Source: a virus. From it: 64,000 bases of DNA. A program made the position numbers and the translations under genes. The DNA lies in the IMG/VR virus record IMGVR_UViG_3300042893_000600, positions 1 to 64,000 of that record; one strand, written 5' to 3'. Of this stretch, positions 1 to 64,000 are shown in pieces (position 1 is the stretch's first letter; each line of letters starts with the position of its first letter). The notes beneath the pieces were generated by a model, which saw only the letters and a list, made by a program, of their open reading frames with translations, was not told the origin of the DNA and did not search any database.

Positions 1-1044
1 ATCTAATACAACACCACTGCTCATCAACGGAACATATGGGCAATAGAATGCTGCCGCATCTGCTTCGCTAGAACCTTTGTAGCCGATTAGAACGTTGTCA
101 TAGCCTGCGCTTTCTGTAGCGTATGTGTTAACATACACTTTCATAGCATTGTTCAATGTACCAACAAACTTGGTGTTTGTAGGTGCTTCGAATGTACCTT
201 CTGTAGTACGAGCAAACGCACTAGTTGTAGCACTTTGAAGAATTGTCAATGCCATTGGACTGATAACAGCCCAGTTACCTGCGCCACGACGTGTACGTTG
301 AGCAATCAAGTTAGCAACACGGTTGATTTGAACTGCCAATGCGGCATGTTCGTCACCAACGAATGTAGCAACACCAGATACTGAGCTCTGATCGTATGTC
401 TGTGTAGCTGCACCAGCTAAAGTGCTTAAAGAAGCAAGAACTTCTTGGTCGATTTCAGCTGTGATCTCTTGAGCAAGAGCAGCCATGATTTCTGCTTCGA
501 TGTCAATACCTTGTTGGGCTTGTGCATCTTGAGCAGCTTCAAATGTCCAGCGAGCTGATAGCTTACGTGTCTTAGCTTCAACTGTTTGTTTCAAGATTTG
601 AATGCTCATTCTGTTACCAGCAGCACCTTCTAAGTTGGCTGTAGTAGCTGCCTTAGGAGTTCCTGAAACTTGGTTACCAGAATAAGATTCAGCAATCTTG
701 AATGGGCTGAATGCTTCTTCACCAGCAACAACTCCAGCACCTGTAGATGAATCGCTATAGCGAACACGTAAAGTGTGGATTTGTCCAACTGGACCGGTCA
801 TTGGCTGAACGCCAACCAACTCGTTAGCAATAACGGTTGGCATAACACGACGGATCACTGGAAGGATCACGCGGTTAAGTGTAGCAACGTTACCTGCTGA
901 AGTTGCGCCTGCTGACGCACTTTCTGCTAGATACTTGCGAGTGTTTTCTAATGTTACAGCCATCGATGTTTTACGATTGCCTTGTAGGCCTTCTAATAGG
1001 GCTTCCTTGGTTTCGTTCCAACGGCTTGATAGTAGTTCTGACAT
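1..1044 (-). CDS. 23: Major capsid protein gp23 (C-terminus cut by window edge)
   Basis: Main shell protein of the T4-type head, forming the hexamers. I translated the minus strand from the ATG at 1044: 348 codons are open to the window edge, so the C-terminus is missing. The stretch RRVMPTVIANELVGVQPM (about residues 65-82) followed by GPVGQIHTLRVRY is typical of gp23. An AAGGAGA ribosome site lies upstream. Residues 39-42 read LAE|S, which fits the T4 prohead protease rule (L/I-x-E before a small residue), so the first 41 residues are probably removed during head maturation (inference). It is the last gene of the minus-strand head block after gp22 and gp21, exactly as in T4. Identity is secure; only the 3' end is unseen. 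Confidence 0.95.
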   Translation of the reverse strand, partial: MSELLSSRWNETKEALLEGLQGNRKTSMAVTLENTRKYLAESASAGATSAGNVATLNRVILPVIRRVMPTVIANELVGVQPMTGPVGQIHTLRVRYSDSSTGAGVVAGEEAFSPFKIAESYSGNQVSGTPKAATTANLEGAAGNRMSIQILKQTVEAKTRKLSARWTFEAAQDAQAQQGIDIEAEIMAALAQEITAEIDQEVLASLSTLAGAATQTYDQSSVSGVATFVGDEHAALAVQINRVANLIAQRTRRGAGNWAVISPMALTILQSATTSAFARTTEGTFEAPTNTKFVGTLNNAMKVYVNTYATESAGYDNVLIGYKGSSEADAAAFYCPYVPLMSSGVVLD

Positions 1045-1055
1045 TTATTGTCTCC

Positions 1056-2150
1056 TTAAATTTTTAATCCAGCGAGTCGACGAATATCAACAATATTGTT
1101 GTCATTCTCGCTGCTACTTGCGCTGTTAGGAATTTTATTTCCTGTTACTTCCTTTGCCTCTACTAGTGCCTTACGTTTTTGTGGAGCTTCTCCAGCGATT
1201 ACAGCCGGAAGGTACTTGTCAAAACTATTTTGTAATTTTGATGTCTGTACACTTTCAAGAAGCTCTGTCATAATAGCTTTTTGTCCGTTGGACAAAGGTG
1301 CTACTAATTCCGTCATAACTTCTTGACGTTCTTTGCTCTCCACTAGAGCCTTAATTTTGTGTTCTTTGCTTTCTGCGAGTTGTCTAGCTTGTGCTGCATC
1401 ATTTTTAGCTGTTGCAACTTCCAACTCTTTTTGGTTTATAACCTTGAGCAATTTTGCTGTTTCAGATTTCTCTGAAAGGTAGCTTGTTTGATATTCATTA
1501 CTAAATGCTTCAAACAATTTGCGACCGAAGTCGTTTCTACGTGCTGTTTCAATATCTTCTTTTAGTTGACCAATCTCTTGGGTAAGAGTTTTTTCAACTG
1601 CAGATTCTACCAAACTAGCTGCACGCTTAACAAATTGTTCTTTGACCTTAGTGAATGCCTCTCGGCCGTCACGGATCAATCGCACTTTTGTTTCTGCAAG
1701 ATCTTGTTTGTCTGTATGGAATTCTGCGATTTCCTGTGCTAGAGCTTCTACAACGAACTGTTCAAGTTTAATAAACTTGTCAGCCATTTGTTTTTGATCT
1801 TCATGTAAATCTTTAACTTCCGTAGCTAGCTGACGCACAACAAATTCTTTAATTTTTTCTGCGTCTTTCTTGGCTTTCACCACTACTTTTGCTTTTGCTT
1901 CGGCTAATTGATTACGATCTTCAACAAATTGAGCGATTTCTTCGCGTAGTTGGTCACCCAACATGCGATCAACAGCTTCTACCATGACAGACTTGTCATG
2001 CTCGTAGCGTTGTGCGAATTCTTCTCTTAGTTGTTGAGTAACTTGTGTACGATTTTCGTTGATACGAGAATCCCAAGCTTTCTCAATTTCTGCTCTTACA
2101 TCTTCAGAAACCACATTGTTTTCGAATAGACTTTTTAGTGCTTCCAACAT
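1056..2150 (-). CDS. 22: Prohead core scaffold protein gp22
   Basis: Scaffold protein that fills the prohead and is degraded by gp21 once the shell is built. The 364-residue product is almost wholly charged heptad-like helix (long runs rich in E, K, A, Q and L), as expected of a coiled-coil core protein, and ends in DIRRLAGLKI, a tail I recognise from gp22 homologues. It is longer than T4 gp22 (about 269 residues); the extra length appears to be repeated helical segments of the type QEIAEF/REEIAQF. A GGAGAAACAC site precedes the ATG. It sits between gp21 and gp23, the T4 order, and belongs to the same minus-strand transcription unit. Confidence 0.88.
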   Translation of the reverse strand: MLEALKSLFENNVVSEDVRAEIEKAWDSRINENRTQVTQQLREEFAQRYEHDKSVMVEAVDRMLGDQLREEIAQFVEDRNQLAEAKAKVVVKAKKDAEKIKEFVVRQLATEVKDLHEDQKQMADKFIKLEQFVVEALAQEIAEFHTDKQDLAETKVRLIRDGREAFTKVKEQFVKRAASLVESAVEKTLTQEIGQLKEDIETARRNDFGRKLFEAFSNEYQTSYLSEKSETAKLLKVINQKELEVATAKNDAAQARQLAESKEHKIKALVESKERQEVMTELVAPLSNGQKAIMTELLESVQTSKLQNSFDKYLPAVIAGEAPQKRKALVEAKEVTGNKIPNSASSSENDNNIVDIRRLAGLKI

Positions 2151-2163
2151 GTGTTTCTCCTCT

Positions 2164-2790
2164 TTATTGGAGTCCGCTTATTAATCTTAATAAGCTCTCT
2201 TTGAGATATTTCTGCGCCTTAGGGTCGCCCTGCACTTCCTTCGCTATACGAAGGCTACTATAACCTCCCTTATTATTCATAAGGTGTTCATAGATTGGTG
2301 TTGGGTACGCTCCCGGAGCACTTGGTTGAGCTACCACATCTACTGTGATAATCTCAAAATCTGACACTTCACCGGATCCGTCTTCTTTGACGTTACCGGA
2401 TCCGCGACTGCTTACTCCTAACTTAACTCCGCTTTCCAACATAGTTTTCACTAAGTTGCCCATTGGAGTCGGTAGGATTTTTAATTTTCCATAACCGTTT
2501 GGGCCATCCATCCACATATTTGTAATCATGTGGCTCACACGGTCAAGGTTAATTTTTAGGTCATCTGGATGATCCACTTCGCCGAGTACTGAGTATCCAC
2601 CTTCAAGTTGATCGTTCAGGGTCTTGACAGCCCTGTCGATTTCATTAACAGGATAAACACGCTGATTTTGATTCCTAACGCCGCCTTGGATACAAATACC
2701 TTTCATATAAAGGTTCTTGCCTCCTTCGCCGTCGGATTCAACGACCATTTTTGCTTGGTCGAAACTCAGGTTTTCACGAAGATAATTCAT
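2164..2790 (-). CDS. 21: Prohead core protease gp21
   Basis: Serine protease of the T4 gp21 family that processes capsid, scaffold and internal proteins during head maturation. At 208 residues it matches the family length. Candidate catalytic residues are His74 in the EVDHPDD motif and the serine in GVSSRGSG (Ser127 or Ser128), the His/Ser pair expected of the herpes-protease-like fold. The N-terminal RVYP segment (about residues 44-47) is also typical. It lies between the acidic core protein and gp22, so assembly partners and protease are co-transcribed. Likely substrates visible here are gp23 (LAE|S at 39-42), gp22, and the 9724-11046 protein with a similar N-terminal site (inference). Confidence 0.93.
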   Translation of the reverse strand: MNYLRENLSFDQAKMVVESDGEGGKNLYMKGICIQGGVRNQNQRVYPVNEIDRAVKTLNDQLEGGYSVLGEVDHPDDLKINLDRVSHMITNMWMDGPNGYGKLKILPTPMGNLVKTMLESGVKLGVSSRGSGNVKEDGSGEVSDFEIITVDVVAQPSAPGAYPTPIYEHLMNNKGGYSSLRIAKEVQGDPKAQKYLKESLLRLISGLQ

Positions 2791-2800
2791 CTACTTAACC

Positions 2801-3697
2801 TTATTTGGCTCTGGTTTTGACGCCGTTGATTGGAGAGCCTGCGCCCTTGTCACCGTTGTCGCCGTTGCCTTTCTTTTCAGCGCCGTGGCCTGAACCGTTC
2901 TTTTTATAGAACTGTTTAGCATTAGTGCCGCCTGGTACATTTACATTACCAAAGTTTTCTTCTTTAGTGTTTGGCTTTAGTAAACCGCTTTGTACGCCTT
3001 TGCCGCCTTCAGTACCGCCTTTTGTCATATTAGCAGTTGTACCGCCCATATCGTTCTTACCTGCTACGATTGACTTGTTGTTAACACCGTCATCACCGTG
3101 CTTTGGGTTTGCTACTTTTTCGATGTACTCGCGCATGAAGTTGTCGCCTATGCTGAAGCTATCTTTAACTTCTTCTTCGTCGCCCATGTCGCCCATGTCA
3201 TCGCCGCCCATGTCGCCCATGTCATCGCCGCCCATGTCGCCCATGTCATCGCCTTCACCGCCCATCATCTTTTCGAATTCCATTTTTAGGTCATCTAAAG
3301 CATCTTCTAGGTCAACTACACGATCTTCAATGTCGCCATCGCCGCCCATGTCATCGCCTTCTTCGTCATCACCTGCTTCGATGTCGCCCATGAAGTCATC
3401 AGTAGCATCGCCACCAATTTCGTCACCGTTCATTTCATCGTCGCCCATGTCGTCAGCTTCAAAGCCGAAACCCTCTTCAACATCATCTTCGTCTGCACGA
3501 TTTTCGTCTGTACGATCTTCGTCGTCTTCGTCGTCTTTACCTTCTTCAACATCTTCTTCGAAGTCTTCAGAAAGAATTTCTTCGTAGATTTGTCTAGATT
3601 TTTCAACTACCAGTTGATGGAAAAGCTCTTTGGCTTTGTCTTGTTCTTCAGAAATTAGATACTCGAGCATCTGCTCGAACTTTGATCGATCAGTCAT
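2801..3697 (-). CDS. 68: Acidic prohead core protein, gp68-like
   Basis: Highly acidic 298-residue protein in the T4 gene 68 position (between the gp67-sized protein and gp21). The N-terminal 45 residues form a helix, with KELFHQLVVEKSRQIYEEIL at about 23-42, resembling the gp68 prohead core family; T4 gp68 is about half this length. Residues 45-180 are dominated by D, E, G and M, including GDDMGDMG repeats encoded by three perfect 24-bp units (3181-3252). The C-terminal third is basic, glycine- and asparagine-rich and low in complexity. It starts after a good AGGAGACAAAC site, with a TGTAAATA box 38 bases upstream. The gp68 assignment rests mainly on position and the N-terminal helix. Confidence 0.65.
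   Translation of the reverse strand: MTDRSKFEQMLEYLISEEQDKAKELFHQLVVEKSRQIYEEILSEDFEEDVEEGKDDEDDEDRTDENRADEDDVEEGFGFEADDMGDDEMNGDEIGGDATDDFMGDIEAGDDEEGDDMGGDGDIEDRVVDLEDALDDLKMEFEKMMGGEGDDMGDMGGDDMGDMGGDDMGDMGDEEEVKDSFSIGDNFMREYIEKVANPKHGDDGVNNKSIVAGKNDMGGTTANMTKGGTEGGKGVQSGLLKPNTKEENFGNVNVPGGTNAKQFYKKNGSGHGAEKKGNGDNGDKGAGSPINGVKTRAK
3181..3252 (-). repeat. Three perfect 24-bp tandem repeats
   Basis: Units 3181-3204, 3205-3228 and 3229-3252 are identical and encode GDDMGDMG on the minus strand inside the gp68-like protein. Being in-frame, copy-number change would lengthen or shorten the acidic linker by eight residues without breaking the gene. Confidence 0.95.
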
Positions 3698-3734
3698 GTT
3701 TGTCTCCTATGTGTTTATTGCAAGGCTGTCGATA

Positions 3735-3742
3735 TATTTACA
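3735..3742 (-). promoter_or_regulatory. Possible late promoter box TGTAAATA
   Basis: Minus-strand TGTAAATA 38 bases upstream of the gp68-like ATG (3697), in the 93-bp gap after the gp67-sized gene. It keeps the TAAATA core of the T4 late promoter but not the full NATAAATA, so support is moderate. It would drive gp68-like, gp21, gp22 and gp23. Confidence 0.4.
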
Positions 3743-3790
3743 TATAACTGTAAAATATACGCTTAAATGGTAAGTTTTCGGGGATTTTTG

Positions 3791-4030
3791 TTAAGCAACA
3801 GGCTGTGCTGGTGCTTTATACATCTGTTCAACAAATTCTAGTTCTTTTTCTTGTTCTAAAATATGCTGTTCACTGGCTTTACGCAGTTCGTTTATCTGCT
3901 TTAAAGTCAATCTAGTTTTACGTGTGTCACCTTTTCGCACAGAGGTGTCGTCACGGCCAGCATCATAACGACTGTCAGATGTCACGGCCCTAATATCTTT
4001 ATCAACGTAAAACAATTCTCGTAGTATCAT
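3791..4030 (-). CDS. 67: Small prohead core protein in gp67 position
   Basis: 79-residue charged protein between gp20 and the gp68-like gene. T4 has the 80-residue core protein gp67 at exactly this place, so length and position agree, although I cannot show a firm sequence match. The middle (about residues 40-70, RLTLKQINELRKASEQHILE) is a predicted amphipathic helix; the tail is proline/alanine-rich. The same helix pattern is familiar to me from marine T4-like phage proteins next to gp20. No Shine-Dalgarno site is visible; instead a CATAAATA box ends six bases before the ATG, so the mRNA may be leaderless. Confidence 0.55.
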   Translation of the reverse strand: MILRELFYVDKDIRAVTSDSRYDAGRDDTSVRKGDTRKTRLTLKQINELRKASEQHILEQEKELEFVEQMYKAPAQPVA

Positions 4031-4036
4031 ATACGT

Positions 4037-4044
4037 TATTTATG
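4037..4044 (-). promoter_or_regulatory. Late promoter box CATAAATA, abutting start codon
   Basis: Minus-strand CATAAATA overlapping the gp20 stop codon and ending six bases before the gp67-position ATG at 4030. With T4 late promoter spacing, transcription would begin at about the A of ATG. Confidence 0.4.
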
Positions 4045-5770
4045 CTGCCGGTGCTGTAGGAACCGGCCCAGGTGCTGCTGGTGCTGTTCCCGGTGGTGCG
4101 CCAGGCATTTCCATTCCTGGTGGCGCTTCGGTGTCGGCGGCAGCGCCAGCATCAGATTCTATACCTGCTTGACTAACTCCAACGCCGCGTAATTCTCCAC
4201 TACTGTCAGTGGGTGTTGGCTTGCCTTTGCCGTTTTCTTCAGCCCACAAGCGTTCGTTTTCTGCAACTTCTTCTTCGCTTAGTCCTAGATAACGTTTCAA
4301 AGCAAAACGTTTTGAGATATAAGTCTGTTGACTAATAGTACCGTATGTGTTGATACGCTGATTATCTAACTCTGCTTGACGATAAGTGGCAAAGTTTTGC
4401 GGCGGTTGGAACTTTAATTCAAACAGAGCACTGTCAATATTGATGCCTCTTTCATACAAATACAGTTTAAATTCTTGATCAAATACATCTTGCATCAAGC
4501 TCTGTAGTCGCATACAGTAGTTGTTAAATCGCAATTCTTGAATATATGCTGTGCCAACTCTTCCGTCGTTATACTGTGATTGGCTGTCTTCTGCACCAGT
4601 TGGCAGATAGCTACTTGGGATTCTTAAACCGCGAAATAATTTGTTTGTAAAGTATCTTAAGTCGTCAATTTCACCTAGGTTTGTACCGCCTGGCAGTGTT
4701 TCAACTTTACTTCCGCGACCTTCTGCTGTGGTTGGAAAGAAGTAATCTTCGTTAATGCTTAATGGATTGTAAGCACTATCGATAACGTTGGTACCACCGC
4801 CAGTTGCGCTGGGGATACGTCTTTGATGAATTTCATTTTTAACACGTTCCACAAAGCCCATGGCCAAGTGGCTGGGCATGTTACCCACATCAATGTAAAA
4901 AATACGTCTTTCAGGAGCACGTTGTATGCGATAGATTAAAATAGCATCTTCTAGTAATTCTTTTTGTTTGAATACTTTAAAAACATTTTCTAATAAACTG
5001 TTTCCAAACGGAAAGTTATTGTCTAGACCTTCGCTTAAACTTAAATGTATCACATGCTTGGCATCTACTGCTAGTTCGTTTTGTTGTGTATCAAAGCGTG
5101 TGCCCACAGTGCCACCTTGCGGATATGAACCAGTCATGCCTCTTGCGGGGCCGCTGCCGTTGGGCCCAGCGTAATTAGTTCCGCGATTGTTGGTGTTAAG
5201 ATTGTTGGGCTGAATAGTGGTTGTGACCAAGTCCATAAAATTAGGATTTAAATCACGAATAATGTATTGTTCAGGTTCTTTGCCTTCACTTTCGTTCACA
5301 ATAATTTTAACTATTTTACTAGAATCTATGTAAACCCATTTTTTATTTTCAGGATCTCTTACAAAGAATGCATCGCCGTATTTGAATACGTTGCGTACAA
5401 TTCTAAAAATTCTAGTTTCGAACTTTTGTAATTTTGTCCATTGCTGTAGATATTCTCTCAAGATGGCAATTTCACTATTAGTAGCTTTGCTCTTGAAAAA
5501 TAAATGGAATGGTGTTTGATTTTCTCTATTCTTTTGACTACAAAATTCAGCAATGATGTCCAAGGCCGCATTGACTTCACTGTCCATGTCCATGGTATCA
5601 TATTGCAAATAGCGTTCAATACGATTAGGGGCGCCGGAATAAACATCCGGTAAAAAGCTAGAATAGTTTTTTCTAGCTGGGCCTACACCGTTGCCGCTAT
5701 TAGTTAACGGACTGCTGTTTGAGCCCGATGATCTTACATTAACAGGGGTGAAATATTTTTTCCAGCTCAT
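4040..5770 (-). CDS. 20: Portal vertex protein gp20
   Basis: Dodecameric portal at the head vertex through which DNA is packaged and ejected and to which the neck attaches. The 576 residues carry the gp20 hallmarks: RIERYLQYDTMDMDSEVNAA near residues 51-70, VFKYGDAFFVRDP near 128, the long helical region around RIQRAPERRIFYIDVGNMP, and GLRIPSSYLPTG near residue 384. T4 gp20 is 524 residues; the additional part is mainly a proline/alanine-rich C-terminal tail. It follows the tape-measure-like gene by two bases and leads the head-gene block gp67-position, gp68-like, gp21, gp22 and gp23. Confidence 0.95.
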   Translation of the reverse strand: MSWKKYFTPVNVRSSGSNSSPLTNSGNGVGPARKNYSSFLPDVYSGAPNRIERYLQYDTMDMDSEVNAALDIIAEFCSQKNRENQTPFHLFFKSKATNSEIAILREYLQQWTKLQKFETRIFRIVRNVFKYGDAFFVRDPENKKWVYIDSSKIVKIIVNESEGKEPEQYIIRDLNPNFMDLVTTTIQPNNLNTNNRGTNYAGPNGSGPARGMTGSYPQGGTVGTRFDTQQNELAVDAKHVIHLSLSEGLDNNFPFGNSLLENVFKVFKQKELLEDAILIYRIQRAPERRIFYIDVGNMPSHLAMGFVERVKNEIHQRRIPSATGGGTNVIDSAYNPLSINEDYFFPTTAEGRGSKVETLPGGTNLGEIDDLRYFTNKLFRGLRIPSSYLPTGAEDSQSQYNDGRVGTAYIQELRFNNYCMRLQSLMQDVFDQEFKLYLYERGINIDSALFELKFQPPQNFATYRQAELDNQRINTYGTISQQTYISKRFALKRYLGLSEEEVAENERLWAEENGKGKPTPTDSSGELRGVGVSQAGIESDAGAAADTEAPPGMEMPGAPPGTAPAAPGPVPTAPAA

Positions 5771-5772
5771 AA

Positions 5773-8622
5773 TTAACTATACATGTTCTTTGGATTTTTC
5801 TCGAGCGCCGTGATTTGTTTTCTTCCCAAATCATCGCTCTGTGAAAGTAGCTTGTTCATAGTTATATTTAACATATCTAAACCCTTTACTACGTCTTCTA
5901 GAGCAGCGGTCTTGCCGCCTCGCTGTGCTGGTTTATCGTCAGCTTGAGATTTGGCAGCTGGTGCCTTGGCAGCTTGTTCTTTCGCGTCTGCTTGGGCTTT
6001 GGCTTCTTCTGCAGGTTTATTTACTGCAGCAGGCACACTGGCAGCATTGGCTTTCATTTGGGCTCCAAAGCCGGGCAAATTAATGGCATTCAAATCTATA
6101 GCAGGAGTGGCTGCTATGGGTGCTGAGTACTTGCCGGCACCCATAGAGGCTTCTGGTTCTTCTGCGCCAATAGCAGCCATGTTTAATAATGAAGTATCTT
6201 TTTGATACTTTTCTCTAGCTGCTTTTTCTGCTTCGGCACCTTGTTCGATACCAATTAATTTTAACGCTTCTTCTTTTTCTATTTCAGATAATCTGGCTTC
6301 TTGTCCTTGTAAAGTTACTGCTAGTTGTTCTGTAACAAGTTTTTTAGTCTCTTCAACTGATTCTTGTTTTTTACTGGTTTCCCATGTGATACCGTCAGCA
6401 ATTTTCTTTTGTAGCTCTTCCTGTTTTTTTGAAAATTCTTCTTTTATCTTTATTGCTTCGTCGTCTGCCTTCATAACAGCTTGGACTTTGGAAAATTTTC
6501 TATCTTCAACAGCCATTCCTTCAATCAGAATGTTTTTTCTTGCGGCCATGTCTTCATTAAACTTTGATTTTAATTCTGACATTTCTTTTTCAGCACTCTT
6601 ACTGTCATCACTTTGAACACGTTTAGTAGTTGACTCGCCGCCAGTCATGGAACTGATTGATGTGCTAATAGTCTTAGACATTTCTGTCATATTGATATTA
6701 GGTTCTGTCTTAGCAGGCATACTGATAGCTTTGGCAATGCCAGCCATATCAACGGCAGGTGCTTTGGCTGGCATACTAATAGCTTTGGATATACTGCTCA
6801 AGTCAAATCCGTCCATGCCACCTGTAGGATTTCCCCTTGGCGGAGCCATACCTTTCATTGATTCGTATGCTGCTTTAAATTTGTCTTCTTTAGTGTCCAA
6901 GTCTGGAGGAGGAAGTTTTCCAAGTATATTCTTAACACCACTCATGCCAGCAGCAGCAATAGTGTCCTTCATCTGTCCTTGGTTTAATACAAACTCAGGA
7001 CCTTCTTCTGCTAAAGTTGACAGTGTTGGTTGGCTAACATATCCGCCATCTGCATGTCGTGTTAAACCTGTAACCTTACCAGTAATATTTAGAGTGTCGG
7101 CTCCAATGTTTGATAAATTACTCAGAGCTTTTGTAATTTCACCAACTACACCGCCACTTTCGTTTTCTTTTCTTGCTTCTGCTTCGTATTTGCCTTCGCC
7201 TGGCTTGGGCACAAACGGTTGTGGGTTTTGACCTTTCCTGGCGGCATCTTCCATATTGACTGCGGCATTCTTACCCGGACCTGCTAGATTGTTAGCAGTT
7301 TGTTCTCCAATTTCACCTATACGACGGGCGCCACCGGCAATGCTTTCGCCGGTCGCTTTATTCTTAACTTCCGATGCGGCAGCAACACCTGCTCCAAGAT
7401 TTTGTCCAGCTATTTGTGTTGCTATAACTCCTTGAGTTGCTCCGCTAACACGTTCTCCGCCAGGTTTTAATCGACCTTCTTGACTTGCTATAATATCAGT
7501 TCTAATTTTGCTAAGGGCAGTAGCATAATCAGTTTGACTTTTTAATAAGTTTGTATTTCCTTTTACTACACTCATTACACTATCGTGTAATGCCATGTTG
7601 TCTTCTGTACTCTTCTTTAAAATTGTACCTACGCTGCCTGCAGCATCTCCCATGGCGGCCATTCGTAAAAGTGTTGGATCTCTTTGATTACGAGCGTTGG
7701 CTGCTTCTGCTTCCTTGTTGGCTGCTTCTGCTGCAACAATGTTACCTTTGGCCAAGTGGCCCATTTGCTCGCCAGTTTTCTGTGCGGCCTCGCCTAGTAA
7801 TGCGTATTGAGTGGCAGCTTCTTCGCTAGTAACTGTTCCAGTGGCAAACATTTCTTTTGCCATTTGTCCCATACCGCGAGCTTCTGCTTGAGCAAATTGT
7901 TTTTGGAATCCTTCTCTTGCTGCCGCTTCTGCGGCGGCACCTTGTTCAATTCCAATTAATCTTAACTTTGCTTCAATTTGTCCGTCGGTGCTGCGTTTCT
8001 TAGCAGCTTCCATTTGTTCTTCTTTACTTTTGCCTGTGAGTTTGGCAATGGCATCCATCTCTTTAGCTAATGAAGCTGCAGCTTCTCTTGATTTTACACC
8101 TGCGGCACCTTCAATACCCATAGTGTAACGTTGTGTACTGGCTTGTAACGCAAGAACTTCGTTAAGTTCTTTAGCATTGTATCCCATCTGCTGTAGTTCG
8201 TCGCCAGCGTTACTATCAAAGAAACTCTTGCTTAATTTGCCAAATGCTTCAGCACCGCGAGTGACACTGCCACCAAGGCCGGCCATTTGTTTTCCGTTAT
8301 TAGCAATAACGTTAGCGAAATCATTTAGGCTCAATCTACTGCCAGCGGCAGCAACATTCATGCCAATTAGGTCATTGCTAAAATTAGCGCCATGTTTGCT
8401 AAGTCCTTGGAACGTATCAGCACTTGACTTAGCAGCATGTAGGAAAGACTCTGCGCCATCTTTCAAGCCTTCTTTAACTTTACTTGTGTCAAACCCTTGA
8501 TTGCCACCACCGCTTGGTGGCGCACCTCCGCCACCTACAGTTACAGGGCCGCGGCCACTAGATTTCAAAGCGTTTTCAAACGCTTGTTGCATCATTAACT
8601 GATCATTTCTATCTAAAGCCAT
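5773..8622 (-). CDS. Tape-measure-like tail protein
   Basis: 949-residue alanine-, lysine- and glutamate-rich helical protein. About residues 528-550 carry HADGGYVSQPTLSTLAEEGP, the glycine-valine-proline motif common in phage tail tape measure proteins, just before a long helical region. T4 uses gp29 (590 residues) as its tape measure, so this may be the counterpart, though I see no direct gp29 similarity. The segment LIGIEQGAxAExAARE occurs twice (about residues 219 and 787), as does an AISMPAK motif (about 615-640), showing internal duplication. It is divergent from gp26/gp51, the putative tail chaperone pair, across a 66-bp gap with two facing late promoter boxes. An alternative is another long virion protein. 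Confidence 0.55.
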   Translation of the reverse strand: MALDRNDQLMMQQAFENALKSSGRGPVTVGGGGAPPSGGGNQGFDTSKVKEGLKDGAESFLHAAKSSADTFQGLSKHGANFSNDLIGMNVAAAGSRLSLNDFANVIANNGKQMAGLGGSVTRGAEAFGKLSKSFFDSNAGDELQQMGYNAKELNEVLALQASTQRYTMGIEGAAGVKSREAAASLAKEMDAIAKLTGKSKEEQMEAAKKRSTDGQIEAKLRLIGIEQGAAAEAAAREGFQKQFAQAEARGMGQMAKEMFATGTVTSEEAATQYALLGEAAQKTGEQMGHLAKGNIVAAEAANKEAEAANARNQRDPTLLRMAAMGDAAGSVGTILKKSTEDNMALHDSVMSVVKGNTNLLKSQTDYATALSKIRTDIIASQEGRLKPGGERVSGATQGVIATQIAGQNLGAGVAAASEVKNKATGESIAGGARRIGEIGEQTANNLAGPGKNAAVNMEDAARKGQNPQPFVPKPGEGKYEAEARKENESGGVVGEITKALSNLSNIGADTLNITGKVTGLTRHADGGYVSQPTLSTLAEEGPEFVLNQGQMKDTIAAAGMSGVKNILGKLPPPDLDTKEDKFKAAYESMKGMAPPRGNPTGGMDGFDLSSISKAISMPAKAPAVDMAGIAKAISMPAKTEPNINMTEMSKTISTSISSMTGGESTTKRVQSDDSKSAEKEMSELKSKFNEDMAARKNILIEGMAVEDRKFSKVQAVMKADDEAIKIKEEFSKKQEELQKKIADGITWETSKKQESVEETKKLVTEQLAVTLQGQEARLSEIEKEEALKLIGIEQGAEAEKAAREKYQKDTSLLNMAAIGAEEPEASMGAGKYSAPIAATPAIDLNAINLPGFGAQMKANAASVPAAVNKPAEEAKAQADAKEQAAKAPAAKSQADDKPAQRGGKTAALEDVVKGLDMLNITMNKLLSQSDDLGRKQITALEKNPKNMYS

Positions 8623-8647
8623 ATTAAAATTTCCAAAAAACTACGCA

Positions 8648-8655
8648 CATAAATA
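8648..8655 (+). promoter_or_regulatory. Late promoter box CATAAATA for gp26/gp51
   Basis: Plus-strand CATAAATA ending 33 bases before the gp26 ATG. It matches the NATAAATA late-promoter pattern of T4-like phages and lies back to back with a minus-strand box at 8667-8674. Confidence 0.6.
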
Positions 8656-8666
8656 ATCGTATAATA

Positions 8667-8674
8667 TATTTATC
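8667..8674 (-). promoter_or_regulatory. Late promoter box GATAAATA for tape-measure-like gene
   Basis: Minus-strand GATAAATA, 44 bases upstream of the ATG at 8622. Together with the plus-strand box at 8648-8655 it would make a compact divergent late promoter pair in a 66-bp gap; each box lies in the other unit's leader. Confidence 0.6.
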
Positions 8675-8688
8675 GGGATAAAAAAGCT

Positions 8689-9504
8689 ATGAATCCATTA
8701 CAAAAATACTTTAGACAACCCAAGTTGTTTATCAGTTTGCCCAGCAAAGGGCTGTACTACGAGGAAGGTACTCTACAAGGAGATGTTAGTAAAGTGCCAA
8801 TTTTTGCCATGACTGGCATGGATGAACTCATAATGAAAACACCTGACAGCTTGTTTAACGGTGAAGCCACAGTAAAATTAATAGAAAGTTGTTGTCCATA
8901 TATTACAGACGCACATAAAGTGCCCAGTATTGATCTAGATGTATTATTAGTTTCCATTAGAATGGCAACATACGGTAAAGAAATGAGTATTGGACATACC
9001 TGTACTAACTGTGGTACTGAAAACGACTTTGCCATTGATTTAACTAGTGTCATGGATCACTATGCTGATAAGAATTTTGACAATAGACTAGTAGTTGACG
9101 AAGAAATTACCATTAACTTTAAGCCGTTAAGCTACGAAGAAATGACAATAGTAAACTTGGAAAATTTTAAATTACAAAAAATGCTTGGTCAGATTGCTGA
9201 TATAGATATCGACCGTAGGCAACAAGTCATGGATGATATCTATGCTAAACTAGCTGAAATACAAGTACATGTATTTTTAACTGCCATTGAGTCAGTTCAA
9301 ATTCCCAATGTATTAGTAACTGAGAAAGATCATATTCGAGAGTGGTTGTCTAACACTAACCGAGAACATTATACTCTTATCAAGAGTAAACTTGAAAAGA
9401 ATAAAGAACTTTGGGAGATGCCAAAACAAAAAGTCATTTGCGGCAATTGTGGCACTGAAAACGCTATTGAAGTTGTAATGGACCAATCAAGTTTTTTCGT
9501 ATAA
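8689..9504 (+). CDS. 26: Baseplate hub subunit gp26
   Basis: 271-residue T4 gp26-type baseplate hub protein. The N-terminus (LFISLPSKGLYYEEG, about 13-27) and the FAMTGMDELIMKTPD stretch are typical of this family. Two CxxC pairs, Cys105/Cys108 and Cys251/Cys254, each followed by GTEN, suggest a zinc ribbon built from two knuckles. Its last codons run over a T TTT TTC slippery heptamer (9492-9498) followed by a stem, placing gp51 in the -1 frame with no intervening stop. A minor 347-residue gp26-gp51 fusion is therefore expected in addition to the 271-residue form (inference). A late promoter box lies upstream. Confidence 0.85.
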   Translation: MNPLQKYFRQPKLFISLPSKGLYYEEGTLQGDVSKVPIFAMTGMDELIMKTPDSLFNGEATVKLIESCCPYITDAHKVPSIDLDVLLVSIRMATYGKEMSIGHTCTNCGTENDFAIDLTSVMDHYADKNFDNRLVVDEEITINFKPLSYEEMTIVNLENFKLQKMLGQIADIDIDRRQQVMDDIYAKLAEIQVHVFLTAIESVQIPNVLVTEKDHIREWLSNTNREHYTLIKSKLEKNKELWEMPKQKVICGNCGTENAIEVVMDQSSFFV

Positions 9505-9553
9505 AACTGTTACCCTTGTCTAGATCTGACATCGAAGAGTTGGTTAACAGTTT
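9492..9553 (+). promoter_or_regulatory. Probable programmed -1 ribosomal frameshift site
   Basis: T TTT TTC at 9492-9498 is aligned with the gp26 frame (codons 9493 and 9496), so both tRNAs can re-pair after slipping back one base. Five bases later a stem begins: AAACTGTTA (9504-9512) pairs perfectly with TAACAGTTT (9545-9553), and CC 9513-9514 with GG 9542-9543 across a single bulged T, closing a 27-base loop. After slippage, reading resumes at 9498 (CGT) and stays open through gp51 to 9731. Heptamer, spacer, stem and target frame all agree. Confidence 0.78.
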
Positions 9554-9731
9554 AGAATTAGATACAAAACAAATAAAAGATGAAATCTTTCGCATAAGTT
9601 GGTACATGCGAGGCGGAGTAAGCAGTCAGGATCTAATGCACGTTTACGGCTACGAGGATAGGCAGATCATGAATGAGATTATAAAAGAAAATATTGAAAT
9701 TACCAAAAATAGCCGTATGGCTATTATTTAA
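9498..9731 (+). CDS. 51: gp51-like hub assembly protein, probably made as gp26-gp51 frameshift product
   Basis: The open frame after the slippery site encodes about 77 residues, with EIFRISWYMRGGVSSQDLMH recognisable as the core of T4-type gp51, the baseplate hub assembly catalyst. No ATG exists in the frame before this core. Possible starts are TTG at 9516 or CTG at 9507, neither with a Shine-Dalgarno sequence, so independent translation looks poor. The frame is exactly -1 relative to gp26. In lambda-like phages the tail chaperones G and GT arise by the same device next to the tape measure gene. I infer a gp26-gp51 fusion of 347 residues; a separate TTG-started 71-residue protein (9516-9731) is the alternative. 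The end overlaps the convergent gene by eight bases. Confidence 0.75.
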   Translation, partial: RIKLLPLSRSDIEELVNSLELDTKQIKDEIFRISWYMRGGVSSQDLMHVYGYEDRQIMNEIIKENIEITKNSRMAII

Positions 9732-11046
9732 TTTCGTCGTAACCATAGACGCCGTATTTTTTCTTAGGGTCGTCCTGTATTTTTAAAGTAGGATCAGGAA
9801 TGCCGGCAACACCAACCCTAGCTTTTATGTCATTAAGTTTGTCGTTGCCTACTAGACGATATCCATTTTCATCACTAATTTGTTGATTATTAATGTAAAG
9901 TTTCTTGCCAACCCATTGAATATTCATACCATTTGTAGCTTGTCTTGCGCCATCGGCAGCATCACCAGTTGGTGGTTTTACTGCGGTCTTACCAGGTAGT
10001 GGACCATCTAGTAGTCCAGCTTCCTGTAATCCTTTTTCTAGTAAATCAATAGCGGCTGCTGTCAATGCCCCTGTTGGTTCAGTAATTGCTCTTACCAAAG
10101 AACTATTTAAAAATTCTTTACCAGCACTGGTACGCATGAATATCAAGAAAGCTGGGGCCGCAGGCCCCATTTCAATTAATTTAGAAATACCTTTTGCCAC
10201 GTTAGTAGGCAAGCTAACAAACATACCTAAATATTTTGTTGTTGTAATGCTGGCGCCGCCCAGTGTAGCTGCACCTGTGGCAATACCTTTAAACATGCCT
10301 GACATTGCGCCAAAGAATTTGCTGGCCACTCCAGTATTTAAGGCAACACCAATGGCCAATTCTCCTAACAGTTTCTTTCTTAACTGTTGATACTTGTTAT
10401 AGGCTTCTTGCTCTGACATTTTTCCAAAAGGAGAATCTTTGCCAGCTTTATAATCTTGGTAGTCTTCCTCTAACACGGACAAATCCACGTAGTATTCTCT
10501 TACAAATTCTAAACCCACAACAGTTTTTATCACAGTCATGGCTACATCGGGTATAAATCCCATCCTTGCCTGGGCTGCTGCCTTCATGGAAGCATTGGCA
10601 CCACGCATTTTTAAGTAGGCTTTAATTTTTTCAAACCCTACTTTACTGTCAGGGTCAAATTTTCTCAAGTTTATTTTTTCTGTTTTAGCTACTGTTTTTT
10701 CTAATTGGGCAAGACGCTCAGTAACTTTCTTTTTTAACCACTTGCCGCCTTTACTTTGCCATGACTTAGGAATAAGTTTAAGTATTCCTGCTTTACCCAG
10801 CTTGGCAAAGCCAGGTGTAAACAATAGTACAGCATCTATGAATAGATCATTCCATTCGTCGTCAGTAATTGATTCAGGATCTTGGTTGTATTTGCCAATG
10901 AATTTGTATATTTCGTAGGCACTCCAAGCACTCATGCCTACAGAGATTGCGGTAATTATTGTACCTATTCCAATACCTGCTATTACAAGAGGTACGGCTT
11001 CATTCAATGATTCAGTTCTTTCAGAGACTATTTGATGGACTTTCAT
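9724..11046 (-). CDS. Probable internal head (ejected) protein, function unknown
   Basis: 440 residues, not matched to a named family. The start MKVHQIVSERTESLNE, with L-N-E|A at residues 14-17, resembles the T4 capsid-targeting sequence of internal proteins (short basic N-terminus cut by gp21 at L/I-x-E before A, G or S). Residues 17-50 are strongly hydrophobic (VPLVIAGIGIGTIITAISVG), and further glycine/alanine-rich hydrophobic stretches occur at about 240-310, as in proteins that enter membranes during DNA ejection. Between them are basic helices. It has no Shine-Dalgarno site; an AATAAATA box ends six bases before the ATG. The internal-head role is inference; a tail or membrane protein is possible. 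Confidence 0.45.
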   Translation of the reverse strand: MKVHQIVSERTESLNEAVPLVIAGIGIGTIITAISVGMSAWSAYEIYKFIGKYNQDPESITDDEWNDLFIDAVLLFTPGFAKLGKAGILKLIPKSWQSKGGKWLKKKVTERLAQLEKTVAKTEKINLRKFDPDSKVGFEKIKAYLKMRGANASMKAAAQARMGFIPDVAMTVIKTVVGLEFVREYYVDLSVLEEDYQDYKAGKDSPFGKMSEQEAYNKYQQLRKKLLGELAIGVALNTGVASKFFGAMSGMFKGIATGAATLGGASITTTKYLGMFVSLPTNVAKGISKLIEMGPAAPAFLIFMRTSAGKEFLNSSLVRAITEPTGALTAAAIDLLEKGLQEAGLLDGPLPGKTAVKPPTGDAADGARQATNGMNIQWVGKKLYINNQQISDENGYRLVGNDKLNDIKARVGVAGIPDPTLKIQDDPKKKYGVYGYDEIK

Positions 11047-11052
11047 AATATA

Positions 11053-11060
11053 TATTTATT
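11053..11060 (-). promoter_or_regulatory. Late promoter box AATAAATA, abutting start codon
   Basis: Minus-strand AATAAATA ending six bases before the ATG at 11046, predicting a start of transcription at about the ATG and so a leaderless late mRNA. Confidence 0.5.
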
Positions 11061-11493
11061 TAAAGTTGAACTACGTTCAACTGTTCTTCGCTCACGCTCG
11101 AACTATTTTCTTTATTATTAATGCGAAGCATTTAAGTATTATCTAGATTGTTCAGTCACACTTTGCCCTTGCGGGCAAAGAAAATTGAACATTATCTGAG
11201 TTGCACAATCCACTTAGCGTTACAGCAGTTACAGAGGCGGTCATCCGGTACCTCGAGCTGTGTCTTTATTATGACGGCGGTCCACTAACATACGCTAACA
11301 TGCTAGCAAACGTGGGTATTTCTCCCTCTTTTTGCCTTTGAAATCCTTGAAACAATCAAACCGCGGCAGCTTTGCGATCCTGGTCCTGTAAAGGATACTG
11401 ATTGAGTGCTCTTAACGGCAAGAGTCTACGGATCCCTGCGACACTGGGTCCAGGTTTCTTCTGTTCGCCACCCGAGATTAGCCGGTGGAAGCC
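11061..11493 (-). ncRNA. Hairpin-rich, gene-poor region; candidate structured RNA
   Basis: The only stretch above 300 bases without a convincing gene. It is visibly richer in G and C than its neighbours and holds several inverted repeats: AGTTGAAC/GTTCAACT (11064-11082), AATGC/GCATT (11120-11132), an 8-bp stem CTTTGCCC/GGGCAAAG with a TTGC loop (11161-11180) framed by TGTTCA (11149-11154) and TGAACA (11186-11191), CTCTT/AAGAG (11409-11424) and CCACC/GGTGG (11468-11488). It follows the GIY-YIG gene on the minus strand, so it may be a 3' RNA of that unit, an independent RNA, or an intron-like relic. No tRNA, tmRNA or RNase P signature was seen. Strand and ends are uncertain. Confidence 0.4.
11152..11244 (-). 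CDS. Possible 30-residue peptide inside the structured region
   Basis: ATG at 11244 preceded by a GAGG site seven bases away, opening 30 codons that end in TGA at 11154-11152. The predicted peptide begins MTASVTAVTLSGLCNSDN and its C-terminus is encoded by the CTTTGCCC/GGGCAAAG hairpin. I recognise no family. It could be a real leader-type peptide or a chance frame in a structured RNA; the good ribosome site is the only positive evidence. Confidence 0.2.
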   Translation of the reverse strand: MTASVTAVTLSGLCNSDNVQFSLPARAKCD

Positions 11494-11931
11494 TTAACCG
11501 TTTAGTTGTTTGCCTTTGATGTGTGAGCCGTGTACACGAACAGCGATTTGTCCGTTGTAGTAGTCATCTGATTCTAATACCCGCCTGGAGAATTGTTCTC
11601 TTGCCTCGATATAACTACATTCAGCCTTTGATGTGCAGTAATAAATTATTTCTCTATGGAAATTTTCTCTGCCTTGTTGTTCTACGTCTTTGTTTAGTTG
11701 GTCGTTTGAGCCATAGTATTCACGCCAGTCAGAATCAATTTTGGATTTAATCCGCTTTTTCTTCTTGGTGCCGTTCTTGAGTTTTACTGTTTTATAAGTT
11801 GTTTTAGAAAATTTTGATAATTTCTTGCCTATATATTTTCGACCAGTGATGTTATTAGTGATACAATAGACAAATCCAATACATACTTCAGGTAAGGTTT
11901 CGACTATTGTGTTTTGATAATACCATGACAT
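11494..11931 (-). CDS. GIY-YIG-type nuclease-like protein
   Basis: 145 residues from the second, ATG start (a TTG codon precedes it). Near residue 18 the segment GFVYCITNNITGRKYIGKK has the GIY-YIG layout, with FVY in place of GIY, then YIG. Downstream, DSDWREYYGSN, ENFHREIIYYC and the final VRVHGSHIKGK are motifs I know from a small endonuclease-like protein widespread in T4-like phages and often called a homing endonuclease. Activity is unproven, and no interrupted gene is evident here. It follows the 80-residue gene after gp46 and precedes the structured region 11061-11493. Association of a GIY-YIG gene with a folded RNA recalls group I introns, but exons are not apparent. Confidence 0.65.
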   Translation of the reverse strand: MSWYYQNTIVETLPEVCIGFVYCITNNITGRKYIGKKLSKFSKTTYKTVKLKNGTKKKKRIKSKIDSDWREYYGSNDQLNKDVEQQGRENFHREIIYYCTSKAECSYIEAREQFSRRVLESDDYYNGQIAVRVHGSHIKGKQLNG

Positions 11932-11938
11932 CAACTAG

Positions 11939-12181
11939 TTAGTTCTTATTGGCCTCTTGATCTTTTAAAAGTGATTCTTTGTACTTGGGACTTTTAACTT
12001 TTGGTTTAGTTGCCCTAATTGCCTGTATTTCTTCGCGCCTAGTGATTGTTAAGTCTCTTATTTCAGCCAAGAGCCGTCGTAGCTCGATACCAGCCACATG
12101 AGTTTGTCTAGCTTGCCATCTCTGGTGTAGCTTGTAGTACTCATGTACTTTTCTCATTAGACTGGTATGTGCGTCTTCCAT
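11939..12181 (-). CDS. Small conserved phage protein after gp46
   Basis: 80 residues from the ATG at 12181, which shares one base with the gp46 stop (TGATG), so translation is coupled. The protein is basic and helical: YYKLHQRWQARQTHVAGIELRRLLAEI in register, then TRREEIQAIR and a lysine-rich tail. I recall similar small proteins following gp46 in marine T4-like phages, but no function is known to me. Position suggests a role near DNA recombination or replication; this is inference from context only. Confidence 0.6.
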   Translation of the reverse strand: MEDAHTSLMRKVHEYYKLHQRWQARQTHVAGIELRRLLAEIRDLTITRREEIQAIRATKPKVKSPKYKESLLKDQEANKN

Positions 12182-13962
12182 CAATTTTCAATTTCTAAGT
12201 CATTAGCATAGCTAGTGAATCCATTTTCTTTAATCACTTTGAGTACATTGTTCACTCGTCCGATTAATTCGTCCTTGTGACTGATCAAATAAATGTTTTT
12301 CTTACGTTCCCTAGCCATCTTCTTTAAGACACTTAAGGCATTTTCTACGCCTGCGGCATCTAGTCCGTTGTCAATAAGTTCATCAATGAATAACAAGTTG
12401 ATACTTTGATACAAACTTTCCCACACATCTCTAAAACTCCAGCTTAATCCTAAAATTAACCTATTGCGTTCTCCACGTGACAAATTGTCAAAGTCTAGAT
12501 CCTGCCCAAGTTGTGTAATTTCCACAGTTAAATCATTTTGAAATACCACTGTGTGGGGTAATCCCATTTTATCCAAATAGTAGGTAAGCCTATTATTAAG
12601 GTAGGCAAGATTTTGATCTATGATCTTTTTACGGATAAAACTATCTTTGCTGGTCAGCAACTTGAGCAAAAACTCTTGATGGCCCTTAAGTACATTGAGA
12701 TTGTTTATGCTATCCCATGTGATTTCTTGAAGCGCAGTATTACGCAAATCATCTATTTGTTCTTGATAAGGATCTGTTTCTTGCTGTCTAGCACCCAACG
12801 CAGTTTCTAAACTGGTTAAATTGTTTTGATGTTTAAGAGCTTCTTCTAGTGTATCGTAATAAGTTGTTGGCCTACCGTTGATATCGCCGATACCTTCAAG
12901 CTCAGTCACAATAATAGCATAGCTATCACTGAGGCTTTGAAGATATGTGTAAGCATCTGCTAGATTCTTTTCAGCAAGCACGGACATTTCTTCATGCTTG
13001 TGGGTGTGTAGCTCTTGCTCACAAGCTGGACAAGTGTTATTTTTTAGTTGCTCTATTTCTTTTGTGTATTTGGTTACACTTTTATCAGCTTGAATTAACG
13101 CAGTTTCAATTGTGGCCTTTTCTTTGTTAAGGCTTTTTATTTTAGCTGCTTGCTCATTGTATGTTTTTAACTTAGCGTGAGCTGTGAGTTCTCGTTCGAT
13201 GTCTACTGCTTGTAGTTCTTCTATGGACTTGGTAATTCTATCGCAATCTGTTCGTTGCTGAGCATACCAAGCACTCAGTCTTGTCTCCAAACCAGTAATA
13301 CTCAATTGAATTTTTTCATTAGACTTCTTTACAGCTTCGATATCTGCGTTCTCTTGATAAATTTGATCTTTAGTTACTCTCACTTGCTCTTTAAGAGCCT
13401 CTGCCTTTTCACTTAGTAAGGTAATGCCTAACAGTTGTTCAATGATAGCACGTTGTTCGTTGGCTTTCATGCTTAAGAACGGTTCGGTATAGGTATTCAA
13501 AGCCAAGATATGCTTAAACATATCGTGACTCATACCCATTAAGTCATCAAGGTCCTTTTGCGTTTCCCGCATGTCACCTTGACTGTCATCAGCAGAGTCA
13601 ACAGAGTGTTCTTGATCGTTCACATAGAACTTCATGATAGCAGGTTTGCGACCCCGTTCAATCTTGTACTTGTTACCGTCTTTTTCAAAACTCAGTGTAA
13701 CCAACATGTTTTTGCCATTGATCTTGTTGATCAAGTTATCTTTCTTGATATTGGTCAATGCTGTGCCGTATAACGCATAGGTTAAGGCATTGATAATGGT
13801 AGTCTTACCGGTACCGTTACGGCTTCCACTGTCATCTCCACCTTGATCTAGGTTTTCACCTAGTACAAGGGTAAGTTGTTCTTTACAGAAGTCTACCGCT
13901 TGGGTTTGATTACCCACACTCATGAAATTTTTAACAGTTAGTTCTTTAATTTTAATTGTCAT
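12181..13962 (-). CDS. 46: Recombination endonuclease subunit gp46 (Rad50-like ATPase)
   Basis: 593-residue SMC/Rad50-family ATPase that with gp47 resects double-strand ends for recombination-dependent replication and host DNA breakdown. Walker A is GSRNGTGKT (46-54), with a longer loop before it than usual; the ABC signature is LSRGER at about 494-499; Walker B is LLFIDE at 523-528, followed by a D-loop-like GLD. The middle is two coiled-coil arms joined by a zinc hook, CPAC at 311-314. All expected motifs are present, and length fits T4 gp46 (560). It overlaps gp47 by four bases. Confidence 0.96.
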   Translation of the reverse strand: MTIKIKELTVKNFMSVGNQTQAVDFCKEQLTLVLGENLDQGGDDSGSRNGTGKTTIINALTYALYGTALTNIKKDNLINKINGKNMLVTLSFEKDGNKYKIERGRKPAIMKFYVNDQEHSVDSADDSQGDMRETQKDLDDLMGMSHDMFKHILALNTYTEPFLSMKANEQRAIIEQLLGITLLSEKAEALKEQVRVTKDQIYQENADIEAVKKSNEKIQLSITGLETRLSAWYAQQRTDCDRITKSIEELQAVDIERELTAHAKLKTYNEQAAKIKSLNKEKATIETALIQADKSVTKYTKEIEQLKNNTCPACEQELHTHKHEEMSVLAEKNLADAYTYLQSLSDSYAIIVTELEGIGDINGRPTTYYDTLEEALKHQNNLTSLETALGARQQETDPYQEQIDDLRNTALQEITWDSINNLNVLKGHQEFLLKLLTSKDSFIRKKIIDQNLAYLNNRLTYYLDKMGLPHTVVFQNDLTVEITQLGQDLDFDNLSRGERNRLILGLSWSFRDVWESLYQSINLLFIDELIDNGLDAAGVENALSVLKKMARERKKNIYLISHKDELIGRVNNVLKVIKENGFTSYANDLEIEN

Positions 13963-14981
13963 AGGCTATTATAGATACTCAATAATACTTTACTATCGAA
14001 AGTGTCACTTTCGATATTGACCAACTGATTGCTCACAATTTGATCCACACTTTCAAATGCTTGTATATTGATATCAGTATTGATTTCAACTTCTTTCTTT
14101 TCAGATATCAGTGTTAGTTCTCTAATATCATAATCACTAATAAATTTTTCCTTGATAAAGCTAGCTTCTTCGTAGCTGATGTCAATGTCGAGACTTACTC
14201 GCAGATGCATCTTGCTGGTAATCAGCGTATCTGCTTCGTCAATCAACTGACTTAATTTAATAGTTCTAAATTTAGGACACTCTGTCCAGTTAATATACTG
14301 GGGCACACCATCCCACTCTAAAATCATCATGCCGCGTTCGTCGTCCCACGTATCAGCATAGTTGTGCGGAAACGCATTACCAATGTAATGCATATTTTGA
14401 CGTTGTTGTCGTTTATGAAAGTGTCCGCTAAACCCAAGTTCGTAGTTTTTAAAACTATCCAACTGAATTTCACCATGATCCGGCATCTGAACCATGGCAT
14501 TCATGAAGAAACTGGGCAATTCAAAGTGACCAAAGATATATTTGCCACCTTTCTTGCCTATGGTTTTCCATTCGTCTCCGACAAGCCACGGACATAAGGT
14601 GACGTCGCCAATAGTAGTAGGTTCGTGTACCACAGTAATTCCAGGAATATACTTTCCGAATTCGACGCTGTGAATATCCCGCTTGTCTTTGTAATAAAGA
14701 TCATGATTACCAGGAAAGAAATAAAACTTATCAAAAGCCTGTCCCAGTTTCTCAAGGGCTCTAAGGCTGTAGTCCATAGTTGTAATATTAAGACTATTGC
14801 GGTTGTGATGCCAATCGCCCATAAAAATACCTGTATCACATCCGTTCTCCTTGGCCTTTGCAATATACCAATCAACAAAATCTTCACAGTCTTGATTGTG
14901 TGTTTGACTGTTTGATTTTAATCCAAAATGTATGTCTGTAAAGCAAGCAACTTTTTTAAATAAATTACTCACCTGATTCAC
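13959..14981 (-). CDS. 47: Recombination endonuclease subunit gp47 (Mre11-like)
   Basis: 340-residue metallophosphoesterase, the nuclease partner of gp46. The phosphodiesterase motifs appear in order: D16-x-H18 in FTDIHFG, GDWHHN (D56, H58), GNHD (91-94), GHFELP near 151 and GHFHKRQ near 196. T4 gp47 is 339 residues, essentially the same length. Its start overlaps the end of gp55 by 17 bases and its end overlaps gp46 by four, so the three genes form one coupled unit from the sigma-70 promoter at 15812-15840. Confidence 0.96.
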   Translation of the reverse strand: MNQVSNLFKKVACFTDIHFGLKSNSQTHNQDCEDFVDWYIAKAKENGCDTGIFMGDWHHNRNSLNITTMDYSLRALEKLGQAFDKFYFFPGNHDLYYKDKRDIHSVEFGKYIPGITVVHEPTTIGDVTLCPWLVGDEWKTIGKKGGKYIFGHFELPSFFMNAMVQMPDHGEIQLDSFKNYELGFSGHFHKRQQRQNMHYIGNAFPHNYADTWDDERGMMILEWDGVPQYINWTECPKFRTIKLSQLIDEADTLITSKMHLRVSLDIDISYEEASFIKEKFISDYDIRELTLISEKKEVEINTDINIQAFESVDQIVSNQLVNIESDTFDSKVLLSIYNSL

Positions 14982-15789
14982 CTTCGAAACGTTTTATAGC
15001 ATTTGCATGTTCACCAGCGCCAGTTCTGCTGTAGCTAGGATTCATGCCATTCATCTCCAATAGGTCGTCACGAATATTTTGATTACGTTTTTCTAAATTA
15101 ATAATGCGAACAAAACTGTTAGTCACCGCTGCCGTAAAGTAGGCAAATGGGTTATCACTTTTGCTTTCATCAAATTGTAAACCAATTTGTGTTAGTTGTA
15201 AAATAGCCTGTCCTTTCATTTCGTCGTTGTAAGTATAACCTCGTACATTGCCTCTTGTGGCATATCGTTCACATAATTTAATGTACATACGGGCAAGTGT
15301 ATTTGTAATCTGCCCGTGATCTTTGTTAAATTTACCAGTTTCTAAATCACCCTTCCAGTGACTTTTTCCAACACATACTAAAATATCTTTATCGTCGAAC
15401 TTCCAGTGTTGAAATGGAGGAAAATTAACTTTATCTCTATGATCCGCTATGGTCTTTGGATTTTTTTTACGGGTACCGTTTAACGGAATGTGCTCAAACG
15501 ACATAATTCTAAACACAATGTCTGTTTTAGCAATCTTTTTATAGTCCACTTCGCAGTCTGCTTGTTTGACTTTTTCCCCGGCAGCTTTACGTCGAGCATA
15601 CGCCTCTTGACTCATTCGTTTGGCCTGTGCCCGTTTAGCTTCAGCAACAGTTCGAATGTTAATTTTATCAACAGTGGGCAATATCAAATCATAACGATGA
15701 TATTCTGGTTGGGTAAATGAGCAGAATGTATTTTTGCTTTTGTGTATTTCTTCTAATAAATCTTTGTTGTTTAAGTAATTAACTTTCAT
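14965..15789 (-). CDS. 55: Late-transcription sigma factor gp55
   Basis: Sigma-like factor that directs RNA polymerase to T4 late promoters (TATAAATA). The 274 residues are longer than T4 gp55 (185): the extra part is a charged N-terminus and an insertion in the first 130 residues. The C-terminal half holds the conserved region-2-like helix, NPFAYFTAAVTNSFVRIINL (about 213-232), preceded by YTYNDEMKGQAILQLTQIGL. gp55 is first in a unit with gp47 and gp46. A perfect host-type promoter sits 23 bases upstream, so it can be made early by host polymerase, and the NATAAATA-type boxes elsewhere in the window are its presumed targets. Confidence 0.93.
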   Translation of the reverse strand: MKVNYLNNKDLLEEIHKSKNTFCSFTQPEYHRYDLILPTVDKINIRTVAEAKRAQAKRMSQEAYARRKAAGEKVKQADCEVDYKKIAKTDIVFRIMSFEHIPLNGTRKKNPKTIADHRDKVNFPPFQHWKFDDKDILVCVGKSHWKGDLETGKFNKDHGQITNTLARMYIKLCERYATRGNVRGYTYNDEMKGQAILQLTQIGLQFDESKSDNPFAYFTAAVTNSFVRIINLEKRNQNIRDDLLEMNGMNPSYSRTGAGEHANAIKRFEGESGE

Positions 15790-15811
15790 GCGAGTCCTAG
15801 GTTCTAGTACT

Positions 15812-15840
15812 ATTATAAACTACCCAGATTATTTTGTCAA
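15812..15840 (-). promoter_or_regulatory. 55: Perfect consensus sigma-70 promoter for gp55-gp47-gp46
   Basis: On the minus strand TTGACA (15840-15835), a 17-base spacer and TATAAT (15817-15812): both hexamers and spacing are ideal. The predicted start near 15805 leaves a short leader before the gp55 ATG at 15789. This makes the late sigma factor and recombination genes early or middle genes read by host polymerase. Confidence 0.9.
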
Positions 15841-15847
15841 CTAAATA
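15840..15847 (+). promoter_or_regulatory. Probable late promoter box ACTAAATA
   Basis: Plus-strand ACTAAATA 20 bases before the ATG at 15868, with AAAGGAG as ribosome site between. One base off NATAAATA. It touches the -35 of the opposing sigma-70 promoter at position 15840, so early and late promoters diverge from one 78-bp gap. Confidence 0.5.
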
Positions 15848-15867
15848 GAAGACAAAAGGAGAAATCA

Positions 15868-16875
15868 ATGGCAGATTTTGGATCAATATTGAATACAGCA
15901 GCCAGTACTGTTGGCGGCGCATTGTCGACTGCAGGTAGATTAGCCGGTGCGCTTAATAATTTATCTAACCCAGCTGCCTTGATCTCGTCATTACGGAGCA
16001 TCAACCTACCGAAAGGTGGCGAATCAGGATCATCCAGCGCAGCCGGTGTTTCGTTTGGCGGAGCCGATGCCAGCAGCGATTGGCGTGTACGTTTGGCAAT
16101 TCCGCCTGCATTTTCCAGTAGTCCAATGTTAAGCCCGTTAGTACAAGCAGGTGGACTAGTTTTTCCTTATACGCCCAGCATTGCCATTTCAAGTACTGCC
16201 AGTTACGGCGAAGAAAATTTTACGCATAGCAATTACGGATTTGTCTATTATCAAAACAGTAGAGCAAACACAATTTCAATAAATGGTGCGTTCAACGTTG
16301 AAGATGGAGAGCAGGCAATGTATTGGCTTGCCGCTGTACACTGTCTAAGAAGTGCCACAAAGATGTTTACCGGCGAAGGTGACCTTCAAGGCAATCCTCC
16401 TCCTATTTTTAAATTAAACGGCTACGGTGATTATGTTTTTAAAAACATTCCGGTAGTGATTGAAAGTTTTTCTATCAATTTGCCTGCTGACACAAACTAT
16501 ATTAATACAAGTACAGCATTCGCAGGTAGTGAGGTAACTGGCGGCCTCGGTGGCGCACTTAGTTCTGTAGCTGGCATAGCAGGCGTATCAGCTGGTCTAG
16601 CAGGACTAGCAGGCGCTTTGGGAGCAAATAAAATAGCCAATGCTCTAGGAACAATTGGTGCAATAGGTGGAGCCGTAGCAGGCGTTGGCAAATTAATTTC
16701 AGGTGTAACTGCTCTTGCAGGTGGTGGCAGTTTTGCCACATCTGGTAACAGTTGGGTGCCAGTCAAAAGTGAATTACAAATAACAGTGCGTCCTATCTAT
16801 AGTAGAGAAGCTGTTCGTAGATTTAGTTTACAGAAATTTGTTAAAGGTGATTATGTTAACGGAGGTTATGTATAA
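15868..16875 (+). CDS. 48: gp48-like baseplate tail-tube cap protein
   Basis: 335-residue virion protein first in the baseplate block. The segment FPYTPSIAISSTASYG (about 98-113), then HSNYGFVYYQNS, is characteristic of the gp48/gp54 tail-tube cap and initiator family of T4-like phages, and position directly before gp53 fits gp48 of marine relatives. T4 gp48 is 364 residues. Odd feature: about residues 215-290 are a glycine/alanine/leucine-rich hydrophobic segment (VAGIAGVSAGLAGLAGALGA) inserted between the conserved STAF and WVPVKSELQITVRP parts. A strong AAAGGAG site and a late box lie upstream. gp54 is the alternative assignment. Confidence 0.6.
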   Translation: MADFGSILNTAASTVGGALSTAGRLAGALNNLSNPAALISSLRSINLPKGGESGSSSAAGVSFGGADASSDWRVRLAIPPAFSSSPMLSPLVQAGGLVFPYTPSIAISSTASYGEENFTHSNYGFVYYQNSRANTISINGAFNVEDGEQAMYWLAAVHCLRSATKMFTGEGDLQGNPPPIFKLNGYGDYVFKNIPVVIESFSINLPADTNYINTSTAFAGSEVTGGLGGALSSVAGIAGVSAGLAGLAGALGANKIANALGTIGAIGGAVAGVGKLISGVTALAGGGSFATSGNSWVPVKSELQITVRPIYSREAVRRFSLQKFVKGDYVNGGYV

Positions 16876-17177
16876 TGGCCGCTACTTACACAAGTTCGAG
16901 TCCTTGGTTTAATACTTCGGTGATTCAAAATTATCTTGGAATCTTGTCTATTAGACCAGTTAGCTCGGAGCCAGATGATTTTCTTTATACTATCGAACCT
17001 CAGTATTCTCACAGGCCTGATCTATTGGCCTATGACCTATATGGCACATCTAAACTGTGGTGGGTATTCATACAACGTAATCTTGACGTACTTCAAGATC
17101 CAATATATGATTTTATTCCAGGAGTAGAAATCTATATTCCTAAACGCTCAGGACTTTCGAAAGTGTTAGGAGTCTAA
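16875..17177 (+). CDS. 53: Baseplate wedge protein gp53
   Basis: 100-residue gp53-family wedge subunit. The core motif with tyrosine and tryptophan, YDLYGTSKLWWVFIQRN (about 54-70) and DPIYDFIPGVEIYIP near the C-terminus, is diagnostic. T4 gp53 is 196 residues, so this is the compact, domain-only form seen in many phages. Its ATG shares one base with the upstream stop (TAATG), so it is translationally coupled to the gp48-like gene. Confidence 0.88.
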   Translation: MAATYTSSSPWFNTSVIQNYLGILSIRPVSSEPDDFLYTIEPQYSHRPDLLAYDLYGTSKLWWVFIQRNLDVLQDPIYDFIPGVEIYIPKRSGLSKVLGV

Positions 17178-17178
17178 T

Positions 17179-19635
17179 ATGCCATCTTTTGATCTTGCCA
17201 GTGCTGCCACCACTGCTTCTAACACAGTTAATAAAGTTTTATCGGATACAGGTGTTGCTAAAGGTCTTTCAGCTGCCAGTAATAGTATCACCAGTGCTGC
17301 AAATGCTATTAAATCAGGATTAAGCGTCAACATAAGTAACATCACTTCTAGTTTGCCAGGGGTTGCCGAATTAGAAAACGCCATACAACAAGCTAAAAGT
17401 AACATAAACAAGTTAGGTAATCTTACTGAAAACGCTACCAAGGCCCAGACGCAAGTGGCGTTAGAAGCTAAACCGCCGTTTCCTAACATACTTCATCAAT
17501 ATGCCAGTTACAATTATATTTTCACATTAAGTGTATTAGATGATGCCAGTTTAAATTTTCCAAATGAGACTTATCGTAAAGGTCTATTAGGCCCAATAAT
17601 TTTAAAAAGCGGCAACGGCAACCCTTCAGACAGGGTACCTACCGCAAACAAAACAAAATCAAACCCTGACGGCAGTTTTGATTTTTATATTGAAGATGTA
17701 CAGATCAATAGTTCCGTAGGTTTTGATCAAAGTACTGGTAATACCAATGCCACGGGCCTTAAATTTAAATTGATCGAACCTTACAGTATGGGAATGTTTT
17801 TTCAAACATTACAAGTTGCTGCAAAAAATGTGGGTCATGTGAATTATTTGGAAATGCCCCTGTTACTAAGTATGGAATTCAAAGGACATATTGATGCCGA
17901 TTTACAAAACGTACAAATAGATAAAACAACAAAATATTTTCCTATTAAACTTTATAAATTTTCCATGAGAGCCACAGGCAAAGGTGCCGAGTATGACATT
18001 TCTGCATACCCAGTTAACGAAAAAGCCTATAGTAAAGTATATTCTGAATTAAAAACAGATGTGTCGATAACAGGAAAAAATGTGGGAGAAATGTTACAAA
18101 CTGGAGAGAAAAGTTTACAAGCAGTTTTGAATACACGTTTAAATGAAGCAGTCAAACGTAAAGATGTTGTTGTGGCTGATCAAATATTAATTAGTTTTCC
18201 TAAAGATTTAAAAACAGGTGATGCTAATCCTCCCAGTAATGATTCTACTTCTAGTGCTGGTGCAACCATAAACCCTAATAGTTCATCTGGTGGGGACATG
18301 AACTTGTTTAAAAAACTAGGAGTCACCACCAGCAGCATTAACAAAACACAAGTACAAGATGAATCTGAAATGAATGATGTTGGTAAAAGTACAATGGGAT
18401 TCAACTTGTATAATAAAGGTGCTACTCCGTTTGCTAAAGATAATCTTGCCTACGATGAAAAATCTGGAACTTACAAGCGTGGCGCTATTTCTATCAATCC
18501 TGAATCTAGTGAATTTAAATTTACCCAAGGCAGCGATGTTGTTAACGCTATCAATCAAGTGATCTTGATGAGCGAATACGGAAGAACCGCTCTAAGTCAA
18601 ATAACTCCTGAAGGTACAGTACAGTGGTGGAGAGTTGAAACACACTTGTACTATATTCCTTCAGATGAAAATATTAAAAAAACAGGGGTTAAGCCTAAAT
18701 TAATTGTTTATAGAATTGTTCCTTACGATGCTTCTGCCAGCGCATTTTTACCTCCGAACACTCCAAACCCTGGAACAGAAAAAGCCAAAGAACAAGTTAT
18801 TAAAGAATACAATTATATCTATACAGGCAAAAATTTAGATGTAATGGATTTTGATATAGAATTTAATGCCAGCTTTTTTACACAGATGAGCGCCGACGCC
18901 GGCAAGAATAGCGGAGATAAAGAGCAAAAAGCAAATGCTGGCTCTGGAGTAGAAGGCGATCCAGATAATAAAACACCAGACGGTGAAAAACCTAAAGAAG
19001 GACAAATTCCCACTACTGTATTAAAAGACGGAATTATGACCATGACTGGCGGCAAAGGAGGTGGCGGCCTTGACGATAATGCCAGTATTGCCGCTAGACA
19101 ATTCCACGACAGCATTACTAGCAATACTAGCATGATCAATTTGAATTTAACAATTCTAGGAGATCCTTATTTCCTAGGAGACAGTGGTATGGGCAACTAT
19201 AGCGCAGTGGCTACAGATAATAAATTTATCAATGCTGACGGAGCAATGAATTATCAAAGCGGCAGAGTATTAATTACTGTTAATTTTAGAACTCCAATTG
19301 ATATTAACCTAGAAGATGGTGTGTATGATTTTAGTACAACCGCTGGAGTTCCACAGTTTAGTGGACTTTATCTTGTCACGCTTGTTACGTCTAATTTTAG
19401 GAGAGGTAAATTTACACAAACTTTAAAATTAAGTAGATTACCAGGTCAAGAAGTTAAGAGCACTAAGCCTCCACAGACAGCTTCAGCGCCTACAGAAAAT
19501 GAATATGCTGCAGAAGACGATGAAGCTACTCAGGCAAGAATAACAGAGTGGGCTGCAGAAGGACCACAAACAGCTCCACTGACAGATGATCAAATATCAG
19601 CTAACAACGCAGCCCTAGGCGATTTCGCAGGATAA
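17179..19635 (+). CDS. Baseplate hub-type structural protein (gp27-like position)
   Basis: 818 residues, between gp53 and gp5. The first 100 residues are alanine/serine/asparagine-rich amphipathic helix; about 110-280 contain a beta-rich region (NYIFTLSVLDDASLNFP, LKFKLIEPYSMGMFFQTLQV); the C-terminal part has LTILGDPYFLGDSGMG and ends with FRRGKFTQTLKLSRLPGQE, the pattern of late-control/gp27 hub proteins that form the torus around the spike. Being next to the gp5 spike supports a hub role. There is no clear match over the full length, and it is much bigger than T4 gp27 (391). An uncharacterised tail protein is the alternative. Confidence 0.5.
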   Translation: MPSFDLASAATTASNTVNKVLSDTGVAKGLSAASNSITSAANAIKSGLSVNISNITSSLPGVAELENAIQQAKSNINKLGNLTENATKAQTQVALEAKPPFPNILHQYASYNYIFTLSVLDDASLNFPNETYRKGLLGPIILKSGNGNPSDRVPTANKTKSNPDGSFDFYIEDVQINSSVGFDQSTGNTNATGLKFKLIEPYSMGMFFQTLQVAAKNVGHVNYLEMPLLLSMEFKGHIDADLQNVQIDKTTKYFPIKLYKFSMRATGKGAEYDISAYPVNEKAYSKVYSELKTDVSITGKNVGEMLQTGEKSLQAVLNTRLNEAVKRKDVVVADQILISFPKDLKTGDANPPSNDSTSSAGATINPNSSSGGDMNLFKKLGVTTSSINKTQVQDESEMNDVGKSTMGFNLYNKGATPFAKDNLAYDEKSGTYKRGAISINPESSEFKFTQGSDVVNAINQVILMSEYGRTALSQITPEGTVQWWRVETHLYYIPSDENIKKTGVKPKLIVYRIVPYDASASAFLPPNTPNPGTEKAKEQVIKEYNYIYTGKNLDVMDFDIEFNASFFTQMSADAGKNSGDKEQKANAGSGVEGDPDNKTPDGEKPKEGQIPTTVLKDGIMTMTGGKGGGGLDDNASIAARQFHDSITSNTSMINLNLTILGDPYFLGDSGMGNYSAVATDNKFINADGAMNYQSGRVLITVNFRTPIDINLEDGVYDFSTTAGVPQFSGLYLVTLVTSNFRRGKFTQTLKLSRLPGQEVKSTKPPQTASAPTENEYAAEDDEATQARITEWAAEGPQTAPLTDDQISANNAALGDFAG

Positions 19636-19638
19636 CAA

Positions 19639-21207
19639 ATGGCAGAAGATACACGACAACCCACAGGCAGTGCTGAACAAAAGCCGGGCCCATTCTTAGC
19701 AAAAGTTATCAGTCACTTGGATCCTACCTACATGGGTACGCTACAGGTACAGCTATTAAGAGAAGTAGGTAATGACGAAGCTAAAGAAGGCCAGCTACAC
19801 CAAGTAAAATATCTAACACCGTTTGGCGGACAAACTAATGTAGAGTTTATCACGGAAGAAGATGACTATAATGCCACGCAAAAAAGTTACGGCATGTGGT
19901 TCATTCCTCCTGATGTTGGTACTATTGTCATGGTTATCTTTATTGATGGTGATCCACGTAAAGGTTATTGGATAGGATGTGTACCTGATGAAAATATGAA
20001 TTTTCAAGTTCCTGGACATGCTGCCACAAAATATAATATAGACGGTACATATGAACGTGTGCCCGTTGCTGAATATAATAAAAAAGCAAGAGAAGCAGCC
20101 ACAGATCCTACTAAAATTCTTAAACCTGCCAGCCCACTGCAGGATATCTTAGACGAACAAGGCCTGATAGAAGACGATATTAGGGGTATCACAACCAGCA
20201 GTGCCAGGAGAGAGATACCCAGTATGGTATTTGGCATCAGCACTCCTGGCCCAATTGATAAACGAAGCGGCGCTCCTAAAGGCAAGTTTGGTAAAGACGA
20301 GCACAAGATTGCCGCCGGATTTATCAGCAGACTGGGCGGCAGCAGTGTGGTTATGGATGATGGAGATGATAAATTCCTTCGTCGTACTACTGCTAGTGAC
20401 GGTCCTCCTGACTATGCCGCCGTTGAACAAGACGAAGATGATGGGCTTCCAGAAATTCCACACAATGAATTAATACGATTTAGAACTAGAACTGGCCATC
20501 AAATTTTGATGCACAACAGCGAAGACTTAATTTACATAGGTAACGCCCGCGGCACAACCTGGATAGAAATGTCTAGCGATGGTAAAATTGATATTTTTGC
20601 CGAAGACAGTATAAGCATACGTACTAAACAAGATTTTAATTTTTACGCTGATAGAGATTTTAACATAGAAGTTGGTAGAAATTTTAATTTAAAAGTAGGC
20701 GCCCGCCATCAAACAGAAATTGGCACAGACAAAATTCTAATTGTTGATTCTAACAATTTTATACAAGTTGGCGGCACACACGATGAAACCGTTGCGGATC
20801 AAACCAATATCACAGTTGGTGGCGGATTTGACCTTAACACCAGCGGCGCAAACAAATTAACATCTGGCGGAAATATGGAAATTGCCGCTGCCAACACTAC
20901 AATTTCCGGTGGCAATATTAATCTAAACGGCCCAGCTGCAGCTAGTGCAGTCGCTGCTACAGCCCCTGAACCATTGACTACTTTTGCTAATCCAGACGAA
21001 ACTGAAAGTACAACAGACAGTATTATGTTACGTATTCCAAGCCACGAACCTTGGCCACATCACGAAAATTTAGATCCTGCTAGTTTTAAACCTGACTTGA
21101 CTGATAGGGAAGCAGGCAGTGATATTCCTGTACCGGAGTATTGGAAAAAATATTCTACAATAACCGACACATTCTCCAAGGAAATGCCACCCGAGAACGA
21201 GGAGTAA
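19639..21207 (+). CDS. 5: Baseplate central spike gp5, without lysozyme domain
   Basis: 522-residue central spike. The N-terminal domain (about 15-120) is an OB-fold of the gp5/VgrG type: FLAKVISHLDPTYMGTLQV and WFIPPDVGTIVMVIFIDGDP. The C-terminal half (about 270-430) is built of short beta repeats such as FNFYADRDFNIEVGRNFNLK, typical of the trimeric beta-helix needle. The T4 lysozyme domain between these parts is absent; instead there is a charged linker of about 130 residues. Peptidoglycan cleavage at entry must come from elsewhere, as in most marine T4-like phages. The gene lies just upstream of gp25. Confidence 0.87.
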   Translation: MAEDTRQPTGSAEQKPGPFLAKVISHLDPTYMGTLQVQLLREVGNDEAKEGQLHQVKYLTPFGGQTNVEFITEEDDYNATQKSYGMWFIPPDVGTIVMVIFIDGDPRKGYWIGCVPDENMNFQVPGHAATKYNIDGTYERVPVAEYNKKAREAATDPTKILKPASPLQDILDEQGLIEDDIRGITTSSARREIPSMVFGISTPGPIDKRSGAPKGKFGKDEHKIAAGFISRLGGSSVVMDDGDDKFLRRTTASDGPPDYAAVEQDEDDGLPEIPHNELIRFRTRTGHQILMHNSEDLIYIGNARGTTWIEMSSDGKIDIFAEDSISIRTKQDFNFYADRDFNIEVGRNFNLKVGARHQTEIGTDKILIVDSNNFIQVGGTHDETVADQTNITVGGGFDLNTSGANKLTSGGNMEIAAANTTISGGNINLNGPAAASAVAATAPEPLTTFANPDETESTTDSIMLRIPSHEPWPHHENLDPASFKPDLTDREAGSDIPVPEYWKKYSTITDTFSKEMPPENEE

Positions 21208-21215
21208 ATACTACT

Positions 21216-21659
21216 ATGACAGCCAATCAGAAATTATTTAACAAGGTAGTACTAAAAGGCCCTGCCGGCAGAGCAACTGTGCCTGGATCTAAAACCTACA
21301 AAGGTTTTAGCAGTGTCAGCGGCGACAGCAAGAGCTATAGCCTGTATGATCTAGCCTTAATTAAACAAGATATTATCAATCACTTTCATATTCGTCAAGG
21401 CGAACGGTTAGAAAATCCTACGTTCGGCACTATCATATGGGATGTATTATTTGAACCGTTGACGGAAGATCTAAAACAACTTATTGTAAAAAACGTTGAA
21501 CAGATTATCAATTACGATCCTCGGGTCAATGCCAACAATGTAATTGTTACAACCTACGAAAGCGGCCTACAAATAGAATGTACGCTGACTTATCTTCCTT
21601 ATAACATACAAGAATCTCTCCAATTTAAATTTGACCAAGCAAATGGTCTAATCGGCTAA
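21216..21659 (+). CDS. 25: Baseplate wedge protein gp25
   Basis: 147-residue gp25-family (lysozyme-fold, non-catalytic) wedge subunit that starts sheath assembly. The motif RQGERLENPTFGTIIWDVLFEPL (about 62-84, shown in part) contains the conserved E, N, P, G and W pattern of the family. I chose the ATG at 21216, nine bases after the gp5 stop, because GAGGAG lies upstream and the family begins here; an in-frame codon at 21141 lies inside gp5. T4 gp25 is 132 residues. Confidence 0.93.
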   Translation: MTANQKLFNKVVLKGPAGRATVPGSKTYKGFSSVSGDSKSYSLYDLALIKQDIINHFHIRQGERLENPTFGTIIWDVLFEPLTEDLKQLIVKNVEQIINYDPRVNANNVIVTTYESGLQIECTLTYLPYNIQESLQFKFDQANGLIG

Positions 21660-21682
21660 TTAAAATAGCATATAATAAAACC

Positions 21683-21690
21683 GATAAATA
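21683..21690 (+). promoter_or_regulatory. Late promoter box GATAAATA for gp6
   Basis: GATAAATA 20 bases before the gp6 ATG at 21711, with GGGAAGC as ribosome site between. It is in the 51-bp gap after gp25. Confidence 0.6.
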
Positions 21691-21710
21691 TCTGTATATG
21701 GGAAGCAGAT

Positions 21711-24700
21711 ATGTCAGCAACAGATAGACAAAATAGATTACTAGTAGCAGAAGACTGGAAACGTATATACCAGAGCTTCCGTAATGCCGATTTCCAAAGC
21801 TACGACTTTGAAAATCTACGCCGCGTGATGATTAGTTATATCCGCGAGAATTATCCAGAAGATTTCAACGACTATATTGAATCAAGCGAATACCTTGCCC
21901 TAATCGACATGATTGCGTTCTTGGGCCAAAGCATAGCTTTCCGTGTTGATTTAAATGCCCGTGAAAACTTCCTAGAGCTAGCAGAACGACGCGAAAGTGT
22001 GTTGCGTCTAGCACGTTTATTAAGTTATAAAACAAAACGTAATATTGCTGCATCGGGCTTGTTGAAATTTAATACTGTAAGTACTACTCAGTCAGTGTAT
22101 GACAGCAACGGCAGAAATCTAGCCAATCAGGTTGTTGCGTGGAATGATCCAGCTAACACCAATTGGTACGACCAGTTTATTAAAGTTATCAATGCGGCCT
22201 TGCCGGCAACTAGACAGTATGGAAATCCAGACGCAAAACAAGAAATTTATGGTATTCCCACTGAACAATATAGATTTCAAACAGTGAGCACTTCTATACC
22301 GGTATACTCTTTTAACAAACCAGTAGATGGCCGCAGTATGAATTTTGAAATTGTAAGTACAACGTTTGCTGGTAAAACTGAAATATATGAAGAACCTCCT
22401 AGCATAGGAAACAGTTTGTCATTCTTGTACAGAGACAGCGGCCGCGGCAACGGCAGTAGCAATACAGGATTCTTTTTAAGATTTACTCAAGGTACATTGA
22501 ATCAAGGCAGCTTTACACTGAGCCAGCCAGCCACAGACGAATCAGTTGACCTAGACGCAGTTAACATTAACAACAGTGATGTGTGGTTATATAGACTAGA
22601 TAACAACGGAACGGAAAGTGAGTATTGGGCACAAGTCCCTAGTTTCGAAGGCAATAATGTTATCTATAATAGTCTTAACAAAAGCATCCGAAACATATAT
22701 GGTGTAGTAACTAGAGCCAGTGACAGAGTTAGTTTAGTGTTCAGTGACGGTGTGTTTGGTAATTTACCACAAGGCACATTTAGAACATACTACAGAACCA
22801 GCAACGGACTAAACTATACTGTTAATCCTAAAGATATTAAGAATGTTAGCATAGATATTCCTTATATTAGTCAAGTTGGCCAAGTTGAAACATTGAGTGT
22901 GACATTAAGTTTACAATCAAGCGTGTCTAATAGTGGCCCAACCGAAACTAACGACAGTATTAAGACTAATGCTCCTGCCACGTACTATACACAAAATAGA
23001 ATGATTACAGGAGAAGATTACAATATTAGTCCTCTAAGTGTTAATCAGCAAGTTGTAAAAGTAAAAGCAGTTAACCGCAGTTCAAGCGGTATCAGTCGAT
23101 ATTTTGACCTAGTAGACCCAACAGGCAAGTACAGCAAAACTAACTTGTTTGCGGATGACGGTTTAATATATAAACAAGAATTCTCTGACAGTTTTAGATT
23201 TAAGTACGCCACTAGAACAGACATAGAGGCAATTCTTTATAATGAATTGTCAGACGTTTTAAAATCATCTAATCTTAAAAATTTTTACTACGATAATTTT
23301 GAAAAAATTCCTGTAAATTTATTAGAAGTTAAATGGTACAACAGAACATTGGATGTTAATCAGAGTACTGGCTACATTGAAGATACTGTATCGGGTACAA
23401 AGCAAAAAGTTTCTTCTTATACTGGTACCCTGTTACGATTTTTTACAGTGGGTGCCTTGATAAAATTTACAGCGCCCGCCGGTTATTACTTTGATAAAAC
23501 AAAAAACAATGAGTTGGTGCCTGGCTCTGCCACAGTATTGAATTCTGCTACATTCATTTGGACAAAAGCAGTATCAATAGCGGGAGATGGAACAGCCAAT
23601 GGTACTGGACTGTTGTTTGATAAATCAGGACCTATTGTGTTAAATGATATAGTTCCAAATACTGCAGTATTATCTGAAATCATTCCTGCTTGGAGAACCA
23701 GCATAGAATCCAGTACTATAACTGCCATGGTAGATTTGGTGTTTGGAAATAAAAAATTCGGTCTTCGATATGATATTGAAACAAGATTATGGAAAATTAT
23801 TACAGAGACAAATCTTAACACTAGCGAAGTCTTTAGCCTTGGTAGGCAAGGCGACGCCACTAATTCTAAAACGGACAGTAGTTGGCTAGTGCTATTCACG
23901 ACAGATACAGAATACTATACAGTGACTAGTAGATTAACACGTTACATATTTGAAAGTGCCCAACAGGTAAGATTCTTCTTTGATTCTAGCGATAAAATTT
24001 ATGATACTCGTAATAATACTGTTGTTAAAGATGTAATCAAAGTTTTAAATATTAATACCAACCCGTTGTCTCCAGGCGGCACAACTCCATTTACCTATGA
24101 TAGAGATTGGGAAATTACTGAAGAGTTTCGAGGTCTAGATGGTTATGTTGATACTAAAAAAATTCAAGTCACATTCAATGACAGCGACGATGATGGCGTA
24201 GTTGATGATCCTACATTATTTGATCAATTAGTAATACCTAACACATATATTGTATTAGAAAAATATGTTGTAGCACAAGGTCAAGAAGATTATCGTTATA
24301 TTTCTAATGATAGTGACATTGTTGTTGTTGTTAACACACAAAATGATATAGTAATTTCTCAATACCAAGATGGCCAATATTTTTATATTGTAGATATTGA
24401 CACTGTTAAAATATATGATAAAATTGCTTCTAATTTTATTCCCACTCTTGACTATAAAGTGTTTGTGGGTAGAGACAAAATTAAATTTCAATATATACAT
24501 AACGCTGATTACGAGTCACGAATTGATCCAGGATTAACTAATCTTATTGACGTATTTGTACTAACCAAGCAATATGACATTGCTTATCGACAATGGTTGT
24601 CTGGCGCAGGAACTACTGAACCGTTACCTCCTAGCAGCGATTTCTTGTACAATTTATTAAGTCCTGAACTTAATAAAATTAAATCTATCAGCGATGAAAT

Positions 24701-25151
24701 TGTATATCACCCTTCAAAGTACAAGGTTCTTTTTGGATCTAAAGCTACCACAGATTTACAGGCAACATTTAAAGTTGTAAAAAATTCTGAAATAGTAATC
24801 AGTGATAATGATATTAAAACTAGAGTGCTAGTGGCAATATTAGAATTCTTTGCTTTAGAAAATTGGGAATTTGGAGATAATTTCTATTTTAGTGAATTAT
24901 CAACCTACGTCATGAATAAAGTGTCTCCTTATATTGTAAATTTTGTTATAGTGCCTAAACAAAGTACTTTAAGTTTTGGCGGGTTGTACGAAATCCGTAG
25001 CGAAAAAGATCAAATTTTTATCAACGGCGCCGGCATAGATGACATAGAAATTATTTCTACAATAACCGCAAGCAACATCAAGAGTGCCGTAATTCAAGCG
25101 AATCAAACAGCAGTGAGTCAGCAAACAATAACAAGTTTAGGGAGTAACTGA
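21711..25151 (+). CDS. 6: Baseplate wedge protein gp6
   Basis: 1146 residues; joins wedges into the baseplate ring. The first 120 residues (VAEDWKRIYQSFRNADFQSY, then YPEDFNDYIESSEYLALIDM and the RVDLNARENFLELAERRESV region) are the strongly conserved gp6 N-terminus. T4 gp6 is 660 residues; the extra length lies in the middle and C-terminal part, where beta-rich segments are inserted (about 550-900). The C-terminal region with VLFGSKATTDLQATFKV and a final helix is also typical. It is followed by the giant gene with a TGATG overlap. Confidence 0.92.
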   Translation: MSATDRQNRLLVAEDWKRIYQSFRNADFQSYDFENLRRVMISYIRENYPEDFNDYIESSEYLALIDMIAFLGQSIAFRVDLNARENFLELAERRESVLRLARLLSYKTKRNIAASGLLKFNTVSTTQSVYDSNGRNLANQVVAWNDPANTNWYDQFIKVINAALPATRQYGNPDAKQEIYGIPTEQYRFQTVSTSIPVYSFNKPVDGRSMNFEIVSTTFAGKTEIYEEPPSIGNSLSFLYRDSGRGNGSSNTGFFLRFTQGTLNQGSFTLSQPATDESVDLDAVNINNSDVWLYRLDNNGTESEYWAQVPSFEGNNVIYNSLNKSIRNIYGVVTRASDRVSLVFSDGVFGNLPQGTFRTYYRTSNGLNYTVNPKDIKNVSIDIPYISQVGQVETLSVTLSLQSSVSNSGPTETNDSIKTNAPATYYTQNRMITGEDYNISPLSVNQQVVKVKAVNRSSSGISRYFDLVDPTGKYSKTNLFADDGLIYKQEFSDSFRFKYATRTDIEAILYNELSDVLKSSNLKNFYYDNFEKIPVNLLEVKWYNRTLDVNQSTGYIEDTVSGTKQKVSSYTGTLLRFFTVGALIKFTAPAGYYFDKTKNNELVPGSATVLNSATFIWTKAVSIAGDGTANGTGLLFDKSGPIVLNDIVPNTAVLSEIIPAWRTSIESSTITAMVDLVFGNKKFGLRYDIETRLWKIITETNLNTSEVFSLGRQGDATNSKTDSSWLVLFTTDTEYYTVTSRLTRYIFESAQQVRFFFDSSDKIYDTRNNTVVKDVIKVLNINTNPLSPGGTTPFTYDRDWEITEEFRGLDGYVDTKKIQVTFNDSDDDGVVDDPTLFDQLVIPNTYIVLEKYVVAQGQEDYRYISNDSDIVVVVNTQNDIVISQYQDGQYFYIVDIDTVKIYDKIASNFIPTLDYKVFVGRDKIKFQYIHNADYESRIDPGLTNLIDVFVLTKQYDIAYRQWLSGAGTTEPLPPSSDFLYNLLSPELNKIKSISDEIVYHPSKYKVLFGSKATTDLQATFKVVKNSEIVISDNDIKTRVLVAILEFFALENWEFGDNFYFSELSTYVMNKVSPYIVNFVIVPKQSTLSFGGLYEIRSEKDQIFINGAGIDDIEIISTITASNIKSAVIQANQTAVSQQTITSLGSN

Positions 25152-28100
25152 TGGCCTATAGCAACGATCAAAACGAGCCAAAGGTACCTATTTCAAATGT
25201 AGAAAAGCGTTCGAGCGCTGACTTATTACCGAGGTTTTATAGAACACCCGGTAACAAGAAGTTTTTACAAGCAACAGTAGATCAGCTAATTCAACCTGGA
25301 ACAGTTAAAAAACTTAACGGTTACGTTGGAAGACAAACTGCCAAGGCTGTTGTTAGTTCAGATACATTTCTCGAAGCTGCTGATCAAACTAGACAAAATT
25401 ATCAACTAGAACCTGCTGCAGTCATTCAAGACTATCTTGGAAATACTACATTTTTTAAAGATTACATTGATCATATTAACCATATCAGTGTGTTTGATGG
25501 TGTCGTTGACAATCATAGTAGATTGAATCGTGAAGAATTTTATAGCTGGAATCCAAATATCTGCTGGGACAAATTTGTAAATTACCAACAGTATTACTGG
25601 CTTCCTTTTGGTCCTCGTCCTATTGAAGTGTTGGGTAATGAATTAGAAATTATCAGTACGTACTCTGTTACCGGAGTTGACGAGACTGATAATGTTGCGT
25701 ATTTGTTTAATCCCGAAGGCCCGTTAGAGGGGTTGATTAGAAATCCTAAGATACGACTATTTAGAGGTCAAACTTATATTTTTGATATTAACGTTGTTGG
25801 ACATCCGTTTAGTATTAAAACTCAGCGCACTGCAGGCGACCTTTATAGATATACAAAAGGAGTCGATGCCTATGCTGTTGAAAACGGTAAAATTACCTTT
25901 ACCGTTCCAGTGGATGCACCTGATGTATTATTTTATGTAAGTGAAAACGCAGTTGATACCGGCGGCGTATTTCACGTATTGGACATTACTGAAAATACTG
26001 CAATTAATCTAACAACTGATTTTGTTGGAAAAAAGGAATACGTTATTCCTAACGGTACCGCAGAAGGTTTGCGAATCAGTAACGGAATGAAATTAAGTTT
26101 TGGAGGACAAGTGACTCCAGAAGAATATGCCAACGATTTTTGGTATGTAGAAGGCGTTGGAACAGCCATACGATTAGTTAGGGATAAAGATCTAGAAGTT
26201 AGAACATCATTTAATGAAGAAACTAGTATCCTTTTTGATGACAATCCATTCGATCAGTTGCCATTTGGCGACGCTAGTACATTACCTAGCACTAAAGATT
26301 ATATAACAATCAATAGATCGAGCTCTGACAAAAACCCCTGGAGTAGATATAATAGATGGTTCCATCAAGATGTTATTATTGCTAGTGCTGCTGCCAATAA
26401 TGTTCAATCAGGTTTGGATCAAACACAAAGGGCAATTCGTCCTATTATTGAATTTAATGCAGGCATTAAATTACACAATCATGGTCTTAGCTCTAAACAA
26501 AATATTGATGTAATTGATAATTTTACAAAGGATGTTTTTAGTACCATCGAAGGTAGTTTAGGTTATAATGTAGATGGAATTGATCTTGCTGACGCTATGC
26601 GAGTGATTTTCACAAAAGATACAGATATACTTGTTAGAAACAAAATATACCGAGTAAACTTTATCGATGTAGTTGTCCCTAGTCGACAATTATCTTTTAA
26701 CGGAACTACATCGGTTAATATTACTAATAATACTTTTACCTTTGCTAGCGAACACGGCTTGTCGTCTAGTAACCGTGTCACTTACTTAAACAATGGCTTT
26801 GATACATTACCAGGATTAACAAACAGACAAGTTTATTATGTGAAAGTTATAGATTCATTCACCATTGAATTACACACAAATACTGCGTTAACAAAACAGG
26901 TAGACATATTTTCAGCAGTCGATGCTGTTTATAAATTTGAAGTCTTTTCAGGAAGTCGTAGGCAAATAACATTAACAGAAGAATCGGACGCTGTTGCCAT
27001 ACTATACGAATCTGTAACAATAAATTATGGTACTCAAGAAACACTCACATCTAGTATCAATGGCAATCAAGGTCAGACCTATTGGTTTACAGGCACTACT
27101 TGGAAACTAGCTCAAATAAAAACAAAGGTAAACCAAGCTCCGTTGTTTGATTTATTTGATAAAAATCAAATTAGTTTCACTGACACCTCAGTTTATGACG
27201 GCTCTACTTTTGAAGGTAACAAGATTTTTAGTTATAAAGTAGGAACAGGTACAGTTGATAGTGAGTTGAACTTTCCGTTAACATATCAGAATATTAATAA
27301 TATCGGTGATATTGTTTTTGAATTTAATCTATTAACAGACAAATTTGCCTATAAAGAAATAACCAATGTACTATACAAAGATACTGCAACCGGCTATTTA
27401 AAAATATCAAAAGATATCAACAGGGCAGCTTACGAAAACGGATGGACTACAAGTTTAATTGAAGATTCACAGCCTGTGGTCAGAGTGTTTAAGGATCATA
27501 TATATAACGGAACAACTATCCCTTTTCCGATTGATGTTTTTGATAATAAAAACGATCTAACAGATTTAGAAGTTCGAGTTTATATTAATGGAAATCGATT
27601 AGCAAAAGATCAATACACTGTCACTACTAGTGTAGTTAGGAAACAAGTAGAGTTGACTACAGCAGTGACAACTACAGATGTTGTAACACTACGTTGCTTT
27701 GCTAAACAAGCAAAAAATTCTAATGGTTATTATGAACTTCCAATTAGTTTACAGAACAATCCGTTAAATCACAATGTAGAACAGTTTACTCTAGGTCAAG
27801 TAATAGATCATGTAGGATCTATTGTTGACAATATTACAACATTTACTGGCACTTATCCAGGTTACGGTAATCTTAGAGATATCGGCAATTTGAGTCCTTA
27901 CGGCGTCCGCTTTGTACAGCATAGCGGACCGATGAATCTTAGTTTATATCATATTGGATCTAAAAGTTCTAACGTAGTAAAAGCCATAGACATGGCAAGG
28001 AATGACTACGGCAAATTTAAACGAGCATTCATAGTTGCTGCAACCGAAAGCGGAATAGATACAGATCCACGCCGACATGTCGATTTTGTTTTACAGATGA

Positions 28101-31100
28101 TAAACAAGGACAGACCAAAAACAAGCCCATATTACCTGTCAGATATGTTTGGTTACACAGCTTCGAATAGAATAGAATATACTGTTTTAGATTCAAGAAT
28201 AAAAACATATCCGTTAACTAGCAAGTTTGGATTATCAACACTATCTAATAAAAGTGTCAACATTTATCTAAACGGAGACCAACTTGTACACGGCCGAGAT
28301 TACGTATTTGGCGATGACGTATTTTTCGAACTGTTAATTGACATCGTACAAGACGACCTTATTGAAGCATACGAGTATGAAACTACTGACGGATGTTTTT
28401 GCCCTGCCACTCCTACTAAGCTAGGGTTATATCCTAAATTTGAACCTAAGATTTATCTAGACGATACTTACGCTGAACCTACTCGAGTAATACAAGGACA
28501 CGATGGTAGCATCACTATTGCCTTTGACGATTACAGAGATGACTTAATTTTAGAATTAGAAACTAGAATTTTTAATAACATAAAATGCGAGTATAATTCA
28601 GACATTTTTAATATTCACGATTATATTCCAGGCTACAGCAGAACAACTCTGTATTCATTTAAAGAATTTAATAGAATACTATCTAAGTATTTCTTCCAGT
28701 GGACAACTAACATTCAAGAAGATTATACAAAACATATTGGGTACGATCAAACTGATAGTTTTACCTATAACTATCGAGGCAACTTCACACCTGACAATCA
28801 GGATGTTCCCGCAGCATGGCGCGGAATTTATACCTGGTTACTAGATACAATTCGCCCGCATAGTCATCCATGGGAATGTTTAGGATTTAGTATTGAACCA
28901 TCTTGGTGGCAAGATGTATATGGTCCAGCGCCATATACAAGTGATAACTTAATTCTATGGGACGACATTAAGGAGGGTATTATTCGACAACCTGGCGTGC
29001 CTGTTAGACGGGATGTTAAATTTGCTAAGTCCTCGCTAGCTTATGGATTACCAGTCAACGACCAGGGCGTATTAATAAGCCCTAAAGATTCGGGAATGGT
29101 ATCTGGTACTATACGATCAGGCGACAGCGGCTATTTTGAATTTGGAGATCAAGCCACAGTTGAATCAGCATGGAGACGCAGTAGCTATTATGCGTTTGCT
29201 CTTATTGAAACATGTCTGCTAATGCAGCCTAACAGTGTGTTAGGTCGATGTTTAGATAGAAGTAGAATTGTAAAAAATTTAAATAACCAATTAGTATATT
29301 CTGAAACTGGTTTACGTCTACGATTAGAAGATATTGTTATTCCATCAACTAGCAACAGAAATGTAGATACCAGAGCTTATACTTGCGGCCTAATCAATTA
29401 TCTAGTAGATTACCTATCAGGCGATAATGTCTTACGACTAGACGAATACCAGTTAGATTTAACATCTCTAACAAATAAAATAACAACACGTATAGGATCG
29501 TTTACCAGCCAGCCCAAATATAAAATTTTATTAGACAGTAAAACTCCTAGCAGTACAGGCGGTGTGTTTGTGCCAGAAGAAAATTATTATGTAGATTTAA
29601 ATATTTCTAGTGCCATAACAAAAGTTGTTTATAGCGGAGTAATAATAACAAAATTTGCTGACGGATTTGAAGTAAAAGGTTATAATTTTGACAATCCGTA
29701 TTTCACTTATTATCCATCTAGACAAGATGACAGGGTAATAAATGTTGGAGGCATTAGTGAAGGTTACATTACTTGGAATTCTGGCCAAATTTATGCTGCT
29801 GGTAAGATTGTTAAAAATAACAATCAGTATTACAGAGTAAAAACTAATCATACAAGTGTTGAAACATTCGACAGTCAATACTATGCTAGACTAGCTGAGT
29901 TGCCGGTTGTAGGCGGCAGAGACGCTATTTTAAGAAAAACTTGGGATTACGATGAGCCGCAAACTGTGGCATACGGTACTAAGATAACAACTATACAAGC
30001 TATGGTTGATTTTTTACAAGGCTATGGAGCCTATCTAGAACAACAAGGTTTTGTTTTCGACGACTTCAACAACGAGCTTGCCGTTATTACCAATTGGGAA
30101 ACTAGTGTAAAAGAATTTCTATTCTGGTCAACTCAAAATTGGGCCGCAGGTGCAGTTATAAGTTTAAGCCCAGCCGCTAACCGATTAATTTTTAAATCTA
30201 ATATTGCTGCCGTAGATGACCTTACAGATCCATTTTACGGATATAGTATTTTTAGAGTTGATGGTCAAAAATTAGATCCTGAGTTTATAACAACTTATAG
30301 AAAAGACGGCGAATTTACGTTACAGCCGCAAGATACAAATCACGGAATATTTGGAGCTACTTTATTTCTTGTACAAAAAGAACATATTGTAGTATTAGAT
30401 AATACAACGTTATTCAATGACACAGTGTATGATCCTGAAGCAGGATACAGACAAGAAAGAGTTAAGGTACTAGGTTACGTTACTAGCAACTGGAATGGCA
30501 GTTTTGAAATTCCAGGTTTTATCTACGACAGAGCTATTGTTAATGCGTGGACACCTTGGACTGATTTTGCGTTAGGCGACATTGCTAAACACAAAGAGTT
30601 TTATTATAGTGCTAAAAGTTTCTTAGTAGGAACAGAAACATTTAATGATGATAGCTGGGTATTATTAACAGAAAAACCCAAAGCAGAACTATTACCTAAC
30701 TGGGATTATAAAGCTGAGACTTTTGCTGACTTTTATGATTTAGATACTGACAATTTAGATAGCGGACAGCAAAAAATTGCTCAACACTTAATTGGATATC
30801 AGAAACGTCAGTACCTTGAAAACATTATTCAAAATGATGTAAGCCAGTACAAGTTTTATCAAGGCATGATTATTGAAAAAGGCACACAGAATGTTTTAAA
30901 CAAACTGTTTGATGTGCTAAGTGCCGATGGCATGGAAAGTTTAACATTCGACGAAGAGTGGGCATTCCGTGTTGGAGAATATGGCGCAGTGGATACATTT
31001 GACGAAGTTGAATTTAAATTAGACGAAAGAGAATTTAAAACTAATCCTCAACCGATTGAGTTAGTAAATTCTATCGATCCGTTGCTAACAGATTTTGTCT

Positions 31101-34100
31101 ATAGACAACGCCCTGTTGATGTTTATGTTAAGCCATATAACTACACTAATGATATTTGGCCAGTTAAAACTACCGGCACATATTTAAGAACTCCGGGATA
31201 TATACGCTCGGAAGATGTAAAACTTAGCATAGATAATTTACAAGATTTAATCACTGTTGACATTTCGTCTTTTAAAGAAGGTGATTATGTATGGTGTGCG
31301 TTTGAAAATCGAGACTGGAATGTTTATAGATTTAGTAAAACACCTTTTAAGATTAACAATATTACATACTCGAACAAAGTAATAACTATTGTTTGTGATA
31401 AAGTAATAACGTTAACTGTTGGAGATGTAGTAGGGATAGAGAATAGTGTCTCTGTTCAAGGATTCCACATAGTTGCTTCAGTTTCTCTTAATACATTTAC
31501 TGTATCTAAAGAAGTACAAGGTTGGCAAACTTGGACTGACCAAGATACAGTGTTAAGTTATCAATTTAATTTACATCGAGTTGAAAACATCGATAACGCG
31601 AATTCTATTATTCCACGTTATATTAAACCTAACGAATTAATTTGGGCAGACAACAACGGACACAGTAAATGGTCAACGTATCAATACGCTCCTGTTTATA
31701 GTCAAGGTACAATTTTAAATATCGACGTTAGGACAAATTTAAACTTTGGTTTAGCAACAGCAATTACTGACGACGGAAACGTGGCTGCTGTAACAGATAT
31801 CGACGGCGTTACAATTTATGAAAAAAGTTCTTCGGATAATGTATGGTTAAGTAAACAACGCATTTTGACTACCGCTGTATTGTCGCCTGGCGAGTTTGGT
31901 TCTCTAATCAAATTTAGTAAAGACGGTCGCTGGTTGGCAATTTCAGCACCATTGGCAGATATTGGATTTACAAATCAAGGGTGTGTATTCTTATACGAAC
32001 AAGGCACCGACGGACAATTTGATTTATCAAATACTATTGTTAGTCCTGTACCTTCAGCTGGCGAAAAATTTGGTATAAATCTTGCTTTTGGAAGAAAACC
32101 TAACCCTACTGTTTTGTATAGCGCACTAACAGGCACATACACTGAAAACGGTAACGGAGCAGTATGGACAGTTACACGTATCGGATCTTCTTATGTATTA
32201 CTAGTTTCCGACAGAGGCTTGCGATATAAAGCCGGCGAAACTATTGTCATTCCAGGATCTCAATTGGGCGGCACAAATGTTGACAACGATTTAACCATCA
32301 TTATCAATACAGTAGATTCTGTCACTGGATCTATAGAAAACTTTACTTACACTGGTTCGGGCCTAGGCGATGTTTATATCTTGGCAATAACAGCAGAAGG
32401 TTATAACAGCAATCAGGGTAGAGTTTACACTTATAAATTTGACAGTATTACAGTATGGAATCAATTTGTAACATTGTCAACTAGTACGATTTCGGGTGAC
32501 TACTTTGGATACGATTTAGCAATTGACACTAATTTAACAATCGTAGCGTCTGCTCCATCAGCAGATACCGAATCTGGTAAAGTATTTGTATATTCTTATA
32601 CTGGATCTAACTATTCCTTGGTTAAGACATTAGTAGGTAACATAGTTGACAACGCTGAAAGATTTGGCGAAAGCGTATCGATAACAACAGACGGTGACTA
32701 TATTGCGGTTGGTAGCACATTAATGAATGTCAGCAACAAGAAAGATGTAGGGCAAATCTTAATCTATAAGCAATCAGATTCTACATATACTACGGGCACG
32801 CCTTATCAAGTTATTGATAGTCCCCGTAACGAAGTTAACGAACGTTATGGTACCGACATTGAATTTATGAATAATAAAACACTAGTAGTGTTTTCTAAAA
32901 ATGGTAACATAGAAAATATCACGGTGTTTGATGAATTATCTACTACATTCGATAACAGTAATTTACAACTAATCGATGTAGCAGTGGATGTAGGCCGTAT
33001 TGATATTTTTGATATGTACAACACTAAATTTGTCTACGGCGAGAGTCTAGATAATATCAGTGTTATTAATTCTGGTTACGGTGAAGAAATTGCTGTGGGC
33101 AATAATACTGTCTTGGTAAGTGCTATTAAAGAAACTAGTCAAGGTTTTACAAATTCAGGAAACGTTTATTCTTATATCAAGCCCGGAGAAAAATTTAGCT
33201 GGATGCCTATTCACACGCAAGTTGATAGCGTAGACATAGGAAAAATTAAAAAAGTTTATCTCTATAATACAGTAACTAACGAGCTAGTAAAATATTTAGA
33301 CGTCATTGATCCTTTACAAGGTAAGATCCCAGGAGTAGCAGATCAAGAAATCAGATATAAAACTTTCTACGATCCTGCTATCTATTCTGTTGGAACATCG
33401 TCAGTTAATGTTGATGACGGTATGAATTGGACTACGGTACAAGTTGGTCAACTATGGTGGGATCTAACACGAGCTAAATTCTTAGATACTCAAAGCGGCG
33501 ATGTAATTTACAGAACAAGTAGCTGGAATACACTGTACGAAACAGCAAGTATAGACGTTTACGAATGGGTAGAAACTTCGTTATTGCCTTCAGCTTGGAT
33601 TAAGCAATCAAGCACTGATGCCGGAATAGCCAGAGGTATCAGCGGCACACCAAAATACAGCGACGAAGTTTATAGTGTTAAAAAACGTTACGACTCTGTT
33701 AGTAAAACTTTTAAAGAAACTTATTTTTATTGGGTAAAAGGAAAAAAAGATGCTCCTAACGTTTCAGGCAGAACGTTGAATAGTTATGATGTAGCACAGT
33801 TAATTGCTGATCCTGCTGGATATGGATATAGCTTTATTGCTTTCACAGGCACAAATAGTTTCGCATTAGTGAATTGCGAAAAATATTTACAATCTAATAA
33901 TGTTGCGTTAAGTGTACAGTATTGGTTAAGCGATAACAAAACTAGCAACTATCATAGTCAGTGGAAATTATTGAGTACTAATAGAAACACTATTATACCT
34001 ACAGCTATTGAAGAAAAGTGGTTTGACAGTTTAATTGGCAAGGACTCCAATGACAGAGTTATACCTGATACTAGCTTGCCGTTAAAGAACCGACACGGTA

Positions 34101-37100
34101 TTGAATTTAAACCTAGACAAAGTATGTTTATGAACAGAGTCGAGGCTCTTAAAGTTTTTGTTGAAAGTGTAAATGCTTCTATTAAAAATGAACTTATTGC
34201 CGATGATTATGACCTTGCCGAATTAGATACTTACGAACCTATACCAAGCGCAGTGTCGGGATTGTGGGATATTGCTATAGACACAGATTCAGAATTACGA
34301 TTTATTCCTACTACACTACTTCAAACAGCAGTGTTAAAACCTATAATTATCAATGGTAGAATTACGGGTATCACAATCGTTTCATCAGGATACGGATATG
34401 GCACACTTAGAGAATACCCTAAGACTAATACACTAGATCCTGATAGATGGTATGGTCCTAATGTAAAAATTACAGGTAGCGGTATAAACGCTAAAATTAA
34501 ATCTATAATAGATGCTCAAGGCAAAATTGTTGACTATGAAATAGAAAATAGCGGTGAGGGATATACAGCGAACACCGCCATTATTGTTCGAGATGTATCG
34601 GTACTCGTTAGAAGCGACAGCGAGTCGTTAGATTTATGGAGCATCTATTCATGGAGTGCTCGCATCGAACAATGGTCTAGAATAAAAAGTCAAAGCTATG
34701 ATGTTAGAAAATATTGGCAGTATTTAGATTGGTACGCCGATGAATACAATCAATTTGTAAAGATAGACTATCTTGTAGAGAACACTTACGAATTAACAAC
34801 TACCTATATGGATGTTGGCAGCATTGCCAAAGTTAGGAACGTGGGCCGCGGCGGCTGGCTGCTACTACTAAAAGTTGCTGATACACAAACAATAGATTAC
34901 ACACAAAATTTCACAGTTATTGGCAGACAGAATGGTACAATAAAATTCTTAGAATCACTGTATCAATTCAAAGCTAGTACACTGGGATTCGATGGTCCGT
35001 TGTTTGATGCTGATATTTTTGATAACAGTCCTACGACAGAATTGCGAATAATTCTTGAAACAATACGAGACAAAATCCTAATCGATGAATATCGCACATC
35101 CTACTTAAAAGTATTTTTTGCCTGTGTTCGATATGCACTAAGCGAACAGACGTTTATCGACTGGGCGTTTAAAACTAGCTTTGTCAAGAGTCAACATAAT
35201 GTAGGTGAGCTAAAACAAAAAGTCACTTACAACAGTGACAATTTAGAATTTTTTGAAGAATACATTAAAGAAGTTAAACCCTATAGAACTAAAGTACGTG
35301 AGTACGTTAGTAACTACACTTCACTAGATTATTCTCAAAGTTCAGTATCTGATTTTGATTTACTACCTGTGGTTAACGATAACAGAAGTGTTGCGCCTTT
35401 GTTGGTTCAAGTAAATGATAACGCTGAAATTGTTACAGATTTTAGTGAAATATTAACATATCCATGGCGCCATTGGCACGATACCGTGGGCTTTGAAATT
35501 ACTTCTATAGAAATAGTAGATGGCGGCTCCGGATATATTACCAAGCCGATAGTAAAAATTTACGAAGAATATCAAGGTATAGTTTATAAATTATCCAATA
35601 GTGTGGCAGCAGAAGCAAAAGCCTACATATCAAACGGACGAGTGAATAGAATAGAATTAGTAAGCAGCGGCACACGCTGGATACGAGCTCCTAGAATTGA
35701 AATCATAGGAGGTCTAGCAACTACCGGATCTGCTGCCACCGCAGTGGCAATTATAGGCCAGGGTGTGGTTAGAAGTAACTATGTTAAAATTAAATTTGAT
35801 AGAACTAGCAAAGTTTATGAAATTACAGAACTTATATCAGTTGAAACGTTCTCTGGTACAGGTTCACGAACTCAATATTTGTTAAAATGGGCACCTGATA
35901 TAAAGGTAGGTGAAAGTTATGTAACTATTGATAATGCTGAAGTACTCAGGGATGATTATACATTAGAAGTTGTCAAATCTGTAACTAAAGGTTATACTAG
36001 TTACAGTGGACAAATTACTTTTAAAAACGCACCTCCTGCCAACAGCGCAACACCAGTTAACATTCGTATTGAGTACAAAAAAGATTTTGTACACTTAAAT
36101 GCTCCTGATAGGATTAATTTTTACTATGATCCACAAACGGGACAGCTGGGTAAAGATCTAGCACAGCTAATGACTGGCATTGACTACGGTGGTGTAGAAA
36201 TCACTGGCCTCGGGTTTGGCGTTAATGCCGGCTGGGATGCACTGCCGTGGTTTAGTGAACCGTGGGATACTATTGATCCTGAATTTGAAGATTATATTGT
36301 AACTGTTAGTTCGATAACATATTCTTATCGTATGCCATATGTTCCAGAGGAAAATCAACAGATCAATATCTATATTAGTCGATATACTGGCACAAGCTAT
36401 GAACCTTCTATTAGAATAGATGATCCTAACTATGCTACAATTTTACAAACAAACAATGACGCATTAATGCTATCCTTTACAGGAGATGGTGAAATTGATA
36501 TTATCAATTTGCCAATTACAGTAGCGTTATCTGTAGATGATAGATTGATATTCCGTAAGGATACTAGCGATGGTAGTTACGGAGCACGTCCAGACGAATA
36601 TGATACAAAATTAAGTGGCGGCAATTTAGCCTATACCAGTGCTACGGGATTGGCAGCAGACGACATAATTCTAGACGGGGACGACTTAGTAAGCGCAAAT
36701 ACTAGTTACGCTCCTGAAGAAGTTGTTCCTGGGCAAGTTATGGACACTGTGGCAATCAAAGTCTATCACAGACCAAGCGGCGGCTGTCCGAACATAATGT
36801 TTAATCATCATCGTGGCAACGCATCTACTACAGATTTTAAAATAGGTCAATATTTTCCTAACGATAGTTCGGTAATAGTAAAAGTTGATAATCTAATTAA
36901 AACTTTAAGCGTGGATTACACTATTGATTATCAAAACAACAATATTGTTTTTAACACTGCTCCGAGTCAGGGTGTTGCGATTGATATTTTAAGTATCAGT
37001 TTCAACTCTGCCAACATATTAGATTTAGATTATTTTATTTCTGATGGTGTTACCACTGAGTATTTGACAAAAGCCAATTGGTTGCCTACAATAGCATCAA

Positions 37101-39106
37101 CAGTTCTTGTTAATGGCGCAGTCGTTGCCTATGAACTATTCAGCACAGACGATCAGTACACTGATGTAGTAGGTCAAACATGGAGGAGTCGAGCAGGGAT
37201 TAGATTTGAAGCAGTACCTCCAGCAGGCGCACTAATTAATTACATTATTGATACATCAGTTGCAGACCAAACGTCTAGTGTTGTAAAATTAGAAAATTTA
37301 ACTTACACAAGTGTTGATACATATCCTCTGGGAAATATCATAGGCTTAAATTCTCCACTGGATCAGAATGTGTTGGTTAAAACTAATCAAACAATATTAA
37401 AACCTGCAAGTGCTAATTATTTTATTATTGAAAATTCTATGCTTGAATACTCTTTAAGAGATTACAAGTATCTAGGAGTAACTATAAATCCTGGTAACGT
37501 TAAAGTCTATAAAGATAATACATTACTGGCATATGGCACAGAATATATATTGGATTTTGACTATACTGGAATTGTGTATGGCATTGACTCAACATCTTTA
37601 ACAATCACCGGCGGCACAGGCTATGTTGTAGGTGATGTATTGGATGCTGTTGGCGGCACAGTTTCACCTACTGGCAGCTTGGCAAAATTCGAAGTGGTAT
37701 TTGTAAATGGGTCGGGCAAGATTCAACTATTAGAAATTGTTGACGCAGGATCATATGATGTGCCGCCTACTAACCCAATTAACCTATCGGGTGGCTCGGG
37801 CATTGGCGCAGCGTTATCTGCTAATTTTGAAATTATTCAAGACCAGCCAAACATAACTGTTAAATTAAAACCCGATGCTTACACTGACGGATCCGCATTA
37901 ACAGTGTTGGTAGACTCTAACGCAGACTATATTATAAATTCTGATAATTCTATAACATTTAATAATTCATATCCTTCTAATACACCTTTTGAAATCATAA
38001 GTTTTTATAACCACAATATTTTAAAAGTTGAAAGAACTATTGACGAGTTAATCCCTGCTGCTTCTTTAACAAACGGAACTACAGAATATTACGAACTTGT
38101 TAGCAAATTGGGCGGCAACTTTAAATTACGTAACACAGCAGTGTCCGGTGATTTTGTATGGGTAATTAAAAACGGAGAGCTGTTAATGCATGGCATTGAT
38201 TATTATCTTCAAGATGATTTTATTACTGTTAAGTTAGCAGACTCATTGTTTAGTTCTGATGTGTTACAGGTAATGGCCTTTACAAATGTAGTAGTCCATG
38301 AAAGTTTTGCTTATATGCAATTCAAAGATATCTTAAATCGTGTACACTATAAGCGTCTGAACAAATCAAAATCTACACTACTTGCTAGGGATTTGTTCCA
38401 GTTTGATAAAGAAATTCATGTGGATGATGCTAGTACATTAGACAATCCGATGCCTAGCAGAAACGTGCCTGGTATTATAGAAATTAACGGAGAACGCATC
38501 GAGTACTTTGTAAAAATTGGAAATGTGCTAAGTCAGTTACACAGGGGAACGTTGGGTACTGGTATGCCTAATTACCACAGCGCAGACAGTTTAGTTCAAG
38601 GCCTTGGCGCAAGCGAAACTATTCCGTATAAAGATGAAAGCATCGTTGTAACTCATACTGTTTCTATAGGCGACCTTGGCATAGTAACATTACCTTATAT
38701 TCCTAGCATAAATGATATGGAAGTGTTTATAGCAGGGTATAGATTGAAAAAACACCAATATAGTGTTTACTCTAATTTAAATTATCCATATAGCACAGAA
38801 GGTGATGTGGTGTTTAATGCTGAGTTCGAAATTAACGGCACTGTCCAATTACAATTAAATGTGACAGATCTTACAGTCAAAGGGCTATTTGTTCCGGGAG
38901 TTAAGATAACTGTGGTAAAACGTCAGGGTAGATTATGGAATGATATAGGTCAACGATTGGCAAAATCTAACAATCCTATTGCTAACTTCCTTAAAGAAAC
39001 TGGCACAAACTGGGTAGAAACATACCTAGATAAATATGAAGATAGAGTCTTGGGCGGTGACGGAAACCCACTCTCAGCTGGTGACGGCGAACCTTTGGAA
39101 TACTAA
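25151..39106 (+). CDS. Giant baseplate wedge/tail structural protein with embedded beta-propeller (gp7/gp8 region)
   Basis: 4651 residues, the largest gene here. It starts inside the gp6 stop and takes the place of T4 gp7 and gp8. The N-terminus (SADLLPRFYRTPGNKKFLQA, about 22-41) is one I recognise from large wedge proteins of marine T4-like phages. About residues 2180-2680 contain repeats such as GEFGSLIKFSKDGRWLAISA and DYFGYDLAIDTNLTIVASAP, each with a phenylalanine-glycine start and an alanine-proline end, as in FG-GAP/integrin-type propeller blades; one blade region has a GAVWTVTRIGSSYVLLV module inserted (about 2320-2400). Glycine-tyrosine modules (SSGYGYG, GGSGYI, GGTGYVV) occur near 3070, 3455 and 4150. 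The fold suggests a receptor- or sugar-contacting arm. The exact T4 equivalent is uncertain. Confidence 0.7.
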   Translation: MAYSNDQNEPKVPISNVEKRSSADLLPRFYRTPGNKKFLQATVDQLIQPGTVKKLNGYVGRQTAKAVVSSDTFLEAADQTRQNYQLEPAAVIQDYLGNTTFFKDYIDHINHISVFDGVVDNHSRLNREEFYSWNPNICWDKFVNYQQYYWLPFGPRPIEVLGNELEIISTYSVTGVDETDNVAYLFNPEGPLEGLIRNPKIRLFRGQTYIFDINVVGHPFSIKTQRTAGDLYRYTKGVDAYAVENGKITFTVPVDAPDVLFYVSENAVDTGGVFHVLDITENTAINLTTDFVGKKEYVIPNGTAEGLRISNGMKLSFGGQVTPEEYANDFWYVEGVGTAIRLVRDKDLEVRTSFNEETSILFDDNPFDQLPFGDASTLPSTKDYITINRSSSDKNPWSRYNRWFHQDVIIASAAANNVQSGLDQTQRAIRPIIEFNAGIKLHNHGLSSKQNIDVIDNFTKDVFSTIEGSLGYNVDGIDLADAMRVIFTKDTDILVRNKIYRVNFIDVVVPSRQLSFNGTTSVNITNNTFTFASEHGLSSSNRVTYLNNGFDTLPGLTNRQVYYVKVIDSFTIELHTNTALTKQVDIFSAVDAVYKFEVFSGSRRQITLTEESDAVAILYESVTINYGTQETLTSSINGNQGQTYWFTGTTWKLAQIKTKVNQAPLFDLFDKNQISFTDTSVYDGSTFEGNKIFSYKVGTGTVDSELNFPLTYQNINNIGDIVFEFNLLTDKFAYKEITNVLYKDTATGYLKISKDINRAAYENGWTTSLIEDSQPVVRVFKDHIYNGTTIPFPIDVFDNKNDLTDLEVRVYINGNRLAKDQYTVTTSVVRKQVELTTAVTTTDVVTLRCFAKQAKNSNGYYELPISLQNNPLNHNVEQFTLGQVIDHVGSIVDNITTFTGTYPGYGNLRDIGNLSPYGVRFVQHSGPMNLSLYHIGSKSSNVVKAIDMARNDYGKFKRAFIVAATESGIDTDPRRHVDFVLQMINKDRPKTSPYYLSDMFGYTASNRIEYTVLDSRIKTYPLTSKFGLSTLSNKSVNIYLNGDQLVHGRDYVFGDDVFFELLIDIVQDDLIEAYEYETTDGCFCPATPTKLGLYPKFEPKIYLDDTYAEPTRVIQGHDGSITIAFDDYRDDLILELETRIFNNIKCEYNSDIFNIHDYIPGYSRTTLYSFKEFNRILSKYFFQWTTNIQEDYTKHIGYDQTDSFTYNYRGNFTPDNQDVPAAWRGIYTWLLDTIRPHSHPWECLGFSIEPSWWQDVYGPAPYTSDNLILWDDIKEGIIRQPGVPVRRDVKFAKSSLAYGLPVNDQGVLISPKDSGMVSGTIRSGDSGYFEFGDQATVESAWRRSSYYAFALIETCLLMQPNSVLGRCLDRSRIVKNLNNQLVYSETGLRLRLEDIVIPSTSNRNVDTRAYTCGLINYLVDYLSGDNVLRLDEYQLDLTSLTNKITTRIGSFTSQPKYKILLDSKTPSSTGGVFVPEENYYVDLNISSAITKVVYSGVIITKFADGFEVKGYNFDNPYFTYYPSRQDDRVINVGGISEGYITWNSGQIYAAGKIVKNNNQYYRVKTNHTSVETFDSQYYARLAELPVVGGRDAILRKTWDYDEPQTVAYGTKITTIQAMVDFLQGYGAYLEQQGFVFDDFNNELAVITNWETSVKEFLFWSTQNWAAGAVISLSPAANRLIFKSNIAAVDDLTDPFYGYSIFRVDGQKLDPEFITTYRKDGEFTLQPQDTNHGIFGATLFLVQKEHIVVLDNTTLFNDTVYDPEAGYRQERVKVLGYVTSNWNGSFEIPGFIYDRAIVNAWTPWTDFALGDIAKHKEFYYSAKSFLVGTETFNDDSWVLLTEKPKAELLPNWDYKAETFADFYDLDTDNLDSGQQKIAQHLIGYQKRQYLENIIQNDVSQYKFYQGMIIEKGTQNVLNKLFDVLSADGMESLTFDEEWAFRVGEYGAVDTFDEVEFKLDEREFKTNPQPIELVNSIDPLLTDFVYRQRPVDVYVKPYNYTNDIWPVKTTGTYLRTPGYIRSEDVKLSIDNLQDLITVDISSFKEGDYVWCAFENRDWNVYRFSKTPFKINNITYSNKVITIVCDKVITLTVGDVVGIENSVSVQGFHIVASVSLNTFTVSKEVQGWQTWTDQDTVLSYQFNLHRVENIDNANSIIPRYIKPNELIWADNNGHSKWSTYQYAPVYSQGTILNIDVRTNLNFGLATAITDDGNVAAVTDIDGVTIYEKSSSDNVWLSKQRILTTAVLSPGEFGSLIKFSKDGRWLAISAPLADIGFTNQGCVFLYEQGTDGQFDLSNTIVSPVPSAGEKFGINLAFGRKPNPTVLYSALTGTYTENGNGAVWTVTRIGSSYVLLVSDRGLRYKAGETIVIPGSQLGGTNVDNDLTIIINTVDSVTGSIENFTYTGSGLGDVYILAITAEGYNSNQGRVYTYKFDSITVWNQFVTLSTSTISGDYFGYDLAIDTNLTIVASAPSADTESGKVFVYSYTGSNYSLVKTLVGNIVDNAERFGESVSITTDGDYIAVGSTLMNVSNKKDVGQILIYKQSDSTYTTGTPYQVIDSPRNEVNERYGTDIEFMNNKTLVVFSKNGNIENITVFDELSTTFDNSNLQLIDVAVDVGRIDIFDMYNTKFVYGESLDNISVINSGYGEEIAVGNNTVLVSAIKETSQGFTNSGNVYSYIKPGEKFSWMPIHTQVDSVDIGKIKKVYLYNTVTNELVKYLDVIDPLQGKIPGVADQEIRYKTFYDPAIYSVGTSSVNVDDGMNWTTVQVGQLWWDLTRAKFLDTQSGDVIYRTSSWNTLYETASIDVYEWVETSLLPSAWIKQSSTDAGIARGISGTPKYSDEVYSVKKRYDSVSKTFKETYFYWVKGKKDAPNVSGRTLNSYDVAQLIADPAGYGYSFIAFTGTNSFALVNCEKYLQSNNVALSVQYWLSDNKTSNYHSQWKLLSTNRNTIIPTAIEEKWFDSLIGKDSNDRVIPDTSLPLKNRHGIEFKPRQSMFMNRVEALKVFVESVNASIKNELIADDYDLAELDTYEPIPSAVSGLWDIAIDTDSELRFIPTTLLQTAVLKPIIINGRITGITIVSSGYGYGTLREYPKTNTLDPDRWYGPNVKITGSGINAKIKSIIDAQGKIVDYEIENSGEGYTANTAIIVRDVSVLVRSDSESLDLWSIYSWSARIEQWSRIKSQSYDVRKYWQYLDWYADEYNQFVKIDYLVENTYELTTTYMDVGSIAKVRNVGRGGWLLLLKVADTQTIDYTQNFTVIGRQNGTIKFLESLYQFKASTLGFDGPLFDADIFDNSPTTELRIILETIRDKILIDEYRTSYLKVFFACVRYALSEQTFIDWAFKTSFVKSQHNVGELKQKVTYNSDNLEFFEEYIKEVKPYRTKVREYVSNYTSLDYSQSSVSDFDLLPVVNDNRSVAPLLVQVNDNAEIVTDFSEILTYPWRHWHDTVGFEITSIEIVDGGSGYITKPIVKIYEEYQGIVYKLSNSVAAEAKAYISNGRVNRIELVSSGTRWIRAPRIEIIGGLATTGSAATAVAIIGQGVVRSNYVKIKFDRTSKVYEITELISVETFSGTGSRTQYLLKWAPDIKVGESYVTIDNAEVLRDDYTLEVVKSVTKGYTSYSGQITFKNAPPANSATPVNIRIEYKKDFVHLNAPDRINFYYDPQTGQLGKDLAQLMTGIDYGGVEITGLGFGVNAGWDALPWFSEPWDTIDPEFEDYIVTVSSITYSYRMPYVPEENQQINIYISRYTGTSYEPSIRIDDPNYATILQTNNDALMLSFTGDGEIDIINLPITVALSVDDRLIFRKDTSDGSYGARPDEYDTKLSGGNLAYTSATGLAADDIILDGDDLVSANTSYAPEEVVPGQVMDTVAIKVYHRPSGGCPNIMFNHHRGNASTTDFKIGQYFPNDSSVIVKVDNLIKTLSVDYTIDYQNNNIVFNTAPSQGVAIDILSISFNSANILDLDYFISDGVTTEYLTKANWLPTIASTVLVNGAVVAYELFSTDDQYTDVVGQTWRSRAGIRFEAVPPAGALINYIIDTSVADQTSSVVKLENLTYTSVDTYPLGNIIGLNSPLDQNVLVKTNQTILKPASANYFIIENSMLEYSLRDYKYLGVTINPGNVKVYKDNTLLAYGTEYILDFDYTGIVYGIDSTSLTITGGTGYVVGDVLDAVGGTVSPTGSLAKFEVVFVNGSGKIQLLEIVDAGSYDVPPTNPINLSGGSGIGAALSANFEIIQDQPNITVKLKPDAYTDGSALTVLVDSNADYIINSDNSITFNNSYPSNTPFEIISFYNHNILKVERTIDELIPAASLTNGTTEYYELVSKLGGNFKLRNTAVSGDFVWVIKNGELLMHGIDYYLQDDFITVKLADSLFSSDVLQVMAFTNVVVHESFAYMQFKDILNRVHYKRLNKSKSTLLARDLFQFDKEIHVDDASTLDNPMPSRNVPGIIEINGERIEYFVKIGNVLSQLHRGTLGTGMPNYHSADSLVQGLGASETIPYKDESIVVTHTVSIGDLGIVTLPYIPSINDMEVFIAGYRLKKHQYSVYSNLNYPYSTEGDVVFNAEFEINGTVQLQLNVTDLTVKGLFVPGVKITVVKRQGRLWNDIGQRLAKSNNPIANFLKETGTNWVETYLDKYEDRVLGGDGNPLSAGDGEPLEY
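39029..39036 (+). promoter_or_regulatory. Possible late promoter box GATAAATA inside giant gene
   Basis: GATAAATA within the last 80 bases of the giant gene, 73 bases before the ATG at 39110. It could drive the first fibre gene, or be a chance part of the coding sequence (Asp-Lys-Tyr). Confidence 0.3.
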
Positions 39107-39109
39107 AAT

Positions 39110-39946
39110 ATGGCTACAATTAACGACTTAAACCCTATATCAGTGCCAGCAGACGACTCTGTAATAGTTGTTACTGATGCTACTTCCAGTAAAAAAATAA
39201 CGGTGTTAGATTTAAAATCTAATATTTTTAAACAGGCTAGCAGCACACAGGCAGGCAGTATAAAAGTTGGCTCTGGTCTAAGCATAAACACTGATGGTAT
39301 ACTATCTGTATCTAACTACAGCGATTATACGCTTCCAAAAGCAACTACATCTAATTTAGGCGGTGTAATTATAGGAGCAGGGTTGGCAATAGATACAGCA
39401 GGCGTTCTTACTGTTAGTGCTACTACTATTCCAAGTGCTAGTACGTTAGTTTCAGGTACAGTTAAAGTTGGCACTGGGCTAGTTATGAATTCAGGAGTAT
39501 TGTCAATTGCGTTTTCTCAATATGAGTTACCCAGCGCAACACAAGTAGTTTTAGGTGGAATTCGGGTAGGTTCAGGATTAATCATGGATAACTCTGTGTT
39601 GTCCACACAGGCTGACCCTTTTCTTACTGAAAGTGATCAAACAGTAACTAACAATTACACTACTGCTGACAATAAAGTAGTTTATAGTATAGGTACAATT
39701 ACTCTAGATAGAACAGTTACATTTACAGTTGAAAGAAACGCAACTTGGACAATTTACACCCCAGGCGCTGTTTCAGCTACTATTCCTGTAATCCCTCCAG
39801 CATCTCCAATTCAAGAACAAGACACCACAATTATAGCTAATTATAGCATATCCAACAATAAAATTGCTTCAAGTATAGGGCCTGTTGTTGTTGATCGTAA
39901 CGTTACCGTAGAAGTTGCACCATTATCTACGTGGATTATATTTTAA
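39110..39946 (+). CDS. Tail-fibre-type protein with LGGVxVGxGL repeats
   Basis: 278 residues, probably a trimeric fibre component. After a 35-residue N-terminus, four repeats of about 36 residues follow the pattern LGGV-x-V-G-x-GL-x-I-(x)-GVLSV (for example SNLGGVIIGAGLAIDTAGVL), a common beta-rich fibre repeat in marine T4-like phages. The C-terminal 90 residues are two copies of another module (NNYTTADNKVVYSIGTITLD and ANYSISNNKIASSIGPVVVD). It follows the giant gene by three bases. It may be a short adaptor fibre; function beyond virion structure is not evident. Confidence 0.65.
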   Translation: MATINDLNPISVPADDSVIVVTDATSSKKITVLDLKSNIFKQASSTQAGSIKVGSGLSINTDGILSVSNYSDYTLPKATTSNLGGVIIGAGLAIDTAGVLTVSATTIPSASTLVSGTVKVGTGLVMNSGVLSIAFSQYELPSATQVVLGGIRVGSGLIMDNSVLSTQADPFLTESDQTVTNNYTTADNKVVYSIGTITLDRTVTFTVERNATWTIYTPGAVSATIPVIPPASPIQEQDTTIIANYSISNNKIASSIGPVVVDRNVTVEVAPLSTWIIF

Positions 39947-39953
39947 ATAAATA
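39946..39953 (+). promoter_or_regulatory. Late promoter box AATAAATA for fibre operon
   Basis: AATAAATA 24 bases before the ATG at 39978, with a TTAGGAG ribosome site between. It overlaps the stop codon of the preceding gene. Confidence 0.6.
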
Positions 39954-39977
39954 CATTATCATTAGGAGTATTTCAAC

Positions 39978-40892
39978 ATGGCAAATTTAAAACTTTTGGG
40001 GGCATCATCTGGATACACAGAGCTAGCCGCCGCATCAGTTGCCGTACCTACAACATTTACACTTCCGGCAGCTGACGGCACCGCAGGCCAAATATTGAGT
40101 ACAAATGGCGGCGGGCAACTACAATTTATAACAAACGAAGCAGCTTCTTACAGCTTGCCCACCGCTTCAACTACCGTGCTAGGTGGTGTACGAGTAGACG
40201 GAACCACTGTTACCATCAACGGTAGCGGCGTTATCAGCTCTGCAAGTGCTTACACATTGACTACTGCTAGCTCAACTGTGTTGGGTGGAGTTAAAGTAGG
40301 AACCGGTTTAGCCATCAATGCTGGTGTACTCAGTGTTGCTAATACAGGCGCCGCAGCACAAGCTGACAGTTTAAAAGTAGGCGCCAATTACAGAACCGCA
40401 ACGATAGACGAAGCAAGTCAAGGTACTAGTTTATCTATCGCTTGCCGAGACATTGACGGAAATCTAAATGCTGTGCTTTTCCAAGGAACTGCCACTAGTT
40501 CATTGTTTGCTGACTTGGCAGAAAAATACGTAGCTGATTCTCGCTATGAAGCAGGCACTGTTTTAGAATTTGGCGGCATACATGAAGTTACAATAGCTGA
40601 AGATGAAACACGCAGGGTTGCTGGAGTTGTTTCTACAGATCCAGGTTTTATAATGAACACAGGCCTTGAGTGTAGCGTAAGCAATGGAGAGCACACCGCA
40701 GTTTTAGCGTTAACTGGCCGAGTTCCTTGTAAAGTTCGTGGCAATATCAAGAAAGGTGACATGCTTATTAGTGCTGGCGGCGGCTTCGCCCGTCCTAGTA
40801 ATAACCCTTCTATGGGAACTGTTATTGGTAAAGCGCTAGAAGATTTTGATGGAGATGAAGGTCTTATTGAAGTTGTTGTAGGCAGAATGTAA
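39978..40892 (+). CDS. Tail-fibre protein with shared C-terminal domain
   Basis: 304 residues. Residues 55-125 carry two repeats of the same LGGV-x-V type as the previous gene (TVLGGVKVGTGLAINAGVLS). From about 165 a compact domain begins with LFADLAEKYVADSRYEAGTV and runs to the end; a clearly related domain closes the 47246-48952 protein (LFADLAEKYLADDEYEIGTV). This domain is frequent at the ends of phage fibres in my recollection and may be a trimerising or self-cleaving tip. A good TTAGGAG site and a late box lie upstream, so this starts the fibre unit. Confidence 0.68.
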   Translation: MANLKLLGASSGYTELAAASVAVPTTFTLPAADGTAGQILSTNGGGQLQFITNEAASYSLPTASTTVLGGVRVDGTTVTINGSGVISSASAYTLTTASSTVLGGVKVGTGLAINAGVLSVANTGAAAQADSLKVGANYRTATIDEASQGTSLSIACRDIDGNLNAVLFQGTATSSLFADLAEKYVADSRYEAGTVLEFGGIHEVTIAEDETRRVAGVVSTDPGFIMNTGLECSVSNGEHTAVLALTGRVPCKVRGNIKKGDMLISAGGGFARPSNNPSMGTVIGKALEDFDGDEGLIEVVVGRM

Positions 40893-40912
40893 TTCATAAT
40901 AAAGAGAACAAT

Positions 40913-41524
40913 ATGCAAGGTAAAGATCTATCTGGAATTCTAGTTGAAGGCCATATCAAAATTTGGTATCCTGAAACAGGCGAAGTGGCAGTAAACAAAC
41001 GTAATGCTATTCATTATGAAAATATGAGTGTTGCCCTTGCCGAGAGTTTAGCCAACGAAGGCCAAGGATTCATTAGTTCAATGGCATTTGGCAATGGCGG
41101 TACTAGCGTAGATCCTACAGGTATCATCACTTATCTTACTCCTAACTCGACTGGTACTAATGCTAGTCTGTACAATGAAACTTATACAAAAGTGGTAAAC
41201 GATAGACTAAGTTCTAATCTTGATCCGACTCGTAATAGAATTGAAACACGTCATGTAACTGGTAAAAATTATACTGATGTATTTGTAACCTGTTTACTAG
41301 ATTATGGTGAGCCTAGCGGTCAAGAAGCATTTGATAATACCAGTAATAACGATAGTGCTTATGTATTCGATGAACTAGGTTTAGTTTCGTATAGTACAAC
41401 TAATAATCCACGATTGCTAACCCATGTTATTTTTCATCCAGTACAAAAGTCATTAAACAGGCTTATTCAAATCGACTACACTGTTAGAATTCAAAGTCTA
41501 ACTGGATTAAGTGAGGTTGCGTAA
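40913..41524 (+). CDS. Fibre-associated virion protein, unknown function
   Basis: 203 residues, in the fibre block with an AAAGAG site before its ATG. Segments IWYPETGEVAVNKRNAIHYE (about 18-37) and SMAFGNGGTSVDPTG look familiar from conserved structural proteins lying next to fibre genes in marine T4-like phages. I do not know a defined role. Two bases separate it from the next fibre gene, so it is likely co-translated and part of the fibre or its attachment. Confidence 0.55.
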   Translation: MQGKDLSGILVEGHIKIWYPETGEVAVNKRNAIHYENMSVALAESLANEGQGFISSMAFGNGGTSVDPTGIITYLTPNSTGTNASLYNETYTKVVNDRLSSNLDPTRNRIETRHVTGKNYTDVFVTCLLDYGEPSGQEAFDNTSNNDSAYVFDELGLVSYSTTNNPRLLTHVIFHPVQKSLNRLIQIDYTVRIQSLTGLSEVA

Positions 41525-41526
41525 AG

Positions 41527-44472
41527 ATGACTTACAACATTTATTATAGTGATTCTGGTAATCCTCAAAATCCAATATCAGTGCCAGACGGCATCGGCAG
41601 TGTTGACACTAGCACCAGTTTGACATTTCCTGGAAAGAATTCTACAAGTTATGCATCTGCCATCGGTACTAATTTTTTACGTTTACTAGAAAATTTTGCT
41701 AGGAACACTGCTCCTGGCTCAGTTTTTGGAGAAGGTTCTCCAATCACTGGACAATTATGGTACGACACGTCAGCTTTTCGTCCGCAGTTAAAACTCTACG
41801 ATGGTACAAAATGGACCGAAGCTGGAAACATTAAAAAAGGTTCAACACAACCTTCTGCAGAAAATAGTATCATAGGCGATTTATGGGTTGACACTACAAA
41901 TCAGCAATTATATTTGTTTGCTGGAACTACTTGGATTTTAGTAGGCCCTCAGTTTAGTGAAGGCAGTGAGTCTGGAATAAAAGCAGAAACATTAGTAGAC
42001 AGAAATACTAATACTAATAAAACTGTCTTAATTTTATACGTTAGTGGATTTCCAGTTATTATTGTTAGTAAAGATGAATTTATTCCAAAATTAGCAATTG
42101 ACGGTTTTGAAGTAATACGTCAAGGCGTTAATTTATCTACAGCCGACTTTGATCTCGACGGAAGAGTTTTAAATAAATTCTGGGGAACCAGCGAAAAAGC
42201 AAATTCGTTAGTTGTAGGTACTAGTATAGTTCCGTCCACGAATTTCTTACGCAGCGATACTGTAAGTACAACCAATTATACATTAAACATTAGGAATGGT
42301 GGCGGCCTAGTTTTAGGCAGCTCATTAGAAACATCGCTGTCTATATCTCCAACCGGTGCCCTGTTATATCATAAAACTCCAGGACAGTCTTTAATTTTTA
42401 AAACAACTACTTCTGGCGGCGTTGCCAACGAAGTGTTAGTTGTAACTGGAAATCAACGTGTAGGGGTGAATAAGACACCCACTGAAGCATTGGACGTATC
42501 TGGTAATTTATTAGCCAGCGGCAGCATAAAAACTACAGCAACTACTAGTTCTACAAGTACAACCACTGGCTCTTTAGTGGTTGGCGGCGGCGCAGGCGTG
42601 GCTGGCGCCTTATATGTTGGCGGTGCAGCTAATGTAGTTGGACAAGTTACAGTTGGAAATTCTGCAGCCACAGGTGCGGCCATAGTAACTAGTAACACAA
42701 CGCCGTTAGTTCCAAAACACGACATTGGTACTTCTGGAAATAATTTTAGAAATGTTTATGCTCAGAATTTTTATGGAACTACATTTGTCGGAGATGTAAC
42801 TGGTAATGTGTCGGGTAATGTGTCGGGATCAGCAGTATCTCTAGCAAAGACTTCGGCATTCTCTTTAAGAGGCGATATCACTAGCAATGTCATTGCTTTC
42901 AACGGAGCATCAGCAGTTCCTATTAGATATGTATCTACAGTTTCTAAAAATGTTCTTGGGGTAGTCACTGTTACTACCATTGTTCCGCACGAATATATTT
43001 CTAGTTATATTGTTAGCTTAGAATATAATACTGTAAGTCCCGGAGCAATTTTAACTTCTTTTATAACAGCCGGTTCGGTAATCACTGTCACGGGTCTTAA
43101 CACATTTACATATACCAGTTCTAACACTGTGTTAATTAGTACAACAGGTACTGTGGGCAGTATTGCTGGAAGTGGACCTTGGACAGGCACTATCACTGGT
43201 ATGAGTTCGACTACTGGCTTGGTAATAGGATCAACTGTAACAGCAACTAATGGTTCAGGTAGCCTCGGATCTAGCGGAGTATATACGGTTAGCGGTTCAA
43301 TTACGGGCTCGTCTGTAGCTTTTACAGCTACTGGTGGCACAACTCCAGTAGCTGGAGCAATTACTAATATAATTGCTACTGGTTCTATTGCTACAACTTC
43401 TATGCCAGTTGGTATAGTTGGTTCACTAACAGTAAATCCTGGCGGCACATTTAATACAGTACTAGATGACGAAGTTATTTCTGGAAAAATAGAATTATCA
43501 AACATAGTAGATAGTGATTTCTTTTTAGTTTATAGATCTACAGCATCGCCTGCTTTAAGAAAAATTAGCAAAGCTGTATTGTTTTCCACAGCAGGCACAG
43601 TGCCTACTGGCAGTATAATGCCTTTTGCTGGCGATACTGCTCCGGCAGGATACTTATTATGTGACGGCAGTGAACAAAGTCAGGGTCAATATTCCGAACT
43701 GTTCACAGTATTAGGCACCAAGTACGGTTCTGGCACATATAATGCTATATCAAATCCAACTGGCTTGGAAGGTTATCAAACATTTAGAATTCCAGACTTA
43801 CGTGGACGTTTTGCGCTAGGCAAAGATGACATGGATAACGGTAACACTATCAATATACAAGTATCGGCCACACTAGGTTCTATGACTGCTATAACAACAT
43901 TAGGTGCCATCGATGCAACATTTACAGTTTTAAATTCAGCTACTATAAACGGACCATGGACAAGGGCATTGGGTAGAACATTAAGCGGTACACCGCTTCA
44001 AAATAATTTGTCTCCGGTTACGATTACAGCAGTTACAGTTGGAACTACTAACACAACTATAGTTGTAAGTTGTCAAAGTCAAACTGTTGGCTATCCTACT
44101 GGTGCCACAGGACTAACGCTGGAAGCAATTGGTTCAAAAGATGGCGGTGGTGGTGTAGCTGGCAGAGTATCGAGCGCAACAATATTAGGTGTTTCAGGCG
44201 GTAATAATCAGAAAACATTATCAAGCTCAAACATTCCAGATCACTTACATGATATGAAGGATAGTTTGAATAATCAATATGGAGCTGTTAGCAGCGCCCC
44301 TTCTACCGCACCAGAAATTATTGCACAAAGCATACACTTTACATCCCCAGCTGGTCAGTTGTTACCAAACAGTGGCGGCATTCAGGGATATACTTCACAA
44401 ACAGCACTAGACGTTATGAATCCGTATCAAACAATCAACTATATTATATTTACTGGCAGGATCTTACCATGA
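41527..44472 (+). CDS. Tail fibre with collar domain
   Basis: 981 residues. The N-terminal 140 residues, including NFLRLLENFARNTAPG and ITGQLWYDTS, recur in the next two genes and probably attach the fibre to the virion. The middle is low-complexity beta-rich sequence with TGN/VSG repeats. Around residues 691-770 is a phage tail collar domain: GSIMPFAGDTAPAGYLLCDG and FRIPDLRGRFALGKD are its two signature parts. After a long insertion (about 780-870) the collar-type end resumes with GGNNQKTLSSSNIPDHLH and a final INYIIFTGRI. Such domains form receptor-binding tips in short tail fibres. Confidence 0.78.
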   Translation: MTYNIYYSDSGNPQNPISVPDGIGSVDTSTSLTFPGKNSTSYASAIGTNFLRLLENFARNTAPGSVFGEGSPITGQLWYDTSAFRPQLKLYDGTKWTEAGNIKKGSTQPSAENSIIGDLWVDTTNQQLYLFAGTTWILVGPQFSEGSESGIKAETLVDRNTNTNKTVLILYVSGFPVIIVSKDEFIPKLAIDGFEVIRQGVNLSTADFDLDGRVLNKFWGTSEKANSLVVGTSIVPSTNFLRSDTVSTTNYTLNIRNGGGLVLGSSLETSLSISPTGALLYHKTPGQSLIFKTTTSGGVANEVLVVTGNQRVGVNKTPTEALDVSGNLLASGSIKTTATTSSTSTTTGSLVVGGGAGVAGALYVGGAANVVGQVTVGNSAATGAAIVTSNTTPLVPKHDIGTSGNNFRNVYAQNFYGTTFVGDVTGNVSGNVSGSAVSLAKTSAFSLRGDITSNVIAFNGASAVPIRYVSTVSKNVLGVVTVTTIVPHEYISSYIVSLEYNTVSPGAILTSFITAGSVITVTGLNTFTYTSSNTVLISTTGTVGSIAGSGPWTGTITGMSSTTGLVIGSTVTATNGSGSLGSSGVYTVSGSITGSSVAFTATGGTTPVAGAITNIIATGSIATTSMPVGIVGSLTVNPGGTFNTVLDDEVISGKIELSNIVDSDFFLVYRSTASPALRKISKAVLFSTAGTVPTGSIMPFAGDTAPAGYLLCDGSEQSQGQYSELFTVLGTKYGSGTYNAISNPTGLEGYQTFRIPDLRGRFALGKDDMDNGNTINIQVSATLGSMTAITTLGAIDATFTVLNSATINGPWTRALGRTLSGTPLQNNLSPVTITAVTVGTTNTTIVVSCQSQTVGYPTGATGLTLEAIGSKDGGGGVAGRVSSATILGVSGGNNQKTLSSSNIPDHLHDMKDSLNNQYGAVSSAPSTAPEIIAQSIHFTSPAGQLLPNSGGIQGYTSQTALDVMNPYQTINYIIFTGRILP

Positions 44473-47186
44473 CCTATAAGATTAACAAAACAGATGGCAG
44501 CTTGCTAACAGAAATTATCGATAGTGCTATCGATACCACTGCCACTGACTTGGCCTTAATAGGTAAAAATGTTACGGGCTACGGCGAATATCTTAATGAA
44601 AATTTTGTAAAGCTTCTGGAAAATTTTGCCAGTACAAGTGAACCTAATAATCCTATAACTGGACAAATATGGTTTGACGTTAGTGAAAACAGATTAAAAG
44701 TTTATGACGGTAATGGATTTAGAATTGGAAGTGGTCCGATTGTATCAGGTACAGCACCGCTAAATCCTATTCAAGGTGATTTTTGGATTGACAGCAATGA
44801 AAATCAATTGTACTTTTATGATGGCACTGATAGACAACTAGCAGGCCCAATTTATAAAGATAGTCAAGGTATTTCTGGTTGGGAAGTTGCCACAATAGCA
44901 GACACTGACAGTAATTCGCGAGTGATTGTAAAGTTATGGGCTGCTCAGACGTTATTAGGAATTTTTAGTAAGTATACAGAATTTACACCTAGTAGTTTAA
45001 TACCCGGATATGCAGGTTCTATCAAACCTGGATTTAATGCTGGTACTGTATCGGGATTCAAACTCAACGCTACAGCATCTAGTGCAGATGCGCTAGTTGA
45101 TAATCTTGGAAATTTAAAACCAGTTAGCAGTTTTATGTTAACTGCTGACGATAACAGTACTACAGGCAGTCTTACAATTATCAATCCAGAACCTTTGATA
45201 CTGGGCGCAAATCAAAAAAATACTATATTGGTATCCGATGATGATATTCGAATTCGTAGTAATTTCGGCGGCAATATCGCACACCCTGACGGTCAAAACT
45301 TTATAATAACAACCAAACAAGGATCAACATTTAGTGATGCAATCACAGTAAAAGCTGCAACTAATAGAGTTGGCATTTTTAATAATGCCCCTACAGGCAT
45401 GTTACACATTGGAACTACGCTAGCACCTGGCAATGTTGTCATCGAAGGTAACTTAACAGTTAACGGTACTAGCACAACTATTAATTCCACAGTCGTAGCC
45501 ATAGATGACATCAATATAATATTAGGTGATACTGCGTCACCAACTGATGTAACAGCCAACGGCGGCGGCCTTACACTTAAAGGCGCCAGCGATAAAACTT
45601 TATCATGGATAGATGCTACCGATTCTTGGACCAGCAATCAGAATTTTGATATTACTTTTGGCAAAACATACAAGATCAACGGCGTTGATGTATTAACCTC
45701 TACAACATTAGGATCGAGTATTGTTAATTCTAGCTTGACCAGTATTGGAACATTGACTAGTTTACAAGTTGATAACATCAATATTAACAATAATGTAATC
45801 TCAACTACTACTACAAATACTAATTTAGTATTATCGCCTAATGGCACTGGCGTAGTTGATGTTGCCACTAGTAGAATTACAAGTTTGTCCAATCCAGTTG
45901 CTGGCACAGACGCAGTAAATTTACAAACATTAACAGCTAGTTTGCCAGCACCTTGGATTAATGTCAATGCCAATTATCAATCTAGTAAAAATGATAGATT
46001 ATTAGTAAGCACAATTTCAGGTACACTGACTGTGACATTGCCCAATGTTGTAAGTTCTAGTGACACTATTCGTTTCTTTGACTATGACAGCACATTCGAT
46101 ACTGATAATTTAATCATAACTAGATATAGAAGAATAGATCCTGCTACAATTACTGGATTAAGTGCAGGTATAGCAAATACATTTATTGGGTTGGCAACTA
46201 CTACAACCAGTGTAGCAGGTAACGGAATCATTGTCACGGTAACAACAACATCCGCAACACCAGCAGGATATAATAACGTAAACACCGCCATCACAGTGAC
46301 CACTTCAGGTTATGGATATGTAACAGGAGATGTTATAACAGTGTCTGGTGCTGCCGTCGGCGGCGCAAGTCCTGCTAACGATTTAGTATTTGAGTTAGAT
46401 GTTATGGATAACATCTTTGGACTAGACGAAGATTTAATTGTAAATGACGCCGCAGCATCATTTGGTTTGATATATGCTAATTCTGCTCAAGGTTGGCGCT
46501 ATATCGAAAGTTTAGAACTTCCAGCAATAATTTATGTCGATGTAACTGGTAATCTAACAGGCAATGTAACAGGCAATGTAACAGGCAATGTTACAGGCAA
46601 TGTTACAGGCAATGTTACAGGGTCAATATTATCTGCATCTCAGCCTAATGTTACCAGTCTTGGAACTTTATCTAATTTATCTGTTAGTTCTGATATATTA
46701 GCTAATTTAAAAGGAAACGTAGTTTCTAGCAATACTAATGTAACTGTGCTTAATACCAGTGCTGCTACTGCAACTTTTTTGGGTAACGTCACTGGCAACA
46801 TTACTGGTGACGTTACTGGTGACGTCACAAATACACAATTAGTCTTAGAATCCACTACAAATTCTGTATTAATAAAATCCGGAGCAAACGGAATTAGATT
46901 AAGTTCGCTGGACGATACAACCGTACAAGAACAATACAATGTACAGATTACACCAGGCGCATCACCAACACAACGTTCGCGTACTTTGTTATACGGCGAT
47001 GTAGAAGTTGTTAATATTTCTACAAGCAATATCAACGGAGCATCTTTCAAATTACCGTCTTACTCTAATTTAGAACTTGCATCGAGAACATTGAGCGCAC
47101 TAAATTATGGTGAACTTATCTATAATAGCACTGCTAACCAGGTACAAGCCTACATTAGCCCAGGCTCTTGGGTTAGTTTGAATTAA
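44469..47186 (+). CDS. Tail fibre with VTGN repeats
   Basis: 905 residues, ATGA overlap with the previous fibre gene. It shares the N-terminal attachment module (NFVKLLENFASTSEPNNPIT, ITGQIWFDVS, GDFWIDSNENQLYFYDG) with its two neighbours. The shaft contains a glycine-tyrosine module (TTSGYGYVTGDVITVSGAAV, about 612-631) like those in the giant protein, then six VTGN units encoded by 12-bp tandem repeats. The C-terminal 100 residues (SSLDDTTVQEQYNVQITPGA and onward) are a separate tip domain with no collar motif. A fibre role is well supported; the receptor is unknown. Confidence 0.75.
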   Translation: MTYKINKTDGSLLTEIIDSAIDTTATDLALIGKNVTGYGEYLNENFVKLLENFASTSEPNNPITGQIWFDVSENRLKVYDGNGFRIGSGPIVSGTAPLNPIQGDFWIDSNENQLYFYDGTDRQLAGPIYKDSQGISGWEVATIADTDSNSRVIVKLWAAQTLLGIFSKYTEFTPSSLIPGYAGSIKPGFNAGTVSGFKLNATASSADALVDNLGNLKPVSSFMLTADDNSTTGSLTIINPEPLILGANQKNTILVSDDDIRIRSNFGGNIAHPDGQNFIITTKQGSTFSDAITVKAATNRVGIFNNAPTGMLHIGTTLAPGNVVIEGNLTVNGTSTTINSTVVAIDDINIILGDTASPTDVTANGGGLTLKGASDKTLSWIDATDSWTSNQNFDITFGKTYKINGVDVLTSTTLGSSIVNSSLTSIGTLTSLQVDNININNNVISTTTTNTNLVLSPNGTGVVDVATSRITSLSNPVAGTDAVNLQTLTASLPAPWINVNANYQSSKNDRLLVSTISGTLTVTLPNVVSSSDTIRFFDYDSTFDTDNLIITRYRRIDPATITGLSAGIANTFIGLATTTTSVAGNGIIVTVTTTSATPAGYNNVNTAITVTTSGYGYVTGDVITVSGAAVGGASPANDLVFELDVMDNIFGLDEDLIVNDAAASFGLIYANSAQGWRYIESLELPAIIYVDVTGNLTGNVTGNVTGNVTGNVTGNVTGSILSASQPNVTSLGTLSNLSVSSDILANLKGNVVSSNTNVTVLNTSAATATFLGNVTGNITGDVTGDVTNTQLVLESTTNSVLIKSGANGIRLSSLDDTTVQEQYNVQITPGASPTQRSRTLLYGDVEVVNISTSNINGASFKLPSYSNLELASRTLSALNYGELIYNSTANQVQAYISPGSWVSLN
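46554..46620 (+). repeat. 12-bp tandem repeats encoding VTGN
   Basis: Five 12-base units (46554-46613) and a partial sixth, pattern GTWACAGGCAAT with the third base changing from A to T halfway. They encode Val-Thr-Gly-Asn and lie in frame in the fibre shaft, so copy number can change without a frameshift. Confidence 0.95.
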
Positions 47187-47213
47187 AAATTGCATAATGA
47201 ATATGTACATAGA

Positions 47214-47221
47214 GCTAAATA
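47214..47221 (+). promoter_or_regulatory. Probable late promoter box GCTAAATA
   Basis: GCTAAATA 24 bases before the ATG at 47246, with a GGGGG-type ribosome site between. Same CTAAATA variant as at 15840-15847. Confidence 0.45.
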
Positions 47222-47245
47222 TAATAGATCAGGGGGTTAACAGTT

Positions 47246-48952
47246 ATGCCTTATAGCATTGACAAGTATAATGGAACAACCATTGCGGTAGTCGAAGACG
47301 GTACTATAGATAGTACCCTAGATATTAAATTAATTGGTAAAAATTACGCCGGCTACGGTGAAGTACAAAACGAAAACTTTGTTCATTTGCTAGAGAATTT
47401 TGCTGGAGGATCTTCACCTCCCCGCCCAATTAGCGGACAAATTTGGTACGATACCACTACTAAGAAAATTAAATTTTATGATGCTGCCAGCGCCCGCTGG
47501 AGAACAGCAGGAGGCGCAGAAAGTGCTGCCGGCCCAACTGGCCCAATAGGTCTGGGACAGGGTGATTTCTGGTTTGAAACTATCAACAAGCAGTTATATG
47601 TTTACGACGGCACCGCATACGTTCTAGTGGGTCCACAAGGTGTTGGCGGCCTTGGCACCACTCAAATGAAATCTGTTTCAGTAACAGACACCGTCGCCGG
47701 CACACACGGAATTATACAAGCATTTGTCGATGGCGACATTGTGTTTGTTGTTTCAACAGATTCGTTTGAGTTGAGTACAGCTAGTGAAGCAACAATGCCA
47801 GGGTTTGGCATAATAAAGTCTGGTATTACGCTGGCAAATACTGATAATACTGATGGTATAACTGACCCAGGTGTTAATGCTACTCCGTTAGATATTGTTT
47901 GGGGAACTGTCAGTAACAGTCTTAAATTAAACGGTTACACATCTGACGATTTTGTTTTAAATGAGGGCACTGTTAATTTCGATGTGCTAGTACATTTTTC
48001 AGATCTAGGTTATACTGTTGGCGATAGCGATGATCTCGAAGTAAAAATTGACACTGACGGCATAACACCAATATTTAAAACTTCAATTAACAATACAATC
48101 AAGTTCCAAACTTACAACGCTCTTACACCGACCATACCAAATACGCCACTTACCTTAGTGGGCGCAAATATTTTACCAGGCGTCGATAATGTAACGAATC
48201 TAGGATCTAGTTCTTTTAAATTTAAAGATGTGTACGGTACTACTTTTTCTGGAACTGCCGCTCAATCAGACAAGTTAAAAGTTGGCGTAGTTTACGCAGA
48301 TGCAGCAGTAGCCAGCACCGCGGACACAGTGGTAGTTAGAACTGCCGCAGGAGCCATAAACGCAACTTCTTTCTTGGGTAATGCGTCTACCGCAACTACC
48401 GCAACTACAGCAACGCAGGCAAATACACTACAAGTTGCCGCTGGCGTGTATAGAACAGCTAGTGTTTCAGCTCCAGATGATGGAGTTGCAGATACTATTG
48501 CAGTAAGAGATTCAGCCGGCGACTTGTGTGCTACAATTTTCCGTGGAACAGCCACAGCCGCATTGTTTGCTGACTTGGCTGAAAAATATTTGGCAGATGA
48601 CGAATACGAAATTGGCACAGTGGTAACTGTGGGCGGTGCGCAAGAAGTTACAGCATGTCAAATGGGCACCCGTGCATTTGGTGCAGTAAGTGGAAGTCCA
48701 GCTTTTATGATGAATGAAGGTCTTGTTGGCGGCACATATATCGCACTAAAAGGTCGTGTACCAGTTAAAGTTATTGGAGCAGTGACTAAAGGTGACAAAT
48801 TAATAGCAGCCAGTAACGGTTGCGCAGGTCCTGCCCACGTGTTGCTACAGAATTTACCCGTCCGTGCTGGAAATTTTCCAGATACTTTTGCTATTGCATT
48901 AGAAAGTAGCGATGACGCAGGCGTCAAACTAATAGAAGCAATAATTATTTAA
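47246..48952 (+). CDS. Tail fibre with shared N- and C-terminal modules
   Basis: 568 residues. N-terminus as in the two previous fibres (NENFVHLLENFAGGSSPPRP, ISGQIWYDTT, GDFWFETINKQLYVYDGTAY). The C-terminus from about residue 440 is the domain seen in the 39978-40892 protein (LFADLAEKYLADDEYEIGTV and KGRVPVKVIGAVTKGDKLI). It is therefore a mosaic joining the attachment module of one fibre family with the tip of another. It has its own box and ribosome site after a 59-bp gap. Confidence 0.75.
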   Translation: MPYSIDKYNGTTIAVVEDGTIDSTLDIKLIGKNYAGYGEVQNENFVHLLENFAGGSSPPRPISGQIWYDTTTKKIKFYDAASARWRTAGGAESAAGPTGPIGLGQGDFWFETINKQLYVYDGTAYVLVGPQGVGGLGTTQMKSVSVTDTVAGTHGIIQAFVDGDIVFVVSTDSFELSTASEATMPGFGIIKSGITLANTDNTDGITDPGVNATPLDIVWGTVSNSLKLNGYTSDDFVLNEGTVNFDVLVHFSDLGYTVGDSDDLEVKIDTDGITPIFKTSINNTIKFQTYNALTPTIPNTPLTLVGANILPGVDNVTNLGSSSFKFKDVYGTTFSGTAAQSDKLKVGVVYADAAVASTADTVVVRTAAGAINATSFLGNASTATTATTATQANTLQVAAGVYRTASVSAPDDGVADTIAVRDSAGDLCATIFRGTATAALFADLAEKYLADDEYEIGTVVTVGGAQEVTACQMGTRAFGAVSGSPAFMMNEGLVGGTYIALKGRVPVKVIGAVTKGDKLIAASNGCAGPAHVLLQNLPVRAGNFPDTFAIALESSDDAGVKLIEAIII

Positions 48953-48963
48953 GGAATACTACC

Positions 48964-50019
48964 ATGGCAGGAAGAGGAACACGAGCTACGGCGTCGGATT
49001 TTAACAACATTCAAGCAACAGTTAACAGCGTATTAGGCCTTGGTTCGTCTACACAAGGATACGGACAAACAGTTTCCAGTGCGCAAGTAGGTTCTGGAGC
49101 AATCATTACAGTTGCTCAATGGACTACTCTACGTGCTGACTTGGTCAAATGTAGAACACACCAAACCAATCTAGCAGTTGTAAACGGTGCAGCAAACGTT
49201 AGTGCTAATCGCGGCGGCGCATGCCAAACGTTGGAAACTATTACTAGTAGCACTGTTATTAGTGAAGACATTCGAGATCAATACAATTTGTTTACCAACG
49301 GAAGTCCTGGTACCATTGGTATTAATGCTGAACGATCATTGGCAAACGCAGCCCAATTGAGTGCAGCAACAGCACCAAGCGGTGTTACCAACCCTAGTCA
49401 GTATGCTGGCGCATGGGGCGTAAACGCAAGTAGTACTCGTTACCTAAGACAAATTTACACAGTAACTTTTGCCGGCTACACACATGTTGGCGGATTATCA
49501 GTTTCAGCTGCCAATCATATCAGATGTTTCTTTAACGCAGGCGGCAAAATTCAATTTACCAGCACTAGAAGCGGTACAGCAGACAACACAAAGGATACCG
49601 ATTGGACCAATATGTTGAGTGGCATGGGAAATTTCATATTTGCTGCAGCAAATTCAAGCGTTAGCGGAACTACTAACCCAGGAAACGGTGGATCAACTCC
49701 TGGATCTAGTATAGGATATCATCAAACAACTGGCACTTACCAAACATTAGTAAATGTAGCATCTACTGTGAGCCGGTACACTGAAAATAGATTTACAGTT
49801 GAAGTGCAGACATCAGGTACTAACGCTTTGTTATTTAGATTGACATGGGCTGACAATGACGTAATTGAAGGCGCCGAAACAGTGGACGAACCGGTTAATG
49901 GTAATGGCGGTTCCAGAATGGAAAGCAGTTGTTTTATCGTTCGTCCAAACGTAGCAATCACAGTAGACGTTCCGGCGCCTACAGCAAGCGTAGGCGCTTT
50001 TGCAGCATCGGCTTCTTAA
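48964..50019 (+). CDS. Tail-associated virion protein
   Basis: 351 residues, last of the fibre block, with an AAGGAAT site before ATG. Composition is glycine-, serine-, threonine- and asparagine-rich; residues 60-90 hold a cysteine-containing stretch (LVKCRTHQTNLAV) and the C-terminus is beta-rich (YTENRFTVEVQTSGTNALLF). Proteins with this N-terminus (RATASDFNNIQATVNSVLG) are, as I recall, common fibre-region structural proteins in marine phages. Specific function is not known. A terminator follows at 50043-50090. Confidence 0.55.
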   Translation: MAGRGTRATASDFNNIQATVNSVLGLGSSTQGYGQTVSSAQVGSGAIITVAQWTTLRADLVKCRTHQTNLAVVNGAANVSANRGGACQTLETITSSTVISEDIRDQYNLFTNGSPGTIGINAERSLANAAQLSAATAPSGVTNPSQYAGAWGVNASSTRYLRQIYTVTFAGYTHVGGLSVSAANHIRCFFNAGGKIQFTSTRSGTADNTKDTDWTNMLSGMGNFIFAAANSSVSGTTNPGNGGSTPGSSIGYHQTTGTYQTLVNVASTVSRYTENRFTVEVQTSGTNALLFRLTWADNDVIEGAETVDEPVNGNGGSRMESSCFIVRPNVAITVDVPAPTASVGAFAASAS

Positions 50020-50037
50020 TCAATAAACTCTAAATCG

Positions 50038-50066
50038 TTGACACTCCTAGGCTAAGATAGTATACT
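50038..50066 (+). promoter_or_regulatory. Sigma-70-type promoter for accessory operon
   Basis: TTGACA (50038-50043), 17-base spacer, TATACT (50061-50066): a perfect -35 and a one-mismatch -10 at ideal spacing. The predicted start near 50074 leaves a leader of about 17 bases with AGGAG before the GTG at 50091. Its spacer contains the 5' arm of the terminator hairpin. Confidence 0.8.
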
Positions 50067-50090
50067 ATACTATAAACCTAGGAGTTTTTT
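50043..50090 (+). terminator. Intrinsic terminator overlapping promoter and ribosome site
   Basis: ACTCCTAGG (50043-50051) pairs with CCTAGGAGT (50077-50085), a perfect 9-bp stem followed by a run of T to 50090. The loop holds a second palindrome, ATAGTATACTAT. It should stop read-through from the fibre genes. Its 3' arm contains the AGGAG ribosome site of the next gene. Confidence 0.8.
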
Positions 50091-50441
50091 GTGGACGAAC
50101 GATTTCAAAAAGCCTTTGAAACTGCCAATTATATGACAACATTGGCCAGTCAAAAGCAAATTCTTAAAGAAGAATTTTATCAAAATTTAATTCATTATCA
50201 TAATGGCGGAATCTTTACCGCATCGCGTGAGCTAATCAATTTTACCAAAACGCTAGTTGATATTGGTAACAATGAATCTACAGTACTGGTAGATAATAAC
50301 GAATTACCTGTTGACATTGTTGATCTCTCTAAATTTTTAGAGGAGTTGCTGTCAAAATATCATTTTGCCGTTAACGGGTATTATACAAGATACGATCAGA
50401 TGAGAAAGAATAGAACTGTGGAAGGTATTCTCAGTGTATGA
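50091..50441 (+). CDS. Small conserved protein opening the accessory operon
   Basis: 116 residues, GTG start, AGGAG six bases upstream. Mostly helical with aromatic-rich patches (EEFYQNLIHYHNGGIFTASR, about 27-46). I have a weak recollection of similar proteins near fibre and glycosyltransferase genes of marine phages, but cannot name a family. It overlaps the next gene by ATGA. Because it heads an operon with its own host-type promoter, it may be expressed early along with the sugar-transfer-like genes. Confidence 0.6.
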   Translation: MDERFQKAFETANYMTTLASQKQILKEEFYQNLIHYHNGGIFTASRELINFTKTLVDIGNNESTVLVDNNELPVDIVDLSKFLEELLSKYHFAVNGYYTRYDQMRKNRTVEGILSV

Positions 50442-51262
50442 CACAGGGCGTTTTACTTTTCGCAAATAACAACAGCGAAATAGCATACACTGATTTAGCT
50501 ATTTTTGCTGCACAGCAAATAACAAAGTATCTAAATGTGCCAGTTAGTATTGTAACTGATAGCAAACCCAGCATTTCAAAAAACGTATTTGATAAAATTA
50601 TAGAAATAACTGATAATTCTTCTTATACTAAAAGATTTCACGACGGCACTGACAGTAACAAAACGTTACATTGGAAAAATACATCCAGGTCTCGGTGCTA
50701 CGAGCTTACTCCATACGATGAAACGCTGGTTATTGATGTTGATTATATAGTTAATTCGACAACTTTAAACTATTGTTGGAATCAGCCGCATGATTTTTTA
50801 ATTTATTCCAAATATTGTGATCTAGCACAATGGCGAAGTAGCGCAGAATTTGATCATGTAAGCGAATATTCAGTACCGTTCTATTGGGCCACTGTATTTT
50901 TCTTTAGAAAAACTGAACTTAATAAACAATTTTTTGATTTAATAACACATATTAAATTAAATTGGGTTTATTACAAGTTTGTATATCAAATTCAAAGTAC
51001 AAATTTTAGAAATGATTATGCTTATAGCATAGCAATACACATGATGAATGGTTTCACAAATGGTGTATTTGCTAACCAACTACCTAGCAAGATGTTTTAT
51101 ACATTGGATACTGATTTTCTTATTGATATCGATGGCGACACCATGAAATTTCTTGTTGAAAAACAAAATACACCTGGTGAGTATACCGCTTTAAAAACTT
51201 CAGGATTAGACGTTCATGTTATGAACAAGTATAGTTTGTTAAGGTGTGTTAACAATGAGTAA
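50438..51262 (+). CDS. GT-A-type glycosyltransferase-like protein
   Basis: 274 residues. N-terminus GVLLFANNNSEIAYTDLAIF resembles nucleotide-sugar-binding folds, and a D-x-D motif lies at 100-102 in LVIDVDYIVN, the usual metal/sugar-nucleotide site. A second region, VPFYWATVFFFRKTELNKQF (about 149-168), matches the acceptor-side pattern shared with the next gene (ALPNLYVGAFYFRKTNKSYE). Likely a sugar transferase; substrate unknown. ATGA coupling on both sides. Confidence 0.6.
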   Translation: MTQGVLLFANNNSEIAYTDLAIFAAQQITKYLNVPVSIVTDSKPSISKNVFDKIIEITDNSSYTKRFHDGTDSNKTLHWKNTSRSRCYELTPYDETLVIDVDYIVNSTTLNYCWNQPHDFLIYSKYCDLAQWRSSAEFDHVSEYSVPFYWATVFFFRKTELNKQFFDLITHIKLNWVYYKFVYQIQSTNFRNDYAYSIAIHMMNGFTNGVFANQLPSKMFYTLDTDFLIDIDGDTMKFLVEKQNTPGEYTALKTSGLDVHVMNKYSLLRCVNNE

Positions 51263-52088
51263 AGGTCATGTATTTTTAGCACAAAATTCCACAGTCGACT
51301 ATGTTAGACAAGCCTGTGCTTTAGCTTTAAGTATTAAAAAACATAATAAACAACACAATCAAACTTGTGTTATTACCAATGACGATATTCCTGAAGAATA
51401 CAAACACGCATTTGATTATATAGTTCCTATTCCATGGACTGATATAGCAAAAGATTCTGTATGGAAAATAGAAAATAGATGGAAAATTATTCATGCTACT
51501 CCATTCAAGGAGAATATTGTCTATGATACTGATATGATATTGCTAAACTCCAACGATCATTGGTGGCCACATTTATCCAAGCATGAACTATTGTTTACAT
51601 CCACAGTTACTGATTATAGAAACAACATTGTAACAAGTGATTTTTATCGTAAAACTTTTACAGCAAATGCGTTACCTAACTTGTATGTTGGAGCATTTTA
51701 TTTTAGAAAAACAAATAAATCCTATGAGTTTTTTAAATGGCTCGACTTGCTAACTGCCAATTGGAAAACTTTTTATCAAAAATTTTTATCAACACAGCCA
51801 CAAAAATTTTGTAGCATGGATGTAAATGCTGCCCTTGCTGTAAAATTTATGGATTGCGAATCGCAAGTTTTAGTTAACAAAACTTTTATACCCGGCTTTA
51901 CACACATGAAGCCCGCATTACAAGGGTGGAATAATGTACCCGCAAAATGGACAAGTGTGTTACCTAGTTATTTCTCGGATGATTGCCAGTTAAAAGTTGG
52001 TAACGTACAACAACAAGGTTTATTCCATTATGTAGAGGATGAATTTTTAACCGAAGACATACTACATAAGTTGTCTAGACAAACATGA
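51255..52088 (+). CDS. GT-A-type glycosyltransferase-like protein, paralogue of upstream gene
   Basis: 277 residues from the ATG at 51255 (a GTG at 51246 is also in frame). D-x-D at 91-93 in IVYDTDMILLN, followed by NLYVGAFYFRKTNKSYEFF: the same layout as the preceding protein, so the two are probably ancient duplicates. HVFLAQNSTVDYVRQACALA at the N-terminus fits a Rossmann-like nucleotide-sugar domain. It overlaps the upstream gene by eight bases and the downstream gene by ATGA. Specific sugar and acceptor unknown. Confidence 0.62.
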   Translation: MSKGHVFLAQNSTVDYVRQACALALSIKKHNKQHNQTCVITNDDIPEEYKHAFDYIVPIPWTDIAKDSVWKIENRWKIIHATPFKENIVYDTDMILLNSNDHWWPHLSKHELLFTSTVTDYRNNIVTSDFYRKTFTANALPNLYVGAFYFRKTNKSYEFFKWLDLLTANWKTFYQKFLSTQPQKFCSMDVNAALAVKFMDCESQVLVNKTFIPGFTHMKPALQGWNNVPAKWTSVLPSYFSDDCQLKVGNVQQQGLFHYVEDEFLTEDILHKLSRQT

Positions 52089-52633
52089 CAGTAATTAACA
52101 AAATGTATGTACAATACGATGATACAGGTCGAGTACACTACGTTAACAATTTTCAAGATCCTGTACTTAAGAATTTCGAAATTGATCTAGAATTAATTTT
52201 AGACTTTTTATCGGATGGCAATAAAGACTGTAAGAAATATAAAATTAATTATTTTTTCAATCTAAGTAAGGGTGTTGTTGAACACGAATCCGAACAACAA
52301 GATATACAAACTCCGTTTCCTGTTGTAATGTCTAGGACAACTTCTTATCAAAACGAGATTACATTAGATCATAATCTACTAGAATCTAAATGGACAATTC
52401 ATGTTAGACCAGACCTAACAGATCAGTTAGCAATAAGTTCTGATTTTGTATTTTTTATTTGTAAGAAAGATGACCCGCATTATCTGTATTCTACTCTAGT
52501 TGTTCAACCAGATAATCTTAAAACTGGCAAGTTTGATTTGTTTTTTATTCATGATCATGAAAAAGACATAAACAATATAAGTGTTGTGCCGATTCGATCG
52601 TTTAAATCGTACGGGCTAAAGGAAATTAAATGA
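52085..52633 (+). CDS. Hypothetical protein in glycosyltransferase operon
   Basis: 182 residues, no family recognised. Predicted beta-rich with hydrophobic strands (LAISSDFVFFICKKDDPHYL, about 120-140). ATGA overlaps at both ends tie it to the operon. Could be a small virion or carrier protein; nothing in the sequence decides. Confidence 0.6.
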   Translation: MTVINKMYVQYDDTGRVHYVNNFQDPVLKNFEIDLELILDFLSDGNKDCKKYKINYFFNLSKGVVEHESEQQDIQTPFPVVMSRTTSYQNEITLDHNLLESKWTIHVRPDLTDQLAISSDFVFFICKKDDPHYLYSTLVVQPDNLKTGKFDLFFIHDHEKDINNISVVPIRSFKSYGLKEIK

Positions 52634-53547
52634 GTCAAAAATTTAAAGTTATGGACTGCGATATTGTATATTTGAGCTATGACGAACCAAATGCCGAAGA
52701 AAATTACGCAGACTTACTGACCAAAGTGCCATGGGCAAAACGTGTACATGGTGTAGAAGGTAGTGATGCCGCACATAAAGCCTGTGCTAGGCTAAGTGAA
52801 ACAGATCGATTAATAGTTGTAGATGGCGACAACAAAATTCGTCCCGAGTTTCTTAAACAAGAAGTTGAATTTAAAGATGAAGTTGAACTTGATAAAAGTG
52901 TTATTAGTTGGGGAGCACAAAATGTCATCAATGGATTGATTTACGGTAACGGCGGCATCAAATGTTGGCCTACTCAGTTAGTACTTGACATGAAAACACA
53001 CGAAGCAGCTGAAAGTGACAATTCCAAGACACAAGTAGATTTTTGTTGGGATATCAATTACATACAGATGGAACAATGTATGAGCGATGTATATAACAAC
53101 GCTAATGCCCAACAGGCCTGGCGAGCTGGATTCCGTGAAGGTGTTAAAATGGGTTTGCTCGAAGGGTCAAAAGCAGACAATATTGTAAAACAAGTACACT
53201 GGAAAAATTTTCAAAGACTGTTAGTATGGATGCATGTTGGAATGGATGTTAAGAATGGTGAATGGGCAATCTATGGCGCCAGACAAGGTTGCTATATGAC
53301 CAATTGTACTGACTGGGATTTCGTCAATGTTAGAGACTTTAAATGGTTAAATTCCTATTGGACAGAACATGACAGTAAAACAACTGACAAGATGTTACCA
53401 TTTGAAATTATGGGTATCGGCGAAACACTTAAACATGAACTAGATATGTCTATGGCTGATCCATTCACCAGTGAGCAAAGTACACTATTTAAATCGTTGT
53501 ATACCAATCCACCACGTATGAAAAACACATTTATTGTGGGATCATAA
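52630..53547 (+). CDS. Glycosyltransferase-like protein with VDGDN motif
   Basis: 305 residues. DIVYLSYDEPNAEENYADLL starts a Rossmann-type domain; LIVVDGDNKI (D65-G-D67) is the D-x-D site; ISWGAQNVINGLIYGNGGIK (about 97-116) is a conserved acceptor loop. The following gene repeats this arrangement (FISYQEPNADSNW, WVVDGDAVV, RSKNPVNDLEYGNGGIKLL), so they are paralogues. I recall this type from cyanophage and pelagiphage genomes without a proven function. ATGA coupled upstream and TAATG downstream. Confidence 0.6.
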   Translation: MSQKFKVMDCDIVYLSYDEPNAEENYADLLTKVPWAKRVHGVEGSDAAHKACARLSETDRLIVVDGDNKIRPEFLKQEVEFKDEVELDKSVISWGAQNVINGLIYGNGGIKCWPTQLVLDMKTHEAAESDNSKTQVDFCWDINYIQMEQCMSDVYNNANAQQAWRAGFREGVKMGLLEGSKADNIVKQVHWKNFQRLLVWMHVGMDVKNGEWAIYGARQGCYMTNCTDWDFVNVRDFKWLNSYWTEHDSKTTDKMLPFEIMGIGETLKHELDMSMADPFTSEQSTLFKSLYTNPPRMKNTFIVGS

Positions 53548-54221
53548 TGTACGATATTGTATTCATAAGTTATCAAGAACCCAATGCTGACAGCAATTGG
53601 AAGTTGCTAAACCGTAGATTTCCATTTGCTAGACGTGTACACGGAGTAAAAGGTATACATCAAGCGCACATCGCCGCCGCAAAAAAGTGTTTCACTGACA
53701 TGCTGTGGGTAGTTGACGGCGACGCAGTGGTGCTTGACTCATTCAACTTTGATTATGTACCACAAGATCCTGAATATGTATTTGTTTGGCGAAGTAAAAA
53801 TCCCGTAAATGACTTAGAGTACGGCAACGGTGGAATAAAATTGTTGCCCAGGCTAATGACATTAAATATGGATACTAGCAAACCTGATATGACAACTAGT
53901 ATTAGTACTAAATTTAAACCTGTAAAAATAGTCAGTAACATAACGACATTTAACACCGATCCATTTAACACTTGGAAAAGCGCATTTAGAGAATGCTCTA
54001 AATTGTCAAGTACTGTTATCGACAGGCAAAAGCAAGACGAAACAGCAGACAGATTACATATATGGTGTACGAAAGGTATCGGTAGACCTTACGGTGATTG
54101 CGCTATTGCTGGCGCCCTAGCAGGTAAAGCATATGGTGACGCTAACAAAAATAATTTAGAAGCACTGAAGAAGATTAATGACTTTGAGTGGTTGGATAGA
54201 AAATTTAAGGAAACTTTATGA
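53547..54221 (+). CDS. Glycosyltransferase-like protein, paralogue of upstream gene
   Basis: 224 residues; D57-G-D59 in LWVVDGDAVVL, then NPVNDLEYGNGGIKLLPR. Shorter at the C-terminus than the 52630-53547 protein but with the same order of motifs, including a helical ending with DFEWLDRKF. The pair may form a heteromer or act on successive residues (inference). Starts on the last base of the previous stop. Confidence 0.6.
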   Translation: MYDIVFISYQEPNADSNWKLLNRRFPFARRVHGVKGIHQAHIAAAKKCFTDMLWVVDGDAVVLDSFNFDYVPQDPEYVFVWRSKNPVNDLEYGNGGIKLLPRLMTLNMDTSKPDMTTSISTKFKPVKIVSNITTFNTDPFNTWKSAFRECSKLSSTVIDRQKQDETADRLHIWCTKGIGRPYGDCAIAGALAGKAYGDANKNNLEALKKINDFEWLDRKFKETL

Positions 54222-55153
54222 GTGAAAAGCAAAGCAGTACTATCGAGTGGTTGTATGGACTAGAAGATTATTTTAATTTTTCTAACAACACAGAAGCTGC
54301 GGATTATATTAGAAATATTATTACTATATTTTATGCAGACAATCCAGCAGCAGCATTAAAGAAATTATGTGTTAGCGCATTTGAATCTATCGATGACACT
54401 GAACAGTTTGCTAAGGTTGTCAACTTATATTTTACGGCACTAGACAAGAATTTTTCATTGCTAGAGCTTGCAAGTAATGCTAGAATCTTATTTCCTAAAG
54501 AAAAAATATTTAATGCTATTCATATGTACAGTCGTAATAATTCTAATATAGAAACATTAAACGATGCGCTGAGCAAGAGTCAAATTAAAAGTAAAATTTG
54601 GTTAGTAGAAGAACTAGCTAAGATAAAAACTAACTACGATAATGTAGCAGTTATGGCTGGATGGTACGGACAAATAAAATCAATTTATGACAAAAGGTTA
54701 ACTTATGCTAAAATGAGAATTATTGAATTGGATAAATCTGCGTGTGAAACTAGCGATTATATTTTTAATTTAAGCAATTTAGAAAATTATAAAGTTAAGT
54801 CAGTTAATGCCGATATCAACAATCTTACACTACACAAAAATGGTTATGAGTGGGACGTTGAAAATTTTAAAGAAGGTTCTAAATATACGGAGAAATTTTT
54901 ACCTGATTTAATCATCAATACCAGTGCCGAGCACATGACCGAAGAATGGTTTCATCAAATTAGATTTAAAGAATTGGAAAGCAATCCCGTTGTGGCAATA
55001 CAAAGTAATAATATGTTTGACGGAGAAGGACATGTTAATTGTGTTCATAGTATTGACCATATGAAGAAAAAGTTTCTCATGAAGGAAATTTTGTTTGAAG
55101 GTGAGCTACAGCTTAAGGGATATAAGCGTGTTATGCTTATAGGACGTCCATGA
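54218..55153 (+). CDS. SAM-dependent methyltransferase-like protein
   Basis: 311 residues. After a helical N-terminal part, residues 143-235 look like a class I methyltransferase fold: NVAVMAGWYGQI (glycines 148 and 151 as the SAM-binding turn), IIELDKSAC (acidic end of strand 2, about 168-176), VNADINNL, and PDLIINTSAEHM before strand 4. The strand order fits, but the first glycine motif is degenerate (AGWYG in place of GxGxG). The C-terminus ends MLIGRP. It lies between glycosyltransferase-like and radical SAM genes, suggesting decoration of the same product. Confidence 0.55.
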   Translation: MSEKQSSTIEWLYGLEDYFNFSNNTEAADYIRNIITIFYADNPAAALKKLCVSAFESIDDTEQFAKVVNLYFTALDKNFSLLELASNARILFPKEKIFNAIHMYSRNNSNIETLNDALSKSQIKSKIWLVEELAKIKTNYDNVAVMAGWYGQIKSIYDKRLTYAKMRIIELDKSACETSDYIFNLSNLENYKVKSVNADINNLTLHKNGYEWDVENFKEGSKYTEKFLPDLIINTSAEHMTEEWFHQIRFKELESNPVVAIQSNNMFDGEGHVNCVHSIDHMKKKFLMKEILFEGELQLKGYKRVMLIGRP

Positions 55154-55377
55154 TAGATTTAGAAACATTCGAATTACGTAAACTACAAACAGAAGCTGCT
55201 CGCGCATTGTCTTCGATGGAAGCAACTAATGACAATATATACAAATTTAACCAAGTTGCTAGACATGACAGTCATTTATGGTATAAAGCTGTAATTAATT
55301 GGTATATAGAACAACATGGGGGCCTCCCAAGCGAGATAGGTCCAGGCTCAACAGTTAAAATGGTAACAACACAATGA
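55150..55377 (+). CDS. Small protein between methyltransferase-like and radical SAM genes
   Basis: 75 residues, ATGA overlap with both neighbours, so it is translated in strict step with the radical SAM gene. Helical N-terminus (LQTEAARALSSMEATNDNIY) and a glycine/proline-rich tail (EQHGGLPSEIGPGSTV). No cysteine. I know no family. It could be a partner or substrate-presenting protein of the enzyme (speculative). Confidence 0.55.
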   Translation: MIDLETFELRKLQTEAARALSSMEATNDNIYKFNQVARHDSHLWYKAVINWYIEQHGGLPSEIGPGSTVKMVTTQ

Positions 55378-56537
55378 TGTATAATTATGATGATATAAAA
55401 ACAGTTCACTTAGAAATTACTGATAAGTGTAATGCTGCTTGCCCTATGTGTGCAAGAAATATCAATGGTGGTGAAGATAATCCTCAGTTGCCAAATACTG
55501 AAATCACACTAGCAGATGCTGAAATAATTTTTCCAGTAGATTTTGTTAAACAACTTGATCGAATGTATATGTGCGGTAATTTTGGTGATCCTATGGCAGC
55601 ATCTGACACACTTGAAGTTTTTCAATATTTTAGGAAACATAATCCTAAAATGTCGTTGTCGTTACACACTAACGGCAGTGCTAAAACAACTGAATGGTGG
55701 AAAACTTTAGCAGCAACACTAAGTCCTAACGGGTATGTGGTATTTGGTATTGACGGATTAGCGGATACTAATCACTTGTATAGGCAAAATACTAATTTTG
55801 ACAAGATTATGCAAAATGCTCAGGCTTTCATCGATGCGGGTGGCAGAGCTCGTTGGGATTACATTGTATTTGCACATAATGAGCACCAAGTTGAAGAAGC
55901 AGAAAAATTAGCTAACAACATGAAGTTTGAAAAATTTCAAATTAAAAAGTCGGCAAGATTTGTTAGTAATGACGGCACTACTAAAGACCAGCACATTGCT
56001 CGTAATCGGAAAGGTATGTCTACTTTATTACAGCCCCCTACTAACCCTAAGTATCGAAATAGTGCATTACAAGAAATAAGTAAGATTGAGAGTAAGTCCA
56101 GAGTTGTTAAATTTAATCCTAGCAAAGTTTCAGAATTAACAATTTTAAAAAAACAAGTATTCAATACTGATCCTGAAAAGAAATCTCCTATTGAAAAATA
56201 CTGGGATACTACTGAAATTACATGTAAAGTTGCAGAAGAAAAAAGCATTTATATCAGCGCAGAAGGCATAGTACAACCTTGTTGTTGGACAGCTGGTCAA
56301 ATGTATGTGTGGTTTTTACAACCTAAGAGTACGCAAATTTGGTCTCTTATAGACGAAATTGGAAAAGACAAATTAAACGCTAAACTCACTTCGCTAAAGA
56401 GTATAGTTGACGGATTATTCTTTCAAGACTTACTACCTGAAAGTTGGAAGAAAACAAGTTGTGCTACTGGAAAACTGGCAATATGTGCTAGGACATGCGG
56501 CGGTAAGTATAACGCCTTTGCTGAACAATTTAAATAA
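55374..56537 (+). CDS. Radical SAM protein with C-terminal cysteine-rich (SPASM/twitch-like) region
   Basis: 387 residues. CNAACPMC gives the 4Fe-4S radical SAM triad C19, C23 and C26; MYMCGNFGDPMAASDTLEV (about 63-81) corresponds to the GGEP-type SAM-binding strand, with GNFGDP in place of GGEP. C-terminal cysteines (CKVAEEKSIYISAEGIVQPC, about 282-301, then C near 355-380) suggest an auxiliary Fe-S cluster, as in SPASM/twitch enzymes that modify peptides or sugars. Last gene of the host-promoter operon. Substrate unknown. It is a different subtype from the five radical SAM proteins downstream. Confidence 0.85.
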   Translation: MMYNYDDIKTVHLEITDKCNAACPMCARNINGGEDNPQLPNTEITLADAEIIFPVDFVKQLDRMYMCGNFGDPMAASDTLEVFQYFRKHNPKMSLSLHTNGSAKTTEWWKTLAATLSPNGYVVFGIDGLADTNHLYRQNTNFDKIMQNAQAFIDAGGRARWDYIVFAHNEHQVEEAEKLANNMKFEKFQIKKSARFVSNDGTTKDQHIARNRKGMSTLLQPPTNPKYRNSALQEISKIESKSRVVKFNPSKVSELTILKKQVFNTDPEKKSPIEKYWDTTEITCKVAEEKSIYISAEGIVQPCCWTAGQMYVWFLQPKSTQIWSLIDEIGKDKLNAKLTSLKSIVDGLFFQDLLPESWKKTSCATGKLAICARTCGGKYNAFAEQFK

Positions 56538-56538
56538 T

Positions 56539-57489
56539 TTAAATTATTATTTTTTTAGATATATTAGTTTCTAAGGCACAGCTACACCACGCCTGTTTAC
56601 AAACTACTGGTGTTTTCGATAATCCTTTAAAATCTTTTAAAGTTCCTAAATTCTGCCCTTGACTACAACTAGCGCCAGTTATGTCTCCAAAAAAAGAAAT
56701 ATATAAACAATCTGCTCCAATATTACAAGTCCAGTTAAAAAACTTGTTTAATCTATTGTTAAGCAAATACTGATCGTCAAGAGGTTCTTCTTGTCCATTA
56801 TCGTATTTTATAAATGTTTGTCCAAATCCCCGACCTTGACTTAGATTGAATGGAAACGCTTTATTTACAGGTGTTTCTTTTTCGAACCATGCCAGCTGTT
56901 GTTCTGTGTACTCGTAGCTAGTATCTTGTTCTAATTGATCTTTCTTAAATACTCTAGTAAATCCAGTATGTGCCATACTGTCCATGATTTTAAATTTATT
57001 GTATACTTCGACGCACTTATCCCATAACGGTGGCCACATTAATACAAATACTCCAGCATTGGTAACTTTGCCAATAGCATCCATTTTTTCAAATATATCT
57101 GTATTATCCCATTCTGGATGATAGCTCAATGTAACTTTGTACAATTTTGGAGCATATTCTTGCCACCAGGCTAAACTCCGTGTACCGTTTGTGTTAACAT
57201 GGCAGTGCCAATTATATTCGTTAAACTTGTCGCACAAGAATTCAAAGTGCGGAGAAATAGTAGGTTCTCCGCCGTTTAAAAATATATGTACTGGTCTATC
57301 TTTAACTTCTTCTTTTAGCTTAGATAAGAAATTTTCTAGTATCGCACGATCTTCTACCTTGTTGATTATAGTGTTAGTGCCTCGATGTAGTAAATCAGGA
57401 CAATAGGTACAGTGATATGTACAAATACTGTTCAAAGTCCAATTAATTACAAGTACATTATTCTTGTCATAGATTTCTATAGGTTTCAT
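56539..57489 (-). CDS. Radical SAM protein
   Basis: 316 residues. C23, C27 and C30 in ICTYHCTYC bind the radical SAM cluster; HIFLNGGEPTISPHFEFL has the GGEP motif, and CHVNTNGTRS is the following strand. About residues 243-303 hold further cysteines (WTCNIGADCLYI, GASCSQGQ, VVCKQAWCSC), a probable auxiliary cluster. It converges with the upstream radical SAM gene with a single base between stops and diverges from the next one. A GATAAATA box ends eight bases before its ATG with no Shine-Dalgarno site. Confidence 0.85.
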   Translation of the reverse strand: MKPIEIYDKNNVLVINWTLNSICTYHCTYCPDLLHRGTNTIINKVEDRAILENFLSKLKEEVKDRPVHIFLNGGEPTISPHFEFLCDKFNEYNWHCHVNTNGTRSLAWWQEYAPKLYKVTLSYHPEWDNTDIFEKMDAIGKVTNAGVFVLMWPPLWDKCVEVYNKFKIMDSMAHTGFTRVFKKDQLEQDTSYEYTEQQLAWFEKETPVNKAFPFNLSQGRGFGQTFIKYDNGQEEPLDDQYLLNNRLNKFFNWTCNIGADCLYISFFGDITGASCSQGQNLGTLKDFKGLSKTPVVCKQAWCSCALETNISKKIII

Positions 57490-57497
57490 ATTACGTC

Positions 57498-57505
57498 TAT
57501 TTATC
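57498..57505 (-). promoter_or_regulatory. Late promoter box GATAAATA, near start codon
   Basis: Minus-strand GATAAATA, eight bases from the ATG at 57489; predicts a leader of about three bases. Faces the plus-strand box at 57510-57517 in a 32-bp divergent gap. Confidence 0.55.
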
Positions 57506-57509
57506 TAGC

Positions 57510-57517
57510 CATAAATA
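57510..57517 (+). promoter_or_regulatory. Late promoter box CATAAATA, abutting start codon
   Basis: Plus-strand CATAAATA, four bases from the ATG at 57522; transcription would start at about the ATG. No ribosome site is present. Confidence 0.55.
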
Positions 57518-57521
57518 TCTC

Positions 57522-58799
57522 ATGACACCAAATACTATATTTCCAATTAAGTCTGAAACTGCCTGTTTATTAAAATGGGCCTGGAGCAGTCTTTTCGTAT
57601 ATCAAGGAACTTCTAGCTCATGCCATCGAACAATACATTCTTCGTTTGGTCCAGAGTTAATAGGCACTTTTCACAATACTCCTGAAAAAATCAAAGAACG
57701 TGAATTAATGCTTAACGGTAAATGGCCAGGTCGCGGGTGTGAATATTGCCGAGATATTGAAGCCGCCGGCGGCACAAGTGATCGTATGAGAGAATTGGAA
57801 GGGTTGTCGGATCCACTTTACCGAGGATTTATCCCGCCAGAATTAAAAGATAATCCCTTTGCTACAGTTGTCACTCCTACTATGTTAGAAGTTTACTTTA
57901 GTAATTTGTGTAATATGACATGCTTGTATTGCGGCCCAGATTTAAGTACACAATGGGTCGCTGAAAATAATATTCATGCAGGTGATCGTGGTAAACAGCA
58001 ATTTAAAATACATCAAGAACGACAAAATTTATATCCTGAGCGTTTAAAATATTTTTGGGAATGGTTATCAAACAACTATCAAAGTCTCAGGATGTTTAAC
58101 GTATTAGGTGGCGAGCCATTTTACCAAGATGAAACAGAACAATGTATTGAATTTTGGAATAACAATCCCAATCCCAAAATGCATTTTAGCATATTTTCTA
58201 ATTTAAAAGTTAAGCCTGAAAAATTTAAAAAAATATTAGATAAATTTGATTATCTTATTAAAAATAAAAAAGTAAGTTCTATAGGGATAACAGCTAGTCT
58301 TGATTGTTGGGGCGTCGAACAAGAATATGTGCGATGGGGCGTAGATTTAAATGAGTGGGAAACTAATTTCAAAACTCTTGTTTACGATTACCCTAGCATA
58401 AAGATTTGCGTTAACAGTACAATAAATTGCCTTTCTATAAAAACTATGCCCGAATTACTAACTAGAATTAATGATTGTAATTCTTATCGTAAAAGTATTA
58501 CAGGTAATGATATTATTCATAGTTTTAATATGTTAACGGAACCAAACTTCATGAATGCTAAGATTTTCCCGGCAGGGTTCTTCGATGAAGATTTTAAAAA
58601 GATTTTAACTGTTATGCCTTCAGCCACAGCAAGAGAGCAGAGTCTAAAAGAGCATATGGAAGGTATTTGGAAAGCATACAATTCTGCCAAACACGATCCT
58701 AGTCAAATTGCTTTGTTAAAAGAAGTACTCGACGAAGCAGACAAGCGTCACAAAACCAATTGGCAAACAATTTTTCCTTGGTTAACGGACATACATTAA
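57522..58799 (+). CDS. Radical SAM protein with N-terminal twitch-like domain (type C)
   Basis: 425 residues. Radical SAM triad C130, C134 and C137 in NLCNMTCLYCGP; FNVLGGEPFYQDE is the GGEP motif. Before this core lie four cysteines (C15, C34, C73, C76) in SETACLLKWAWSSL, SSSCHR and GRGCEYC, giving an N-terminal auxiliary Fe-S site, as in the N-terminal-twitch radical SAM family known from marine phages. The 61780-63036 protein has the same layout (FPIQSEQACLLKWAWSSL) and the two starts align, supporting the ATG used. Followed by the SDR-like and type D radical SAM genes in one unit. Confidence 0.85.
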   Translation: MTPNTIFPIKSETACLLKWAWSSLFVYQGTSSSCHRTIHSSFGPELIGTFHNTPEKIKERELMLNGKWPGRGCEYCRDIEAAGGTSDRMRELEGLSDPLYRGFIPPELKDNPFATVVTPTMLEVYFSNLCNMTCLYCGPDLSTQWVAENNIHAGDRGKQQFKIHQERQNLYPERLKYFWEWLSNNYQSLRMFNVLGGEPFYQDETEQCIEFWNNNPNPKMHFSIFSNLKVKPEKFKKILDKFDYLIKNKKVSSIGITASLDCWGVEQEYVRWGVDLNEWETNFKTLVYDYPSIKICVNSTINCLSIKTMPELLTRINDCNSYRKSITGNDIIHSFNMLTEPNFMNAKIFPAGFFDEDFKKILTVMPSATAREQSLKEHMEGIWKAYNSAKHDPSQIALLKEVLDEADKRHKTNWQTIFPWLTDIH

Positions 58800-58802
58800 A
58801 TA
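58795..58802 (+). promoter_or_regulatory. Possible late box ATTAAATA, abutting start codon
   Basis: ATTAAATA overlaps the previous stop codon and ends four bases before the ATG at 58807. Same four-base spacing as the boxes at 57510, 63041 and 63063. One base off NATAAATA. Confidence 0.35.
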
Positions 58803-58806
58803 CTAG

Positions 58807-59352
58807 ATGAAAATACTTATTACTGGAAATCCAAATTTTGGCTTAGCATCTGAATTGTTTAAGCTATACCCTGACGCAACATTCATATCGAGAGAAAGTG
58901 GATATGATTTAACCACCCGAGAAGGTTATCGTAAACTAGGTGAGATAGTCGCAGAATACGATATTTTTATCAATTCAAGTGCGTTATGGAAATTTAATCA
59001 AACGCTAGTACTTGATGCTGTATATAAAAAATGTGTAGAGATCAAACACAATATGCGAATCATTTGTATAGGTAGCACTACAGATAGAGTTAAGAAAGCA
59101 ACATCGTGGATTTATAACGCTGAGAAAAAAGCACTACGTGATTATTCAAATAGTTTAAGTTTAACAGGTGTGTGGGATTCAGGCCCAACAGTCTCGCTAA
59201 TCAGTTTTGGCAGTTTGTCTAATGTACAAGAAAAACACCCAGGCCGTGTTTGTTTAGAACTATCACGTGCCGCATCTTATATTAAATGGTTGATTGACCA
59301 GCCTTCGGATATATGTATTAATGAAATCAGTATTGACCCTTTACAACATTAA
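58807..59352 (+). CDS. Short SDR-like (Rossmann) protein
   Basis: 181 residues. LITGNPNFGLASEL at 4-17 is a dinucleotide-binding turn (TGxxxxxG form); FINSSALW near 54-61 corresponds to the NNAG strand; S90 in CIGSTT and Tyr103-x3-Lys107 in WIYNAEKKAL match the SDR catalytic Ser/Tyr/Lys. It is shorter than typical SDRs (about 250), lacking much of the C-terminal substrate region. Likely an NAD(P)-dependent oxidoreductase or a binding protein of that fold. Stop and start of the next gene share one base (TAATG), linking it to radical SAM type D. Confidence 0.68.
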   Translation: MKILITGNPNFGLASELFKLYPDATFISRESGYDLTTREGYRKLGEIVAEYDIFINSSALWKFNQTLVLDAVYKKCVEIKHNMRIICIGSTTDRVKKATSWIYNAEKKALRDYSNSLSLTGVWDSGPTVSLISFGSLSNVQEKHPGRVCLELSRAASYIKWLIDQPSDICINEISIDPLQH

Positions 59353-60665
59353 TGACTAAAACCTTTTGTCCTATTCCTTGGAATTTCCAAGCAGTCCGTA
59401 ATAACGGAGATATTCGTGTATGTTGTCAAGCCAACGTAACAGAAAATCAAGGTGTGGTTAGACATGCGGACGGTACTCCGTTCAACGCTGGTAAAGATGA
59501 TATGGAAATTGCTCGAAATGCCACACTGATGAAAGAAGTTCGTATGAACATGTTGACAGGCGAGTGGAGTAAAGAATGCGGCCGGTGCCAACAAGAAGAA
59601 GCAAGTGGCTTAAACAGTCGTAGACAATACGAACTAGATAACTGGAAATTTAGTATAGATGATGCTCGCAACATTACAGACGTTGATGGCACCATTAAAA
59701 ATAGACAGTTAGAATATTATGATTTACGATTTGGTAACTTATGTAACTTAGCGTGTCGTATGTGTGGTCCAACCGATAGTCATACTTGGTATGAACAATG
59801 GACAGAATATCATGGTAGTACAGATTACGCAGACACACACGGCATTGTAAAACTAATTAAAAACTCTAAAGGCAGATTAAGTACTGAGGATTATGATTGG
59901 CATAACAGTGAAACATTCTGGCAGCAAATAGAAGCTAATATTCCAAATATCAAACATGTCTATATGGCCGGCGGTGAACCAATGATGATTGAACGTCATT
60001 ATGAGTTCTTACAAAAGTGTATCGATATGGGTCAAAGTAACAAGATGATTATCGAGTACAATACTAACATGAGTAATTTGCCACAACGTGTATTGGATAT
60101 GTGGACGCAGTTTAAGCAAGTTCGTGTTGGCGCCAGTATGGATGGTATGGGCGATGTAGTAGAATATCAGCGCTGGCCTCTAAAGTGGAGCCAGGCATAT
60201 AAGAACTTACAAAAGCTAGATGAATATGCACAAAATAATTCCAATATACTTGCTTGGTTAGCGTGTACAGTAACAGCATATAACATTTGGCACATACCTC
60301 GTTTTATGAAGTGGAAATTACAAAGTAGTGGATTTAAAAAGATTAATAGTACAAAAAAACGTCCTATCATAACACATCATGTGGCACATGGTCCAAAACG
60401 TGTTAATGTACGGGTATTGCCAGCTGACATGAAACAAGAGATAGTTGAATACTATGCTCGTTGGATAGAAGAATTTAAAACAGAATATCCAGAAGATATT
60501 GCTAAGAACGCTGAAAATATTTTAAACAGCATTACCAAGTATATGTTAGATGCAGATTACAGTGATAAACTTCCTGAGTTTATTAAGTTTACAAAGTATT
60601 TAGACAGTGCCAGAGATCAGCATATTGTTGATATAGCACCAGAATTTAAACGATTATTTGATTAA
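59352..60665 (+). CDS. Radical SAM protein with N-terminal twitch-like domain (type D)
   Basis: 437 residues. Triad C131, C135 and C138 in NLCNLACRMCGP; YMAGGEPMMIERHYEFL is the GGEP strand. N-terminal cysteines C6 (FCPIPW), C24/C25 (IRVCCQAN) and C76/C79 (ECGRCQQEEASG) form an auxiliary cluster site placed before, not after, the barrel. The partial protein at 63075 has the same pattern, so they are paralogues. Coupled by TAATG to the SDR-like gene. It overlaps the convergent nitroreductase-like gene by 12 bases. Substrate unknown. Confidence 0.86.
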   Translation: MTKTFCPIPWNFQAVRNNGDIRVCCQANVTENQGVVRHADGTPFNAGKDDMEIARNATLMKEVRMNMLTGEWSKECGRCQQEEASGLNSRRQYELDNWKFSIDDARNITDVDGTIKNRQLEYYDLRFGNLCNLACRMCGPTDSHTWYEQWTEYHGSTDYADTHGIVKLIKNSKGRLSTEDYDWHNSETFWQQIEANIPNIKHVYMAGGEPMMIERHYEFLQKCIDMGQSNKMIIEYNTNMSNLPQRVLDMWTQFKQVRVGASMDGMGDVVEYQRWPLKWSQAYKNLQKLDEYAQNNSNILAWLACTVTAYNIWHIPRFMKWKLQSSGFKKINSTKKRPIITHHVAHGPKRVNVRVLPADMKQEIVEYYARWIEEFKTEYPEDIAKNAENILNSITKYMLDADYSDKLPEFIKFTKYLDSARDQHIVDIAPEFKRLFD

Positions 60666-61778
60666 GATTTCAGAAGGTCTGTCTTTAGTTCTTCGTTGTC
60701 TTATAAAATGGTTACCAGTAGCATCTACACACAAGTTACTTGGTTTGGCAGCATCTGGCGCACCTATACCTAATATAGCAACAGGGTAATTATCTTCGGT
60801 AATGCCATGCTTGCTAGATAACCAGTTAGAAATATTGCTCGGATTATAACATCCGCAAAATCCTGTCTTGTATCCTAGTAATTGTGCGGCAAGTGCTACC
60901 GCGCCTGCACTAATACCCGTATTCAAACTTTGATGTCTTGTTAGTTCTATATCGGTATCGTATTCGAGATCGAACAGTCTATTATAAGTTTCGTCTTTAT
61001 TAGCAGTCCACATAAAAACAACTGGTGCAAGTAACTGTGTGTTATAGTTGTGCTGATTTCTGGAAGTATATGCTGTACCAATCTTTAATACTGGCATCCT
61101 TGGCAATCCGTGATTAATAACATCGATTATAATATTAGTAAGCTGACCAATGTCGGTAGCTTCTGCTGTAATGTTAGGAATTAAAACTTGAGGTTCAGCA
61201 AGCTGAATAGCTGGTATTTTAACATTAACTAAGATATATTCTGTAATCAATCTTTGAATAAATCTATGTGCTTCAAGTTCGGCAATTTTCCTAACTTGTA
61301 AGTTTCCGTAGATATCAAAATACTTTGATACTATGTTACGTGTGTACTTATTAGAATCTAGTTTTAGATCTTTAATGTAAGCTTCTACAACAAATCCAAT
61401 ATCTCTGTAACATTTGTGCGCCTCGTATACAAATCCATCAAACGGCGCACTATTAGTATCTACTTTATGCTTGATCCAAGCAGCACCTTCTCTTTTAATA
61501 AATTCTTTATTTTCTTTTAGTAATCGAACAGCGTTAGGGGCTAAATTCGGCATATTATCCGGAATATAACCTTCACTATGACAAATTTCAAATAATTCTT
61601 CTTTTGCGTCTGCGTCAGTAAATGCGATACATTTAAAGAAGTTAACATTCTGCTTGGTAGGAGTTCCATTAGCTACTTGTAACAGTAAGTTTAAATTTTC
61701 TTCAGATACGCTGTCGCTAATCCAGTTTCTTTGACAAGCATTAATTGATGTTAGGGCTGATAATAGTTCGGTATTCAT
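60654..61778 (-). CDS. Nitroreductase-like flavoprotein with helical insertion
   Basis: 374 residues. The N-terminus (INACQRNWISDSVSEENLNL and VANGTPTKQNVNFFKCIAF) and C-terminus (TGISAGAVALAAQLLGYKTG, YPVAILGIG) match the FMN-binding nitroreductase fold, usually about 200 residues. Between them, about residues 105-225, is an additional helical segment containing HKCYRDIGFVVEAYIKDLKL (121-140). I recall a C-x-RD-x-G-aliphatic-aliphatic-x-A motif from cyanophage virion proteins. Starts with an AAGGA site and a late box inside the end of the upstream radical SAM gene. Acts presumably with the radical SAM enzymes as an oxidoreductase or dehydrogenating step (inference). Confidence 0.72.
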   Translation of the reverse strand: MNTELLSALTSINACQRNWISDSVSEENLNLLLQVANGTPTKQNVNFFKCIAFTDADAKEELFEICHSEGYIPDNMPNLAPNAVRLLKENKEFIKREGAAWIKHKVDTNSAPFDGFVYEAHKCYRDIGFVVEAYIKDLKLDSNKYTRNIVSKYFDIYGNLQVRKIAELEAHRFIQRLITEYILVNVKIPAIQLAEPQVLIPNITAEATDIGQLTNIIIDVINHGLPRMPVLKIGTAYTSRNQHNYNTQLLAPVVFMWTANKDETYNRLFDLEYDTDIELTRHQSLNTGISAGAVALAAQLLGYKTGFCGCYNPSNISNWLSSKHGITEDNYPVAILGIGAPDAAKPSNLCVDATGNHFIRQRRTKDRPSEILIK

Positions 61779-61779
61779 G

Positions 61780-63036
61780 TTAGATTCCTTCTTTAATATT
61801 TATCATCCACGGAAATACCTGCCGCCAATTTGTATTTCTGCGTTGGTCCATTTTATCTAAGAATATTTTTAATTCTTTGACTTTTTCATAATTTGTAGGA
61901 GTTTCGATAATTTCTTTAAAAATAGCATTTACATAATTGCTGTATTCTGCGTCATTAAACATCTGCCCATTTAATTCTTGTATTTCTCTTATTTTGTCAA
62001 TATATATCTCACCTGGAATATTATGTGGATCTAAAATTTCAGGAGAAATACATTTATTGTAATTTACACTGATTTTTTTACCCTTACATGTGTTGTTCCA
62101 ATGAATGACTTTTTTAATTAATTCTGGAGTACTATGTATCGATAATGCTGACACTGTCCAGTTCATTGTGGGAATAATTTCAGGACATTCGTATATTAAG
62201 TATTCCATATTTTCTGTGAATGTCGCAAGATCCAATCCTGTTCTAATATATTCTGATTCTATCCCCCAGCAGTCAATACTAGCAGTTAGCTCAACAGTAT
62301 TACAAGTTTTTACTAATTGTTTAATTTTTTCCATCTGTTTTTTAAAAAGAGATGGTTTAATTTGCATGTTAGAAAAGATCTCAACATCGAGATCTGGATT
62401 TGGATGTGCAATCATCCAATCTATACAATCGAAAGTTTCTTGTTGAATTAATGGTTCGCCACCTAGTATATGAAATTCTCGTAAATCACAATAATGTTTT
62501 TCCATCCACACATAAAACTCAGCTAACCTTGTTTTATAAGTCACATCATCCATTGCGATAGAATTTAAAAAAGAGTTATTACTAGGCCCGTATTGTTCCT
62601 CTTCCAACACCCACGAACTACTTAAAAATGGCCCACAATATAAGCATTTTAAATTACATTTATTATTGAAATAAATTTCTAACATTGTAGGATTTACTGA
62701 AGTTTGTGTTGGGTTAGTGTACAATTCTTTAGGTACATATTTCTCGTTATACGGTCTGGACAACCAATTTTTTCTATCACTAAAATTACTATATGTTTCT
62801 TGATCCTTACAGCTTTCGCACCCGCGTCCTGGCCACTCGTTTTTTAACATTTTTTCTCTATCTATAATTACTTCGGGCGTATTGTGAAAATTTTCAATAT
62901 TATCTACTTTAACATTTTCTACCCTGTGACAAGAACTAGACGTACTAGTCCATAAGTATAAACTACTCCATGCCCATTTTAATAAACAAGCCTGTTCAGA
63001 TTGGATTGGGAACCATTTTTTAGCATTTTCAGTCAT
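61780..63036 (-). CDS. Radical SAM protein with N-terminal twitch-like domain (type C)
   Basis: 418 residues; second copy of type C. Triad C127, C131 and C134 in NKCNLKCLYCGP; FHILGGEPLIQQETFDCIDW is the GGEP strand; auxiliary cysteines C17, C36, C73 and C76 sit at the same places as in the 57522-58799 protein (HNTPEVIIDREKML also aligns). It lies on the minus strand, one base from the nitroreductase-like gene, which is likely coupled. The C-terminus NTNWRQVFPWM also matches the other copy (TNWQTIFPWL). No ribosome site; late box abuts the ATG. Confidence 0.85.
   Translation of the reverse strand: MTENAKKWFPIQSEQACLLKWAWSSLYLWTSTSSSCHRVENVKVDNIENFHNTPEVIIDREKMLKNEWPGRGCESCKDQETYSNFSDRKNWLSRPYNEKYVPKELYTNPTQTSVNPTMLEIYFNNKCNLKCLYCGPFLSSSWVLEEEQYGPSNNSFLNSIAMDDVTYKTRLAEFYVWMEKHYCDLREFHILGGEPLIQQETFDCIDWMIAHPNPDLDVEIFSNMQIKPSLFKKQMEKIKQLVKTCNTVELTASIDCWGIESEYIRTGLDLATFTENMEYLIYECPEIIPTMNWTVSALSIHSTPELIKKVIHWNNTCKGKKISVNYNKCISPEILDPHNIPGEIYIDKIREIQELNGQMFNDAEYSNYVNAIFKEIIETPTNYEKVKELKIFLDKMDQRRNTNWRQVFPWMINIKEGI
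61797..61804 (-). promoter_or_regulatory. Late promoter box GATAAATA for nitroreductase-like gene
   Basis: Minus-strand GATAAATA inside the last codons of the type C radical SAM gene; predicted start about 61791, leaving a 12-base leader with AAGGA before the ATG at 61778. Confidence 0.45.
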
Positions 63037-63040
63037 GAAA

Positions 63041-63048
63041 TATTTATC
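63041..63048 (-). promoter_or_regulatory. Late promoter box GATAAATA, abutting start codon
   Basis: Minus-strand GATAAATA ending four bases before the ATG at 63036. It lies in a 38-bp divergent gap with the plus-strand box at 63063-63070. Confidence 0.55.
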
Positions 63049-63062
63049 GATAAAATACAGCG

Positions 63063-63070
63063 GTTAAATA
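63063..63070 (+). promoter_or_regulatory. Probable late box GTTAAATA, abutting start codon
   Basis: Plus-strand GTTAAATA ending four bases before the ATG at 63075. One base off NATAAATA but placed exactly like the other boxes that abut a start. Confidence 0.4.
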
Positions 63071-63074
63071 TAGT

Positions 63075-64000
63075 ATGAATAAAATATCCAAAACATTTTG
63101 TATTTTACCCTGGGTACATTTAAGTACCCGACCTGATGGTAGTATGAGAGTTTGCTGTACAGCCAATGCTAGTAGCGTTGGCCAGACAAACGATAGAGAA
63201 CACGGCGGCATGGTAGGTGTTCTTAAGACAGACGCCGGCAAACCTAACAACTTAAATGTTAGCGATTTCAAAAGTGCATGGAACAGTTCCTATATGCGAA
63301 ATGTTCGCAAACAAATGCTTAACGGTGAACAGCCTCCTAGTTGTTTAAAATGTTATAAAGAAGAGGCAGCTGGACATAATAGTAAACGTATGTGGGAAAC
63401 TAAGTATTGGAGTCAACGTGTAAGTGTTAATAAGTTAATTGAAGATACTGCAGAAGATGGTAGTGTTCCACCGCAACTTGCCTATATCGATTTACGCTTT
63501 GGAACTAAATGCCAGCTAGCGTGTGTAATGTGTAGTCCTCATGATAGTTCTGGCTGGATTAAAGATTATAAAGCCATCTTTTCTGAAGTAGAAAATGCCA
63601 GTTTAAAACAAACCATGTTATGGACTGACAAAGGCTCTACCAACGGTAGTAGTTATAATTGGCACAAACAAAACCCTGTGTTCTGGCAACAGTTTTATGA
63701 ACAAATTCCTAATATGCAGCAAATTTATTTCGCTGGCGGAGAAAGTTTAATTATTGAAGAACACTACGAAATTCTTGAAGAATGTATTCGTCAAGGTCAC
63801 GCCAAGAACTTAGAGTTACGTTACAACTCAAACGGCGTTGAATGGCGCGATGATCTATTTGACTTATGGAAACATTTTAAACTAGTGAGATTCCATTACA
63901 GTGTAGACAGCATTGGAGAAATGAATGCCTATATTCGTTACCCTAGTATATGGGAACGTACTAAGGAAGTATTTCACATTCTTGATAAGCAAACAGGCAA
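63075..64000 (+). CDS. Radical SAM protein with N-terminal twitch-like domain (type D, cut by window edge)
   Basis: Partial: 308 full codons read from the ATG at 63075, open at the window end. Triad C146, C150 and C153 in GTKCQLACVMC; YFAGGESLIIEEHYEIL is the GGE strand with Ser in place of Pro. N-terminal cysteines C9 (FCILPW), C27/C28 (MRVCCTAN) and C90/C93 (SCLKCYKEEAAGHNSKR) repeat the 59352-60665 layout. Together with the type C gene on the other strand this repeats the C-D pairing at 57522-60665. Confidence 0.85.
   Translation, partial: MNKISKTFCILPWVHLSTRPDGSMRVCCTANASSVGQTNDREHGGMVGVLKTDAGKPNNLNVSDFKSAWNSSYMRNVRKQMLNGEQPPSCLKCYKEEAAGHNSKRMWETKYWSQRVSVNKLIEDTAEDGSVPPQLAYIDLRFGTKCQLACVMCSPHDSSGWIKDYKAIFSEVENASLKQTMLWTDKGSTNGSSYNWHKQNPVFWQQFYEQIPNMQQIYFAGGESLIIEEHYEILEECIRQGHAKNLELRYNSNGVEWRDDLFDLWKHFKLVRFHYSVDSIGEMNAYIRYPSIWERTKEVFHILDKQTG

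Follow-up and report, generated by a model that had tools for sequence, protein, structure and literature searches.

The question raised by this locus is how, and as what, a second reading frame at the end of a phage tail gene is translated. In the stretch of virus DNA analyzed here (64,000 nucleotides, referred to as the window, and part of a 77,195-base virus record), a gp26-like gene at 8689-9504 on the plus strand encodes a protein of 271 residues with two CxxC motifs, and is overlapped at its end by an open frame for which the original prediction proposed a programmed -1 ribosomal frameshift, joining gp26 to gp51 in the manner of the lambda tail chaperones G and GT. The gene ends in AGT TTT TTC GTA TAA, with the zero-frame stop codon at 9502-9504. 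As had been predicted, it carries the slippery heptamer T TTT TTC at 9492-9498 in the phase X XXY YYZ (zero-frame codons TTT at 9493 and TTC at 9496), followed by a spacer of 5 nt at 9499-9503, and the downstream frame is exactly -1 and open from the slip point, spanning 77 codons and a stop at 9498-9731 (plus strand; stop codon at 9729-9731). This frame, the 'gp51' of the original prediction, is here called the extension. The claim that it lacks both an ATG and a ribosome site also held for the window: no Met codon precedes its WYMRGG motif and no Shine-Dalgarno site was seen on inspection by eye, with TTG present as codons 7 and 15.

The chance occurrence of such a heptamer was assessed by scanning the window in six frames, using all stop-to-stop spans of 100 codons or more. 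In-phase TTTTTT[CT] was found five times, and only the copy at 9492 is followed by a long -1 frame (77 codons), the -1 runs after the other four measuring 0, 3, 0 and 6 codons. Together with the conservation described below, this rules out a chance heptamer.

For comparison with relatives, IMG/VR was scanned with the short protein, yielding 63 loci; one of these, on a 383-kb contig, encodes an identical gp26. The peptide patterns used for fetching these loci do not cover the end of gp26 that bears the heptamer. A tblastn search of a phage collection gave a further 62 records, all below 60% identity and from large phages (e.g. Atu_ph07, 121Q, RaK2, GAP32, CBB, PA5oct and SCTP-2), 12 of which were analyzed. 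With the window, the set comprised 76 loci, and 58 distinct loci after merging. The phage had been taken to be T4-like, which does not hold in the sense of a close relative of T4, as its best named matches are large phages, among them Atu_ph07, Phosso, GAP32, 121Q, RaK2 and PA5oct.

The gp26-gp51 junctions of these 58 distinct loci were compared. The heptamer T TTT TT[C/T] lies in phase at the end of gp26 in all 58, down to about 24% identity, as TTTTTTC in 56 and as TTTTTTT in two (CM1 and XacN1). The extension is in the -1 frame in 56/56 loci with a complete extension (L006 and L014 being incomplete) and has a length of 70-80 codons throughout, whereas the zero-frame stop varies in position, from 10 to 40 nt past the start of the heptamer. 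Codon choice was evaluated in 36 representatives below 80% identity, using alignment columns with one residue in at least 90% of sequences and excluding Met and Trp. The first Phe codon of the heptamer is TTT in 36/36 and the second TTC in 34/36, while in the remaining 17 of the 19 filtered columns the share of the top codon is 0.29-0.77. As TTT accounts for 0.75 of the Phe codons in gp26 bodies, the constant TTC in second place runs counter to usage.

These data bear on the explanation that competes best with frameshifting, according to which the extension forms a small gene in its own right (gp51), reached by ribosomes that restart after terminating at the gp26 stop, with the T-run doing no more than encode a conserved Phe-Phe. 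In its favor, the annotations of 121Q and Phosso start the downstream gene at an ATG that overlaps the stop of gp26, and an ATG is the second or third extension codon in Atu_ph07 (codon index 1), 121Q and Phosso, so that restart could supplement or replace slippage in these three phages; TAATG stands at the stop in two heptamer-free phages of the wider family, Cygsa01 and Vibrio D510. Against it, Phe-Phe is held as TTT TTC in 56/58 loci (TTT TTT in the other two) and is always preceded by T (58/58), whereas other conserved columns vary their codons; the zero-frame stop shifts relative to the extension; and the start region of the extension in the window contains no ATG. Within the first 25 extension codons, an ATG is present in 22/58 loci, and neither ATG, GTG nor TTG in 27/58. 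A gp51 gene with its own start is unlikely for most loci because nearly half of them have no usual start in this region and the two Phe codons hardly vary, and we consider restart improbable as a general explanation.

A programmed -1 site is expected to be accompanied by a stimulatory structure. In the window, a proposed stem is formed by a 5' arm at 9504-9512 (AAACTGTTA) and a 3' arm at 9545-9553 (TAACAGTTT), both on the plus strand, with its first base pair 5 nt 3' of the heptamer. The perfect 9-bp stem of the original prediction was reproduced; its extension to 11 bp with one bulge was not, since the fold adds two base pairs beyond a 1x1 mismatch instead. The folding z-score is -0.91 over 91 nt and -2.23 over 70 nt, and comparison with synonymous shuffles gives a p of about 0.02. 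The stem is thus weak in the window sequence alone and becomes convincing only across relatives.

RNA folding was therefore evaluated in 35 of the 36 representatives (L014, which is cut short, was left out). The 70 nt 3' of the heptamer have a mean z of -2.51, compared to -0.23 for a control stretch of gp26, and z is below -1 in 27/35 downstream segments and in 9/35 controls (Wilcoxon p 8.7e-6, with kinship ignored). Helices of 8 bp or more were found in 20/35 representatives, beginning 5-6 nt past the heptamer in 14 of these 20. Synonymous shuffles that keep the amino acids of the extension were beaten at the 0.05 level in 17/35 (kinship ignored) and not in the other 18; by the simple helix score, 15/35 have no 8-bp helix. 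In the register of the window stem, all nine pairs are formed by other bases in two of the relatives (L012 and L052) and eight of nine in a third (L054), and other groups of loci have their stem in a different register. A single register common to all loci was discarded, as those of the window, L029 and L054 each fit only some groups. From the comparison of sequences, many loci, though not all, form a stem, with arms that differ in sequence between them, and a stem 5-6 nt downstream is selected in many; the loci without an 8-bp helix may use another structure or none.

Slippage of RNA polymerase at the T-run, gaining or dropping a T, is the least probable of the explanations and deserves hardly any credence: six consecutive T are in principle prone to such slippage, but the run stays at six T followed by C in 56/58 loci, in exact X XXY YYZ phase, and the stem selected 5-6 nt downstream in many loci is what is expected of a ribosomal -1 site.

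The short protein belongs to the family PF12322 (T4_baseplate; E 8e-19, 68.6 bits, cut-off 24.5) and also matches the baseplate hub family phrog_150 (E 2.8e-23). It was modeled by AlphaFold2 with a mean pLDDT of 88.2. The best fold match of this gp26 model in BFVD (E 1.7e-21) is annotated as 'Baseplate hub assembly protein, bacteriophage T4-like', and a Foldseek search of the PDB returned no solved structure at an E-value of 0.001. At BFVD ranks 27 and 42-48, the gp26 model also matches proteins of 438-553 residues (query TM 0.41-0.51) encoded by Motura, Special G, RSF1, RP12, Eowyn and other phages; judging from these models, such proteins may represent chaperones that further large phages make from one gene.

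The extension, in turn, is conserved as a protein in the relatives. In 157 overlapping pairs with 77-codon extensions and 60-95% identity, changes in the -1 frame at codon positions 1, 2 and 3 number 3138, 1738 and 5563, respectively. Between the window and L003, dN is 0.016 and dS 0.31, and between the window and L004, dN is 0.024 and dS 0.45; for L009, L010 and L012, dS is saturated and gives no value. By these substitution patterns, the extension evolves as a protein. Its AlphaFold2 model consists of three helices (mean pLDDT 89.6, pTM 0.66). It has no viral fold match in BFVD at an E-value of 0.001, and searches of Pfam and PHROG gave nothing above cut-off or below E 0.01; the label 'gp51' is in this respect not confirmed.

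For comparison, T4 gp26 and gp51 were searched against the same families. Both match PF12322, gp26 over residues 1-206 of 208 (E 8.8e-64) and gp51 over residues 1-201 of 249 (E 3.9e-52); gp51 additionally matches phrog_634, 'baseplate hub assembly catalyst', over residues 147-246. T4 gp51 thus combines a PF12322 part with a phrog_634 part, the same layout as the frameshift product with its gp26 domain and extension, and on these family matches it is a paralogue of gp26 with a C-terminal extension. With hhalign, the extension shows a faint match to the C-terminus of T4 gp51 (E 5.8e-4, probability 29%, 31 columns), and the fusion protein matches four T4-type gp51 sequences over 242 columns (E 1.4e-4, probability 53%). 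In the pertinent part of a T4 review, both gp26 and gp51 are described as hub assembly chaperones. The best reading of these comparisons is that the two frameshift products correspond to the separate genes 26 and 51 of T4, where the long form is a separate fused paralogue; here it would come about through a -1 signal, read as such from the heptamer and the -1 frame. As a side observation, the gp51 frame of Acinetobacter phage ZZ1 (301-1055 of its locus) is broken, and the annotated gene begins inside it.

The original prediction further described a tape-measure-like gene next door on the other strand. Strand and place are correct: a gene for 949 residues lies at 5773-8622 on the minus strand, divergent from gp26 and between the portal and gp26 genes. 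The identity as tape measure did not hold up to the same degree. The protein has no Pfam or PHROG family match below E 0.01 and no match to T4 gp29 (hhalign E 0.35), and the genes in the same place in seven named large phages were likewise rejected as gp29 homologues (E 0.022, probability 2%). It does match these same-place genes weakly (hhalign E 4.4e-6, probability 87%, 135 columns). The depositors of RaK2 recorded tape-measure similarity for the gene in that place, and those of PA5oct found its product by mass spectrometry. The neighbor is not kept everywhere, being replaced by small ORFs in Atu_ph07 and by a 262-aa ORF in XacN1. Given the negative family and gp29 searches, the RaK2 annotation and the patchy retention, it is a possible tape measure protein. 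The next ORF downstream of gp26 and the extension (9724-11046) is also on the other strand. Further along, amid tail and fiber genes, the window contains an ORF of 4651 residues (25151-39106, plus strand) with a single FG-GAP repeat match (E 2.2e-8).

Frameshifting in tail chaperones has precedents. In lambda, ribosomes that slip by -1 shortly before the G frame ends produce a longer, C-terminally extended chaperone, GT (passages of PMC5009743; Xu, Hendrix & Duda 2004). The present locus shares with it an in-phase heptamer close to where the short frame ends and a -1 extension, in the window without an ATG of its own. The lambda slippery heptamer differs from T TTT TTC; in lambda, the tape measure gene follows directly downstream in the same direction, while here the candidate gene is divergent, and no solved structure matches the present gp26 model at an E-value of 0.001. 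A -1 frame free of stops, with GTTTTT as an invariant poly-T motif where TAC-N ends, is also described for the chaperones of phage Adele, Vandenendeviridae and Andersonviridae (passages of PMC12846349); these are other phage families than the present large phages, and the likeness is one of motif and frame.

No report of such a frameshift for gp26/gp51 had been known to the original prediction, which is wrong at the level of the family, according to the relevant passages of papers that cite Vladimirov et al. 2022. The gp26/gp51 chaperone genes of T4-like phages were identified by Vladimirov, Gautam & Davidson 2022 (Virology 566:9-15, as represented in these citations). The Adele paper (PMC12846349) credits them with poly-T as known -1 signals in the TAC-N genes of T4-like phages, so the mechanism had already been reported for the gp26 family, and the PRFect paper (PMC10885494) with T4-like phages in which a short gene is accompanied by a longer, fused one. 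Within the passages retrieved from the open-licence literature, no frameshift is described under the names gp26/gp51, and none for the lineage of RaK2/121Q-type large phages. In the passages of the phAPEC6 structural paper (PMC7247149), strings such as 'gp26' denote other gene numbers (e.g. gp262c), and neither a tape measure nor a chaperone is mentioned. The present short protein is of the same family as T4-like gp26/gp51 (PF12322, phrog_150), but its lineage is far from T4, with large phages as the best named matches at 24-30% gp26 identity. Vladimirov and colleagues reportedly found frameshifting conserved in several T4-like groups, T4 itself being said to use genes 26 and 51. What is new here is the large-phage lineage, the compensatory changes in the stem, and the exceptions.

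Taken together, the locus very probably encodes a tail assembly chaperone in two forms by programmed -1 ribosomal frameshifting, a short one of 271 and a long one of 347 residues. The signal, its conservation, the reading frames and the gp26/gp51 homology can be read directly from the sequences; slippage itself, its rate and the roles of both products we infer. The heptamer in 58/58 loci, the frame in 56/56, the stems and the homology to T4 gp51 strongly support the central claim of the original prediction, that gp26/gp51 are, by way of a -1 frameshift, the counterpart of lambda G/GT. Most ribosomes would terminate at 9502 and release gp26 (TAC-N, 271 residues). A minority would pause at the downstream stem, the two Phe tRNAs would move back on T TTT TTC by a single base, and a further 77 codons would be translated. 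The resulting TAC-NC of 347 residues would comprise 270 residues of gp26 followed by the three-helix domain. If the division of labor is that of lambda G/GT, coating of the tape measure protein may fall to the gp26 part, and recruitment of tube or hub components to the extension.

To place the signal in the wider family, 11 named phages of other groups were picked by hand from match lists of 1262 and 1332 records. Seven of them (P-TIM68, S-TIM4, S-CAM8, DLP6, AS-szw, S13 and Bakedbeans) have an in-phase TTTTTTC and a -1 extension. In S-SCSM1 (3675-3874 of its locus), TTTTTTC is in phase, the -1 frame stops four codons past the slip and the open extension is found in the remaining frame, which points to an error in sequencing or to a variant shift. 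CBA120, Vibrio D510 and Cygsa01 have no heptamer, with a shorter TTTTC left and the extension still in the -1 frame; the TAATG stop-start overlap in D510 and Cygsa01 suggests restart, and the CBA120 junction has neither heptamer nor ATG. Aeromonas phiAS4, T4-like by annotation, shows no heptamer or extension at the end of gp26.

From this distribution, the odds are about even that the -1 frameshift on T TTT TTC is the ancestral means of making two forms of gp26 in T4-like and large phages, and was replaced at least twice, in the T4 group by a duplicated gene (genes 26 and 51) and in phages such as Cygsa01 and Vibrio D510 by stop-start restart; the order of these gains and losses we infer. For genome annotation, the frameshift reading would correct current entries in large phages: of the 12 named records, seven give the downstream piece an internal start, two begin it at an ATG that overlaps the stop of gp26, two omit it and one carries no annotation. 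The relatives also provide a natural set of varying stems beside an almost constant slip site. If true, a slip site that stays fixed while its stem changes in bases and position would make this one family in which the evolution and loss of a recoding signal can be seen.
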